Assembly (NCBI GenBank): GCA_015178975.1
Contig: WHVD01000204.1
Span: 1 to 64,000 of the forward strand
DNA: 64,000 nucleotides
Direction: 5' to 3'
Source of the DNA: Hysterangium stoloniferum
Lineage: Eukaryota; Basidiomycota; Agaricomycetes; Hysterangiales; Hysterangiaceae
The translations under genes were made by a program, and so were the position numbers. Below the pieces are notes generated by a model. That model did not search any database. It was not told the DNA's origin and worked only from the letters and a program-made list of their open reading frames with translations. Shown here piece by piece: positions 1 through 64,000 of the stretch. Position 1 is the first letter of the stretch; every line of letters starts with the position of its first letter.

Positions 1-560
1 CTTCTTGTGCCAGATACGAGGTGACTGGCGTAAACCATATAGTCCTTTCAGAAGAAGTAAGAACTCATCACGAGCACCTTGGTGAAAACCTTCAGGCTGC
101 TGCAAGTATACTTCCTCTTCAAGTTCACCATTCAAGAATGCAGAGGAGATATCTACACTCTCAAGTTCCATGTCCTCCAGTGCAGCCAATGCTAGGACAG
201 CACGCAAAGTGGCCCATTTGGCAGTAGGAGCAAAGGTATCAGTGAAGTCAAACCCTGGTCGTTGTGCATAGCCTTTTGCAACAAGACGAGCTTTGAACTT
301 GTCAATTGACCCATCCTTCTTACGCTTGATCACAAACACCCAACGAGAGCCAATAGCTTTACGACCCTCAGGTAGTTTAGCAAGGCGAAAAGTGCCATTT
401 TCAAGCAGGGATTGCATTTCTGCATATGCAGCGTCATACCACTTGTCAGCATCAGGACTTTGTAAGGCCTCTTTGAGAGTTCTCGGTGCATCATCATGAG
501 CACTGGCCTTGTAGGCAAACTCAAAGGCTTCATCCACACCAATGTAAAGATCTCCCTCAC
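1..560 (-). mobile_element. copia reverse transcriptase, N-terminal part
   Basis: Translating this stretch on the minus strand gives copia reverse-transcriptase hallmarks in the expected order: GSRWVFVIKRKKDGS, KARLVAKG, FAPTAKW and DISSAFLNGEL near the left edge. The catalytic YVDD box would lie outside the window. This follows the integrase region of the same element. Confidence 0.8.
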
Positions 561-700
561 TGGCAGCTAGGGCTTCTTCCTCAGACTCAACTGGAGGAGG
601 AGAATGTAGTGGAGAATCCTCTGCCTCATCACTGGACTCAACTACAGGAGTAGATTCTCTATAGTTGTGGATGTGAGCAGGGTCAACTTGCCAGAAACGC

Positions 701-3178
701 TTAGGAGGAAACTCTGTTTCTGGGTGGATTGCGACGTGGTTGAGGAGGAGGACTCGGTGAACGTTCAGAATGTTCAGAATTAGAATCAGAGTTGGAACTA
801 GGACCAGGAGGCAAAGCATTATTCTGACCATCTCCCACTGGATTTGGTTCCTGTGGAGCTTCCATCTGATTAGGCTGGGCTCCCACCTGAATAGACCTAG
901 AGGGTCCAGGAATAAACAAATCAATAAATTGTGGAGTATCAGGAAGAACATCAGGAGCAGTAGGAGTAGAAGGTATGGCAGGTTTAGACAAGCCTGGTAA
1001 GACTCTCTCATCAAAGACAGCATTATTACTGATAATAGTCTTCTTAGTCAAGGGATTGTAAAACATCCAACCCTTATAATCTGGAGGATATCCAATAAAG
1101 ACACATTTCTGTGTATGAGAGCCAAGTCCAATACGTTGATCCTTCTGTACATGCACATAAGCAGTACAGCCAAATACCCTAAGATGTGATACTTCTGGTT
1201 TCCTACTATGCCAAACAGTATAAGGCACAGAATGCTTAAGAGCAGTGGTAGGTGAGCAGTTGTGCACATGAGTAATGGCAATGACAGCATGTCCCCAGAA
1301 TGAGGGAGGGAGGTGGGATTCAGCCATAATTGAAGTAGCCCCTTCTTCCAATGTTCTGTTGAAGCGTTCAGCAACCCCATTCTGATGTGGTTCATTCCGC
1401 ACAGTATGCTGCCGGCTGATGCCAGCAGTGGAAAGGAAGGTATCAAACTCCTTAGACATATATTCTCCACCCTTGTCATCTCTGAATATCTTGATCTTCT
1501 GACCAAGCAAGTTCTCCACTTTAGCCTTATATTGCTTAAATGCCTGAAAGGCATCACTCTTATTTTTGAGTAATGCAATCGAAGCATAGCATGAGGCATC
1601 ATCAATGAAAGTGATCCAGTAGCGAAACCCTTCCACAGTTTGTGTAGGCAAGGGACCATGAACATCACTGTGAATGAGTGCAAGTGGTTTAGTATAGCGT
1701 GTTGTTGCTATTTTATTAATCACTCTGTTCTGTTTTCCAGCCAAACAAGGTTCACAAATAGGATCAGGAGACGTGTGAGAGTCAATCTTTATCCCACCAA
1801 CCAAATCACCTTTGAGGAGCTTCTGGATATCGGCATGATTGAGATGATTAAAGCGACGATGCCAAAGTGTGGAGTCCAAGGGACAGGTTGTAACAAGACC
1901 TGCATAATCCGTCATAGGTACCGTCATTCCATCCAAATAGGCCTGGTTATGTTCATTGACTGTGGCAGTGAAACGCAAGACCTTTCTCAAATAGAAAGAC
2001 ATGGTGGAATGAAAGATAGAGACACAGAAATTCTTTCTCTTTGTCAAATACAAGACGGAGAGGAGGTTACTTGTGAGATGGGGAACATGGAGAACCCTTT
2101 CAAACTCTATTATTACATTTCCATTCCCTTTAGGCTTAAACCGCACTGCTCCTATCCCTGCAGACATAACTATTTGTCCATTTGCAACTTGGATAGGTGT
2201 TTGAAACGGGGTATAACTTGAAAACCAATGACGATGGGGAGTCATGTGCGAAGAAGCACCTGTGTCAGCAGTCCAGTCAGAACTAGCATTGACAAGGAGA
2301 GCACAAGATGGATCGGTAGAGTCAGGGATAGAAACACTTGCATTTCCAGCACTCTCTGGTTTCTTCTCCTCTGATACCTTGTCAGACGCATTAGCTTTGT
2401 CAGCCTTAGCAGTCTTTCTTTCTTTATACTCCTTTTTCTTCTGCTCAACTTTGGCCTTTGCCTGTTTCTGTGCATTTGCATACTCGTAACAATTGTCTTG
2501 GGTGTGGGTGGAACCATTGCAGAATGTGCAAGGAACTTTACCAGAAGTGTTGGAAGTCTTTGACACAATTTTGTTCGCCATCTCTAAACTTCTGGCAGAC
2601 TGCAAACTCTCTTGTGATGCAAAGTGAGTTTTGACATCAGAGAATGTGATAGCAGTATTCATCATTAAAGATGAAGTCCACACAGAGTCAGATTCAGGCA
2701 GAGAACGAAGTAAAGTGAGAGCAGCAAGCTCATCATCCAGCATGGCAAGAGTGTACCCCTTTGGACGCAAGTTCTGGACACGTGCACAAACCTTGTCAAC
2801 ACGACTCATTAATGAAGTCAGAGATTCATCAGGTTCCTTCCGAATATTAAAGAGGTCATTGTAGGCACTAAAACGAACTGCAGGGAGTTGTTTATTATGT
2901 GCCTTTTCAATTTTAGACCACATATCATCAGGACCGTCATCAATGTCAACATGGATGCGCTGTGTAGGTCCAAGAGAGCGCCATATGATACCAGCTGCTT
3001 TATTGGAGCGTTCCAACCAGGCAGACTGTAAACTAGTATCACTAGGTTGTTTTTCTTTGCCAGTGGCAATAGAGAGACAGTTCTCCATACGCAAAAGACC
3101 AATTACGTCATGTCTCCAATCCTCATAATTATTCTCTCCCAATATGACACTACGTTTGTAAGTATCACTGGATGCCAT
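701..3178 (-). mobile_element. copia gag, protease and integrase region
   Basis: An 825-residue open stretch. It begins with a copia-type gag (MASSDTYKRS start, WSKIEKAH region), followed by a CCHC zinc knuckle (CTFCNGSTHTQDNC, about residue 215), the aspartic protease motif DTGASSH (about residue 305), the integrase zinc-binding segment (HRRFNH... CEPCLAG) and the integrase core with DVHGPL, DDKGGEYMS and the downstream catalytic Glu region (HQNGVAER). It ends in a Pro/Ser-rich linker before reverse transcriptase. Gag binds the RNA; integrase inserts the cDNA. Confidence 0.9.
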
Positions 3179-3238
3179 GACACGTCAATATCCACCAAGA
3201 ATTTAACTTAAAAAGAACTAAGTAATTGGACTCGCAGT

Positions 3239-4084
3239 TGTAACACCGCCTTGCTCAACAGGGTTACCGTGATATTGCAAGGAAGGTAAAAACAAAGGCC
3301 CACTGAAGAGCACAATGCCAACAGTTCAAGTTCAATGTATCTAAAAGACCGTGTTAAAAAGGGAAAATGACGTGGCACAGACCCAGATGATACTGTGAAG
3401 TGCTTGAGGTGTGAGGGAAGAGTGTGACTGGAGAGAGAGGTGACAGGGTGTGACAGGGTGAGTCACAAGGGTGATAAAAATGAAGTTGCCCAAAAAAGGG
3501 AAATTGAGCGACGACAAGCGATTTGGAGCGTGGGAATATATTTCCTTTTATGGACGCGGGCGCCTAAATGGGCGAAAAATGCGCACAATCACAGGTGTGA
3601 GATGTGAGTCCAAAAAGCGACCAAATCAGGCCAAAATCCAAGGAGATATAACCAAAATAAAATCCAAACGCAATGTAGAGTGTTTTGGACAAGTAGAAGT
3701 TGTCAGAAAAGATGTGCAAAGTGATGGATTGCGCAGATGACAACTGGATGTACCGGTTTAGAAGCCGGGGCCCATAACCTGTTGAAACAGTTGAATAACT
3801 CTTGACAAACACCCTGTGAGTGTGAGGAAAGTAAACACTTAATGTATTCAACTGTGAAATAACTACATATCTGTGAGTGTGAGGAAAGTAAACACTAAGG
3901 AGACTTTCCCACACCCACAGCGGAGTATACTACAGGGTGCTTACCTAAGCACCTACACATCAGTTACCTTACTAGGTAACTCACTCAATACTGCACCTAC
4001 AGTGCTGGGAAAAATACTACAAATATCAGAAAAATATAGGGAACATCATAGACTATGTAAGAGCTGTAATATCATACTCTAACA
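3239..4084 (-). repeat. 5' LTR of the copia element
   Basis: On the plus strand this starts TGTAACACC and ends CTCTAACA, so in element orientation it runs TGTTAGAG to TGTTACA, with the usual TG...CA ends, 846 bp. The inner end is set by the TG...CA rule about 60 bp upstream of the gag start and is less certain than the outer end, which is fixed by comparison with the intact copy of gene A. No clean tRNA primer site was recognised next to it. Confidence 0.7.
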
Positions 4085-4105
4085 CTCACTGCCTTCGACC
4101 CATAG

Positions 4106-4338
4106 CTGAGTGCCTCCTGCATGTTCTCCGTGGCGCCAGTGCTATGGGAACACAACTTTGCTTCTATGAAAAGCCCCTCAATCAACCGACTGTGCCCCTC
4201 CATACTCCAGCCGACCCCGAAGTAATGATAGACACAGCACCGCGGACACGTTGGAATTATAACATCTTTACAGATGAGGGGGAACAGAAATTTCGAGCTG
4301 TAGCAGACAAGATCATGGAGGATTGTGAATCTCTCTGA
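4106..4338 (+). pseudogene. Gene A, exon 2 only: nuclease-like family, split by copia
   Basis: The 3' exon of a two-exon gene. It follows the acceptor CCCATAG and reads from AECPL through MGTQLCFYEK to a stop after DCESL, closely matching exon 2 of the intact copy A' in the other arm. Exon 1 is absent because the copia element inserted in the intron, at the CTCAC that should be the branch site; exon 1 should lie to the left of the window if it survives. Family role is inferred from A' (PD-(D/E)XK-like fold); this exon carries none of the putative catalytic residues. Confidence 0.8.
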
Positions 4339-5070
4339 AACAATTGGTACGTTGTTGACCCGCCTGCACGCATGGTCCATATAAAAACGCAATGATATAC
4401 AGTTACAGGATTTCGTGTGACGTTACCTGAATGTCTTATCTTATTCAAAGGTGTGTCCTTCAGAAAACTTGAATGTATGCAACTATGACTACATCACTCA
4501 CTCTCGCTAGAAAACAGCCTCTCGATTTGTTGCGGCAGAATGAAAAATGCGCATGTCACCAACTCCGCATAGTCCCTTACCTCCGCATTAACCCCACCGC
4601 CGGGTCTCTTGTCAAAGGTCCACTTGATGTTTGTGGGACAACGCAATCCGCTGGATTTTCCTGAGGACAGTGTTAGATTTTGTGACTTGGCACGTTCGAT
4701 AACGTTGGTGAATCTTCGTCTTAGCTGTGCGTGTGCATGTCTGTGTCCAAGAAATATTTACTATCAGGCTTATTAAAGAGCTATTGAAGAAAGATATATT
4801 AGCACAGCGAGCTGAAAGACTGGAGGGTGGCATAGCAAAGGAATTGTATTGATAATGTGTGAGGCTTAGGTATCTGCATGTATGTCGTCAACCTTCTGAT
4901 CCAATTTGGAATCTTCGGTGCCAAAGCGGTGTAGGATGACAGGTCCTTGAATGTATGAGAACTCGTCTGTGACAACTCTTAACCGTGCACATCTGTGTAT
5001 CCATATTGCATGTATTGAGAGTGTAAAGAAGGCACAAACATCACACTATGTAACATTCGGAGGATTTTAA
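4339..5070. other. Intergenic, left arm, no gene supported
   Basis: Downstream of gene A exon 2. Short open frames occur on both strands (for example 4612-4833 minus, mirrored at 56610-56831), but they overlap each other and show no domain. The stretch is conserved in the other arm simply as part of the duplication. Confidence 0.5.
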
Positions 5071-5265
5071 CTAGCAGATCTTCTGAGAAATTACAATAAT
5101 AATGATTGTAAACAACAGCCCAAGGAGAACATACAGCTCAAGGAGAACATTCAGCGTTTCTAGCGTGAGAACGGTCGTCACAAGAACCAGAAGTAAAAGA
5201 ACCATGAGACGGGCCATCTGAGAAGTCCACAACGGTTCGTCGGAATACAGCGAATAACCACTCAT
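5071..5265 (-). CDS. Candidate small membrane protein, 64 aa
   Basis: An ATG-started 64-residue ORF: a polar N-terminus of about 17 residues (MSGYSLYSDEPLW), then a strongly hydrophobic stretch of about 45 residues rich in Leu, Val and Ile that could form two membrane helices, ending ISQKIC. The copy in the other arm (56196-56372) is 58 residues. The 18-bp length difference is an in-frame duplication around LELYVL, and the reading frame and hydrophobicity are kept. No family recognised. It lies between genes A and B and points the other way. Chance hydrophobic ORFs exist, so confidence is moderate. Confidence 0.4.
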   Translation of the reverse strand: MSGYSLYSDEPLWTSQMARLMVLLLLVLVTTVLTLETLNVLLELYVLLGLLFTIIIIVISQKIC

Positions 5266-6202
5266 AAGAGATATCCAATGTCCCCATTGTTAAAATCGAG
5301 TCCTAGAAGCTTCGGAAATAGCACGGAAGGCACCGGACAGTGGGGGGGGGGATCTAATAGTCAGGCAAGACTGGTATATATTGTTAAGTTTAATACAAGA
5401 ATACGAAAGGATAGAGTCTGTATATGCGGCTCAGTCAGTGGATAACTTTCACTATATATTATAGTACCTGTATCTGCGGCTCAGTGAGTGAATGAGTTTC
5501 ACTGAGGTATATGGCGAATATTGTATCCTTTTATTTACTTTGTAATTGTTTAGGGGAGTCTTTAGGGGAGTAAAAAGGAGAAATTTAGGTACTCGAAGTT
5601 TCTAGCTAATTGCGTCATTAAAGGAGAGATATATAATCAAAGGAGTTAGTTCCCCCTTTTTGGCACCATAGTATATGCGCATACACTCGGTCCAATCCCA
5701 ATCTATGTTTATGCGAAGACTTGTTATTATTAACATATATGCTGATACGTAAATGTATACACCAATGCCTGTAGGATTTTCTTAAAAGCCACATCATCCC
5801 GTGACTTGTCACAGGAAAGATAAAGGGATACAGAATCCCACTGGACTATACAAAATTGAAGGAGTTTATATTTAATGATATGGTTGTTGCTTAAAGAATC
5901 CTATGTACACCTGATCACCCTCCACCTACCTTTTGGATCCTTAACCTATTTTAAACTATATAAGGATCCAATAGAGATTGTTGGAGTTTATATAAGATAA
6001 GGCTCTACTACGGATCCTAAAATCTTTTGGAGAGTAGGTAACACAATTTGGAGGGAGTAGCGTTTAGGAAAAATTAGTAAGCGATCATCAGAGGTAACGT
6101 GTTCCTGACCCAGTGGATATACACCTGCGCCGAGCATAGGTGGAGTTTCAAATTTGAAAGACTATAACATGAGTCTAGTCTGAAACGTCGACTGTCGCGA
6201 CT
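5266..6202. other. Intergenic, upstream of gene B
   Basis: AT-rich spacer holding a run of ten G at about 5342-5351, two copies of a GCGGCTCAGT-G-GTG motif at about 5425-5490 and near-repeats of GGATCC (about 5935-6015). The motif repeats and the G run are also in the other arm. It should contain the promoter of gene B, but no clear TATA element is placed at a convincing distance. Confidence 0.4.
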
Positions 6203-6795
6203 ATGCCTTGGCCACCCAACGTCCTTCGTCAGTTCGAAATCCCTCCTGACGCGGCGCCTTCTGAGACTGATTTCCACGGTGCTTATAACAAGCTTTTGAA
6301 CACCCTTTTTCCACCCAACACCGAATTTACGGTTGTTCCCCATTACCTTCCATATTCACACGAGTTAGCGCTCTTTTTCTTTTACGAGGTCTTGTTCGAA
6401 GACAAACCGGTCTTCATTTTGGAGCTAAAGCTGGAAGATCGTGTTGAATGCCCCATTGCTCGTGAAAACGCCGATCAACAAGTCCGCTCTCGCATTAGGG
6501 ATTTCCATGGTCAGTGATATCATTTTAGTCAGGCTTAGATGTTAACTGCCTTGACTCCATAGCCGAGTGTCCCCTGCCTGTTTTCCACGTTGTCAGCGCA
6601 ATGGGAACCCAGCTCTGCTTCTATAGAAAGCCTCGCAATGAACCCGTTGTGCCTCCCTTCATTCCAGCCGACCGTGTTCTGATGACGGACACGGTACCGC
6701 GAGCATGCTGGAACTGTGATATCCTTGAGGAAGAGGGAGAGCAAAGATTTCGAGCTGTCGTGGGTGAGATCAAGCAGGCTTGTGCCGCTCTCTGA
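6203..6795 (+). CDS. Gene B: nuclease-like (PD-(D/E)XK-like) family protein, 179 aa, two exons
   Basis: Exon 1 is 6203-6509 and exon 2 is 6563-6795; the 53-nt phase-1 intron has donor GTCAGT, branch-like TTAAC and acceptor CCATAG. The start is the ATG of MPWPPNVLRQF, conserved in all copies. Order of motifs: Glu in PSETDFHG (about residue 22), helix GAYNKLL, TVVPHYLP, a hydrophobic strand where A' has VDF but B has ALFFF, then VFILELK (E-x-K, about residue 75), and in exon 2 MGTQLCFYRK and EEGEQRFRAVV. The E...D...ExK layout is what PD-(D/E)XK nucleases show; the middle Asp is missing here, so activity is doubtful. The inverted copy B' differs at only a few residues. The function is inferred from motif layout only. 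Confidence 0.75.
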
Positions 6796-7417
6796 AACTA
6801 TTGCTATGTCGTGGACCCGCCTGTATATATGGTCTATATAGAACTTCAAAGGAATGCGACTGCATCCAGATAATTTTATCCACTGCGGAAAAGACAATAT
6901 TAACTCAAAATATGGTATAACTTGATAGACGCTGACCTTTTGCACTGTTGCATAGGCCCCATGCGGCTCCAGAGACTTCAAATCTGGATCAGCCCCAAGG
7001 GGCGTCAGCAAGGTCAGCTTCCAATATTTTTTTATTTCGAGTACATTTCTTCTTGTGTTTAACCTGTGAGACCTGTATGTTTTCTATCGATGTTTTCGTA
7101 CTGCTTGGGCTACCCCTTTTTCCGCGCGAGTGTTTCAACCTAATCCCCACCATCATCTCAATTCACGTATTCACTTTTATTCAACCTCGGCTTGCTCTGA
7201 TAAAGGCCGATTACAACATCGACAACAATCGATGCTCATACTTCCATTGTCAAAACTCGTCATGTTAAATATAGTATATATGAACGCTGGATCAAGGGTA
7301 GCAATACCCAATAATACTTGTTGCATCTTGGGTATCATACGTGACACATGAAATTCTGCACATCAGAGTTTCTCTATGGGCCATATTTACAGACGGGTCA
7401 TCAGCATACCAAGCATT
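6796..7417. other. Spacer between genes B and C (convergent 3' ends)
   Basis: Genes B (+) and C (-) converge here. The stretch contains a hydrophobic open frame (6948-7268) without an ATG start, conserved in the other arm at 54186-54512, and a duplicated TGGGTAT/CTTG motif near 7310-7335. No firm gene. Confidence 0.45.
6948..7268 (+). other. Conserved hydrophobic open frame, no ATG at its 5' end
   Basis: A 106-codon frame with a polar, Pro-rich start (APETSNLDQPQGASAR) and a hydrophobic middle (FLFRVHFFLCLTC, VFVLLGLPLF). The other arm keeps an equivalent 108-codon frame. The first codon is TTG; an in-frame ATG appears only inside the hydrophobic part. It could be a downstream exon of an unmarked gene or a chance frame. 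Confidence 0.2.
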
Positions 7418-8225
7418 TCAGAGAGCTGCTTGATCTCGTTCACCACAGCTTAAAATCTTTGCTCTCCCTCATCCTCAAGGATATCACAGCTCCAACATGC
7501 TCGCGGTGCCGTGTCCGTCAGATGATCAGGGTGGTGTTGAAATAAAATATAGAAGCTCCGAATGAACTATAAGAGCAGTGTATAAATTCCGTTTGTGTGT
7601 ATATCTTGTAGTAAGATTAGGCAAACGAATAAGTAGATACATGAACACTAGGCTACTTATATATGTCTGCTACACAATAGAATATCAAATGGGACAACAA
7701 AAAGGGATTGAACAATGGGAGTAAAGAAACAAAGAACAAAGAACAAAAGGAATATGTGTTACGAACTTATGTAACGCTCGTATTCCAACAGGTGGCTGGA
7801 ATGGAATGAGGCACAATGACTCGATTGCAAACTTTATAAAAGCAGAGCTGGGTTCCCATTGCACTGACAGCGTGGAAAAACAGGCAGAGGACAGTCGGCT
7901 ATGGAGTCGAAGGCAGTGAGCGCCCAAGCCTGAATAAAATGACTACGACCGACCATAAAAATCCGGGATATGAGATCGGATCTGTTTGTCGGCGGCTTCA
8001 CGAGTAGAAGCATATCGAAGGTGACCAGGTTGCTTCAGCTGCAAAATAAAGACAGGTTTGTCTTCGAGGAAGACTTCGTACAAGACAAAAAAGCCCACTG
8101 GCTCCGATGGACCTGGAAGGTACTGGGGAACAACCGTAAATTCGGTGTCAGGTGGAAAGAGGAGGTTCAAGAGCTTGTTACAAGCACCGTGGAAGTCGGT
8201 CTCAGAGTGCTGAGGAAGAGAGACA
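7418..8225 (-). pseudogene. Gene C: nuclease-like family pseudogene, 3' portion
   Basis: The homologue of gene D, on the minus strand. Exon 1 is present from SETDFHG through FILQLK to DFYG (8225-7954). The 55-nt intron is 7899-7953 with donor GTCGGT. Exon 2 begins correctly but has one extra T in the run before the conserved CCACG, is split by a 256-bp solo LTR (7535-7790) within IPA, and lacks about 10 bp near its 3' end relative to D. Its promoter and first ~20 codons are cut off at 8225 and found at 18725-18990. The VDF Asp of the family reads VGF. It is clearly dead. Confidence 0.8.
7535..7790. mobile_element. Solo LTR, 256 bp, in gene C exon 2
   Basis: Starts TGTTGAAAT and ends ATTCCAACA. 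It is flanked by a perfect 5-bp duplication GGTGG (7530-7534 and 7791-7795). The surrounding host sequence is contiguous in gene D. It contains no coding capacity. No other copy of this LTR was noticed in the window. Confidence 0.85.
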
Positions 8226-8406
8226 CTGCATATACTTCTATATGCATTAGGGACGATCGAATCCGAAATCCGGCAAACAAATATTCCTTTTGCCCCCATC
8301 GCATCCTCTGTACTAATCACAGTCACATTGACTGTCACACACATATATTGGGCGTCAATTATAGCTTTGCCTCAGTCTGTTATAAGGTAGGTGTCACTTT
8401 AGTTCA

Positions 8407-8674
8407 TGTAATGGTAGCAGACTTGGGTTAGGGTGGACTTGGCATCGGGGCTGCCTGGGCTGCCTGGCCGGTGGTGTCTTGGACTACTAGTTGTTTGTTT
8501 TATGGGTTTTTTACTTGTTGCAAGGGGCTATACTGCAATTATCATAAATAGGTAGATCCCTTGTATTGTTACCTTAGTCTCTTTTGAATAGGAACCTAGT
8601 CCTACTCATTTCGTTCCCTTTTGCAAAGAGCTCTCTGAGGGATTACACTACTCCTTCATAGCAGAACCCTTACA
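8407..8674 (+). repeat. 5' LTR of the 8.4-17.6 kb Ty3 element
   Basis: Starts TGTAATGGTAGCAG and ends GAACCCTTACA; 268 bp, the same length as the 3' copy. It contains the shared stretch GGTGTCTTGGACTACTAG and the polyT/TTGCAAGGGGC segment. Confidence 0.9.
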
Positions 8675-8794
8675 CTTTTTGAGTATATTGTTTCCTATTC
8701 AACATTCTTTATTAACACTACTAGTGGACTGATCACCCACTAGGTTCTTTTACTACATGTGCACCTTTAATTCAACATAAATAGTTTTGTCAAG

Positions 8795-11036
8795 ATGTCT
8801 GAAATCAATCAACCAATCACTCGACGAGGCACCATCCGAAGTGTGATCCCCATTTGGAGCAAGAGAGTTGTTCGACGATGGGTGGATGGTGATAATGTTG
8901 ATAATACGGCTCTTGATTCTGTAAGTAATACTTTTTCGCCTTTGCATGCCACGGGCCCCAAACCTTTTAGCTCTGCACTAGCAGGGAAGGGGGGGAGGAT
9001 GGACTGTGATGCCGAGATGGAAGGGGTATCGCTATCTACCTCTGATTCCTCGATGCCCACTCTAAGTGGAAGGGCTGGTAACCCTAAGGGTGATGCCTTG
9101 AGAAAAGAGTCAATATGTAATGAGGAGAAGACAACCCCTTTTCCCACTTACAATGGGTATTCAAGTACTCAGATCTCCCTCCATAACTGGACTCAGCAGT
9201 ATGGTCTTCTGCACCCAGAAGAGATTGCCTCTCCATGAAAGACTTTCCGAATGAAGCATCAAGCCGCGAAACCTCTTCTTTGATCTCAGTCACTTTACTT
9301 TCCAGAGTGGTTTGAGGTGGGGAGTGGCAGTAATGAAGACAAAAGCAGGCAGGAGGAAGCAGAGATAACGGTTCTGGAACACCACCCAGCTCCAGAGTTT
9401 AGATGGGCAGATAGTTCCGATTCTGATGAGGATCCATTGGGGCCACTGCCCAGGACATGGACCCTACCCGACACTGTGCACCCATGGAAGATGAAAGGAT
9501 CAGAAATTTTGGAAGCAAGACCTAAGCTGTCAGTAAACTTAAGTGCTATTGTCATCGAGGTACAAGACAATGCACCTACATCTGATGTAATGGAGCCTGC
9601 AAGTGCTGAGGAAACGAGACCAGAAGGGTCATCCCGATCCACTAAGGGGAAGGCACAAATGGAGGGTGAGAATATCCTGGGGGATGGGAGTAAAACAACC
9701 TCATGTCCATACTCTACTGCCACAAATGAGAGGCAGACTAGTAAGCCTTCGAGGGGTCTACAGCCCAAGAGAGTGACCAGCCGATATGCGAGAGAGTTTT
9801 TGCAAGTGCCTGAGGGTGGGTACTTCACAGTCGGAGGGCAAGGAGAATTCAGACCACCCTCTGATTCGAGCAGTTCCTCCAGTAGCGATGGGTCAGAGGA
9901 ATCATCAAGTAGCACTACAACTGAATGGTCAGCTAATAGGAGTGCAGACTCACCTAATTCAGGGTCGGAGTCAGAGGATGATACTGGAGGCCCATCGAAA
10001 ACAGGCCAGAAGAAGAATAGAAAGAAAAACTCACCCAGTTCTAAACGGATAAAATCTGAAAGACACAAGCAGTCCACAGCTGACACCAAGTGGACTAAGA
10101 AACGTTTAGCAGGAGTCAAGACGAAGCAAGCTGTGGTGTACACCAGCATAGCTGACCTTGACGTCCTGGAAGCCTTTGTATACGCCTATGATCTGTGGAC
10201 AGAAATCAATGGGTTAGATTGGAAATGGGCTGTGAAGTTAATAATTTACTTCTTGGATGGCAAGGCCAGCAATTCTATATGAAACATGTGGCCTTGAGCC
10301 GGAAACGATGGACACTAAAAGCCATTTATGACGGACTTTTTGATTATTGTTTCCCTGCAGATTATAAGCTGAGGTTGCAGAAATGATTGACCTCAGCCTG
10401 GCAGAGTGGAAATTGTTTCCATGACTTTGCACGAGATGTGGAGAATAGTGCTACGTGTTTCCCTGATATGCAAGAGTGTCAGCTTAAACAAATTGTGTGG
10501 GATGGGGCACACCACTATATCAAAGAAAAGTGGTTAGATAATGGTTTAAATCCAGACAATACCTCGTGGAAGCGACTTATCAAAACAGCAACACAATTTG
10601 AAGCTGCTCAGGAGTTTCATCAGGCAGAGAAAGGACGACAAGAGACCCCTTTGACTGGAGCAACCTGATCCTGGCCACAACAGAATGAGTGTGCTAAACA
10701 GTGCAAAATTCTTTTCATCCTACCACTTCCTCAGGGTTGGGTGTAACGGGAACCATGACAAAAGCGCCGCAGGAAAAACTCAGTCGAAGGGAGATGAACC
10801 AGCTTTGGGCAGAGGGGAGGTGTTTCATGTGTAAGAAAGAAGGTCATGAAGTGCGAAATTGCCCTCAGGGGAAGGTTGTGCCTGCTACAAAATGGGGAAC
10901 CCATGTGTCAGCTGGGTCTGTTCGGGTGCAACGACTTGCCAAATTGGAAAAGAAGAAGGAGTGGGTTGAAATACCTCTTCGAATGGCCTCCTTCGTACTG
11001 GGAACCGAGGAGGTCCAGCAGGAATTTGATAGTTAA
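8795..11036 (+). mobile_element. Ty3 gag region
   Basis: Acidic, Ser-rich N-terminal part with a long Ser tract (SSSSSSDGSEESSSS, around 9.86-9.92 kb), a basic stretch, a gag-like helical segment, and a CCHC zinc knuckle (CFMCKKEGHEVRNC) around 10.82-10.87 kb. The zinc knuckle fixes the polarity and the end of gag. The region is interrupted more than once. Confidence 0.75.
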
Positions 11037-11039
11037 AAT

Positions 11040-14000
11040 GATCACATTTATGCTGCATGGCTGCAGAAGTCGATTACTGAATTCTTTGGGCCAGACACAG
11101 CCATAGCTGAGGGGCATAATCCGCTGACACAATTTGCGGTTACCTACTCAATTGTGGACTTTCTAGTGAAGGATAACATCTTCCCTGGAACTATCCTGTG
11201 AATTGGAAAGAGAGACTGTAGGGAGCCTGGGTATCGAGTGGCCCAAAGTATAGTCAATAACGAGCAATGGGCTGGGAAATGGCTCCCTGTCCAATGCCCT
11301 GACTAAGCTAAGGTTGCGGCAATTATACAGCAGCATTGCTGTGTACACTTCTCGAATTCTGATTCAGTTGCTGCTGGAATACAACACACTGAGTGTTTTC
11401 AGGTGGTGTTTGATCAGTATACTGGACATATGAGATTATTGACCACCTTCAACCCCAATTATACATGGCAGTCAGCAAACCAGCCCTCTTCAGTGGTGAC
11501 TGGGCCATTTCACAAGTGGTGAGTACTGCTGTAATAATGGAGGGAGCAATGGAACAGGGAGAGTCACTGGGGGATGATGACCCACCCAGTTCAGGGGAGG
11601 TCGCATCGGGACACCTGCATCTGGGGGCATTGCATGAATACTTCCTGCCAGAAGAAGCATTGCAGGAAGGTAATTCCCCCGATATGCGCTTTAGGGTTTA
11701 CACTGAAGACACTGGACTCCATATCTGGGATGAAGCGAAATGCCTTGGTCTGTCATAAGGCTTAATGAGGACTTCGAAGATAAAATACAGGCTGTATATG
11801 AGGAACACATACCTGGGTTCTCCCACAATATGCCTGCCTTTAGAAGATACTGTCGAGATGCTATGTGCCAGCTATTGGAGCTTTGCTTTCGCGTATATTA
11901 TACAACAAGTATCTGTGGAGATATCTATGGTGTGGAAAGACAGCGGTTCCGAGTCTGTTATACCGCTGGATTATATGAAATTCACGACTGGGAGTTGGCT
12001 GTTAAGTATATAGTGACTCCAGACTACCTAGAATGTGAGGAGTGGAGCATTCCTCAGATACTCACTTGGCAGGCAACCAAGGAGGATTCATCTGAGCCTA
12101 TCATTTCTGTAAATGTTGTTCATATCCCTAAGGGGAAGATGGCTGGGAAAAAACAGGATCAGTCGAACTATGGAGGTGTGGAAACAGTCGAGTGTACCTT
12201 GATGCAGCCCAAGGATTTTACTTGCTGGTTGCCAAAACCAGTTGTCATTGAGGTGTTCATTAATGGTCGACCAGGAAAGGCTCTCATTGATAGTGGGTCA
12301 TTGGAAGATTTTATGTCAATGGCCTTGGTTGATCAGCTGTGGGTTATTAAGAACCACTGGTAAAACTGCTGACCCTTCAGTTGGCTGTACATGGATCACG
12401 GTCAAAAATCAATTTTTCCGCAATGGCTAAGTTTACCTATCAGGGTATAAATTGCTCTCGCCATTTTGATGTAGCTAACCTTGATTCCTATGACCTGATA
12501 TTGGGGACTCCATTTATTTTTCAACACCGAGTTATGCTTGGGTTGAATCCTACACGAGTTAATATCGGGTCAAACCTACCACTTCCCCTCGAAGGGGACA
12601 CTGTAGCAGTACTACACTCAGCAGTGGTGGAAATTTTTGAGGATGAGTTGGAAAGGTTAAGGGCAGACTTTCAGGCTGAAGCAGCTGATCTGGACCCTGA
12701 TACAGCATCCACATGACTATCCCCTTGCGGGCAGTCAACCATACCATTCCACTGATAGACGAGGCAAAAGTCTATTCATGGTGACCATCTAAATGTCCTG
12801 AAGCTATGCGTCAGCTGTGGCAGGATAAGAAGAATGCCTACTTATGAAATGGTCAGTGGAGGGTAGCAATGGGTACAAATGCGTGTCCAATGCTTATCAT
12901 CCCAAAACCACCAAACACTGATGGAACTTTATGGATACGCACAGTGGTCAACAAGCGCGAACAGAATGCCAATACCTATAAGTTAATGACACCCTTGCTG
13001 GATATTGAGGCCATCCTGCGGAATGTTGTGCATCATAAGTACCGTAGCCTCATTGACGGCAAAGATGCATACAAGCAAATCCGAGTGGTACCTGAGCATG
13101 TTCACCGCACATTGTTCACTTCTCCTGATGGGACCATGGAAAGTTTGACATTACAGATTGGTGACTGCAATGGACCATCCACATATCAGACTCTCATGAA
13201 CCATCTTTTTGCATCATACATCGGGGTGTTTATGGATGTATACCTTGACGACATCATGGTATGTTCAGATTCCATTGAAGATCACGTAAAGCACCTCTGA
13301 ACCATCTTCAAGGTGCTCCATCGGGAGAAACTATACCTAGCAGTTGACAAGATGCATTTGTTCGCCTCAGAACTGAACTTATTAGGGCATGTGATAAATG
13401 ATAAAGGAATAAAGATGGACCCACATAAGGTAGATATGGTAGCCAACTGGAAGGTACCTACAAATAAGGCCCTCTTGGCTGGTGTTCTGGGGGCAGTTGG
13501 CTATCTGGCTAATAACTGCGAGGGCGTTCAAATTCCCATGGCCAATCTGGCCACACTTACCAGTGTCAACAAGGCATGGCGATGGGGTGCAACCGAACAA
13601 TGTGCTTTTGAGGATGTCAAGCGTATCGTTCACGCTCATCGAGATCGGTATCGGATTGCTTTGAACTACTCACCAGGTCACCCAACTATCAACCTGGTTA
13701 CAGATGCATGGTTAACTGGCGCCAGCGGTATCCTAAGTCAAGGTGACGATGTAAGGACAGCAGCAGTGGTATCCTTCTGGTCCAGGAAGTTCAACTCGGC
13801 TCAGCAGAACTATCCTGTGCATGAGCAAGAGTTGTTGGCAATTGTTGAGTCCTTGAAGCGGTTTCATCCTCATTTACTAGGCATCAAAGTTCGAGTGTGT
13901 ACTGACCATAAAGGTATAAAGTATATCCTTACACAGAAGTGCCTATCTCCAAGACAGACACGGTGGCTGGACCTTTTGAACGAGTTTGACTTCGATATTC

Positions 14001-15780
14001 ACTTTATTACCAGGGAGTTGAATACGTTTGCTGATATGCTGTCGCGGATATACAGTAACGAACCTTTGGGGATTGTAAGGGTGGAATCTGAGTATGTCAC
14101 TGATGCGCCACTCTTGGATGATGAAGAGAAGGGAGCAAAGCCGGCTCCAAGGGTATGGGGGATAGGTGTGTCAACACCATTGTACACCGGGTCTATGGTA
14201 CTGGTCGCCAAGGAACCATCGAGGAGGTCGAGTAGGGTGGCCACTCATCCACGTCCATCATATGCAACATTAGCTGGAATAGTATCATGGGGACAACATG
14301 GCAGGAAGCCAGAAGAACATACCATGGATCAGACTGGGGAAGGTTCCCCTGGTCATCCCACAGAGAACCCACCACAGGGGATGAGGGCAGGTACACCTAG
14401 CGATGCTACAGGCCCCAGCCCTTCTGAGGAGATCGACCCACCATTGAAAATGGAGGGCAGGAGGCACCAGTCACAAGGGGGACCATTCTCCAATTTTTCT
14501 CTAGCTAATATTGTTTCAGACTCTAATCCAGGGCTGGACATTCCCAACATATTTCGGGAAAGGTACATTACTGACCACTTCTTTTCAAAAATACTGGTCA
14601 CACCAAGGGAGTATAAAGGGTTCGAGTTGCATGACAGCTTTTTGTTCTTCAATATGGCTGGGACCAAACTCCTTTGTATACCTGACCTTACTGTGGACAA
14701 TAGACATGTGCGAGAAATGGTAATCTCACAGGCACATTCAATTTTGGCCCATTTAGGGGTGTGGAAAACTGCCACATATTTGCGGTCCACGGTGTGGTGG
14801 CCATCAATGACAAAGGATGTTGAGTTGTTCTGCAACTCATGCAGTCTTTGTGCCACAGAAATCACAGGGATTCCTCCACAGTTTGGAAGTGCCTTCACAG
14901 GAGGCAATTGGCATTGATTTTGTTGGTCTGTTGCCAGTGTCCAAAAATCGCCTTGGGGAGTTTGACAGCATTTGCATTATAATCGACCATTTAACATGTA
15001 TGGTCCATTTGGTGCCCACATGTACCAACTATACTGCTAGTCACATGGTGGAAGTCGTATTCGAACATGTTTATAAGTTGCATGGATTACCGGTAAGGAT
15101 TGTAAGTGACAGAGACTCACTGTTTACTAGCATTTTATGGAGAGAGCTTCACCGGCTGATTGGAGTTGAGTTACGGATGTCATCGGCATACCACCCTCAG
15201 ACAGACGGAGCTACTGAACGAGCAAATCAGACTATGATGCAAATGTTGCGGCAGTGTGTCTCACCAAATCAGAGAGATTGGGTCTCGAAATTGCCGGCTA
15301 TCGAGTGTGCGATGAATAGTGTGACCTCCGAAACTACCGGCTTTTCGCCATTTGTCCTAAACTACGGTCGGTTGCCACATCCTCTTATTTGGGATAATGA
15401 CACTACATACCCTGGGGTTCAAGAGTTCACAGTGCGAATTAAGCTGGCAATCATGGCTGCTTACAATGCAATTATTGCCACTCGGGTCAAGCAAACCAGG
15501 CAGGCAAATCGTCATCAGTGCACTGTTGCATTTGGGGTCAACGATCTTGTATATTTGTCTACAAATAACTTACGGTTACCAAAGAATCGCACATGAAAAT
15601 TAGTGCCTAAATATATTGGGCCATTCAGGATCATTCATGAACTGGAGCCGGGGGCCACTTACAAGCTGGAATTGTCACCAGAGTTGAAGAAACAAGGGAT
15701 TAATCCTTCATTTCATGCATCCTTGCTTCAGATCCACATTTCAAACGACGACAGTCTATTTCCTGGCAGGCAGTTGTGAC
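11040..15780 (+). mobile_element. Ty3 pol region: protease, RT, RNase H, integrase
   Basis: In order: an aspartic-protease-like segment (ALIDSGSLEDF, about 12.28 kb); reverse transcriptase (LIDGKDAYKQI and the catalytic box VYLDDIMV at about 13.24 kb); RNase H (LVTDAWLTGASGIL, TDHKGIKYIL); the integrase HHCC segment (HSILAHLGVWKT... CNSCSLC) at about 14.73-14.86 kb; and the integrase core (GIDFVGLLP, SDRDSLFTS, HPQTDGATERANQ) at about 14.9-15.25 kb. The tail to about 15.78 kb encodes a typical post-integrase domain. Several breaks. Confidence 0.85.
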
Positions 15781-16079
15781 AAATCTCAGGTTTTGGTCAG
15801 TCATCCAGGGAATGGGTCACTGATAAGATAGTTGCTCACACAGGAAAGGGGACCCATGCCCTGTTTGAGGATTGGTCAGCGAGCAGAATGGCACGATCGG
15901 TTTCCAGTGTCTCACCTGTCCAGCGTGCAGTGTTTGCCTTATATTTATGTTGGATCTGCTTTACCTCTCAATTCATCTTCCTCCTGTGGCTGTCCTACCA
16001 TGTCTACCAAGGACGGCCAGACACAGATTGCTTCAGAATTCTTCACTGCGACTTTAAATGCCATAGGAGGCTGTCTGTA

Positions 16080-16740
16080 ATCATTATAATACCAGATGTT
16101 TACTAATAAAAGTAATATTGCTACAAAACTCCATCTTTAAATAGTGGTATATTCTCTAAGAGTATTATATTGTTAACCATCAACCATAAGAAACAATTCT
16201 TCATATTACATTCTAAACAATTTAGAGTCAATTAACAGAACCTGTTGTATATAGTTTTCCAATTTATGTAAATACTTGCTCATACTTTTGTTGTTAATTT
16301 GTTTTTTAAAAACTAAACTGTAGTTATTTCCTAGTAAAATATATGAGATGTCATTGGAAATTTTTCATCCTATGGCCTTCTTTATTAAGTAAAATCACCT
16401 ATATATTCTGTGTATGTTGAATCAAGTAGAAATCTGTTCAGATTGACAGATCTATTCTGAAGTAATACATATGTATTTAGAGGTGCCAATGATATACATA
16501 TGCATGGAATGGACTATCTAAAGGTATCTATTTTTTAAAAGTATTAGTGTTTCAAACTACTAATTTTTTTTATTGTCTACTCATGTCCAGAAAGATTCTT
16601 TAGCTTGTAATGTACGAGAGAGTTTAAAACTTTTTGAAAGTTTTAAAAACCAAATTATGTTGGAATCACATCCCAGATGTTTAAATGACCTTTAGAGTAT
16701 ATTAGAATTTGGTATACTTAATAGTTTTCAGATATCCTCC
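16080..16740. other. AT-rich block inside the Ty3 element
   Basis: About 660 bp much richer in A+T than the element on either side, with no open frame. It sits between the integrase tail and a downstream open stretch (16765-17300). No clear terminal repeats or target duplication were found, so it may be an unidentified insertion or a decayed non-coding segment. Confidence 0.4.
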
Positions 16741-16764
16741 ATACGGGATAGCACTCTGAAAGGG

Positions 16765-17001
16765 GTGCAGATCGCATGGGCATTACAGAGGGAAGAGGTG
16801 GAGAGGGCTCACCAATGCATTATTGAGGTGCAGCAGCAACAAAGGCATATGATGGCTGATATTGCGACTGCATGCAGTAGGGACCACACTCGCATGTGGA
16901 GGGAGCAGAACTGGTCTGTTGCATTGGCAGAGATATTAGAGCCACACAAGATGGCACCACGGCAGCATAATAGGGAACAGGAGGATAGTAGTCGTGGCTG
17001 A
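16765..17001 (+). mobile_element. Extra open stretch downstream of integrase
   Basis: A 78-residue helical, Gln/His/Arg-rich open stretch (EEVERAHQCIIEVQQQQRH) between the AT-rich block and the 3' LTR, in sense orientation. Ty3 elements sometimes carry an additional gene here; no domain is recognised. Confidence 0.3.
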
Positions 17002-17353
17002 CAGGGCAAGTGAAAGAAGAAGAGGGTTGTTTCTTCGACCACGGGGTCACTTCTTCAGCGGATTGAACCTATTGCTGTGCAGCAGGGGAGAATAACACCT
17101 GACGCTACTATCAGTACTTCATTTTCTCGTTGTATTGCTATGACAGCCAGCAAACATCGTCCAGCACAGGGAGCTAAAATATGTGTTGGAAAGGGTCAGG
17201 ACACGACCATTTCAATGGAAATTGATACTGGGAGTGGCGGGCAGGATTGGAGTGATGAACTTGATGAGTTGGATCAAGGGGTCATGGAATTACACAGTTG
17301 AGTCAGTCCACCATGAGTTGCACACTGCATTGATGGCAGTGTGGGAGGGCAGG

Positions 17354-17621
17354 TGTAACAGTAGCAGACTTAGGTTAGGGCAGACTTGGCATCAGGGCTG
17401 CTGGGCCCACCTGGCTGGTGGTGTCTTGGACTACTAGTTGTTTGTTTCATGGGTTTTTTACTTGTTGCAAGGGGCTATACTGCAATTATCATAAATAGGT
17501 AGATCCCTTGTATTGTTACCTTAGTCTCTTTCGAATAGGAACCTAGTCCTACTCATTTTGTTCCCTTTTGCAAAGAGCTCTCTGAGGGATTACGCTACTC
17601 CTTCATAGCGGAACCCTTACA
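17354..17621 (+). repeat. 3' LTR of the 8.4-17.6 kb Ty3 element
   Basis: Starts TGTAACAGTAGCAG and ends GAACCCTTACA. It is preceded by a purine-rich stretch GTGGGAGGGCAGG, the expected polypurine primer site. Followed by ATTCA, a near-match to the 5' flank. Confidence 0.9.
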
Positions 17622-17705
17622 ATTCAGCACCTTATGTAATCATATTACTAAGCACCAAGAGTGGCCAAATTTGTGAATCAAATTTTTGAAAAATTTATTA
17701 TGAAG

Positions 17706-18101
17706 TCAAAAAATAAATTGGAGGGTCACTATACAGAGAGTTCTTGAATCTCTGTAATAATCTTTAGGATTTTTATCATTTTCATCATCTGAGTCCAAAT
17801 CATGAGCAAGATCTGGTAGAGGTTCTTCCTCAAAGTCATCAAGAAAGCCCACCAAGGTGAGAGATCTATCTTCTTCATCCACAATAAATGCTTCCTCATA
17901 CATCCTTTCATTGCTTTGATCTAGATTGAGAGAAACTGGTTTGCAATTGAAGTCATCATCATCTGGGACATCCTTGATTGTCACTAGGCTTTTTTTGTGC
18001 CTTGGATCCAAGGTTTTTGATGTGAGATTGTGCAGCTTTAGACTTCTGAGGCATGGTAGTAGAACTGTGCAACTGCGTGTTTGCTACTGTGCTGCTTATG
18101 T
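17706..18101 (-). pseudogene. Acidic N-terminal fragment, possibly of a DNA-transposon protein
   Basis: On the minus strand an ATG at the high-coordinate end reads MPQKSKAAQSH and a basic Lys-rich stretch. After a run of seven A the sense continues in a neighbouring frame as VTIKDVPDDDDFN, then FLDDFEEEPLP and DLDSDDENDKN. A short basic start followed by an acidic D/E-rich segment is common at the N-terminus of fungal transposon-encoded proteins, but no catalytic domain follows here. The identification is a weak inference; the frame change at the A-run is seen directly. Confidence 0.3.
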
Positions 18102-18724
18102 AATGCGGCCTGTGATCAAGTGCACAGCTTACTGCACAAGTACATGTGCAACTATACCCTCTTTTTCTTAGGAGAATTTTTATGTAAGTAATATAGGTAC
18201 ATATATTTGAATTTAATACAGTTTTCTTTCCCAATTTTAGGCCCTTAAAACAAGGCTGCCCAATATATCACATGATGATTATGTAAGCAGCCAATACTGA
18301 CACTGTTGAAATTTTGAAAATCTCAGAATCACATGGAAATGTGTTTTTAAGCATTCAGAGACTCAAAAAAAAGTCAAAATTTGTAAGTCCTACTACTTGG
18401 TAAGGGTGAATTATTTTTCAAGTTTTAAACCTGATAACTGGAGGAATGGATCCCAACTCCACTTCCCTGGGCTTTAATTATCTATGTTGTGGAAGCACAG
18501 AAAGGAGTGCGAGCAGGTCACTTTTTTGCTTACATAAACAGGTGCCAAACTAAAGCGATGCCTACCTTACTACAAATATACAAGACTGAGGTGAGCTGTC
18601 TATTTATCAAATAGACAATTTCCTTAACTAACCTCACATGTACTAGAACTACATTCCAGGTACCTATTGTATAGTCCATTATACTACGAATATACGAGAC
18701 TGAGAACTACATTCTAGGGTATCA
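18102..18724. other. AT-rich remainder of the insertion in gene C
   Basis: No supported gene. It contains a repeated motif, CTAC-AATATAC-AGACTGAG, at about 18571-18595 and 18684-18703, associated with GAACTACATTC(C/T)AG. It ends at AACACA just before gene C sequence resumes. Confidence 0.4.
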
Positions 18725-18990
18725 CTTTTAACACACAGGGCGTGGGGAGGGTCTGTTCAAACTGGCAAAGGACTTTGGGTAGCCAAGGCATAGTTGTGGC
18801 AGGTTTCATGTTGTTCATGTGGCCTTACAAATCTGCAACTCCACCTATATGCTGCTGTGATACGCAAAGGGGAGCGTACCACCCTGCACCAAATTACTAT
18901 ACCCCATCATGACGTATGGTGGTTATTTGCCTGATGTCAGCAGCAAAGTTGTTGTAATTGTGGATACATTTCGCCGTTAAATATTATGGC
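18725..18990 (-). pseudogene. 5' end and promoter of gene C, displaced by insertion
   Basis: On the minus strand this reads the region upstream of gene D (TGCTGACATCAGG, GCAGCATATAGG-GGAGTTGC, TTTGTAAGGCC-CATGAACAAC) and then the start codon and first residues MPWLPKVLCQFEQTLP. It stops at exactly the point where gene C begins at 8225. Similarity to the D upstream region is moderate, perhaps 75-80 percent by eye. With 7418-8225 it makes one ancestral gene split by about 10.5 kb. Confidence 0.75.
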
Positions 18991-19768
18991 TTCAAATGGT
19001 ACAAGGGGTTGTGCTTTCTGAAGTAGAACAGAAGAGGTGTCATTGTTGTTGGCTGAAGGTAAATTTTTCAAGGAGAAACTAGTCCCCCAATTCAGCCTGA
19101 TATCTATTGACATCTATGAGAGGTTTCAATGTGCGTATCTCTGTTGTACCACTGCATGGCAGGTTCTCTTGGTAAGTGGCCCATGGGATTCCCTTTTCCT
19201 CCAAAATATACAATTAAAGCAATAATATCACTTAGTTCCAGTGGAATAATGATAAAACTATCCTCTTGTATACAAGCAAACTTTCAAATATATTTCATAT
19301 AATTTAAATTTAGTTGGTTTAGAGAGTTAACCAGAACTATCTGGGGTACCAATCCCCATTGTGCAATTTATTCCAAAAGAATAATCTACAGATGATTGTT
19401 TGACTAAATTTTGTCAGATATAGGATAAATATTAATATTTTTACATTCTTCAGAGTGATACCTAATTGACTGAATTTGATTAAATATTAATTTTACAACA
19501 AACAATATAAATATATACTTTAGTGGATAAATAATTTTTAAAGTTTTGGGTTATCCTCCTAAGGATTGAGGACGAGCTATGATTGAAGATATGATCTGTT
19601 TATGTATGTCGCAAATGCATTATGGTTCACTCAGCCTTGCATGACAAGCCACTCCTCTCAAAGAAGAACTCCCCATGCCCTTTGCCTTGTTTTGGGTTAG
19701 TTATTCTTGTAGATTGTTGGTGTAGGTTGTCAATGGGCTGACCTTGTAACAAGTAAAGCCACTCTGTG
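18991..19768. other. AT-rich stretch without a supported gene
   Basis: No domain-bearing frame. The longest ORF (19037-19225, 62 codons) shows nothing recognisable. The AT-rich part at 19.2-19.55 kb resembles the block at 16.1-16.7 kb in composition only. Confidence 0.4.
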
Positions 19769-20453
19769 TGTGAAGGATTGGCTGTAAACAATGCAATATT
19801 TCATAGCAGAACTGAGTATTACTTTAATTCTTTATTTTCTTTATATTTTATATTATTTTTCCTTCACTTCAAATATGAGGTGCATCTCACATTTAGTAGT
19901 GTGAAGATCCATGTATGCTTGTGGCTGCACAAGTGCCCACAAGCCCACAACAGTGACACTTGTAACCATAGTAGTCAATGTTAAGACACTTTTAACCCCA
20001 ACAACCACCACCTGCAAATATGCAAGTATTGGTTTGGGGTTCTATCTCAATAACATCCTTGTTACTACATTTATGTATATTTCGACTGCAAGCAAAGCTT
20101 CATACTGAAACAGTCAAAGCTTGCTTGCTACTATTCAACTCATCTTCACGGAGTACTGTAACTTTGTGTAATAGGATGCATCCCTCAAGCTGTTCCATTC
20201 CTTTCTCATAGTAGCGACACTATTCCTACTCTCTCATTCTATAAGTAATCTGATTGCACCTTGAGGTCAATCTCCATTCTTAAGTACTTTATCTCATCAA
20301 TTGCACCTTGAAGGTCAATCCTACTTCTATCATTAGAGCAGTAGGTTATTATATCATTTAATTACTACTATCTTGATAAGCTGATCTCACTATTGCACTG
20401 TTACAAGTCAATATTGCTTGCACATTGAGTGGTTAATTACTTGACTCTTCACA
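19769..20453 (+). repeat. Diverged LTR of the TGTGAAGG...CTCTTCACA family
   Basis: Starts TGTGAAGGATTGG and ends TTGACTCTTCACA, followed directly by GTGGTGATCCGGGC. The same post-LTR sequence (GTGGTGATCTGGGC) follows the LTR at 20809-21439, which marks it as a primer-site region. It is about 685 bp, compared with 631 and 638 bp for the other two family members here. Confidence 0.65.
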
Positions 20454-20767
20454 GTGGTGATCCGGGCTGGACCTGATTCCCCATGAGCAATACATATCAA
20501 CTGATAACAGTGTTATGACCCTGGGCAGTGGGGGAGCTTCCCAAATTCCTATGCCTGTGGGCACAATCAGGACTCGAAAGGAACAACCCAGCATTGGACT
20601 ACCCAGCAACATCACTGCATGAAAATATTCTCTAATGACACAAGAAATGGATGTGGGTCAAGAACCCCAGCAAACTACATCAGATTCAATTAAAATGACT
20701 GAATGCAGACCTTATTTTAAATCACCAAGTGCTCTCGGAATTTACACCTCAGATGAAAGCTCCACTC
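20454..20767 (+). mobile_element. Leader remnant of a Ty3 element
   Basis: About 314 bp of internal leader following the LTR above, starting with GTGGTGATCCGGGCTGG. It contains no gag domain and is cut off where another LTR-like sequence begins at 20768. Confidence 0.5.
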
Positions 20768-20808
20768 TGTGTTATGACCGGAACTCCCGCCAGACTCTGG
20801 GCACCAAC
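20768..20808 (+). repeat. 41-bp LTR-start remnant (chromovirus 2 family)
   Basis: TGTTATGACCGGAAC followed by CCAGACTCTGGGCAC resembles the first ~40 bp of the LTR at 51470 (TGTTACGACCGGAC, CCGGACTCCGGGCAC). The sequence stops abruptly at the LTR beginning at 20809, as expected if a later element inserted into it. Confidence 0.4.
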
Positions 20809-21439
20809 TGTGAGAGGTATGGCGAAATACACTCAGGAAATATAGTCAGATGAGCTCTTACTATATTCCCTTTATTATTTCTGTTCTCTCTCTATTTTAT
20901 TATACATCTATAATTAGTTCGACGACCTATGTATGTGGTACATTGACTCTTGTGGGCACATACATGCCAAACTTATGTATTCTAGCGCCCGTAGTTAAAA
21001 CTCAGACACTTTTACACCGCAACCACGACTTACCCAGACACCTGTTAGTGTCCTGTAAGTTGTGATTGGTGTATTGTCTCGACCATCACAGATGGGCATT
21101 AGCTATCTACTCAATCAGAGTTTCGAACTGTACCAGTCGAAACTCAATCCTTATCTCAACCCGTGCGGACTACATCCACCCTACTCTATTATTTGACTCT
21201 CTAGTTACTCTACTTGACACTCGAGCAGTCATCCAGAATCGCACTTAGCAGTTGATTCTACTTATTCATTCTAGCTCTCGACTTTACTCTAGATAGCTAC
21301 TTCTCTCTACCGTATTGAATTAAGTAGTCAATACGCATCCAGTCTGTATTAGACTTAGACAGTCAATACATCTTAGTGTTGTACCTAAACGGTCGATATT
21401 CTTCATATATAGAACAGTTAGAACTTCCACCACTCTTCA
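20809..21439 (+). repeat. 5' LTR of the 20.8-28.9 kb Ty3 element
   Basis: Starts TGTGAGAGGTATGG and ends CCACTCTTCA, 631 bp, followed by the primer-site-like GTGGTGATCTGGGCC. It is related to the solo LTR at 45672-46309. Confidence 0.75.
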
Positions 21440-21626
21440 GTGGTGATCTGGGCCAGACCACTCTTTCCCTACGAAGAAAACAATACTTTACGACTATCAG
21501 CTTCTAAGCACATAAATGACCACTGGCAAGAACCAAACACCGAGAACTTCGATGACCCTGAGTAGTTCAAAACCTCGTCAAAGACCTGCAAGTCTGGAAC
21601 CACCCTGTAACGTCACCATGAGGAAG

Positions 21627-22978
21627 TGTGAGGTATCAGCTTTATCTCATAATTTTCTCTTAATTTTCTTTGAATTTTTTTAATATTTTCTCGAATTTAT
21701 TGTATTTTTATTATATTTTTATTGTGAAATATAAGGCTCTATTCCTTTTAACTTCGCATAATAATAGCATATATGGACTCATATTATGCTATTATTACTT
21801 AATTAATTTATTATAATTTTTAACTAATTATTTATATTTTATTTACTTAGTTATTACAGTCCGGCACATTGCCTTGCTTGTGTGTGTGCATTTGGGCGTC
21901 ACATGATACATTACCTAATCCGGCTCACGCAGTCACACGAGTGACTGTAACCCTAGTCACACGAGTGACTGTAACACTAGTCACACGAGTGACTGTCACA
22001 CAAGTCACGGTCCGATGTCGGGATGTCACACAGGTCACAGATGTGACTACGCGAGTCATTAATTGATTCCGCCGACTCATCGTTTACTTCCGTCCCCGGG
22101 ACCACGGCCTTGAACCAAGCCAAAGCTTAGAACCCTTGTCTCAGAGAAGGGAATCATGTGATAAATACAGGGTAAATAATGAGTAGAATATGAGGTCATT
22201 ATGATCTAATTAATGACCTCATAAACTAAATAGTTAGCTAATCATTGAGTTATCAAAATGTATATAAGGAGGGTCAAGTTTCCAATAAAATCAACTATCT
22301 CTCACACATTGCACAGCACAGCTCAGAAGCTTATCTAATCATCCTAAGGACAATAATAGCCTTAGTCTGATACACTCACTGCAAGCACCTACACTTGCAG
22401 CATCTTGAATCTTTGTCAGCAACTCTTGGACTTAGCTAATCATCTAAGTTCCCCAGCCTCACAGCTACCCTTTAGGCTTATTAATTAGATAATAAACCTA
22501 ATAAGTATCTAAGTATCCTTACTGAAATCCCTGCCAATACTAGATTATTCAAGGCCCAGCCCTAAGTTTATTGAATTAATCAAGTACAAGCACTCAGATA
22601 ATCCAATACAAATTATTTTCTCTATTAATAAATTATTTAACACCTTGTTAAATAACTATTAATAGTTACAAATAAGCATACAAGAATCCGAAGCTCTTAT
22701 ATCAAGTCTCTGCCAAGTTACTGCACATATATTCAGCTTCCAGCCCCTATTCTCAAGGAATACAGTAGTTCTTTTATTTGCTAAAAGAGTCATATATTGT
22801 TCTATTGAACCTTTCAATAATCAAAATAAGCATTGATTTGAGTTGTTTAAGCTTAATAGCGCAGCTCATTAATCTATCAGTATTTAAATTACTGGACCTT
22901 TGCTTGTTTTATTGTTGAAGCTCTGTGACACTATAGCATATATTGAGCTATCTAAGAGAATCCCCTGAATACATTACA
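21627..22978 (+). mobile_element. Solo LTR S1 (1.3-kb family)
   Basis: Starts TGTGAGGTATCAGC and ends CTGAATACATTACA, 1352 bp, with perfect 5-bp target duplications GGAAG (21622-21626 and 22979-22983). A TATA-like GTATATAAGGAGG lies at about 22260. Upstream of it is a triplicated ~24-bp repeat (about 21930-22005) built on GTCACACGAGTGACTGT. It inserted in the leader of the Ty3 element. Confidence 0.95.
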
Positions 22979-22983
22979 GGAAG

Positions 22984-25805
22984 TCTTCGTTGACTTTTCA
23001 AAAACCAGTTCCTCCTGGAAGTTCCCCCGGAGCAGCAGCTGGACCGTCAATGGATACTCCCCCAGGTCCATGCGAAGAATGTTCCACCAACTGGGCAGTC
23101 AAACACTCCTGGAGCTAATGTCGAGACTACCTGTGCTCCTGAACCCGTTTTCTCATTCCTGCCTAGGCAGGTCACCCTCAAGCAATTCTTTGGGGGTCAC
23201 ATGGTTTACGCTCAGCCCATCAACTTACAATGGGATACGTACTACACCGATCGAATCCCTGTGGATCAGGTTACTCCCTTTGTGGAGGAGTACAACACGG
23301 ATTACCCTCTTTTACCAGTGACTACAGCAGTCTGGTTAGGTCGTTATCAGGCCATTTTATCGGCGCAGGATCTATTCACGTGACCTGAAACCCTTCGAGT
23401 GAGGTTACTTCTGTTATGGAAGGGGGAAGGATGATTCTTAAGCAAGAAGTGTTCTCTTTATTTATCGAAGCGCTCCGCACACACGATGATGCATTGCAAA
23501 TCCTTCATGTCCTACTCAGTGGGGATCACATCATCCCCAAGGTTGACTACCAGTATATATACATCCAGATGTTGGAGGAATCTCTTAACAGGATCACTCA
23601 GAATTCTTCGTTTGCGTATTTTACTCTAAGGGGTCGGTTAAGGCGAAATCAGAGGAGACTCGATAAGATGGTTTTGGAAGTGCTTTACCCTTATGGTGAT
23701 TCCATCCAGGTACCCAATTCGCCCATCTCCACAACTAGTTCGTTTGTTCGTACCCTGAATGGGTCTCCTGACACTCATTTCCTTCATTCGCTCAACTGTC
23801 CCATTATTTTGCAAGACTTCCCATCAGATATGAGGATGCAAGTTGCAGACCGTCTTCAGGAAAAGGGAATGGAAATCTGCACTCCCCTCTATCAACCTCA
23901 GCCTCGTCGGTGTTTGAATACGACTGAGATTGAGAGAGGAATTTGGAAGGAACCCAGCCCGGCACCTCCTCAGGAGACTCATCATTCTCGCATCGCTTTT
24001 GAACAAATCCCAGATCATCCTAACCTCAGTGATGAGATACCCATGACTAGACATAGATCGGTCGCCAATAGGGGTCGACCGTCCTTCTCTACCACATTCA
24101 CCAAGGGCATAGCTGGTCAGGTCGCTGGTTGAGGATCTCTGAACCCAGATGATCCCTGCCATTCCCTGCCAATTTCCTCGAATCCCTTCCTGCCACCAGG
24201 AGGACCCCCTAGCAGTTCATCTGGGAGCTCTAGTAGTTCAGGCTATGGAGGGAATTCGGGACGTGGGGGGCATCACGGTAGAGTACCTAACTCTCCCTTT
24301 CAAACTCCAATGCAGCCTCGAGCCAACACGCCTATTGATGACTTACCTAAGGATAAAAGGATCGCTCTTAACACCAACGATATCAAGATAAAATGGTCAG
24401 ACCTTCCCAAATACGATGGGACTCAACCCAAGGCATTGGACTACATCATGGATATTATGAGTCTCTCGGAGATCTCAGACTCCATGAGCACATTGTTGGG
24501 AGTCGCTCTGCCAAGATCTGGTGGAGCACCCTAGACTGTGAACATTGCACTGAACTCAGTCAATCTCACGGATCATTTCTTTGGGGCATCATAGAAGGAT
24601 TACTTGGAACTCGTTGGCATGAATCCTTAGCTCTAGAATGGGAAGCCATGAAATTTCGACAAGCCGGTCACAATCATGAGACACCCGTTCATTACATTCA
24701 GCAGAGGGTCAAGCTCTATCAATTCTTGTATGGGTTCCACCAAAACCGAAAGGACGAAACGCGCAGACTCATCCTGACGCTGCCCATGGAATGGCTTTAC
24801 CTTATGAGCCTGCAGACTTATGCGAACAATTTACAAGAGGCTCTGATTAACGCTTGGGTTCAAACACATCGAGAGTGTTATCGGTTTCAGAAACCCAGAG
24901 TCATCATCGCCGAGGAAGACAAGTCGGATCCCTGGCATGAGGAAGAACACTCTGGAGGAATTGACCCCACTAATCGAGGCCACGTCCTCCTCAGTGAACT
25001 TGAGGATAAAACCGTCCCTAGGAGATCGAATGTGAAACAGGGTAAGAAACACGGCAAGTTCTTTTTCGAACGGAGTGACAAGAAAAGCATTGCCAAACCC
25101 CCGAAGGAGTGTTGGATTTGCGGGAGTTTAGAGCATTTTAAGATCAACTGCCCTCATGTGGGCAGGATGTCACACTATGTCTCTATTAACAAATGCTCCG
25201 TGCAGAACCCAATGGAGGAGGCAGAGGATCAAAGGGCTTATGAAACGGTTTATGGATTAAGCATACAGGGACAAGTACATAACGTTGATGAGGAATCGAT
25301 TTTCATTTCTGTCTACCTTCCTCAGTCAGAGGACGACATCATTTCAGATGTGAATGCATCTTCAAATGAGAACGAGGCATCCCAAGTCTATGTTTCTATA
25401 TTAGACCGTGATTTTCTCAAGAAAGGAGACTGGCTAGATGCTCATCATCAGAACTGGAAAGGTCTGACTGAGACAAGAGTTTTATTACGACCTGAACCTC
25501 CCACCATTGAGGAAATCGTCGACAAGGAAGCATTTGCGAACCGATCTAAGGAAATAAGTCAGACCTACATTACAGAAGACCCCTCTGAGTCAGAGGGATC
25601 GGAGGAGGAGAGCTTCCCCTTCGACCCAGGACAATTACCCAACTTAATTCCTTGCAATGAGTCAGACTCTGAAGCGGACAACTCTATTTCAAACGCTACT
25701 CCCAAGGTACCTAACAGTAGATGCATCAGGAGGAATGTCAAACTAGCTACAAGAAAAGCAAGCAAAAGACCTAGAGTTCAATACTTCGATCCAGTCGGCT
25801 TATGA
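22984..25805 (+). mobile_element. Ty3 gag region
   Basis: A long fungal-type gag. The first part has helical segments around LRTHDDALQILHVLLSG; the second part (24.39-25.8 kb) has the capsid-like MEWLYLMSLQTYANNLQEAL and a CCHC zinc knuckle (CWICGSLEHFKINCPH, about 25.11-25.15 kb), followed by an acidic C-terminal tail. Interrupted. Confidence 0.75.
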
Positions 25806-28800
25806 AGGAGGATTTGACTATTATCTATCGCAGAAGGGACCCTCCAGGTGGATATTCCAGTATTGGGATTTCAGCATTACACGTCTACGGATGCGTAGGG
25901 AACTCAGAAGCCTCAAATCCTATTAAAATCAGGCTGGATGCTGGGGCTGACCTCTCCTTAATTTCGGAGGACTTCTATAAGGAACTAGAGGACCACCCCA
26001 AGCTCAAGCAAGGACTCAAGCTGCGCCTCATACAACTTACCGGTAATGCCAAAGTATTAGGATACGTCAATGTCCCCATTTATCTCGAGGACGACACCAG
26101 TATGCTCCTTAAATTTACCGCCGAAACGTACATTGTCCGAGGTATGACCATCCTGATTCTTCTTGGAGAAGACTTTCACGTGAACTATGAGATCAGGACA
26201 CTGTGAGACCAACCGCTGGGCTCTAGATTGATTTTGCCAGGGAGAGCGGGATCTATCCCAACCAGTTCTTCCAAGGAGCCACAGCCTTTAGCCTTCTCGA
26301 TTAGCAAGATCCCCCTTGAGGAACTAGCCAATGACTCACCTGAATTGACTTCCAAACCAGACAAAGGAGTGTGTACTGAAAGAGTTGCACGGGCCCTGCA
26401 GGATTGTACTATAGAACCGGAATCGGCTCAATTAGTACCAATCTTTGTGGGAGATCTTCTTGGTGACCAATGGATAGTCGAGGGAGTTATCTTGCAGAAT
26501 GATGATGGGAGTATACTAGCTGTGCCCACCACTGCCATCTCTAGGGAACGCACCACGATACCTCTCACTAATACCTCTCTGACACCAAGAATCATTAGAT
26601 GAGGGGAAACCGTTGGATTAATTCACAACACGAACAAATGGGCCCAGACTCCTAGATCTTCAACTAAGAAGGCATTGATACAGTCAACGGCAACCAAGAT
26701 CACCCATCTCATCGAAAGTCTATCAAGAATAGAAGAGGAGCAGGTCCTTAATCCTCAATCTTCCAGACTGCCCCCAGAACAGGAACTTGCAGACGATTTC
26801 AACCCTGCAGGCCCTAAAACGTCAGAGGTTGCCACCACGGAAATGTTTCGTGTGGAAGATCTGCATAAGCTGGTTAACTTAGGACCTGACATCCCTACCG
26901 ACATCTCCTCCCGCTTGGAGTTGGTATTAACTAAGAACGTCCTAGCCTTTGGAGTAGACGGGCATTTAGGACAAGTAGATGTCAAGGTCAATGTCCCGTT
27001 GAAAGAGGGCACGCAACCTATTTCAATGTCAATGTTTCCAACCTCCCCAGCTAATAGGAAAGTCATCGATGAACAAATGGATACTTGGTTCCAACAGGGG
27101 GTAATAGAACCGTCCAAGAGTCCTTGGGGGGTGCCAGCCTTTATCGTCTATTGCAACAGGAAACCACGAGTAGTGATTGACTATAGAAAGTTGAACAGCC
27201 TAACAGTTCCCGACAAATTTCCACTGCCACGCCAGTCGGAAATCATGCAAGTGCTCTCGGGATCCAACATCTTATCTTCCTTCGATGCACTAGCCGGTTT
27301 TACCCAACTTGAAATGTTAGAGGAAGACAAGCTGAAGACCGCCTTCAGATCCCATCGAGGACTGTGGCAATTCAGGAGAATGCCCTTTGGACTTCGTAAT
27401 GGACCTTCTATATTCCAAAGGTTATGGATATTCTGCCTAGTTTATATTGACGACATCGTGATCTTTTCTAAGACATGGGATGATCATCTAGAGCATTTAG
27501 ACCAGGTTCTACAAGCCATAATTGCAGCGGGAATCACTCTCTCACCTAAAAAGTGCTACGTGGGGTATAATTCGATTCTACTACTAGGACATAAGGTGTC
27601 AAGACTCAGCTTTTTGACCCATCAAGAAAAGGTCGCCACTATATTAGAGCTACACCTTCTAAGATAGCAGATCTTCAATGTTTTCTAGGGATGGTTCTGT
27701 ACTTCTCTGCTTACATACCATTTTACTCCTGGATGGTTGCTTCACTCTTCAACCTCTTAAAGAAAGGAGTTCGTTGGAATTGGGATTCCGAACATGCCCG
27801 AGCTTTTGAAGACATCAAGGTTGCATTGAGCTCAGCTCCAGTACTCGGACACCCCGCGAGTGGTATGCCTTATCGGTTATACACAGATGCTTCGGACTTC
27901 ACGCTAGGATGTTGTCTCCAACAAATACAGAAAATGACGCTTAATGACCTAAAGGATACGAAAATTTATGCCCAAGCAAGAGCAGCCTTCGATCAATCAT
28001 GAGACGTGCCCATTTTTGTTACTCATTATAAAACCAAGGAGCTGGAATTCACCTGGATGGATTCCTGGGCCACAGATTTTGACGACACCCGTGTCACGGT
28101 CAAACACGTTATCGCCTATTGGAGCCGTACGCTCAAGAAAGCAGAATGTAACTACTCAGCCACAGAGTGAGAAGCGTTAGCTGCTAAAGAAGGATTAGTC
28201 CATTTCCAGCCCTTTATCAAGGGAGAACATATCCTTTTGATCACTGACCATGCGGCATTACAATGGGCCAGATCTTACGAGAATACTAATCGTCAACTGG
28301 CCACATGGGGGCGGTATATGCTGCATACCCCAGTCTGGAAATCCTACATAGAGCGGGATGGATACACAGCAATGTTGACCCACTGTCTAGACTTCCTCGA
28401 GTACCTGACTGTGGTAGCCCTGTGAGAGATGACCTCTTACCAATTGTAGTGGATTCTTACAACTGGAATGACGACAAGACATTATGGGAGAACAAACCAG
28501 CGGAAAAGGCCGTCTTTCTCACTCATCATGAGTTAGTTGAACCAGTCAGAACCATGGAAGAGGTCCCCCAAATGAAATGGAACTTGCACAACCTCCCCAG
28601 AAATGATGAAACCGATGAGGTGAATTTTACTCTCTCGAATCCACAATTGCTTATAGAGATTGACGAAAATTACGCTAAGGAACTTCACAATGGATACCAG
28701 AAAGATCCTGCCTTCAGAAATCATTACGCCGCCGATCCCATTTCTCCAAACATGGTAGCTACTCCTTTGCATTATTTCATCGGCAAGAATAAGCTATTGT

Positions 28801-28875
28801 TCTTTCGAGATTCGGACTGGAAAAGTCGAATCTGCGTTCCTAGCAGCATGACATCAACCATACTCAAGCTGATAC
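25802..28875 (+). mobile_element. Ty3 pol region without integrase
   Basis: Aspartic protease segment (IRLDAGADLSLIS, about 25.93 kb); reverse transcriptase with VIDYRKLNSL, FRRMPFGLRNGPSIFQR and the catalytic box VYIDDIVIFS at about 27.44 kb; RNase H with LYTDASDFTLG and HALQWARS-like segments. A pre-integrase segment (NKLLFFRDSDWKSRICVP) ends the element. Several breaks. Confidence 0.85.
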
Positions 28876-29176
28876 TGTCAGGGGACAATCTTAAGTTTTC
28901 CATTTTCTCTGGCTCTCCTTAATATAGTTCATAAGTAAAGACTGAGAGGGGCACCTTGTTGTTATCACATTTTCAAACTCAGCTGCACCTTTAGTTAGTC
29001 ACCCGCTAGCCGAGGATTCCTTAGACTTTTCTCTTCGGATTTCCTCTGCTAGGTAAGTAATATTGTATTCTACATGTATGTAATTAGACAGGTATAAACT
29101 CACTTCGGATTTCCTCTGCTAGGACCCCAACTCAGTCATAGTGCGAGTTAGTATGGTCTAGAGAGTTGCCCTTACA
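28876..29176 (-). mobile_element. Solo LTR, about 300 bp, without matching flanks
   Basis: Starts TGTCAGGGGACAATC and ends GTTGCCCTTACA; read this way it is related to the reverse complement of the LTR at 60081-60482, sharing the repeated GGAT-TCCTCTGCTAGG motif. Flanking 5-mers GATAC and AGATC do not match. On its left is truncated Ty3 pol and on its right a Tc1 transposase tail. Confidence 0.65.
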
Positions 29177-29386
29177 AGATCTGAATCCAATAGAACACTT
29201 ATGGTGGGAGTTGAAGAGAAGGCTTGGAACATACCTGAGGCACCCAAGAGTATATTGGAGCTCTGGGAGAGAGTGGAGGTGGAATGGGAGGGTATTCCAA
29301 GGGAGAAATGCCTTGAATTGATCAAGAGCATGCCTAGAAGGGTTGCTGCAGTACTACAGGCCAAGGGGGGATACACTAAATACTGA
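29177..29386 (+). pseudogene. Tc1/mariner-type transposase, C-terminal fragment
   Basis: The stretch starts DLNPIEHLWWELKRR, the hallmark around the third catalytic acidic residue (Glu or Asp family position) of Tc1/mariner DDE transposases. After a frame change near the GAGGCACCC it continues as ELWERVEVEWEGIP and LIKSMPRRVAAVLQAKGG, which matches the usual C-terminus (IPxxxxxxLxxSMPRRVxAVIxAKGG). About two thirds of the enzyme, including the first two acidic residues, is absent; it is cut at the solo LTR on its left. The 3' end of the transposon probably lies within the AT-rich 400 bp that follows. Confidence 0.85.
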
Positions 29387-29928
29387 AACTGGTAAAAACT
29401 AGTAATTAATTACAAGAGCAAAAAAAGTGTCCGGATGCACCATGTCCATTATTAATTTCCTACTTTCCTGATAAGGAAAGCTATGATGTCATGCTTATGT
29501 CATCATGTAGGTCAGATGTATACCTCTTACCTCTGATTTATTCAGAATTTTATCTATTTTATTTCTGGAGCTGTAAACCCATCTTTCCAATTTCACCAAA
29601 CATCCAGATGCTTTTTTGGGTCACTGTAGATTCAACTTCGATTCTAGCTAGTTTATATATATTTTATACTATTTATCAAACAGTAAAAAATATTAATAAA
29701 CAGGTCAAAAGATCAATTATAGAATAAAACAATATTTGACAATATATGCTTTATTAAATTAATCTACTGGATCTACTGTGATACTAACTTATCAGGATCT
29801 TAATGTAGTCTTAATTATTCTGCAAGAATATTCTCAGTATTTAACTATAAGCCAGACCAGGAGAAATTAGAATTATATTCTAATTTCCAACAATAAATCA
29901 AACAATTTATTTATTACTTGGTTGATAG
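29387..29928. other. AT-rich stretch after the Tc1 remnant
   Basis: No gene. It includes GTGTCCGGATGCACC at about 29428, which could be part of the Tc1 terminal repeat, and a 10-bp inverted repeat (GAAATTAGAA/TTCTAATTTC) at about 29863-29887. Confidence 0.4.
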
Positions 29929-30060
29929 TCAACAACTCAGATTGAGGTGACAAGGTGAACTACTTGGGCCAACAACTCTGATAGAGGTGGCAAGGGTTTC
30001 CAACAGCTCTGATAGAGGTGGAATTAGATGTCCAACTGCCCAGATTGGGGTGGAGTAGGC
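29929..30060. repeat. Imperfect tandem repeat, about 4 units of 30-40 bp
   Basis: Four imperfect copies of CCAACA(A/G)CTC(A/T)GAT(A/T)GAGGTGG(C/A) separated by variable bases. No function assigned. Confidence 0.7.
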
Positions 30061-30231
30061 TGCTTGCTGCAGTGACACACAGATGTGGTGTAAATGGGTT
30101 GATAAAATTGGTTATATTTCATGGCTGGAGCAGAGCTCCTTATATACACTGAGATCTGAGACATTTAGAGACATATTGAACTTTATTTCTATCCTATTTT
30201 AGCTATTTTACTTGGAATGTTTTAGACATTT

Positions 30232-30392
30232 CCGCCATTCTCGGGTGAGCCTAAATACCCACTCTGACGTGGGAATATTACATTAGGTGACAGCACCCAC
30301 ATGCTTTGTAACACATATTCGTGTCATTCGCGTCGCGTTTGTTTGGTCACACCATTAAATAAAATTAATTTTCACCAGACAACTCAGATATC
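30232..30392 (-). repeat. Repeat R, copy 1 (about 160 bp)
   Basis: In reverse complement it begins TGGTGAAAATTAATTTTAT, includes GGTGTGACCAAACAAACGCG and CACCTAATGTAATATTCCCAC, and ends GGCTCACCCG. The same sequence occurs in the opposite orientation at 39699-39850, so the two copies flank the chromovirus region as an inverted pair. It may be an LTR fragment of an unseen family. Confidence 0.7.
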
Positions 30393-30618
30393 CACATAAT
30401 TATGATAGTGGAAGCTGAAGCTAGCTATCAAGTGACTCCTCACTGAAGAAGTATACTCTGAAAACCCTTATTGTTTTCAGTTGCCAGGTGACACTTGGAA
30501 GGAATGGTTGAAAATACAATCTCCAATGACCAATTGGCATCTTAAAAAACATTATGTTCCCAGTATTTGCCTGCTAGAATTAACAAACCACATCTAATAT
30601 GAATATATTCAGAAAAAG
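30393..30618. other. Unassigned flank of chromovirus 1
   Basis: No gene. It ends in AAAAG, the left copy of the target-site duplication of chromovirus 1. Confidence 0.5.
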
Positions 30619-31338
30619 TGTTACGACCGTGTCGCAACCCTATCGGTCCCGAGGTTATCGCCACTTGTCAATGACAAGTCACCCTCTCGGAAACCATTGG
30701 CCCCGAAGCTGACGAATGTTTTCACGAAGATCAAACTCCGTTTACGCCCACGTCAAAACAACTTGTATTGTCTGGTCAAACTTTGATACGTCCCCTTTAT
30801 TATGTTGATCCGTTCAATCTTATGTTTCGCATATGTCTATCTATATTTGTAGTCCTTGAACTATTTCCTTTTATCGTAATCCCGCTCTCGGTTATCATCG
30901 GCCTCCAAACTAATCATAAACTTCCCGTTCCTAGTCAAGTTTATTGTTAATACCGTGTTCCGCCCTTCTCCCCATTAGTATTTTCCAGACGCCTGTTACT
31001 TGTATATGAACCCGCTATAGTTGTAGTTACTAGGCAATCAGAATATCGACTCAGAATACCCTCATATGCCTGTATCAGTCTCATACTAAGAATCCCCCCA
31101 TCCGCCTCTGCGTGCGCTCGCCCACTCCCGGCCCCAACCCCTTGGCCCGACGCTCGACTTGTCCTTCAATTCCGATCGGTATCACACCGAAAGGTACTCA
31201 CTAGGATTAGTCTTCACCTGCCCGAAATTTAAGGACATCCTACGGATATTTGCGAGGGCGCAGCACATAAGCTGAAGCCAAGTCCTTCCGATCGGTCCCT
31301 GTCGGCCACCGACATTAGTCAGTTTCCAGTTCTTAACA
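30619..31338 (+). repeat. 5' LTR of chromovirus 1
   Basis: Starts TGTTACGACCGTGTCGC and ends CCAGTTCTTAACA; 720 bp. Both ends match the 3' copy exactly in position. Confidence 0.95.
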
Positions 31339-31375
31339 GTATATTCTGATTTCACACTCGCATTTTCCGTTAATC

Positions 31376-32674
31376 ATGCCTCCGAGAAGAAATGCCAAGC
31401 CTAGCGGTGAAGCAGAATCTTCCACTCTCAAGTCTCCTTTTCTCTATACAGCCCGAGCTACTCAGAGAACTCTGCTACCAGAAACCTCCAAAGAATCTCG
31501 CTTTGTGGAGATTACCGGTGATGCTGAAGAAGTAACTGAAGCAACCGATCCCGAAGCAACTGAGGAGATTAACAATCAACCAGTTTCGGAACACGAACCC
31601 GAGGATGGCGACCAACCTCAGGCTAGTGGCTCCAAGAAGTCCGAAAAGAAAAAACCGGCTCTCGACCCTGAAGAAACATGGGAATTGTTTTCAGGTACTC
31701 TAGGATCCCTTAACGAATTCCTTAAAAGCAATATCAAGGAAAAGGAACCTGGGCAAACCCGAGTCAACAAACCCAAGCCATTCACTGGCTCAAACCCGAA
31801 GAAATTGCCGACATTTCTTATGCAATGTCGATTCAACTTTCGGGACCGCCCGGCTGCATTCACAACGGATGACCGAAAGGTAAACTTCGCACTCTCATAC
31901 CTTAAGGATTCCGCAGCAGCCTGGTTTGAACCCGCATTCTCTGGCCTCACCTCCGAAGACCCTGATTGGCTTCACGATTGGGATGCCTTTGTCGAGGAAC
32001 TCGAAACTAACTTTGGTCCCTACGACCAAACCGGCAATGCCGAAACTGCGCTTTCTAATCTCAAAATGAAAGACACTCAGCGCATCACCGATTACATCAT
32101 CCAGTTCAACAACCTCGCTGCGCATTGCGACTGGGGCGATTCGGCCCTCCACTACCAGTTTTACTCCGGCCTTCCGTCTCGCCTCAAAGATGAAGTCTCC
32201 AAAGGAGAGACTGGCAAGCCAAAGACCCTCTCTCTCATGCGTCTGAAAGCCCAAAACGCAGACGCCCGATACTGGGAACGATGTTTGGAAATTAGTCGTG
32301 AAAACCCTTTGGACAAAAAATCATCGGACAATAAGAATGCCAACAAGTCTGGTAATCAAAACACCAACAACAATGGCAACTCGACCTCTGATAAGAAGTC
32401 CGAAAACAAAGGGGCTAACGACAAAAAAGGCAAGGGAAAACAGTCGAATAAGTCTCAAGACAAAGACAAACCCGACTTAACTGGCAAACTCGGCTCCGAT
32501 GGCAAGCTCCTACCACAGGAAAAGCAACGCCGAATGGACAACAACCTTTGTTTGTTGTGCGCAGATCCCGGACACCGAGTCGCTGCTTGCCCAAAAGCCA
32601 CAAAAGCCCGATCGGCTAATACGGCCACGACCTCACAACCTGCCAAGCCGGCTGTCGAGTCGAAAAAAGATTAA
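31376..32674 (+). mobile_element. Chromovirus 1 gag
   Basis: An intact-looking 432-residue open stretch starting MPPRRNAKPSG about 38 bp after the 5' LTR. An acidic N-terminal third is followed by a Ty3-type capsid segment (FLMQCRFNFRDRP, DWDAFVEELETNFGP, about residues 140-220), an Asn/Lys-rich linker and a CCHC zinc knuckle CLLCADPGHRVAAC (about residue 383). It forms the particle shell and binds the RNA. Confidence 0.85.
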
Positions 32675-32691
32675 GCAACTCTCTGGATTCC

Positions 32692-35600
32692 GTGCATTTG
32701 GAGAGTTGCGTTGAATCTCCTCGCACACCGGAAAATTGTCATCTTAACGCATCCGCCTTGTATGATCCTAATTCCTTGTTCATAAATCTTACTTCGGAAC
32801 CTCTCGGGACCCTCACATTTCGAGCTCTCATAGATTCAGGTTCAACCCATTGTTTTATAGATACAAGTTTTTCCAGAAAAAATCAGTTAAAAACCTACGC
32901 AATAGATCCGATTCCGCTCCGACTCTTTGATGGTACCTCAAACTCCGTAATCTCGCAAGCCTGCGAACTCCGACTTCAGTTCCCGTGTGGAACCTTTCAG
33001 ACAGTTACGTTTTTTGTAACACATTTGGACCTGAGCTGCTCCGTGGTTCTAGGACATAACTGGCTCACCTGCTACAATCCGTTGATTGATTGGGTATTGG
33101 GCAGTATCCATTTCCGAACCCCGTCAGTGCCCATTACGACTGGTCCATTTCTGCCTGTCTCAGCAAATATGGCCTCTACAGCACCTCCGGCCCCCGTGGC
33201 AAATCCGAGCTCTCCGCCGCCCGTCTCTCTAATAAATGCCGCAGCTTTTATGAGAGCCATCAAGTTGGACGGCTCCCGAGCATTTACAGTCAATCTTAAA
33301 GTTGACGAAGTCACCGGTCGCTTTGCATCCCCGGTGACCGAACCAATCGCAGATTTAGAAGGTGTTCCCGAAAAATACCATGAATTTGCAGATGTCTTCA
33401 GTAAACAAAAAGCCGATCGACTCGCCCCTCACAGGCCTTACGATTTGAAAATTGATATTGAAGATGGTTCACATCCGCCCCTAGGCCCGGTTTATCCTCT
33501 CTCGCAGTCCGAACTATCGGCTATCCGAGATTTCTTGGATGAACATTTGGCTATAGGTTTTATCCGACCCTCAAAGTCTCCTTATGGAGCCCCTGTCCTA
33601 TTCGTTCGGAAAAAGGACGGTTCCCTTCGACTTTGCGTTGATTTTCAAGGACTAAATGCAATCACTCGAAAAGACAAGTACCCATTACCATTAATCTCCG
33701 ATTTACTCGATGCCCCTCGGAAGGCCCGAATCTATACAAAGATAGATCTCAAGCATGCCTATCATTTGGTTCGGATCGCCGAAGGTGACGAATGGAAAAC
33801 GGCTTTTCGCACTCGCTATGGCTCCTTTGAATGGTAGTAATGCCTTTCGGCCTCACCAACGCTCCGTCGGTCTTTCAACGTTTTATCAACGATGTCTTTT
33901 CCGACCTCCTCAACGTCTTTGTCATTGTGTATTTAGACGACATCCTCATATTCTCCGAAGATCCTACACTTCATGACGGACACGTTCGTGAAGTTCTCCA
34001 AAGACTCCGAAAACATGGTCTTTTTGCAAATGGTAAAAAATGTTCTTTTGATGTCGACACAGTTGAATATTTATGATGGGACCTGACGGTCTCCGCATGG
34101 ACGACTCTAAAATTCAAGTCATTCAAGATTGGCCGGAACCCCGGAAGGTTAAGGATATTCAATCCTTTCTAGGCTTCACCAATTTTTATCGTCATTTCAT
34201 TCACAACTACTCAAAAATTACCGTCCCGCTCACCCATCTTACTCGTAAAGACGCCCCGTGGAATTTCTCCGAAGAATGCCGATCGGCATTCCAGGAATTG
34301 AAAAGTGCATTTACATCCGCCCCTATTTTGTCGCACTGGAAGCCCGACGTTCAACTCATCGTGGAAACTGATGCTTCGGACTATGCGCTTGCTGCGATAT
34401 TGTCCATTCTGGACACCGATGGTGAAGTACACCTAGTAGCTTTTCTGTCTCGCACATTTTCGGCGCCCGAACTCAACTATGACGTTCACAATAAGGAATT
34501 ACTCGCAATATTTGAAGCTTTCAAGACATGGCGACATTATTTGGAAGGATCGGCCCATCCGGTAGATGTTATTACAGACCACAAAAATTTAGTTTACTTT
34601 TCAACCACAAAACTTCTCACCCGTCGACAAGCTCGATGGTCCGAATACCTCTCTGCTTTCAAAATGGTAATTCGTTTCCGCCCCGGCCACCTTGGTGGAA
34701 AACCCGATGCTATGACTAGACGATGGGACGTCTATCCTAAAGAGGGGAGTAGCGACTACGCCACAGTTAACCTGCATAATTTCAAACCTATGTTTTCATC
34801 GGAACAACTGTCCGCGTCTATCCGAGCCACTTACCTCATTCATCCAGTCTTGCGAAGTGTTATCCTTATGGATACCGAAAAGTTACATCAAGATATACTA
34901 TCGGCAATTCCATTAGACCCAGTCACCAAAGCACACCTCGATAACCCGTCCGACCCCGATCAACCCCGATGGTCATTAGACTCACAAGGTTTCATTAGAT
35001 TTGACAATCGCATTTATGTCCCGGATTCCGACACCCTTCGGCTGCGAATCCTACAACATAAGCACGACCACCCAATCTCGGGACATTTCGGCCTCAATAA
35101 GACCCTCTCACTCATTAGAAGAGAATATACATGGCCCGGCATCCGAGATTTTGTTAAGCACTATTGTAAATCCTGTACTACGTGTTTACGCTCTAAATCA
35201 CAGCGACACAAACCATATGGCCTACTCAAACAATTACCGATACCGGAAAAACCTTGGAACTCGATTTCTATGGATTTTATCGAGCACCTACCGGCATCCG
35301 AAGTCACACAGCAATCCTAGTTGTTGTGGATCGGCTCTCAAAGCAAAGTATTTTCATTCCAACATATGACACAATAACATCTGTACAGTTAGCTGAACTA
35401 TTCGTCACCCACGTATTCTCCAAGCATGGCGTTCCATCGCATGTCACATCCGATCGCGGATCCGAGTTTGTTTCTCACTTCTTTAGGTCACTCGGAAAAG
35501 CACTAGACATGAAGCTACATTTCACTTCAGGCTATCACCCGGAAGGCGATGGACAAACCGAACGCATGAATCAGACCTTGGAACAATACATCCGTGTCTA

Positions 35601-36351
35601 CTGCAACTATCAACAAGACAATTGGAAATCACTACTACCGCTAGCTGAATTCACATATAACAACGCACCAAATGTCACTACCGGCATTTCGCCTTTCTTC
35701 GCAAATAAAGGCTACAACCCCAACATCGCAATCCACCCGGAATGCGATCTCGCATCCGCCCATGCTCAAGACTTCGTTACCAACCTTGACGAGCTACATC
35801 AAGAACTTCGTAAAACTATCGCAATGGCCCAAGAACGATACCAACGGTCTGCGGATAAAAACCGACTTCCGCCTCCTGATTTCAAGATCGGAGACCGAGT
35901 ATTCGTTAAAGCCGAGTTTTTCCAAACTACTAGACCTTCTAAGAAGCTCTCTGAAAAATATTTAGGTCCTTTTGAAGTTATAGCACAAGCCGGCACGCTT
36001 TCATGGACGCTTCGGCTCCCCGACAACATGCGTGCAGTGCACCCGGTATTTCATGTATCTATGTTAGAACCTTGTGTTCCTAACAGTATACCGGATCACA
36101 TACAACCACCACCTCCACCCGTGATTATTGATGGGGAACCCGAATTCGAGATATCAGAAATCCTAGACTCAAAAATCGACAATTGCCGACGCTCATGCAA
36201 ATTACTTTATTTGGTCAAATGGGCTGGCAATGAAGGTACAGATGAAGAAACTTCATGGATCCTAGCTACAGAGCTCGGTAATGCCTCGGAAATCGTTTTA
36301 GGGTTTCACCAAGCTTATCCGAACAAACCCGGTCCTCTCAATTCTTTATAA
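32692..36351 (+). mobile_element. Chromovirus 1 pol region with chromodomain
   Basis: Order of hallmarks: protease ALIDSGSTHCFID (about 32.83 kb); reverse transcriptase [31 protein letters not shown] and the catalytic box [11 protein letters not shown] (about 33.94 kb); RNase H ETDASDYALAAIL (about 34.37 kb); the integrase HHCC zinc segment (HKHDHPISGHFG... CKSCTTC, about 35.06-35.18 kb); the integrase core with MDFIEHLP, TSDRGSEFVSHFF and HPEGDGQTERMNQ; and a C-terminal chromodomain (LYLVKWAGNEGTDEETSW, about 36.2 kb). The chromodomain places it in the chromovirus branch, whose integrases target heterochromatin. A few breaks. Confidence 0.9.
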
Positions 36352-36447
36352 GTCTATCACGCGGTACCCGACCTTTTTCCGACTATGCCTTATGTTTTCA
36401 CGCTATGATTTGTTTGTTTAAAAGAAAAACTGATATATTTTCACTAT

Positions 36448-37369
36448 CTAAGTTTCTCCCTCTACAACTTCTCCCTCCTCTCCGGCCTCTGAACCCTCCT
36501 CCGCACCGACAGCCACCGATACCACACCACCGACGTTCTCCGAAACCCCAATTTCATGCCCACCGCAACTCGAGACTTCCAAATACTGCTCAAGTTGACC
36601 ACCGAGAGACTCGATAACACTGGTCTGTTTCTCCAGCCCGACGCCCAAGAGTCGCAATTGCTCAGTTATGAGCCCTTGTTGTCGCAACGTCTCATATCGG
36701 TACCGACTCGTCTCCGAGAAGTAGGTCCACATGAGGCGGTTTTGCTCTTATAGAGCATCGGCCTGTCGCTCCTGGAATGAACCATCGGCCCCCAGGAAAA
36801 CACACCCAAGCTTCTGATCAGCGCACTCTTGACAAGTGCGGCCCCGACCATTGGTCCGGGGATGACAGGTTCGACCCCGTTTCGTGCACCGATTGCACTT
36901 GGGGTCATTTTCAGGCCCCGCCTTGGGGGCCTGCTTTTGTTTCTATAGAAAAAATTATTTAGGAAGTCTTATTTTAAGGAAATCGAACCCACCTTGGGGC
37001 TCGACGGCCCCGGTGCATCCTCCTCGTCCTCCTCTCCCTCTTCATCATCAGACTCCGAAGGCGTTGCAGCCTTGCGCTAACAAATATTGTCAGTAAGGTT
37101 CGCAAAAGACACCAGAGCCGACTTACCTTTCCCTCCCGCTTCTTTTTCGCCGCCTCCTCTCGCGCCCGATTGGCCTCCTGCTGCTTGTTCTTTGCAAGCA
37201 CTGCTTCCCAGTGCTTGCACGCGGCCTCTTCTGCCGCCTGTTTCTTCTCCTCGGCCTCGATGGCCACCAACTCCTCCTTCTCCTTCCGCTCCTCTTCACG
37301 CGCCTTTTTCTTCTGCTCAAGTATACGCCGACGCTCCTTCGTGTTCGCCGTACCACTCGGCACCGACAT
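36448..37369 (-). mobile_element. Antisense gene-like unit of chromovirus 1: coiled coil plus Zn2Cys6 cluster
   Basis: On the strand opposite to gag-pol, three separate open stretches are bounded by splice-like signals. First, from the ATG at 37369, an Ala/Glu/Lys-rich coiled coil (REEERKEKEELVAIEAEEKK) ends before GTAAGT. Second, an acidic stretch (SESDDEEGEEDEED, about 37.0-37.07 kb) is followed by GTGGGT. Third, a Zn2Cys6 binuclear cluster with spacing C-x2-C-x6-C-x10-C-x2-C-x6-C lies at 36802-36897, followed by a helical tail. Zn2Cys6 clusters are fungal DNA-binding domains (Gal4 type). A TATA element sits about 110 bp upstream. The same layout is found in chromovirus 2. Confidence 0.75.
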
Positions 37370-37472
37370 GGGTGCAACTGTTAACCTAACCGGGAAGGGC
37401 TTTGACCCCGAGCCTATGGTCATGGTGGTTAAAGGAAGAGAAGTAAAATTTCAAGCGCCAGGAACCCTCAAA

Positions 37473-37483
37473 CTTTTATATGC
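37473..37483 (-). promoter_or_regulatory. TATA box of the antisense unit in chromovirus 1
   Basis: On the minus strand GCATATAAAAG, about 105 bp upstream of the antisense ATG at 37369 and about 110 bp inside from the 3' LTR. It points away from the LTR, opposite to gag-pol transcription. Confidence 0.5.
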
Positions 37484-37595
37484 AAATTTTTGCCAAGTCA
37501 CATGATGTTTTGACACACCCAGCCGTACCGACAAGTTTTACGTACGGGATCTAGATTTTCGGCCTCCTTGGGATTTCGGCCAAAAGGGGAGATAC

Positions 37596-38315
37596 TGTTA
37601 CGACCGTGTTGCAACCCTATCGGTCCCGAGGTTATCGCCACTTGTCAACGACAAGTCACCCTCTCGGAAACCATTGGCCCCGAAGCTGACGAATGTTTTC
37701 GTGAAGATCAAACTCCGTTTACGCCCACGTCAAAACAACTCGTATTGTCTGGTCAAACTTTGATACGTCCCCTTTATTATGTTGATCCGTTCAATCTTAT
37801 GTTTCGCATATGTCTATCTATATTTGTAGTCCTTGAACTATTTCCTTTTATCGTAATCCCGCTCTCGGTTATCATCGGCCTCCGAACTAATCATAAACTT
37901 CCCGTTCCTAGTCAAGTTTATTGTTAATACCGTGTTCCGCCCTTCTCCCCATTAGTATTTTCCAGACGCCTGTTACTTGTATATGAACCCGCTATAGTTG
38001 TAGTTACTAGGCAATCAGAATATCGACTCAGAATACCCTCATACGCCTGTATCAGTCTCATACTAAGAATCCCCCCATCCACCTTCGCGTGCGCTCGCCC
38101 ACTCCTGGCCCCGACCCCTTGGCCCGACGCTCGACTTGTCCTTCGATTCCGATCGGTATCACGCCGAAAGGTACTCACTAGGATTAGTCTTCGCCCACCC
38201 GAAATTTAAGGACATCCTATGGATATTTGCGAGGGCACAGCACATAAGCTGAAGCCAAGTCCTTCCGATCGGTCCCTGTCGGCCACCGACATTAGTCAGT
38301 TTCCAGTTCTTAACA
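37596..38315 (+). repeat. 3' LTR of chromovirus 1
   Basis: Starts TGTTACGACCGTGTTGC, ends CCAGTTCTTAACA; 720 bp. It is preceded by the polypurine primer AAAAGGGGAGATAC. Confidence 0.95.
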
Positions 38316-38320
38316 AAAAG

Positions 38321-38985
38321 ACACTACACGGCCAAGTAGATATTTGTGGAAAAACACTTATGAGTGTGACTGTAAGGTTCGGCTTTATAGATAGCGTAAT
38401 CCTTCAGTTGATCTCTTACGAAGAGGAATGCACAGAGTAGGAATAGGCTCCAATTCGAAAAAGACCCCCCTAACTAATGGGGGGTTCACCTATTTATGCT
38501 AGCCCTCCTCAGCTACGTTCCCTGACAACCTCTTAGAAGTTTGAAACCCTCTAATGATCGAAAACTTCCAGCGTCTTCTCTTTACCCCTTACCATCTAAG
38601 ACTAGGGCGGTTACCCGCCCGATTCATCGTCCGCCACCAAGTCTGCTCCCGTTACAGTGACCATGCTGGTTCATACCGATGTCAGACTATCAAGGATACA
38701 AGTCCTAGCAAACAACACCGACGTAGTGCAAGTATCAAATATCTTTATTAATATAATCAAACTTTGATAATTGACATGATGGGAGACGATGCAGTAGAGA
38801 CAGAATAGCTACCTGCAAGCAGGCTGTGGCATAGCTCATTCAGGTTCTCAGATTTGACCCGTAGAGTCCAGTGAAAGGGAGTGGTTAGAGTAGGAGGCAG
38901 TGGGAAGATGACATTTGGAATATGAATGGAAATAGGCCAGGAGTTGCAAGGAAGTCACCGACGATGGTGGGTGGTGAGATGATAC
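38321..38985. other. Unassigned region right of chromovirus 1
   Basis: No supported gene. It contains a short hairpin (ACCCCCC TAACTAAT GGGGGGT, about 38465-38486) and, from about 38.76 kb, sequence downstream of the host gene fragment. Nothing else recognised. Confidence 0.4.
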
Positions 38986-39056
38986 TGAGCGTATGATAAT
39001 TTGCAAGGGGAGTGAGACAGTTGGTTGTGCAGGCATACAGAACAGTTACAACTCAC

Positions 39057-39690
39057 CTTCGCAATGCTAAACGGATCCAGCGTAGTCCGCGAAACAGGCA
39101 ACTCTTCATGCGCCCTCCATGCATTCGTCATACTCCACCCTTCACTTCTCTCATCACCAGAATCGACAATATACGCTGCAATCACACTGCTTCTCAATCC
39201 AGTCCACAACTTATCCAGCACACCCTCCAACGCCAACACATCTGAATTCGATATCTTAATAATCCCAACGTAAACGGGTACAGCTTTTCCGGAGTCGAAG
39301 TATCCGTGCCCTCTGTCCAGACCGAAACGAAACCACCTTCATGTCTGAGATAGACGCGGTCGGGGTGCGAAGGCAGTACAGCACCGCTTGTCACTGCTCC
39401 TAAGGACTCTGATGGTGTAAGTATCTTCAAGCTGCAATTCACTGCAAGAATAGGACGCATTCTAAATCTGGCTGAGATGTCAGAAATGATAGCCTAGAAT
39501 ACACCAAAAACAACACTTACAACAGTGTACTTGGGATCGTAAGTGTCCACTTCGACATTGTCATATTGCAGAGCATCACGGAGTACAGTAAGGCCAATCT
39601 TCAGTGCGCTTTGTGCTTTACTTGCAAGGGAATGGGTGGCAAAGTATATTCCTGTATCCCCAGGTCATATTTTTCCTCGTCGCAGAAGAT
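39057..39690 (-). pseudogene. Decayed fragment of an unrecognised host gene with intron
   Basis: On the minus strand dense coding sense is visible: FCDEEKYDLGIQ, then YFATHSLASKAQSALKIGL and VEVDTYDPKYTV up to a GTAAGT donor at about 39520; after an intron of about 49 nt or less, RFRMRPILAVNCSLKIL, SHPDRVYLRHEGGFVSVWT, then VLALEGVLDKLWTGLRSSV and SMTNAWRAHEELPVSRTTL to a GTGAGT donor at 39051-39056. Two single-base frame changes (near 39640 and near 39270) break it. The product is cytosolic-looking, without signal peptide or membrane segment in this part. Not recognised. Its 5' end stops at repeat R, so it is both truncated and decayed. Confidence 0.6.
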
Positions 39691-39698
39691 CTGAGTCG

Positions 39699-39850
39699 TC
39701 TGGTGAAAATTAATTTAATTTGATGGTGTGACCAAACAAACGCGATGTGAACGACGCGAATATGTGTTACAAATCATGTGGGTGCTGTCGCCTAATGTAA
39801 TATTCCCACATCAGAGTGGGTATTTAGGCTCACCCGCCATTCTCTATTGT
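39699..39850 (+). repeat. Repeat R, copy 2
   Basis: Starts TGGTGAAAATTAATTTAAT and continues GGTGTGACCAAACAAACGCG; inverted relative to the copy at 30232-30392. It lies immediately beside the host gene fragment and runs towards the minisatellite. Confidence 0.7.
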
Positions 39851-39901
39851 AGCATATATGATGACATAATATATGACATAATATTCCCGTGCTAGTGCGC
39901 G

Positions 39902-40735
39902 TGTGACACCCATCGCGCCTTGTGACTGTCACGCGCCTTTTTGTTACTGTCGCGCGCCCTTGTGACTGTCGCGCGCCCTTGTGACTGTCGCGCGCCCTTG
40001 TGACTGTCGCGCGCCCTTGTGACTGTCGCGCGCCCTTGTGACTGTCGCGCGCCCTTGTGACTGTCGCGCGCCCTTGTGACTGTCGCGCGCCCTTGTGACT
40101 GTCGCGCGCCCTTGTGACTGTCGCGCGCCCTTGTGACTGTCGCGCGCCCTTGTGACTGTCGCGCGCCCTTGTGACTGTCGCGCGCCTTGTGACTGTCGCG
40201 CGCCCTTGTGACTGTCGCGCGCCCTTGTGACTGTCGCGCGCCCTTGTGACTGTCGCGCGCCCTTGTGACTGTCGCGCGCCCTTGTGACTGTCGCGCGCCC
40301 TTGTGACTGTCGCGCGCCCTTGTGACTGTCGCGCGCCCTTGTGACTGTCGCGCGCCCTTGTGACTGTCGCGCGCCCTTGTGACGCGCGCCTTGTGACTGT
40401 CGCGCGCCCTTGTGACTGTCGCGCGCCTTGTGACTGTCGCGCGCCCTTGTGACTGTCGCGCGCCCTTGTGACTGTCGCGCGCCCTTGTGACTGTCGCGCG
40501 CCTTGTGACTGTCGCGCGCCCTTGTGACTGTCGCGCGCCCTTGTGACTGTCGCGCGCCCTTGTGACTGTCGCGCACCCTTGTGACTGTCGCGCACCCTTG
40601 TGACTGTCGCGCACCCTTGTGACTGTCGCGCACCCTTGTGACTGTCGCGCACCCTTGTGACTGTCGCGCACCCTTGTGACAACGGTCGCGCGTTGTGACG
40701 ACCTGTCACTCATTGTGACGACCAGTCACTTGTTG
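39902..40735. repeat. CpG-dense 19-bp minisatellite, about 40 units
   Basis: Tandem TGTGACTGTCGCGCGCCCT, very uniform, with a few units one base shorter (CGCGCCTTG) and a block of six variant units (GCGCACCC) at the right end. Flanking sequence contains degenerate GTGAC/GTCAC-rich units. The 19-bp period and lack of stops leave all three minus-strand frames open for 200-300 codons, giving a repeat such as RDSHKGARQSQGRATVT; this is an artefact of the period, not a gene. Confidence 0.95.
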
Positions 40736-41015
40736 TGATGAATATTCCCCTGCATTGTGTAATAAGCGCCAGATGGCCGGTTTGAAGATATATAGTTAAA
40801 AAAGAATAAAAGTAGAAATTTCATAGTCTACTCAGATTTTTAGATAAAAATACAAAGTAATTTGCATAATTTCGAGATAAATCAAAGGAATACTGTACAA
40901 TGTTACCATAGCGATATAAGTACATTTTTAGAGCCTTTGTTAAGAATCTCGTTTGGGGAAATTGCAAAAAATAGAGAAAACCTTTAAAAATACATAACAG
41001 GCAGGCAACAGGGGA
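40736..41015. other. AT-rich stretch between minisatellite and DIRS-like element
   Basis: No gene. It may include the left end of the DIRS/Ngaro-like element; no left terminal repeat was identified. Confidence 0.4.
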
Positions 41016-42103
41016 ATGAGTATAGAGATGGGGCAGGACCCACCTGAAAGGGAGGTTGGGTCAGGCAGCTTAGTATCTGACACACAGGATGTGGGACCCC
41101 AGAAGATGTCAGAACAGGTTAGCAAAGGGGATGTTAGCGGATACCACCCCACGCTTCCCATACTGGCAGGCATTACCGCATCTCACATGGCTGCCATCAA
41201 CAAGGGCGGACCTGACTTGTTGTTAGCATTGGCTAATGCATCTACTTCAACATCTAGTAAATATCGGACTGTGGATTATTCAAAAGCACCTCCTATTTAT
41301 GTCTTCGATGAAATCCGACATAATAAGTTGGAATTGGATCCAGCACCCATTCCTAACCAGATCTTACATATGGCTTTCAAGAAGGTATATATTCCTTTGT
41401 CTATGTTGACTACAAAATCCTTGCAGCGGGTTTGTGGAAATGTAGATCTTAAGTATTCTAGAATCTCGGTTGGGAACGGGGCCGGTGAATATTTCCTCGA
41501 TACCACTTGTTTTCCTTCAGAGGTGTCACTTACTGCCATGGATTTTTTACAGGCCTATGCCAATTGGTTATCCATTATACGAGATACATGTGGTGACGGG
41601 CCAGCCACTCAAGGTTCATACAAACATTGTGACAAAATGCAGGCAGATCCTGACTTTGCAATGTGGTTTCCTGCTTGGTTCGAGATGGACAAAGCTTTGT
41701 GCATTCAGTGGAATTCAATGTCACCTACAGTACCTGATCCCTCTGACATGTTTTACATTTTGTCTTTCGAACAGCAGCGTGCACGCCAAGGCCTTCCTGC
41801 CCAGCCTGGTGATTCATTGCAGGTGGTACCATGTAATCTGCATGCTGCATCGCCTGCACCGGCAGCTTGGAGTAGTGATACCACCCTTTCTGACCATTCT
41901 CACTGCACCCTGGGGTCTGCATACCATCCATATCGTAGTGATTCCTTTCGGGCCTCAGCACCCACTGCAAAGGCCCCGACGGGTTCCTGTATCCGCTGTG
42001 GTGCGCACAACTCACATTTCGTATGTTTCTGTCGTGCAACCAGGTCCTCTCATCTGGACCGGCCCATCATTGCTGAGTGGCAGGGAAGTCAGTCCTGTGA
42101 CAG
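41016..42103 (+). mobile_element. DIRS-like gag region
   Basis: An open stretch of about 360 codons, starting MSIEMGQDPPE. It contains a folded-looking middle (PIPNQILHMAFKKVYIPLSML, FLQAYANWLSII, WFPAWFEMDKALC) like gag proteins of DIRS-order elements, and ends near a Cys/His motif (CIRCGAHNSHFVCFC) that may be the nucleocapsid zinc finger. Interrupted by solo LTR S2. Confidence 0.65.
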
Positions 42104-43374
42104 TGTGAGGTATCAGCATTATCTCATAATGTTCTCTTAATTTTCTTTGAATTACTTAATATTTTCTCGAATTTTTATTGTATTTTTATTATGTTTATTG
42201 TGAAAAATAGGCCTTATTCCTTTTAACTTCACATAAATAATAGCGTATATGGACTCATATTATGCTATTATTGCTTAATTAATTTATTATAATTTTTAAG
42301 TAATTATTTATATTTTATTTACTTAGTTATTGCTTGTTGGCATCTTGCTGCAGCTTTGTTTGCGCATTTTTAAAGTCACGTGATCTATTAGATAAGCCCC
42401 CGGTGGCGGGATGTCACACAAGTCACAGATGTGACTACCCGAGTCATTAATTGATTCCACCGACTCATCGTTTGCTTCCGTCCCGGGACCGCGGCCTTGA
42501 ACCCTCATGTTCAAGCAAGAGGTTAGAACCCTTGTCTCAGAGAGGGGAATCATGTGATAAATAAAGGGTAAATAATGAGTAAAATATGAGGTCATTATGA
42601 TCTAACTAGTGACTTCATAAACTAAATAATTAGCTAATCATTTAGTTATCAAAATGTATATAAGGAGGGCCAAGTTTCCAATAAAATCATCTATCTCACA
42701 CACATTTTACTGCACAGCTCAGAAGCTTATCTAATAATCCTAAGGACAATAATAGCCTTAGTCTGATACACTAACTGCAAGCACCTACACTTGCAGCATC
42801 TTGAATCTTTGTCAGCAACTCTTGGACTTAGCTAATCATCTAAGTTCCCCAGCCTCACAGCTACCCTTTAGGCTTATTAATTAGATAATAAACCTAATAA
42901 GTATCTAAGTATCCTTACTGAAATCCCTGCCAATACTAGATTACTCAAGGCCCAGCCCTAAGTTTATTGAATTAATCAAGTACAAGCACTCAGATAATCC
43001 AATACAAATTATTTTCTCTATTAATAAATTATTTAACACCTTGTTAAATAACTATTAATAGTTACAAATAAGCATACAAGAATCCGAAGCTCTTATATCA
43101 AGTCTCTGCCAAGTTACTGTGCATATATTCAGCTTCCAGCCCCTATTCTCAAGGAATACAGTAGTTCTTTTATTTGCTAAAAGAGTCATATATTGTTCTA
43201 TTGAACCTTTCAATAATCAAAATAAGCATTGATTTGAGTTGTTTAAGCTTAATAGCACAGCTCATTAATCTATCAGTATTTAAATTACTGGACCTTTGCT
43301 TATTTTATTGTTGAAGCTCTGTGACACTATAGCATATATTGAGCTATCTAAGAGAATCCCCTGAATACATTACA
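42104..43374 (+). mobile_element. Solo LTR S2 (1.3-kb family)
   Basis: Starts TGTGAGGTATCAGC, ends GAATACATTACA, 1271 bp; perfect 5-bp duplication GACAG (42099-42103 and 43375-43379). It has a single, unexpanded GTCAC/GTGAC motif where S1, S4 and S5 have tandem repeats. Confidence 0.95.
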
Positions 43375-44906
43375 GACAGGGTTCTGGCATTGAGCTCTGT
43401 GTCGTGTACAATGCCCGGGGGGCCTGTGAGCAGCGGGGGTCAGGCCACCCATCCCATGCTTGCTCTCTTTGCGGTGACACCACGCATCCTGCACGGACTT
43501 ATCCCACTTGGCTTCAGCTTATAGGCTGTGCCCTTGCTAGATCGTGTTTTCCAATTTCAGATGGATGGATGTCCACTCGTTACCCTACTCTCATTTATGA
43601 TATGATTCATGGATCACCAATTGGTAATCATCCTCCCCTTACATCCACCTTTATTCTGCCTAATCTTCCTTCTGCTGGCCTGGATCCTGAATTTCTTTTG
43701 CAACATTTGCAGGAGGAGATTTACCTTGGCCGGATGTTGGGTCCTTTTTTCCATTGAGGCTGCACATACAATCTTTGGAGGACATTTTCACACTGCACCC
43801 CTTGGTCTGATTGCCAAGCCTGGGTCAACAAATCTGTGGATGATTCATCATCTTAGCAAGAAAGATCCTTCGGGTTATTCAACTAACTCATGGATTAATG
43901 CAGTGGATTGGCCTACTAAGTGGTTCACTGCAGCAGCAGTTGCCCAATATGTGAGCTCTTCTTATCTTCTTATTGGATTTATTTGTGCGATTTCTCATTG
44001 GAGCCATTATGGCTATGTTGAGGTTGAGCCAATATGGGCATGTTGATGTTGAGCCTATATCGGCACATTGATGTTGCGGCACATTCTTCTGGGCTGGTTG
44101 AGCTGATTTGGCATGTTGCTTGACATTGGTCTTCATGGTGGCATTGCCCTTACACATGATACATTATACTCACTAGTTTCAGGTTTCTACGTGTCCCCAG
44201 GCACAGAAGGTGCTGCCCTGGATGTTAAGGATGCTTTTCGCAACTCGCCTATTCTTCCCACCCACAAATGTTACATTGCTTATATGTTCAATGATGTAAT
44301 TTATGTTGACCATTGTATGCCATTCGGTCTCACTTCTGCTACTGGTATTCAGGGCAAGGTTGCAGATGCCACTTGTGACTTGCTCCTGCACCATTTTCTG
44401 GCCTTTGTTGTGAAGTGGGTGGACGATTTCGCTCTCTTTAGGGAGCCCTCATACTCCTTTTCCCATTCAAATGGCACATCCTATGTTTTTCAACACTCAC
44501 TCGCTGACATTCAGTCTTACACCCAATCACTGGGTATTCCTTTCCATGATATCCAATCTAAAGGTCAGGACTTTGCATCAACTGTCACTTATGCTGGCTT
44601 TGTATGGGATTTGCAACACTGCACTGTTTCTCTCCCTGAGAAGAAATGCCTTAAGCATCACACCAAACTCGAAAAAGTTTTAGTTGCTACTGCCACAACA
44701 GTTACTAGGCCACAAGTGATCTCCCTCCATGGTTCATTACAGCATCTTACCTTCATTCTCACAGCTGGCCATTCATATCTCGTCACGTTAGCCTCCTTTA
44801 TTTCTCACTTCCCAAATAACTTTTCCCGCCATCACGTCTCTCCATCTCTAATTGTTGATTTACACTGGTGGCGTGATGCACTGGCATGTCCAGCCCCAAC
44901 ACGTTC
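43375..44906 (+). mobile_element. DIRS-like reverse transcriptase region
   Basis: Contains the upstream reverse-transcriptase part (PLGLIAKPGSTNLWMIHHLSKK, about 43.8 kb) and then the core: LDVKDAFRNSPI, DHCMPFGLTSATG and the catalytic box KWVDDFALF at about 44.42 kb. The VDD box with PFGL spacing fits DIRS-order enzymes. Interrupted at its 3' side by solo LTR S3. Confidence 0.8.
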
Positions 44907-46887
44907 TGTGATGTATCAGCATCATCTCATTATATTCTCTTAATTTTCTGTGGATTATTTAATATTCTTTCGAATTTTTATTGTATTTTTTTACTATGTT
45001 TATTGTGAAAAATAGGCCTTATTCCTTTTAACTTCGCATAAATAATAGCATATATGGACTCATATTATGCTATTATTACTTAATTAATTTATTATAATTT
45101 TTAACTAATTATTTATATTTTATTTACTTAGTTATTGTTTCTTGACACTTGCTTTACCCCTTGAGCTCTGGAAGCGCGGGAACACATTATGTCATCATTC
45201 GTGCCCGGCACTTCAAATTTGGGATTGAGGGAATGATTTGTCAGCAGGTGACAATTACAACAGGTGACTTATTAGATAAGCCTCCAGTGTCAGGATGTCA
45301 CTTAAGTCATGGATGTGACTACCCGAGTCATTATTAGATTCCGCCAACTCATCGTTTGCTTCCATCCCGGGACCGCGGCCTTGAACCTTCATGTTCAAGC
45401 AAGAGGTTGGAACCCTTGTCTCAGAGAGGGGAATCATGTGATAAACAAAGGGTAAATAATGAGTAGAATATGAGGTCATTATGATCTAACTAGTGACCTC
45501 ATAAACTAAATAATTAGCTAATCATTTAGTTATCAAAATGTATATAAGGAGGGCCAACTTTCCAATAAAATCAATCTATCACACATATTTTACAGTACAG
45601 CACAGAAGCTTACCTCATCATCCTAAGGACAATAACAGCCTTAGTCTGATACACTCACTGCAAGCACCTACTGTGAAGGGTATGCATATATCATGATTGG
45701 ACTGTGGAATAATACATATATTATAGTATTTTATTATTTAGTTCTTACTCTTTTTCCCTAACTCTCTATATCTTTCGAGCATACCTGTATTTCTTAGTTC
45801 GAAGTCTTGTGTATATCTATGGGCGCTCTCAGCGCTAAACGAGACATCTTTTTACCCAGCAGACACCACCTCGTAAACGACCCAGACGTCGAATAGCGAG
45901 AGGTGTCAAGGGTAACATCTCAGCTACCTATAAGGGTAGCGTTTTCTAGTCTCCTAACATACTTTGGACTCGAACCGCGAAGGTCGAGTTCCACTCTAAG
46001 GTCTTTGCACTCGTCAACGCTACAGTCGACTCGCGCTATTATCTCTTTACTTCAGATATTCAACTTCTCGTTGATTATCTATTTACATTTAGCTACGAGT
46101 TGCACCGTAAAGGTCAACTCTTCGTTCTCTCATTTTAGCCGTCAAGAGCAACTGTACAGTTGTTCTTGTGACGTGTAGCGTGTCTCCTTGCTAGTACTGT
46201 CAGTCTAGCAATCTACGGTATTGTACTGAACGGTCAATACTTTCTAATAGTAGTTGAATAAACACTATTCTTCGTATATTGAGCGGTAAGAATCTAACGA
46301 CTCTTCACACCTACACTTGCAGCATCTTGAATCTTTGTCAGCAACTCTTGAACTTAGCTAATCATCTAAGTTCCCCCAGCCTCACAGCTACCCCTTAGGC
46401 TTATTAATTACATAATAAACCTAATAAGTATCCTTACTGAAATCCCTGCCACTACTAGATTACTCAAGGCCCAGCCCTAAGTTTATTGAATTAATCAAGT
46501 ACAAGCACTCAGATAATCCAATACATATTATTTTCTCTATTAATAAATTATTTAACACCTTGTTAAATAACTATTAATAGTTACAAATAAGCATACAAGA
46601 ATCCGAAGCTCTTATATCAAGTCTCTGCCAAGTTACTGTGCATATATTCAGCTTCTAGCCCCTATTCTCAAGGAATAGTTCTATTATTGCTAAAAGAGTT
46701 ATACACAGTTCTATTGAACCTTTCAATAATCAAAATAAGCATTGATTTGAGTTGTTTAAGCTTAATAGCGCAGCTCATTATTCTATCAGTATTTAAATTA
46801 CTGGACCTTTGCTTGTTTTATTGTTGAAGCTCTGTGACACTATAGCATATATCGAGCTATCTAAGAGAATCCCCTGAATACATTACA
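44907..46887 (+). mobile_element. Solo LTR S3 (1.3-kb family), carrying a nested solo LTR
   Basis: Starts TGTGATGTATCAGC, ends GAATACATTACA; perfect 5-bp duplication CGTTC (44902-44906 and 46888-46892). Without the nested LTR it would be about 1338 bp. It inserted after S3's family spread, and the nested LTR at 45672-46309 came later still. Confidence 0.95.
45672..46309 (+). mobile_element. Nested solo LTR (TGTGAAGG family)
   Basis: Starts TGTGAAGGGTATGC, ends CGACTCTTCACA, 638 bp; perfect 5-bp duplication CCTAC (45667-45671 and 46310-46314) inside S3. It is related to the LTR of the Ty3 element at 20.8 kb. Confidence 0.95.
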
Positions 46888-47012
46888 CGTTCCCTCCTAC
46901 CTTGTGTTATCCTAGACTTGGAGATTTATGTTGACGCCTCTATGTCTTGGGGCATTGGCCTTGTTGTTGGCTCCAAATGGGCCACTTGGCATTTGCGGGA
47001 AGGCTGGGCTTC
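46888..47012 (+). mobile_element. DIRS-like RNase H segment, first part
   Basis: A 125-bp island between S3 and S4 encoding EIYVDASMSWGIGLVVGSKW, the first acidic strand of a DIRS-type RNase H. Confidence 0.7.
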
Positions 47013-48334
47013 TGTAATGTATTCAGGGGATTCTCTTAGATAGCTCAATATATGCTATAGTGTCACAGAGCTTCAACAATAAAACAAGCAAAGGTCCAGT
47101 AATTTAAATACTGATAGATTAATGAGCTGCGCTATGAAGCTTAAACAACTCAAATCAATGCTTATTTTGATTATTGAAAGGTTCAATAGAACTGTGTATG
47201 ACTCTTTTAGCAAATACAAGAACTATTCCTTGAGAATAGGGGCTGGAAGCTGAATATATGCGCAGTAACTTGGCAGAGACTTGATATAAGAGCTTCGGAT
47301 TCTTGTATGCTTATTTGTAACTATTAATAGTTATTTAACAAGGTGTTAAATAATTTATTAATAGAGAAAATAAATTGTATTGGATTATCTGAGTGCTTGT
47401 ACTTGATTAATTCAATAAACTTAGGGCTGGGCCTTGAGTAATCTAGTATTGGCAGGGATTTCAGTAAGGATACTTATATACTTATTAGGTTTATTATCTA
47501 ATTAATAAGCCTAAAGGGTAGCTGTGAGGCTGGGGAACTTAGATGATTAGCTAAGTCCAAGAGTTGCTGACAAAGATTCAAGATGCTGCAAGTGTAGGTG
47601 CTTGCAGTGAGTGTATCAGACTAAGGCTATTATTGTCCTTAGGATGATTAAATAAGCTGGTGCTGTGCTGCAAATGTGTGTGAGATAAGATGATTTTATT
47701 GGAAACTTAGCCCTCCTTATATACATTTTGATAACTCAATGATTAGCTAACTATTTAGTTTATGAGGTCATTAGTGAGATCATAATGACCTCATATTCTA
47801 CTCATTATTTACCCTTTGTTTAACATGTGATTCCCTTCTCTGAGACAAGGGTTCTAACCTCTTGCTTGAACATGAAGGTTCAAGGCCGCGGTCCCGGGAC
47901 GGGAGCAAACGACGAGTCGGCGGAACCTAATAATGACTCGGGTAGTCACGTTCGTGACTTGTGTGACTCGGGTAGTCACATTCGTGACTTGTGTGACTCG
48001 GGTGGTCACATTCGTGACCTTTGTGACATCCCGACACTGGAGGCTTATGTAATAAGTCACATGACTCCAAAAATGCGCAAACTAGGCTGCACAAGGTGCC
48101 GAAAGGTAATAACTAAGTAAATAAAATATAAATAATTAGTTAAAAATTATAATAAATTAACTAAGATATAATAGCATAATATGAGTTCATATATGCTATT
48201 ATTATGCGAAGTTAAAAGGAATAGAGCCTATATTTCACAATAAAAATATAATAAAAATACAATAAATTCGAAAGAATATTAAATAATCCACAGAAAATTA
48301 AGAGGATATTATGATATGATGCTGATACATCACA
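47013..48334 (-). mobile_element. Solo LTR S4 (1.3-kb family), inverted
   Basis: On the plus strand starts TGTAATGTATTCAGG and ends TGATACATCACA, 1322 bp; perfect 5-bp duplication GCTTC (47008-47012 and 48335-48339). It carries a triplicated ~30-bp unit (about 47935-48020) based on GACTCGGGTAGTCACATTCG. Confidence 0.95.
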
Positions 48335-49244
48335 GCTTCACATGGGCGGGATATTGGTTGGGCCGAATGTGTGGCCCTTGAAATGGCCCTCCACTGGCTG
48401 GATCAACTTTCCTACTCGAACACTGAATTTATTATTCATGGGGATAACACTGGTGTTATCGGGGCCTTCCACTGGGGTCGCTCATGCAATTTACAATGCA
48501 GTGATTCCGTCAGGTGGATGACGGCTTCCCTTCTCCCAGCGAATAATACAGTTTCCCCTCTGTATGTAACCTCTACTAACAACTTGGCAGACCCAATATC
48601 CCGTGGCTTTTGCGGTTTACCAGTTGAGACATTATATCCTCATGTTCAGCTCCCGCCAGAGCTAGCCCCTTACCTTTTCTATGTCTAGCTCCATCACTGA
48701 GGCACGTGTACATGCCCGTGCTGCAACATCTGATATGGAGGGAGTTGGGGCCACTTCCTCCTTGCCGCACTCAGTTGTTCACTTCAGACGGCCCCGACGT
48801 TCAACAACTCCCTCCTTGGGTATCTCTCCTTCAATTCTTCAACCTCATGTCCTTGCCAAAAACCGGTTTTTGGCTTGGCTCACGCCTTTTGCACTCACAC
48901 ATCACACACTTCTCTCCACACATTTTCCTCCAGCTCTGATTGCTCAGTGGCGATTAGTCATGTTGTCATCTTTAACAGATGATTCCCTGACCGGCTATGC
49001 TGCTGGCTTGCTTCATTTCACATGTTTTTGTGATGATGCTGACATCTCTGAAATGGACCGAATGCCTGCCTCTGAAGATCTTCTATCTCTTTTTGTTGCA
49101 TCCCAGGGGGCTGGCCTTGTTGGGGGTGGTACCGTCAAAAAGTGGCTGCAAGGACTCCAATTCTGGCATGTCCTCAATGGGGCCCCATGGTTGGGAGGTT
49201 CCTTATTGTCCCAAACCATCAAAGGTGTCACACGTCTTGCCCCA
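48335..49244 (+). mobile_element. DIRS-like RNase H second part and recombinase N-terminal region
   Basis: Encodes EFIIHGDNTGVIGAFHWGRS and NNLADPISRG, typical DIRS RNase H motifs, then from about 48.68 kb an open stretch with a helical region (ENLTAYAAGLLHF-like, DDSLTGYAAGLLHFTCFCDD) that resembles the core-binding domain of tyrosine recombinases. Interrupted by S5. Confidence 0.7.
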
Positions 49245-50561
49245 TGTAATGTATTCAGGGGATTCTCTTAGATAGCTCAATATATGCTATAGTGTCACAG
49301 AGCTTCAACAACAAAACAAGCAAAGGTCCAGTAATTTAAATACTGATAGATTAATGAGCTGCGCTATTAAGCTTAAACAACTCAAATCAATGCTTATTTT
49401 TATTATTGAAAGGTTCAATAGAACTGTGTATGACTCTTTTAGCAAATAAAAGAACTATTCCTTGAGAATAGGGGCTGGAAGCTGAATATATGCGCAGTAA
49501 CTTGGCAGAAACTTGATATAAGAGCTTCGGATTCTTGTATGCTTATTTGTAACTATTAATAGTTATTTAACAAGGTGTTAAATAATTTATTAATAGAGAA
49601 AATAATTTGTATTGGATTATCTGAGTGCTTGTACTTGATTAATTCAATAAACTTAGGGCTGGGCCTTGAGTAATCTAGTATTGGCAGGGATTTCAGTAAG
49701 GATACTTAGATACTTATTAGGTTTATTATCTAATTAATAAGCCTAAAGGGTAGCTGTGAGGCTGGGGAACTTAGATGATTAGCTAAGTCCAAGAGTTGCT
49801 GACAAAGATTCAAGATGCTGCAAGTGTAGGTGCTTGCAGTTAGTGTATCAGACTAAGGCTATTATTGTCCTTAGGATGATTAGATAAGCTTCTGAGCTGT
49901 GCAGTAAAATGTGAGTGTGATAAGATGATTTTATTGGAAAGTTGGCCCTCCTTATATACATTTTGATAACTCAATGATTAGCTAATTATTTAGTTTATGA
50001 GGTCATTATTTAGATCATAATGACCTCATATTCTACTCATTATTTACCCTTTATTTATCATGTGATTCCCTTCTCTGAGACAAGGGTTCTAAGCTTTGGC
50101 TTGAACATGAAGGTTCAAGGCCGCGGTCCCGGGGACGGAAGCAAACAATGAGTCCGCGGGATCAAATAATGACTCGGGTAGTCACATCCGTGACCTATGT
50201 GACATCCCGACACTGGAGTGTGACTTGCGTGACATCCCGACACTGGAGTGTGACCTGCGTGACATCCCGACACCGGCGGCTTATCTAATAAGTCAGATGA
50301 CTTCAAAAATGCACAAACTAGGCTGCAGCAAGGTAATAACTAAGTAAATAAAATATAAATAATTAGTTAAAAATTATAATAAATTAACTAAGATATAATA
50401 GCATAATATGAGTTCATATATGCTATTATTATGCGAAGTTAAAAGGAATAGAGCCTATATTTCACAATAAAAATATAATAAAAATACAATAAATTCGAGA
50501 AAATATTAATAAATTCAAAGAAAATTAAGAGAAAATTATGAGATAAAGCTGATACCTCACA
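49245..50561 (-). mobile_element. Solo LTR S5 (1.3-kb family), inverted
   Basis: On the plus strand starts TGTAATGTATTCAGG and ends TGATACCTCACA, 1317 bp. Flanks CCCCA (49240-49244) and CACCA (50562-50566) differ at one base. It carries a triplicated ~30-bp unit (about 50190-50280) based on GTGACATCCCGACACTGGA. Confidence 0.9.
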
Positions 50562-51211
50562 CACCAGATTCTGCCTTCTTATCCAAGCGTGAAGCTCTAA
50601 CCATTGCACATGTACGTGCTCTGGCACACTGCTTGGATCTTTTGGATTCCTTTGATGTTGCTGTGTTCGCTGTGGCATGTGTTGCATTTTGGTCTTCCTG
50701 TCACCTGGGTGAACTCACGATCAAGGCACCAGGGTCCTTTGATCCCATCTTCCACATCTCTCGAGGTGCACCTTTTTCTACAGGTGTTACTGCAATGAAT
50801 ATTGCCTTTGCAAAATTCCATATTCCCTGGTCCAAGACTCACCTTCACCAGGGCAATGATATCAATGTCACTGATACAGATGGTGATACCAGTCCCTATC
50901 GTGCCCTTCTTGCACATTTTCAGATCAATCACAGCATGCCACCAGAGGCACCACTTTTTGCATGGAGAACTCCTACTGGCTATGCTCCAATGTGCAAATC
51001 CTGGTTTTTGCAGCGTTGTTGTGAAATTTGGATGCTAGAGGGTCTGCCTTTGCACAAGGGGCATGCTTTTCGCATCAGGGGTACTACCCATCTGCTTCTG
51101 TTGGGCATTGATCCTTTCATTGTAATGTCAGTCAGACGATGGACTTCTTCCTCCTTCTTAACATATTGGTGTCATTGTGATGAGATTCTCGCTTCCTTTG
51201 TTGGTTTGTAG
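50562..51211 (+). mobile_element. DIRS-like tyrosine recombinase catalytic region
   Basis: Encodes WSSCHLGELTI (box I region), then HKGHAFRIRGTTHLLLLG and VMSVRRWTSSSFLTYW, matching the H-x-x-R ... (G/R)RW ... Y layout of tyrosine recombinases. This enzyme, instead of a DDE integrase, inserts DIRS-order elements. Confidence 0.8.
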
Positions 51212-51402
51212 GACCAACAGTCTTTACGATCTGCCATGGCTACTTTCCATACTGCAATGTTACCTTGAGTTCTTCCTTTATTTATTTATTCTCTTATTTC
51301 TATTGACAATAATGGTGTTACATCAATCATGCATCTGCCACCGTCATTCCTGCTATGTTGGGGGAAGTCGGCATGGAAGTAGGAACATGCCGACTGAGTG
51401 GA

Positions 51403-52665
51403 TGGGTATGAAGTGGCATGTTCCTCCATCTCACACTCGGGCTGTTTGTCCGCTGGTGAGTGGACAGACTGTTACGACCGGACAATCCCACCGGACTCCG
51501 GGCACTACCCCATATGCCCCCACACGCTACAAGCACCAATCATCTGTTTATAGGATTTCCCGCCCGGACTCCATTACGTCAAGACTCGTTACGTTCGACT
51601 ATATTACGACACATATCAGTCACCGGACTTCCCCCAAACTCCGTCTCTGTCTATGTCCGTCTTCATCCCACGCGTCAGTCACCGGTCCCCACTTAGAATC
51701 CCGTCACCGCTCTAATCGAGCCCCATTCCCGTTTTAGTCAAATGACCTGTCACGATTTAGGACTCCGCTCCCGCTCTGTTTCCCGTTATGGGTTATGCTT
51801 TGTCATGATTTGGACTCCGCTCCGTTCCGTCCCATTCCTAACACCAAACTTGGTGTTTACATTTCCCGTTTTATGTTTTGTTAGTTTTGTTTCGCCATTA
51901 CTGGATTTGGTATGTTATTCACTCCATGGTCTATATAAACTGGCAGATGTTGTACATACAATCCAGTCAGAAAATTAGCTTAGATTCCCCCCAGTAATCT
52001 AATATATTTTCCGCTCTAAAACCCTACTCTCATCAGACCGCTCGCACTAGTCGGAGCCCACGGGCTCCAGCACATCTATCTCTCTCAACTATCTCGACCC
52101 ACGACCCACGACCTCCAACCTACAACTTACGACTTACGAACCCTGCCCGGACTCCCCGGGATTCCCGTCCACCTGTTTGAAATTGGACAATACGATCTAG
52201 CGAGGGTGCAGCCTATAAGCTGAAGCCAAGTCCTACCGGATATCCCGCGGGTTTCTCCGGAGACCCAGCCTGTGTGTGTATCCTAACACAGACAGTCCCC
52301 CTCCTCCCCCTTCATCCAGTTAAGTCTTCAGTCACTAGCTATAAGTTACAGCATCAATCAGTCAGCTATTCCTACTGAACCCGCTGTGAACAATGAGAGC
52401 CACGGGATCAGAGGGTGCTGACTAAAAGTGAGACAAGGCACCTACTTCAGAGAACACACTACCACTCATCTGCTTGAATGGAATCCTTACCCTCCCACCC
52501 TCCCTTTAGTGTCTTGATGGAGGAATCCAGAAGTGGCATGTTCTTCCATCTCACACTCGGGCTGTTTGTCTGCTGGTGAGTGGACAGACAGTCCCCCTCC
52601 TCCCCCTTCATCCAGTTAAGTCTTCGGTCGCTAGCTAGCATCGATTAGTCAGCACGGTAAATCCA
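51403..52665. repeat. Direct repeats at the 3' end of the DIRS-like element
   Basis: A segment GTGGCATGTTC-TCCATCTCACACTCGGGCTGTTTGTC-GCTGGTGAGTGGACAGAC, followed by AGTCCCCCTCCTCCCCCTTCATCCAG and a CTAGCTA segment, occurs at 51413-51469 continuing at 52294-52400 (split by the solo LTR 51470-52288), and again at about 52532-52665. Ngaro and other DIRS-order elements have split direct repeats at their 3' end, so these are candidate B1/A2/B2 repeats. No matching A1 copy was found upstream of gag. Confidence 0.5.
51470..52288 (+). mobile_element. Solo LTR of the chromovirus 2 family
   Basis: Starts TGTTACGACCGGAC, ends GTGTATCCTAACA, 819 bp; perfect 5-bp duplication CAGAC (51465-51469 and 52289-52293). 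It matches the LTR at 59429-60645 in reverse. Confidence 0.95.
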
Positions 52666-53037
52666 CCTGTAAATCTCGCTAAGCACTCACTTACCTCCTA
52701 TCTTCCCTGCTCTTACCACTGTAAATCTAGCCCACAGATGGCTATATAAAAATCGAGGAACATGCCGTGCTCTCCCAGAAATGGGACTCATGTAATTTAT
52801 ATTGGTAATTTGAATATGGCAGGGTCTATACATCTTATAAATGATATAACAAAACTCATCGCCTCCCCCCTACCCAATGAAAAAGAACTCGCTAGAAAAA
52901 ATAGTTTTTTGGTGGTGCAAATGGAAATAATAATTTATTTATTTATATATATAAAATAAAATAAATCGCGCTGCGACTTTGTTGGTGGTGCTATCTTACT
53001 ACGACAAAAGAAAGAGAGAGGAGAGTGTGTGTGCGTG
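52666..53037. other. Spacer with AT-rich tract, no gene
   Basis: It ends with an (A/T)-rich tract TTATTTATTTATATATATAAAATAAAATAAAT at about 52935-52967 and then a short GT/GA-rich microsatellite-like stretch at 53010-53045. No coding sense. Confidence 0.4.
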
Positions 53038-53240
53038 CGTGCGAGCGCGGAACCCGCGTGAGCGGCGGTGTAGAAGTGAGTGAGTTGCCAAAAAAAAAAA
53101 GTGCGCGCGGCCACCTACGGCAGGTCCCCTGGAGCCGGGTCCCCGGACGTCGCTGCCGTGCGGCGGGGCGCGGCCGTCGTGCCGGCGCGATGCCTCGATT
53201 TACGGGTCGACGAGATTTACGCCGCGCGACGGGTACAACT
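53038..53240. promoter_or_regulatory. CpG-rich island upstream of gene D
   Basis: A GC-rich, CpG-dense stretch of about 200 bp (for example CGTGCGAGCGCGG and GCCGTCGTGCCGGCGCG) in a window where transposon CpGs decay. It lies 210-420 bp upstream of the gene D start codon and is not present upstream of the other family genes. A regulatory role is inference only. Confidence 0.4.
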
Positions 53241-53453
53241 GACTTCCCTGCTGACATCAGGAAAATAGCCTCCAGCCGTACGTCATTATGGGCCATAGTG
53301 GTGTCTAATAGGGGGCTTCAGCCCGAGTTGTAGAAACACGTAGAACGTACGCAACTACATTCCCCCCTTTGCATATCACGGCAGCATATAGGCGGAGTTG
53401 CGTTGCATATTTGTAAGGCCGCATGAACAACGTACTTGAAACCTACCGCAACT

Positions 53454-54042
53454 ATGCCTTGGCTACCCGAAGTTCTTCGCCAGTTCGAACAGATCCTCCC
53501 CACGCCCTCTGAGACCGACTTCCACGCTCCTTATAACAAGCTCTTGAACCTCCTCTTTCCACCTGACGAATTTACGGTTGTTCCCCAGTACCGACCAGGT
53601 TCATGGGAGTCAGTGGACTTTTTCGTCTTGAACCAAGTCTTCTTCGAAGACAAACCGGTCTTTATTTTGCAGCTGAAGCCACCTGGTCACCTTCCATACG
53701 CTTCTACTCGTGAAGCCGCCGACAAACAGTTCGGATCTCGTATCCCGGATTTTTATGGTCGGTCGTAGTCATTTTATTCAGGCTTGGGTGCTCACTGCCT
53801 TCGACTCTATAGCTGACTGTCCTCTGCCTGTTTCCCACGCGATCAGCGCAATGGGAACTCAGCTCTGCTTTTATAAAGTTTGCAATCGAGTCATTGTACC
53901 TCGTTCCATTCCAGCCCACCCTGATCAGTTGACGGACACGGCACCGCGAGCACGTTGGAGCTGTGATATCCTTCAGGATGAGGGAGAGCAAAGATTTCAA
54001 GCTGTGGTGGACGAGATCAAGCAGTGTTGCGCAGCTCTCTGA
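53454..54042 (+). CDS. Gene D: nuclease-like (PD-(D/E)XK-like) family protein, 177 aa, two exons
   Basis: Exon 1 is 53454-53757, exon 2 is 53813-54042; the 55-nt phase-1 intron has donor GTCGGT, branch-like CTCAC and acceptor CTATAG. An in-frame TTG lies upstream, but the ATG of MPWLPEVLRQF is the conserved start. Motifs: Glu in PSETDFH, helix YNKLLNLLF, TVVPQYRPG, VDFFV (Asp kept), and FILQLK, where the family's E-x-K reads Q-x-K. Exon 2 has MGTQLCFYK and DEGEQRFQAVV. The loss of the Glu suggests a changed or lost nuclease activity. Open throughout; homologue of broken gene C in the other arm, but visibly more diverged than B is from B'. Confidence 0.75.
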
Positions 54043-54674
54043 AATGCTTGGTATACTGATGACCCGTCTGTAAATATGGCCCATAGAGAAACTTTGATGT
54101 GCGGAATTTCATGCGTCACGTATGATGCTTAAGATGCAACAAGTGTTATTGGGTATTGCTACCCTTGATCCAGCGTTCATATATACTATATTTGAGACGA
54201 CGAGATTTGACAATAGAAGTATGAGCATCGCTTGTTGTCGATGTTGTAATCGGCCTTTATCAGAGCAAGCCGAGGTTGAATAAAAGTGAATACGTGAATT
54301 GAGATGATGATGGGGATTAGGTTGAAACACTCACGCGGAAAAAGGGGTAGCCCAAGCAGTACGAAAACGTCGATAGAAAACATACAGGTCTCACAGGTTA
54401 AACACAAGAAGAAATGTACTCGAAATAAAAAAATATTGGAAACTGACCTTGCTGACGCTCCTTGGGGCTGATCCAGATTTGAAGTCTCTGGAGCCGCATG
54501 GGGCCTATGCAACAGTGCAAAAGGTCAGCGTCTATCAAGTTATACCATATTTTGAGTTAATATTGTCTTTTCCGCAGTGGATAAAATTATCTGGATGCAG
54601 TCGCATTCCTTTGAAGTTCTATATAGACCATATATACAGGCGGGTCCACAACATACCACGACATAGCAATAGTT
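54043..54674. other. Spacer between genes D and B' (convergent 3' ends)
   Basis: Mirror of 6796-7417. It contains the conserved hydrophobic frame 54186-54512 (minus, 108 codons). No firm gene. Confidence 0.4.
54186..54512 (-). other. Conserved hydrophobic open frame, mirror copy
   Basis: 108 codons, matching 6948-7268 except for a few substitutions and the last residues. No ATG at the 5' end. Same caveats as the other copy. Confidence 0.2.
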
Positions 54675-55270
54675 TCAGAGAGCGGCACAAGCCTGCTTGA
54701 TCTCACCCACGACAGCTCGAAATCTTTGCTCTCCCTCTTCCTCAAGGATATCACAGTTCCAGCATGCTCGCGGTACCGTGTCCGTCATCAGAACACGGTC
54801 GGCTGGAATGAAGGGAGGCACAACGGGTTCATTGCGAGGCTTTCTATAGAAGCAGAGCTGGGTTCCCATTGCGCTGACAACGTGGAAAACAGGCAGGGGA
54901 CAGTCGGCTATGGAGTCAAGGCAGTGAACATCTAAGCCTGACTAAAATGATATCACTGACCATGGAAATCCCTAATGCGAGAGCGGACTTGTTGATCGGC
55001 GTTTTCACGAGCAATGGGGCATTGAACGTCATCATCTGCCAGCTTTAGCTCCAAAATGAAGACCGGTTTGTCTTTGAACAAGACCTCGTAAAAGAAAAAG
55101 AGCGCTAACTCGTGTGAATATGGCAGGTAATGGGGAACAACCGTAAATTCGGTGTTGGGTGGAAAAAGGGTGTTCAAGAGCTTGTTATAAGCACCGTGGA
55201 AATCAGTCTCAGAAGGCGCCGCGTCAGGAGGGATTTCGAACTGACGAAGGACGTTGGGTGGCCAAGGCAT
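54675..55270 (-). CDS. Gene B': nuclease-like family protein, 180 aa, two exons
   Basis: Exon 1 is 55270-54961, exon 2 is 54907-54675; 53-nt phase-1 intron (54908-54960) with donor GTCAGT and acceptor CCATAG. Nearly identical to gene B: the visible differences cluster after the FILELK motif, where B' reads LADDDVQCP and B reads LEDRVECP, with one codon more. As in B, the Glu of PSETDF and the E-x-K are kept, but the middle Asp is absent (ALFFF). Exon 2 protein is identical to B. Open throughout. Function inferred from motif layout only. Confidence 0.75.
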
Positions 55271-56195
55271 AGTCGTGACAGTCGACGTTTCAGACTAGAC
55301 TCATGTTATAGTCTTTCAAATTTGAAACTCCACCTATGCTCGGCGCAGGTGTATATCCACTGGGTCAGGAACACGTTACCTCTGATGATCGCTTACTAAT
55401 TTTTCCTAAACGCTACTCCCTCCAAATTGTGTTACCACTCTCCAAAAGATTTTAGGATCCGTAGTAGAGCCTTATCTTATATAAACTCCAACAATCTCTA
55501 TTGGATCCTTATATAGTTTAAAATAGGTTAAGGATCCAAAAGGTAGGTGGAGGGTGATCAGGTGTACATAGGATTCTTTAAGCAACAACCATATCATTAA
55601 ATATAAACTCCTTCAATTTTGTATAGTCCAGTGGGATTCTGTATCCCTTTATCTTTCCTGTGACAAGTCACAGGATGATGTGGCTTTTAAGAAAATCCTA
55701 CAGGTATTGGTGTATACATTTACGTATCAGCATATATGTTAATAATAACAAGTCTTCGCATAAACATAGATCGGGATTGGACCGACTGTATGCGCATATA
55801 CTATGGTGCCAAAAGGGGGAACTAACTCCTTTGATTATATATCTCTCCTTTAATGACGCAATTAGCTAGAAACTTCGAGTATCTAAATTTCTCCCCTAAA
55901 GACTCCCCTAAACAATTACAAAGTAAATAAAAGGATACAATATTCGCCATATACCTCAGTGAAACTCATTCACTCACTGAGCCGCATATACAGGTACTAT
56001 AATATATAGTGAAAGTTATTCACTGACTGAGCCGCATATACAGACTCTATCCTTTCGTATTCTTGTATTAAACTTAACAATATATACCGGTCTTGCCTGA
56101 CTATTAGATCCCCCCCCCCACTGTCCGGTGCCTTCCTTGCTATTTCCGAAGCTTCTAGGACTCGATTTTAACAATGGGGACATTGGATATCTCTT
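55271..56195. other. Intergenic, mirror of 5266-6202
   Basis: Carries the mirrored GCGGCTCAGT motifs (about 55975-56045, reverse complement) and the run of ten C at about 56110. No gene supported. Confidence 0.4.
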
Positions 56196-56372
56196 ATGAG
56201 TGGTTATTCGCTGTATTCCGACGAACCGTTGAGGGCTTCTCAGATGGCCCGTCTCATGGTTCTTTTATTTCTGGTTCTTGTGACGACCGTTCTCATGCTA
56301 GAAACGCTGAATGTTCTCCTTGGGCTGTTGTTTACAATCATTATTATTGTAATTTCTCAGAAGATCTGCTAG
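56196..56372 (+). CDS. Candidate small membrane protein, 58 aa (mirror copy)
   Basis: ATG-started 58-residue ORF: MSGYSLYSDEPLRASQ followed by about 40 mostly hydrophobic residues (MVLLFLVLVTTVLMLETL, GLLFTIIIIVISQ). It lacks the 18-bp in-frame duplication of the left copy and differs by a few mainly conservative changes (for example Leu to Phe, Thr to Met). A longer frame overlaps it (56174-56464) but has no mirror in the left arm, which favours this frame. Possible single- or double-pass membrane peptide; family not recognised. Confidence 0.4.
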   Translation: MSGYSLYSDEPLRASQMARLMVLLFLVLVTTVLMLETLNVLLGLLFTIIIIVISQKIC

Positions 56373-57104
56373 TTAAAATCCTCAGAATGTTACATAGTGT
56401 GATGTTTGTGCCTTCTTTACACTCTCAATACATGCAATATGGATACACAGATGTGCACGGTTAAGAGTTGTCACAGACGAGTTCTCATACATTCAAGGAC
56501 CTGTCATCCTACACCGCTTTGGCACCGAAGATTCCAAATTGGATCAGAAGGTTGACGACATACATGCAGATACCTAAGCCTCACACATTATCAATACATT
56601 TCCTTTGCTATGCCACCCTCCAGTCTTTCAGCTCGCTGTGCTAATATATCTTTCTTCAATTGCTCTTTAATGAGCCTGATAGTAAATATTTCTTGGACAC
56701 AGACATGCACACGCACAGCTAAGCCGAAGATTTACCAACGTTATCGAACGTGCCAAGTCACAAAATCTAACACTGTCCTCAGGAAAATCCAGCGGATTGC
56801 GTTGTCCCACAAACATCAAGTGGACCTTTGACAAGAGACCCGGCGGTGGGGTTAATGCGGAGGTAAGGGACTATGCGGAGTTGGTGACATGCGCATTTTT
56901 CATTCCGCCGCAACAAATCGAGAGGCTGTTTTCTAGCGAGAGTGAGTGATGTAGTCATAGTTGCATACATTCAAGTTTTCTGAAGGACACACCTTTGAAT
57001 AAGATAAGACATTCAGGTAACGTCACACGAAATCCTGTAACTGTATATCATTGCGTTTTTATATGGACCATGCGTGCAGGCGGGTCAACAACGTACCAAT
57101 TGTT
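56373..57104. other. Intergenic, mirror of 4339-5070
   Basis: No supported gene; mirrored short frames only. Confidence 0.4.
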
Positions 57105-57690
57105 TCAGAGAGATTCACAATCCTCCATGATCTTGTCTGCTACAGCTCGAAATTTCTGTTCCCCCTCATCTGTAAAGATCTTATAATTCCAACGTGTCCG
57201 CGGTGCTGTGTCTATCACCACTTCGGGGTCGGCTGGAGTATGGAGGGGCACAGTCGGTTGATTGAGGGGCTTTTCATAGAAGCAAAGTTCCGTTCCCATA
57301 GCACTGGCGCCACGGAGAACATGCAGGGGGCACTCAGCTATGGGTCGAAGGCAGTGAGTACCCCAAACCTGAAAAGAATTACTATAACAAACCGCTCAAT
57401 TCTTGGACGCGATCTTGTATCTGGTCGTCGGCCTCCCCACGAGTAGAGATAAGCCGAAGCTTAACGGGTGACTTCAGCTCAAAAATAAAAACCGGTTTCT
57501 TCTTATGCGTGACAACGAAATCCACTATCTTCTTTGACTTTTTACATTTGTACTGGGGAACGACGGTGAAATCGGTGTCGAGTGGAAATAAGGTGCACAG
57601 GAGCTTGTTATAAGGTCCGTATAAGTCGGTCTCCACGGGTCGCCCAGGCATAGTTTTGAATTCGCTGATGACTTTGGGTGGCCAAGGCAT
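57105..57690 (-). CDS. Gene A': nuclease-like (PD-(D/E)XK-like) family protein, 176 aa, two exons
   Basis: Exon 1 is 57690-57393, exon 2 is 57337-57105; the 55-nt phase-1 intron (57338-57392) has donor GTTTGT, branch-like CTCAC and acceptor CCATAG. Start at MPWPPKVISEF, conserved in the family. This copy keeps the full nuclease-like pattern: Glu in VETDLYGPYNKLL (about residue 20), Asp in KIVDFVV (about residue 56), F-I-F-E-L-K (E-x-K, about residue 70) and a following Gln helix (DDQIQDRVQ). Exon 2 has MGTELCFYEK and DEGEQKFRAV. PD-(D/E)XK enzymes cut DNA or RNA using these residues with a metal ion; a role in nucleic acid cleavage or element defence is inference. Gene A in the left arm is its broken twin. 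Confidence 0.75.
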
Positions 57691-57943
57691 AGTTGCGGCA
57701 GTCGACACCGTCAGATTTTAAGGACAATTTCCCAAAGCCTTTCAAATTTAAAACTCCGTTCATGTACTCGATGTAAATGTAAATACCAATACCTAACATG
57801 TTTCCTTAAAGCCACCGAGTCACGTGTCAGATTGCAGCGTGACGCGTCTGTGCCACGTGACGTCCTTGCGTCCACCGCGGTCACAGCTGTGACCTGTAAG
57901 CGGAAATAAAACAACATACTTATAGCTAGTTATCATTAGAAAG
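57691..57943. other. Upstream region of gene A'
   Basis: Promoter region of A', containing several CpG-rich GTCACG/GTGACG motifs at about 57820-57890. It ends at GAAAG, the left flank of the second copia LTR. Confidence 0.4.
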
Positions 57944-58452
57944 TGTCAAAATTATAGTAATTGAATTGAAGCGAGTGGGAACTAGAAAATCATATACCTC
58001 AGTCTATTGGACTCAACTAACAGAAATTATGTACCTAGAAAATAATATCTAATTATACTTTTATGTAAAGAACATTACAGTAGTAATAAAACTAGAGACA
58101 AATATGTAACTCAGTATTTGTGCGCAGTTGCGAGCAAATGACTATAATATGTATTTACCTAGAGACAAATATGTAACTAGTAAATGCATGTAAGTGAAAA
58201 TGTAAAAGTGACAAAATAAGAAAGGGCCTTTACCTCAGTATTTGTGTGCAGTTGCGAGCAAATGACTGAGGTGCAACTAACTAGAAGTCAAGTATATATA
58301 TTGTTCAATGACAATAGGGAACAAAGGACAATAGGTAACAAAGGACAATAGGCAACAAAAGACAATAGGTAAACAATAACAGGCTTTTGTTGTCCCTGTA
58401 CGAGCAATGTACTTCGAGAGTCAAGACTATAATGTGCTTGCTATTTTTAACA
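57944..58452 (-). repeat. 3' LTR of copia element 2
   Basis: On the plus strand starts TGTCAAAATTATAG and ends CTATTTTTAACA, 509 bp; preceded (element sense) by the purine-rich GAAGGGGAG primer. Contains a repeated ACAAAGGACAATAGG motif near 58320-58370 and two copies of CAGTATTTGTG-GCAGTTGCGAGCAAATGACT. Left flank GAAAG; the matching flank is out of view. Confidence 0.75.
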
Positions 58453-58459
58453 CTCCCCT

Positions 58460-59228
58460 TCAAGCCGGAGATAGTCCAAACTCGGAGGCGAAGTGCTTGA
58501 CCTTTGCAGAGGGCAGTGCTTTGGTAAGCGAATCGGCAATCATGTCGCCAGTGGGGCAATAGATCAGCGAGATCTTTCCATCATCAACGATCCAGCAGAT
58601 AAAGTGGAAATGTATGTCAATGTGCTTAGTGCCCACATGGTATTGATGGTCCTTGGTAAGTGCAATTGCAGATTGATTATCACAAAACAAGGGTGTAGGG
58701 GTGCTAATAGGTTCGAACAACTGGCTGAGCAGGGAGTGTAACCAAAGGGCTTCTTTGGCAGCATGTGGCAGCAACATATTTGCTTTCAGTTGTAGACAAG
58801 GACACGCTGTCTTGTTTCTTCACACTCCAAGAGATAGCACCTCCATTGAGCAAACATGCATAACCGGAGATGGCACAACGATCTTCAGTCATACTACCAT
58901 CAGCATCAGGATACCCAGTAAGTGTGCTTGGTGTATCTTGTTTTCGAAAATTTAACCGCAACTTCTTTGATCCATTTAGATAACGAAAAATGCACTTCAC
59001 AGCTTCCCAATGGGCATGGCCAGGATTTGACAAAAATCGAGAGACAACCTGAACAGCGAATGCAATATCAGGCTGCATACCTAGGGCAGCATACATCAAG
59101 GAGCCAATGGCCTCACGGTAAGGCACATTACTCATTTCTGCAATGTCAAGCATCGTAGATGGCTTCTGTGAAGAGGAGAGATGCTCATTTGGATCCATAG
59201 GCATAGACAATGGTTTCAGGTCTTCCAA
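58460..59228 (-). mobile_element. Copia 2 reverse transcriptase tail and RNase H
   Basis: Typical copia 3' sequence: VPYREAIGSLMYAALGMQPD, HWEAVKCIFRYLNG, AISWSVKKQDSVSLSTTESKY, then LFCDNQSAIALTKDH and ADSLTKALP. These are the conserved RNase H motifs of copia pol. Confidence 0.9.
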
Positions 59229-59428
59229 GTTGTAGCGGCACAGGATTGATTCGATGTAGGAATGTTGGGAGAGATGTAAAGTGCATTCTTCTCAATCTCT
59301 TTTAATTTCAATTCCCAGCAACCAGTGAAGCTCCCCCAGGTCAGTTATTTCAACCTCCAAGCTCACATCCCATTTGAAAGTAATGATGGCAACTATTGAC
59401 TCGGATGTGATGGTGCAGTCATCAACAT

Positions 59429-60645
59429 TGTTAGGATACACACACAGGCCGGGTCTCCGGAGAGACCTGCGGGATATCCGGTAGGACTTGGCTTCAGCTT
59501 ATAGGCTGCGCCCTCGCTAGATCGTGTTGTCCAATTTCAAACAGGCGGACGGGAATCCCGGGGAGTCTGGGTGGGGTTCATGAGTCATAGGTCAGAGGTC
59601 GGAGGTCATGTGTCGTGAGTTGAGAGAGATAGATGCATCAGAGCCCGTGGGCCCCGACTAGTGTGAGCGGTCTGATAAGAGTAGGGTTTTAGAGTGGAAA
59701 ATATATTAGATTACTGGGGGGAGTCTAAGCTAATTTTCTGACTGGATTGTATGTACAACATCTGCCAGTTTATATAGACCGTGGAATACATGACATACCA
59801 AATCCAGTAATAATGAGACGAAATGAGCAAAACGTAAAACAGGAATAATAAACACCAATTTTGGTGTTAGGAATGGGACAGAATGGAGCGGAGTCCAAAT
59901 CGTGACAAAGCATAACCCATAATGGGAAATGGAGCGGGAGCGGAGTCCTAAATCGTGACAGGTCATTTGACTAAAACAGGAATGGGGCTCGATTAGAGCG
60001 GTGATGGGATTCTAAGTGGGGACCGGTGACTGATGCATGGGATGAAGACAGAGATAGACAGAGACGGAGTCCGGGGGAAGTGTAAGGGCTACCTCTAACA
60101 GGACCTGTGGTACTCACACTAGGCTAGCAGAGGGATATCCAAAGTATATTAAGTACCTAATATATACAGGAGACTAAACTACTCACCTAGCAGAGGGATA
60201 TCCAAAGAGAAAAGGATAAGGGGGCGGCCTCTGCTAGGCGATCCGAAACTAGGGGGTGGCTAAAAATAGAATGACAGCTCACCCCAACGGTCACTAACTA
60301 CCTACTCTACCCTGGAGATATTCCTAGGGAGTGTTAGAAGTCATGGAAAAATACGAGAAGATTACAGGAAACAGTACTAATAACCCTCTTGGGGCTAGAT
60401 TACTCAGAGGAACTTATTGGGGTTTTAGCAATATACATATATATCAACCATATTGAAGGCACAAATTGAACGTCCCCTTACAGGAAGTCCGGTTACTGAT
60501 ATGTGTCATAATGAGGTCGAACGTAACGAGTCTTGACGTAATGGAGTCCAGGCGGGAAATCCTATAAACAGATGATTGGTGCTTGTAGTGTGTGGGGGCA
60601 TACGGGTTAGTGCCCGGAGTCCGGCAGGATTGTCCGGTCGTAACA
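59429..60645 (-). repeat. 3' LTR of chromovirus 2, with nested insertion
   Basis: On the plus strand starts TGTTAGGATACAC, ends CCGGTCGTAACA. Without the nested 402-bp LTR and one target copy it would be about 810 bp, agreeing with the 819-bp solo copy at 51470. The purine-rich AAAGGGAGGATAC precedes it in element sense. Confidence 0.9.
60081..60482 (-). mobile_element. Nested solo LTR, 402 bp
   Basis: On the plus strand starts TGTAAGGGCTACC and ends GTCCCCTTACA; perfect 5-bp duplication GGAAG (60076-60080 and 60483-60487). Contains a repeated CTAGCAGAGGGATATCC motif. A diverged relative lies at 28876-29176. Confidence 0.95.
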
Positions 60646-60795
60646 GTATCCTCCCTTTATGCCGAAGTCCCAAAGAGGCTCTAGACCTAGATAAGGTTCT
60701 TGTCAGCTACGCACATGTGTCAAAAGTCATGTCAGTTACATGTATGTGTCAAAGAGTCATGTGATCTGGAAGGTAAGGTTCAAACACGACGAGCC

Positions 60796-60806
60796 TATAT
60801 ATAAAT
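60796..60806 (+). promoter_or_regulatory. TATA box of the antisense unit in chromovirus 2
   Basis: TATATATAAAT on the plus strand, about 50-60 bp upstream of the ATG at 60856, pointing away from the LTR and opposite to gag-pol. Confidence 0.55.
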
Positions 60807-60855
60807 TTGAAAAAATAGAAATTTCTTCTTCTTTATTACCCCCATCTTCGAAAAA

Positions 60856-61860
60856 ATGGGACCAAAACCAACACCTAAAAGAGCGATGCCAACCGCGGGG
60901 CCTTCCATGGGCTCTCCGTATCAGGCGCCTTGGAGTGCAGCCCAATTGCTGGCGCAGTGAGAAGAGCAGTGCCAACTTCACAAAGAAGCAGAGAGGGAGG
61001 CGAGGGAGGCCGAGGAGGCCCTGGACAAAGAGTACCAGGCAGCATTGGCTGCAGAGGAAGAGGCCACAAAGGAGAGGGAGTGTGAAGCGGAGGAGGCTGT
61101 GCAGGTGGCCACGGAGAATGCCTGGGTGGCTGCGGAAAGAGCCCGGTTGGCCGCGGACAGGGCCGCAATTGTTGCGGGAAAGGTAAGTCCCAATATTCAA
61201 CTTGTCGAATTTTGCTGACTTGTATTTTTCAGCGCAAGGCGACGGAGGTAGAGTCGGAGTCCAAGGGGGAGCCAGGGAGCCCCCAGAAGGTAAGCCTCAG
61301 GTCCATGGGATAACCGTAGAAAACTGACACCATATCAACAGAAGGCAAGGAAGGCGGCACCAGTCCATCTTCCGACGTGGAACAAGCCGCGGTGTTCTGG
61401 TTGTAACGACCAGAACACGGAATGCAACCGAAAGTCCGGCTGGGGTCCGGGGTGCTATCAATGTGTGCACCCCAAGGTGAGGTGCTCGCTTGTTCACGAG
61501 CAGGCCACGGGGTCCAGGGCACGAGATGTAAGCGGGTCGGATGGGTTGTCCAGGTTGGACGAAGTCCTTGGATGGATCGCCGAGGGCATCGAGGCCCAAA
61601 ATGAGTTGCTCCGGAAGAGCAACAAGGTCCACATAGTGGTGGCAAAGGAACTGTGTGGACTCCACGAGGAATTTTGGAAGTTCCTGGCGGAGTATGGTGG
61701 AGTATGGCGGCTATGTATATGAGGAGCCGCAGGTTGGGAGTTCCGAGGATGCCAGATCTGATGAGGACAGGGTTGCCATGGAGGTCGAGGAGCTTCCTGA
61801 GGAGGTAGCTGAGGCGGTGGGAAAAAAACATAGCCCCATAGAAATAGATGAATAAAGTAG
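60856..61860 (+). mobile_element. Antisense gene-like unit of chromovirus 2: coiled coil plus Zn2Cys6 cluster
   Basis: On the strand opposite to gag-pol, in separate open stretches bounded by splice-like signals: an N-terminal Pro/Ala-rich start, an Ala/Glu-rich coiled coil (EAEREAREAEEALDKEY, ENAWVAAERARLAADRAA) ending before GTAAGT at about 61181; an acidic stretch (TEVESESKGEPGSPQK); a Zn2Cys6 cluster with spacing C-x2-C-x6-C-x9-C-x2-C-x6-C at about 61392-61485; and a helical tail (EVLGWIAEGIEAQNELLRK, LCGLHEEFWKFLAEY). Same order as the unit in chromovirus 1, with low sequence identity outside the cysteines. Likely a nuclear DNA-binding protein by family. It carries at least one break. 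Confidence 0.75.
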
Positions 61861-62060
61861 AAATAAGACTTGATAATAATTTGAACATATAAAAGTAAAG
61901 TGTGAAAATCATAAGAATCAAAGTCAAAGCCAAAGTCCGCGGGGAGTCCGCTTAAAGACTTGACAAGACATGTCAGAACCTGTAAAAGCAAAGAGAGACA
62001 TAGGGCGACAGGGAATAATGAAAATGAGTCCAAACGTAACACAGGGTCCGTGGAGTGTGG
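61861..62060. other. Junction between antisense unit and pol of chromovirus 2
   Basis: AT-rich gap of about 200 bp between the convergent 3' ends of the antisense unit and pol. It probably holds both transcript ends; AATAAA-like sequences are present on the plus strand (AGATGAATAAAG at about 61848). Confidence 0.4.
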
Positions 62061-63545
62061 TCAGAGAGACGATAATGGTCCAGGTTTGAGCGGGTAAGCT
62101 GTATGAAAGTCAGTAACGATTTCCGTGGCATTACCAAGTTCCGTGGCCAAAATCCATGAGGTCTCTTCATCGGTGCCCTCGTAACCCGCCCACTTGACCA
62201 AGTAAAGCAGTTTACAAGTGCGTTGATGCTTATCAATTTTTGAGTCTAAAATCTGTGATATTTCAAACTTGGGTTCTCCGTCAATGATAACCGGAGGGGG
62301 CGGAGATTGCACGCGATCTGGGATAGTGTTAGCAGTACAAGGTTCTAGCATAGAAACATGGAATACCAGGTGTACCGCGCGCATGCTATCCGGAAGCCAT
62401 AGAGTCCAAGGGACTGAACCTACTTGTGCAATAATTTCAAATGGACCTAAATATTTTTCAGCAAGCTTTTTTGATGGACGGGTAGTCCTCAAGAATTGAG
62501 CTTTGACATAAACACAGTCGCCTATCTTGAAGTTGGGTGGCGGGATCCGGTGTTTGTCTGCTGAATGTTGGTATTGCTCTTGGGTGGACGATATTGCAGT
62601 CTGGAGTTCCTCGTGGAGCTCATGGAGGTCCGCGGTGAACTCTTGAGCACGAGCAGAGGTGAGATTTCATTCTGGATGTACTGTAATATTTGGAGTATAT
62701 CCTTTATTTGCAAAGAATGGGGAAACGCCAGTAGTGGCCGAGGGTGCATTGTTGTAAGCAAACTCTGCAAGTGGTAACAAGGATTTCCAATTGTCCTGTT
62801 GGTAATTGCAATATACGCGGAGGTATTGTTCCAAGGTCTGATTGACGTGTTCGGTTTGTCCGTCACCTTCCGGGTGATGTCTGGACGTGAAATGTAAGGT
62901 CATGTCCAAGGATTTTCTGAAGGATCTAAAGAAGTGAAACACGAACTCTGATCCTCTATCGGAAGTCACGTGGGACGGAACTCCGTGCTTGGAGAATATG
63001 TGGATAATGAAAAGTTCCGCTAACTGCACGGACGTAATTGTATCATATGTAGGGATGAATATACCTTGTTTTGAGAATCTGTCAACAACGACTAGAATAG
63101 CAGAAAAGCCTTCGGAATCCGGTAGGTGTTCAATGAAATCCATAGAGATAGAATTCCACGGGTGTTCCGGTACCGGGAGTTGTTTCAAAAGGCCGTATGG
63201 CTTGTGTCGCTGAGATTTCGAGCGGGGACAAGTAGTGCAGGATTTACAATAGTGCTTAATGAATCCACAGAGTCCGGGCCAAGTGTATTCTCTTCTTATT
63301 AATGATAGAGTTTTGTTGTACCCGAAATGTCCTGAGAGTGGATGATCATGTTTGTATTGAAGGATCCTGAGGCAGAGGCCGGTGGAGTCTGGTACATAGA
63401 TACAATCGTCAAGTCTAATGAAACCATGTTGATCAAGAGACCACCGAGGTTGATCGGGGTCCACGGGATTGTCCAGATGAGCTTTAGTAACTGGGTCTAG
63501 CGGAATTGCTGATAGAATATCTTGATGTAACTTCTCGATATCCAT
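62061..63545 (-). mobile_element. Chromovirus 2 integrase and chromodomain
   Basis: The HHCC zinc segment (HKHDHPLSGHFG... CKSCTTC), integrase core (MDFIEHLPDSEG, TSDRGSEFVFHFF, HPEGDGQTEHVNQ) and a C-terminal chromodomain (LYLVKWAGYEGTDEETSW). Very similar in layout and sequence to chromovirus 1. Confidence 0.9.
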
Positions 63546-64000
63546 AATGATAATTCCACGGACAATGGGATTGACGAGGAAAGTTGCACGGACTGATGCG
63601 GTAAGCTGTTGATTCGTGAAAATAGGTTTCAGGTTGTGCGGATTTACCGTTGCATAGTCGTTGCTCCCCTCTTTAGGATAGACATCCCATCATCTAGTTA
63701 AAGTGTCGGGTTTGCCACCGAGATGGCCGGGTCAAAAGTGGATAATCATGTTGAAGGCAGATAGATATTCAGACCAGCAGGCCTGCCGGCAGGTCAAAAG
63801 TTTTGTGGTAGAAAAGTATTCCAGGTTTTTGTGATCTGTTACAATGTCAATAGGAGCTCCTGAACCTTCCAAATAGTGTCACCACGCTTTGAAAGCTGAA
63901 AAGATTGCCAGAAGTTCTTTATCATGAACATCATAGTTAAGCTCTGCTCCGGTAAAAGTCCAGGACAGAAAAGCCACGGGGTGGACTTCTCCGTCAGAGT
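63546..64000 (-). mobile_element. Chromovirus 2 RNase H, running off the edge
   Basis: Minus-strand translation near the edge gives RNase H motifs ([25 protein letters not shown]-like) as in chromovirus 1. Reverse transcriptase and gag lie outside the window. Confidence 0.75.

Follow-up and report, generated by a model that had tools for sequence, protein, structure and literature searches.

Does the zinc-cluster gene-like unit that lies antisense within a fungal chromovirus belong to the retrotransposon itself, and what would its product do there? The question is raised by a 64,000-nucleotide stretch of Hysterangium stoloniferum DNA (the window), in which a preliminary description had noted a unit bounded by splice-like signals and preceded by its own TATA box, between pol and the 3′ LTR of one element and on the opposite strand. 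The element concerned (element 1) is a probable Ty3 chromovirus, with a pol 26-40% identical to the chromodomain lineages of the same genome in unbroken alignments, and Pfam recognised gag, protease, RT, RNase H, integrase, SH3_Tf2-1 and, weakly, Chromo on its gag-pol. The Chromo match (E 0.0014; 19 bits, cut-off 25.1) comes after SH3_Tf2-1, its expected place. In the window copy, pol is broken into several frames.

Between pol and the 3′ LTR of element 1 we found a three-exon gene on the minus strand (37369-36448), antisense to the element and carrying two 50-nt introns (Table 1). The proposed unit is thus borne out, both by this structure and by many genomic copies, and so are the TATA box and splice-like signals, seen as GCATATAAAAG and as GT/AG borders at splice sites that are conserved in the aligned copies. 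In this copy exon 3 is interrupted by an in-frame stop (36750-36748), beyond which the frame continues to a second stop at 36450-36448. A homologous antisense gene, overlooked in the preliminary description, occupies 60856-61855 on the plus strand in a second window element (element 2). The genes of the two families (types 1 and 2) were aligned by hhalign over 75 columns with 41% identity (probability 96.7%, E 4e-10), which marks them as homologous, and their intron positions match, falling between GK and RKA and between SPK or SPQK and K.

Table 1 Features of the two window elements and their antisense genes (window coordinates).
Feature	Position	Strand	Basis or remark
5′ LTR, element 1	30619..31338	+	97.4% identity over 720 bp with 37596-38315
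gag + pol, element 1	31376..36351	+	ORFs; Pfam; gag start 31376, pol end 36351
3′ LTR, element 1	37596..38315	+	LTR pair comparison; about 110 bp from antisense TATA box
Upstream motif TGTCAAAACATCATGTGA, antisense gene 1	37498..37515	-	Form shared with element 2
TATA box GCATATAAAAG, antisense gene 1	37473..37483	-	Sequence
Exon 1, antisense gene 1	37127..37369	-	Predicted charged helix; sequence, selection, composition
Intron 1, antisense gene 1	37077..37126	-	50 nt; GTAAGT..TAG
Exon 2, antisense gene 1	36993..37076	-	Acidic linker; D or E at 11/28 residues
Intron 2, antisense gene 1	36943..36992	-	50 nt; GTGGGT..TAG
Exon 3, antisense gene 1	36448..36942	-	Zn2Cys6-type cluster, C-terminal helix, acidic tail
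C6 cluster CNRCTKRGRTCHPRTNGRGRTCQECADQKLGC, antisense gene 1	36897-36802	-	Spacing C-x2-C-x6-C-x10-C-x2-C-x6-C
3′ LTR, element 2	59429..60645	-	Far end set by match to solo LTR
Upstream motif TGTCAAAGAGTCATGTGA, antisense gene 2	60747..60764	+	Sequence
TATA box CCTATATATAAA, antisense gene 2	60794..60805	+	Sequence
Exon 1, antisense gene 2	60856..61182	+	In-frame stop in window copy
Exon 2, antisense gene 2	61233..61289	+	Flanked by introns of 50 and 52 nt
Exon 3, antisense gene 2	61342..61855	+	Frame break near 61700 in window copy
C6 cluster CSGCNDQNTECNRKSGWGPGCYQCVHPKVRC, antisense gene 2	61393-61485	+	Motif scan
pol 3′ part, element 2	62061..64000	-	pol end at 62061; continues beyond window

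Other repeats were observed in the same window. A probable solo LTR of element-2 type lies at 51468-52288 (89-93% to parts of 60647-59429), a long minisatellite array with a 19-bp unit spans 39807-40737, and a repeat family occurs in several direct and inverted copies (22116-22978, 42172-46887 and 47012-50561). Inverted copies at 4084-8144 and 53567-57359, 93-99% complementary, hold small related ORFs (MPWPPNVLRQFE..), two of which were searched against Pfam and matched no family at E 0.01. The ORFs at 58460-59228 were judged by eye to resemble the terminal part of a Ty1/copia pol, and the one searched had no Pfam match at E 0.01.

The predicted helix of exon 1 contains 73 residues without Pro or Gly, with K, R, E, D, Q and A making up 79% in type 1 and 85% in type 2, a composition that would suit either a coiled coil or a single charged helix. 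For the cluster encoded by exon 3, the Zn2Cys6 spacing is defined as C-x2-C-x6-C-x5..12-C-x2-C-x6..8-C, and both window copies satisfy it. The cluster had been described as textbook, which holds for its spacing; the curated cut-off of Pfam Zn_clus (PF00172) is not reached, the domain alone scoring 11.9-17.7 bits against 21, with 16.3 bits the best score of a natural sequence and 17.7 that of a rearranged string. DUF7682 matched the domain alone more weakly than Zn_clus did, and the spliced protein up to its stop had no match in Pfam. A search of PDB returned eight weak matches, four of them Zn2Cys6 regulators, with Leu3 the best (E 0.32) and Pho7 also weak. We label the cluster Zn2Cys6-type, not a filed member of Zn_clus. 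It is followed by a helix-like stretch, judged by eye; a coiled-coil dimerisation region is common, if not universal, after Zn2Cys6 clusters. A half-swapped zinc cluster was also considered, prompted by a Pfam alignment in which the domain's first half fell on the second half of Zn_clus, and was dropped because three rearranged domains gained 1 to 4 bits only, and because one natural sequence and the Leu3 match align in the normal order.

Both window copies of the antisense gene are broken, which would favour a fortuitous ORF, or the accidental insertion of a host gene or another mobile element into one copy. We give such an accident next to no credence: the C6 motif occurs twice in the window, counting both strands, and in none of 40 sequences of 64 kb simulated from identical dinucleotide steps, the same place, strand and intron layout recur in many copies of two families, and the copies elsewhere in the genome, open frames among them, refute it. 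Related elements, where the preliminary description had proposed to look for the domain, do carry it: within the fungus's own 111-Mb assembly (554 contigs), for exon 3 of type 1, 516 candidates yielded at least 150 scored matches, and for that of type 2, 1264 candidates likewise yielded at least 150. No internal stop was present in 119 of the 150 type-1 matches listed, and several retrieved copies have an open frame from the exon 3 start to a common end.

To place these copies relative to pol, we used for type 1 a sample of 51 integrase rows, chosen by score from 150. A match to the antisense gene among those listed accompanied 26 of the 51, every one antisense, at a distance of 1539-1557 bases downstream of the integrase in 24 cases and of 1580 and 2208 in the remaining two. 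The other 25 were without a match among those listed; six of these loci were inspected, of which four contain a gene that has diverged (subfamily 1b, its DNA ~71% identical to that of element 1) and two (L042 and L045) have lost the zinc exon. The type-2 sample comprised 136 of 150 SH3 rows, 14 being omitted as other-lineage-like by score or length; 79 of the 136 had a match among those listed, all antisense, at 616-636 bases in 78 and at 2984 in one. Ten of the 57 type-2 rows without a listed match were inspected. Six hold an open C6 motif (L067, L069, L071, L072, L073 and L074), some being broken further along; L065 and L068 match over most or all of the gene with the motif lost, L066 matches the gene end only, and L070 has a deletion at the antisense gene. 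Across both types, an open C6 motif is kept in 10 of the 16 inspected loci absent from the listed matches, and clear zinc-exon loss or deletion is seen in three (L042, L045 and L070). By these counts most family copies appear to have the antisense gene.

Selection was assessed on 42 aligned copies (22 of type 1 and 20 of type 2), with the window copies included and L042 and L045, which are without the zinc exon, excluded; dN/dS was obtained by Nei-Gojobori counts, omitting codons with gaps or stops, and its medians are descriptive, as pairs are not independent. The median in the gene frame was 0.198 for type 1 (223 of 231 pairs), 0.218 for type 2 (188 of 190 pairs) and 0.139 for subfamily 1a against 1b (20 pairs; dS 1.7, saturated), and the shifted frames gave 1.37 and 1.00, 1.26 and 1.12, and 1.88 and 1.34, respectively. 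On the gag-pol strand, two frames lie at 1.17-1.97 and one at 0.29-0.32; this last contains stops in 42 of 42 copies and, in our reading, shares wobble sites with the gene frame. Another gag-pol-strand frame is stop-free in 10 of 20 type-2 copies, yet has a dN/dS of 1.26, and the gene frame itself is stop-free in 16 of 22 type-1 and 8 of 20 type-2 copies. Introns are more divergent than exons between 1a and 1b (0.48 and 0.56 versus 0.31) and within type 1 (0.26 versus 0.21), with no clear excess in introns within type 2 (0.16 and 0.20 versus 0.19).

In the same 42 copies, splice donors are GT at 84 of 84 sites and acceptors AG at 83 of 84, the missing one being deleted, and a start ATG stands at the reference position in 17 of 22 type-1 and 20 of 20 type-2 copies, the 1b copies having none there. 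Within this sample, which is biased to conserved exon 3 because copies were picked by exon 3 matches, the six cysteines are kept in 22, 21, 22, 22, 22 and 21 of 22 type-1 copies and in 20 of 20 type-2 copies at all six, and other exon 3 codons agree with the reference in 82% (type 1) and 86% (type 2) on average. The cysteine codons, whose constraint the preliminary description had singled out, are therefore nearly invariant, and the antisense frame, as judged from these alignments, is conserved like coding sequence and under purifying selection in the 42 copies. In no copy are the two introns missing together, and in one most of intron 2 is gone; introns would survive retrotransposition because the reverse-transcribed RNA holds them as reverse complement, and so unspliced. 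It could be argued that the function lies in the antisense RNA and not in a protein, the RNA giving rise, for instance, to double-stranded RNA; the gene lies entirely antisense to the genomic RNA, and roles of this kind have been discussed for the RNA of plant elements (PMC7264820). Purifying selection in one frame across three exons, in-frame length changes and the conserved cysteines make this very improbable. Gene structure, homology of the two families, purifying selection, and conserved splice sites and cysteines are shown here by sequence comparison.

Upstream of the gene, a motif of the form TGTCAAA-N(1-6)-TCA[TC]GTGA is present in 16 of 22 type-1 and 17 of 20 type-2 copies, and a TATA box in the form looked for precedes the gene in 14 of the 22 type-1 copies and in all 20 of type 2. 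Neither is present in the four copies of subfamily 1b, and the upstream motif is also missing in some others; within the window it occurs in two places only, both at antisense genes. The LTRs of types 1 and 2 have only short stretches in common. The antisense protein and the LTR diverge much faster than integrase, which fits a regulator tracking its own LTR, and this co-divergence also fits two regions that are simply under less constraint. CGG/CCG triplets are the usual half-sites of Zn2Cys6 proteins; in eight U3 copies these triplets showed no enrichment, and inverted CGG/CCG pairs are weak at most, the observed count being reached by 0.8 to 29% of shuffles, so that such pairs give only a hint of a putative LTR binding site.

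The reading we favour, with a probability of roughly 55%, is that this is the retrotransposon's own protein-coding antisense gene, whose product would bind DNA and most likely regulate its own LTR and antisense promoter. Transcription antisense to gag-pol would start from the TATA promoter adjoining the 3′ LTR, and the three exons would be spliced. The resulting protein, with its charged helix, acidic linker, Zn2Cys6-type cluster, C-terminal helix and acidic tail, would enter the nucleus and bind DNA via the cluster, probably as a dimer. Its target would be the control region of the element itself, comprising the LTR U3 and the neighbouring antisense promoter, and regulation would be family-specific. 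More tentatively, and at somewhat less than even odds, we suggest that this chromovirus lineage has its own sequence-specific Gal4-like factor, encoded by an antisense gene that contains introns and has a promoter next to U3, and that protein-LTR co-divergence reflects a private feedback switch of each family, acting on sense and antisense promoters.

A DNA-binding-type cluster and a charged helix would also suit a targeting or nuclear-import factor, that is, a protein that associates with the pre-integration complex or chromatin and guides integrase site choice beside the chromodomain; the lineage retaining the gene appears to be equipped with an integrase chromodomain already, and a nuclear-step role has been suggested for plant antisense proteins (PMC7264820). 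We consider such a factor unlikely, as the gene forms its own spliced transcription unit, is not part of gag-pol, and encodes a protein that diverges along with the LTR while integrase is conserved. Another use of DNA binding would be to lift silencing of the element or to alter host genes. The presence of the type-2 gene in at least 150 copies would accord with this, and there is a plant precedent by analogy, VANC of VANDAL elements being a DNA-binding anti-silencing protein borne by a transposable element; we hold an anti-silencing or host-directed role of this kind to be rather improbable.

Regulation of the element's own LTR has evidence against it as well: Zn_clus stays below its Pfam cut-off, CGG/CCG triplets show no enrichment in U3, and the upstream motif is lacking in all four 1b copies and in others. 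Ten of the 51 type-1 integrase rows are long-pol copies, in which the frame at the integrase stays open for 1286 residues or more. Exon 3 is open in seven of these (four from the matches listed, together with L041, L043 and L044) and L046 has a late frame break; the loss of the zinc exon in two of the ten, L042 and L045, counts against the LTR-regulator reading. Three loci (L042, L045 and L070) combine long pol frames with a deleted zinc exon, and their deletions were unseen elsewhere among the matches listed. The deletion junction of L045 had a full-length match only at its own locus among 41 listed matches of 272 candidates, as did that of L070 among 40 of 544; for L042 the match was likewise at its own locus only (40 listed of 154 candidates), a weak result in that the query extends about 10 bases past the junction. 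Among the matches listed there is no sign that gene-less copies have spread, which is not proof that the gene is needed.

To what extent is the gene particular to this lineage? Integrase identity between types 1 and 2 is 77.8-82.4% in unbroken alignments, compared with 35.8-40.1% between these types and three other lineages and ~26-28% to a fourth, and a FastTree phylogeny of 41 rows (without L025, which had short coverage) placed the three lineages apart from types 1 and 2 (support 0.997). The window Ty3 stretch at 24-30.6 kb had no match in the integrase comparison. We found no C6 motif within ~4.4 kb downstream at any of 20 loci of the three other pol lineages, which were taken from high-scoring chromodomain matches and assigned to lineages in our reading. 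In the fourth lineage (D), the motif was present at one of five loci (L076) and absent from four. L076 was rejected as a lineage-D gene, as the type-1 sequence there has an abrupt start at L076:992 and continues into a type-1 LTR, and we read it as a probable truncated type-1 copy, the 3′ end of a type-1 element, abutting a lineage-D chromovirus. Thus, no apparent copy of the gene proper to the four other sampled chromovirus lineages was found. Searches of viral contigs for relatives of pol and of the zinc domain, and of bacterial and archaeal genome contigs for relatives of pol, found none. The genome has 76 Zn_clus rows, and none is found closer than 1.5 kb to any of the 150 listed type-1 copies. 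As a separate observation, one locus of the genome (L075, C115:74200-75300) contains several canonical Zn2Cys6 clusters in succession in one frame, and similar clustered Zn_clus rows occur on C56, C37, C309, C308, C209, C550 and C85.

With a recognisable DNA-binding-type cluster, at least 150 matches per type and gene-less lineages in the same genome, binding to the element's own LTR is testable. These elements also provide a natural example of antisense orientation preserving introns when an element retrotransposes, and they may have supplied fungal gene sets with zinc-cluster-like genes that Pfam leaves unlabelled; many unannotated agaricomycete proteins have a similar make-up and may be such genes. 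If the DNA-binding regulator reading is true, elements may carry their own gene regulator along.

The role of antisense genes in LTR retrotransposons is open, partly as their products resemble few known proteins (PMC7264820). Antisense extra ORFs in this place are already known, and a Zn2Cys6 protein there was not found described in the available parts of the sources that set the context (PMC7264820, PMC8365987, PMC4227169 and PMC5987419). A search at the level of titles and opening abstracts, with subscription literature (including the description of brtn) outside its scope, likewise found no paper reporting that an LTR element encodes a Zn2Cys6 protein in antisense, and the words antisense, opposite and zinc are absent from the main text of a fungal LTR-element survey and of a Laccaria element survey. 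Among plant Ty3 elements, Retand (TRP28), maize Grande (gene23) and RIRE2 have antisense ORFs in the region from pol to the 3′ LTR, and an upstream promoter of its own was shown for gene23 of Grande (PMC11963269; PMC7264820). The gene described here is like these in position, orientation, presence in most family copies and a predicted nuclear or DNA-binding product, and unlike them in host kingdom and protein domain, Retand moreover belonging to a non-chromovirus lineage; the available parts of the same two sources contain no mention of introns in the plant ORFs. Among fungi, the Boty-like elements of Botrytis cinerea are likewise Ty3 elements that possess a chromodomain and, in addition, the antisense gene brtn (PMC8365987; PMC4227169; PMC7264820). 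They differ in their ascomycete host, and the available parts of these sources do not mention a zinc cluster in brtn. With fungal Zn2Cys6 (Gal4-type) factors the protein shares the cysteine spacing given in Table 1, followed by a predicted helix, and the weak matches to Leu3 and Pho7; it differs from them in scoring below the Pfam cut-off and in being encoded antisense inside a retrotransposon. HBZ of HTLV-1 is an antisense accessory gene expressed from the 3′ LTR side, spliced, and encoding a nuclear bZIP regulator with an acidic part. Although HBZ is a bZIP rather than a Zn2Cys6 protein and belongs to an animal retrovirus, so that the likeness is one of analogy with no homology implied, the logic of the antisense gene proposed here would resemble that of HBZ.
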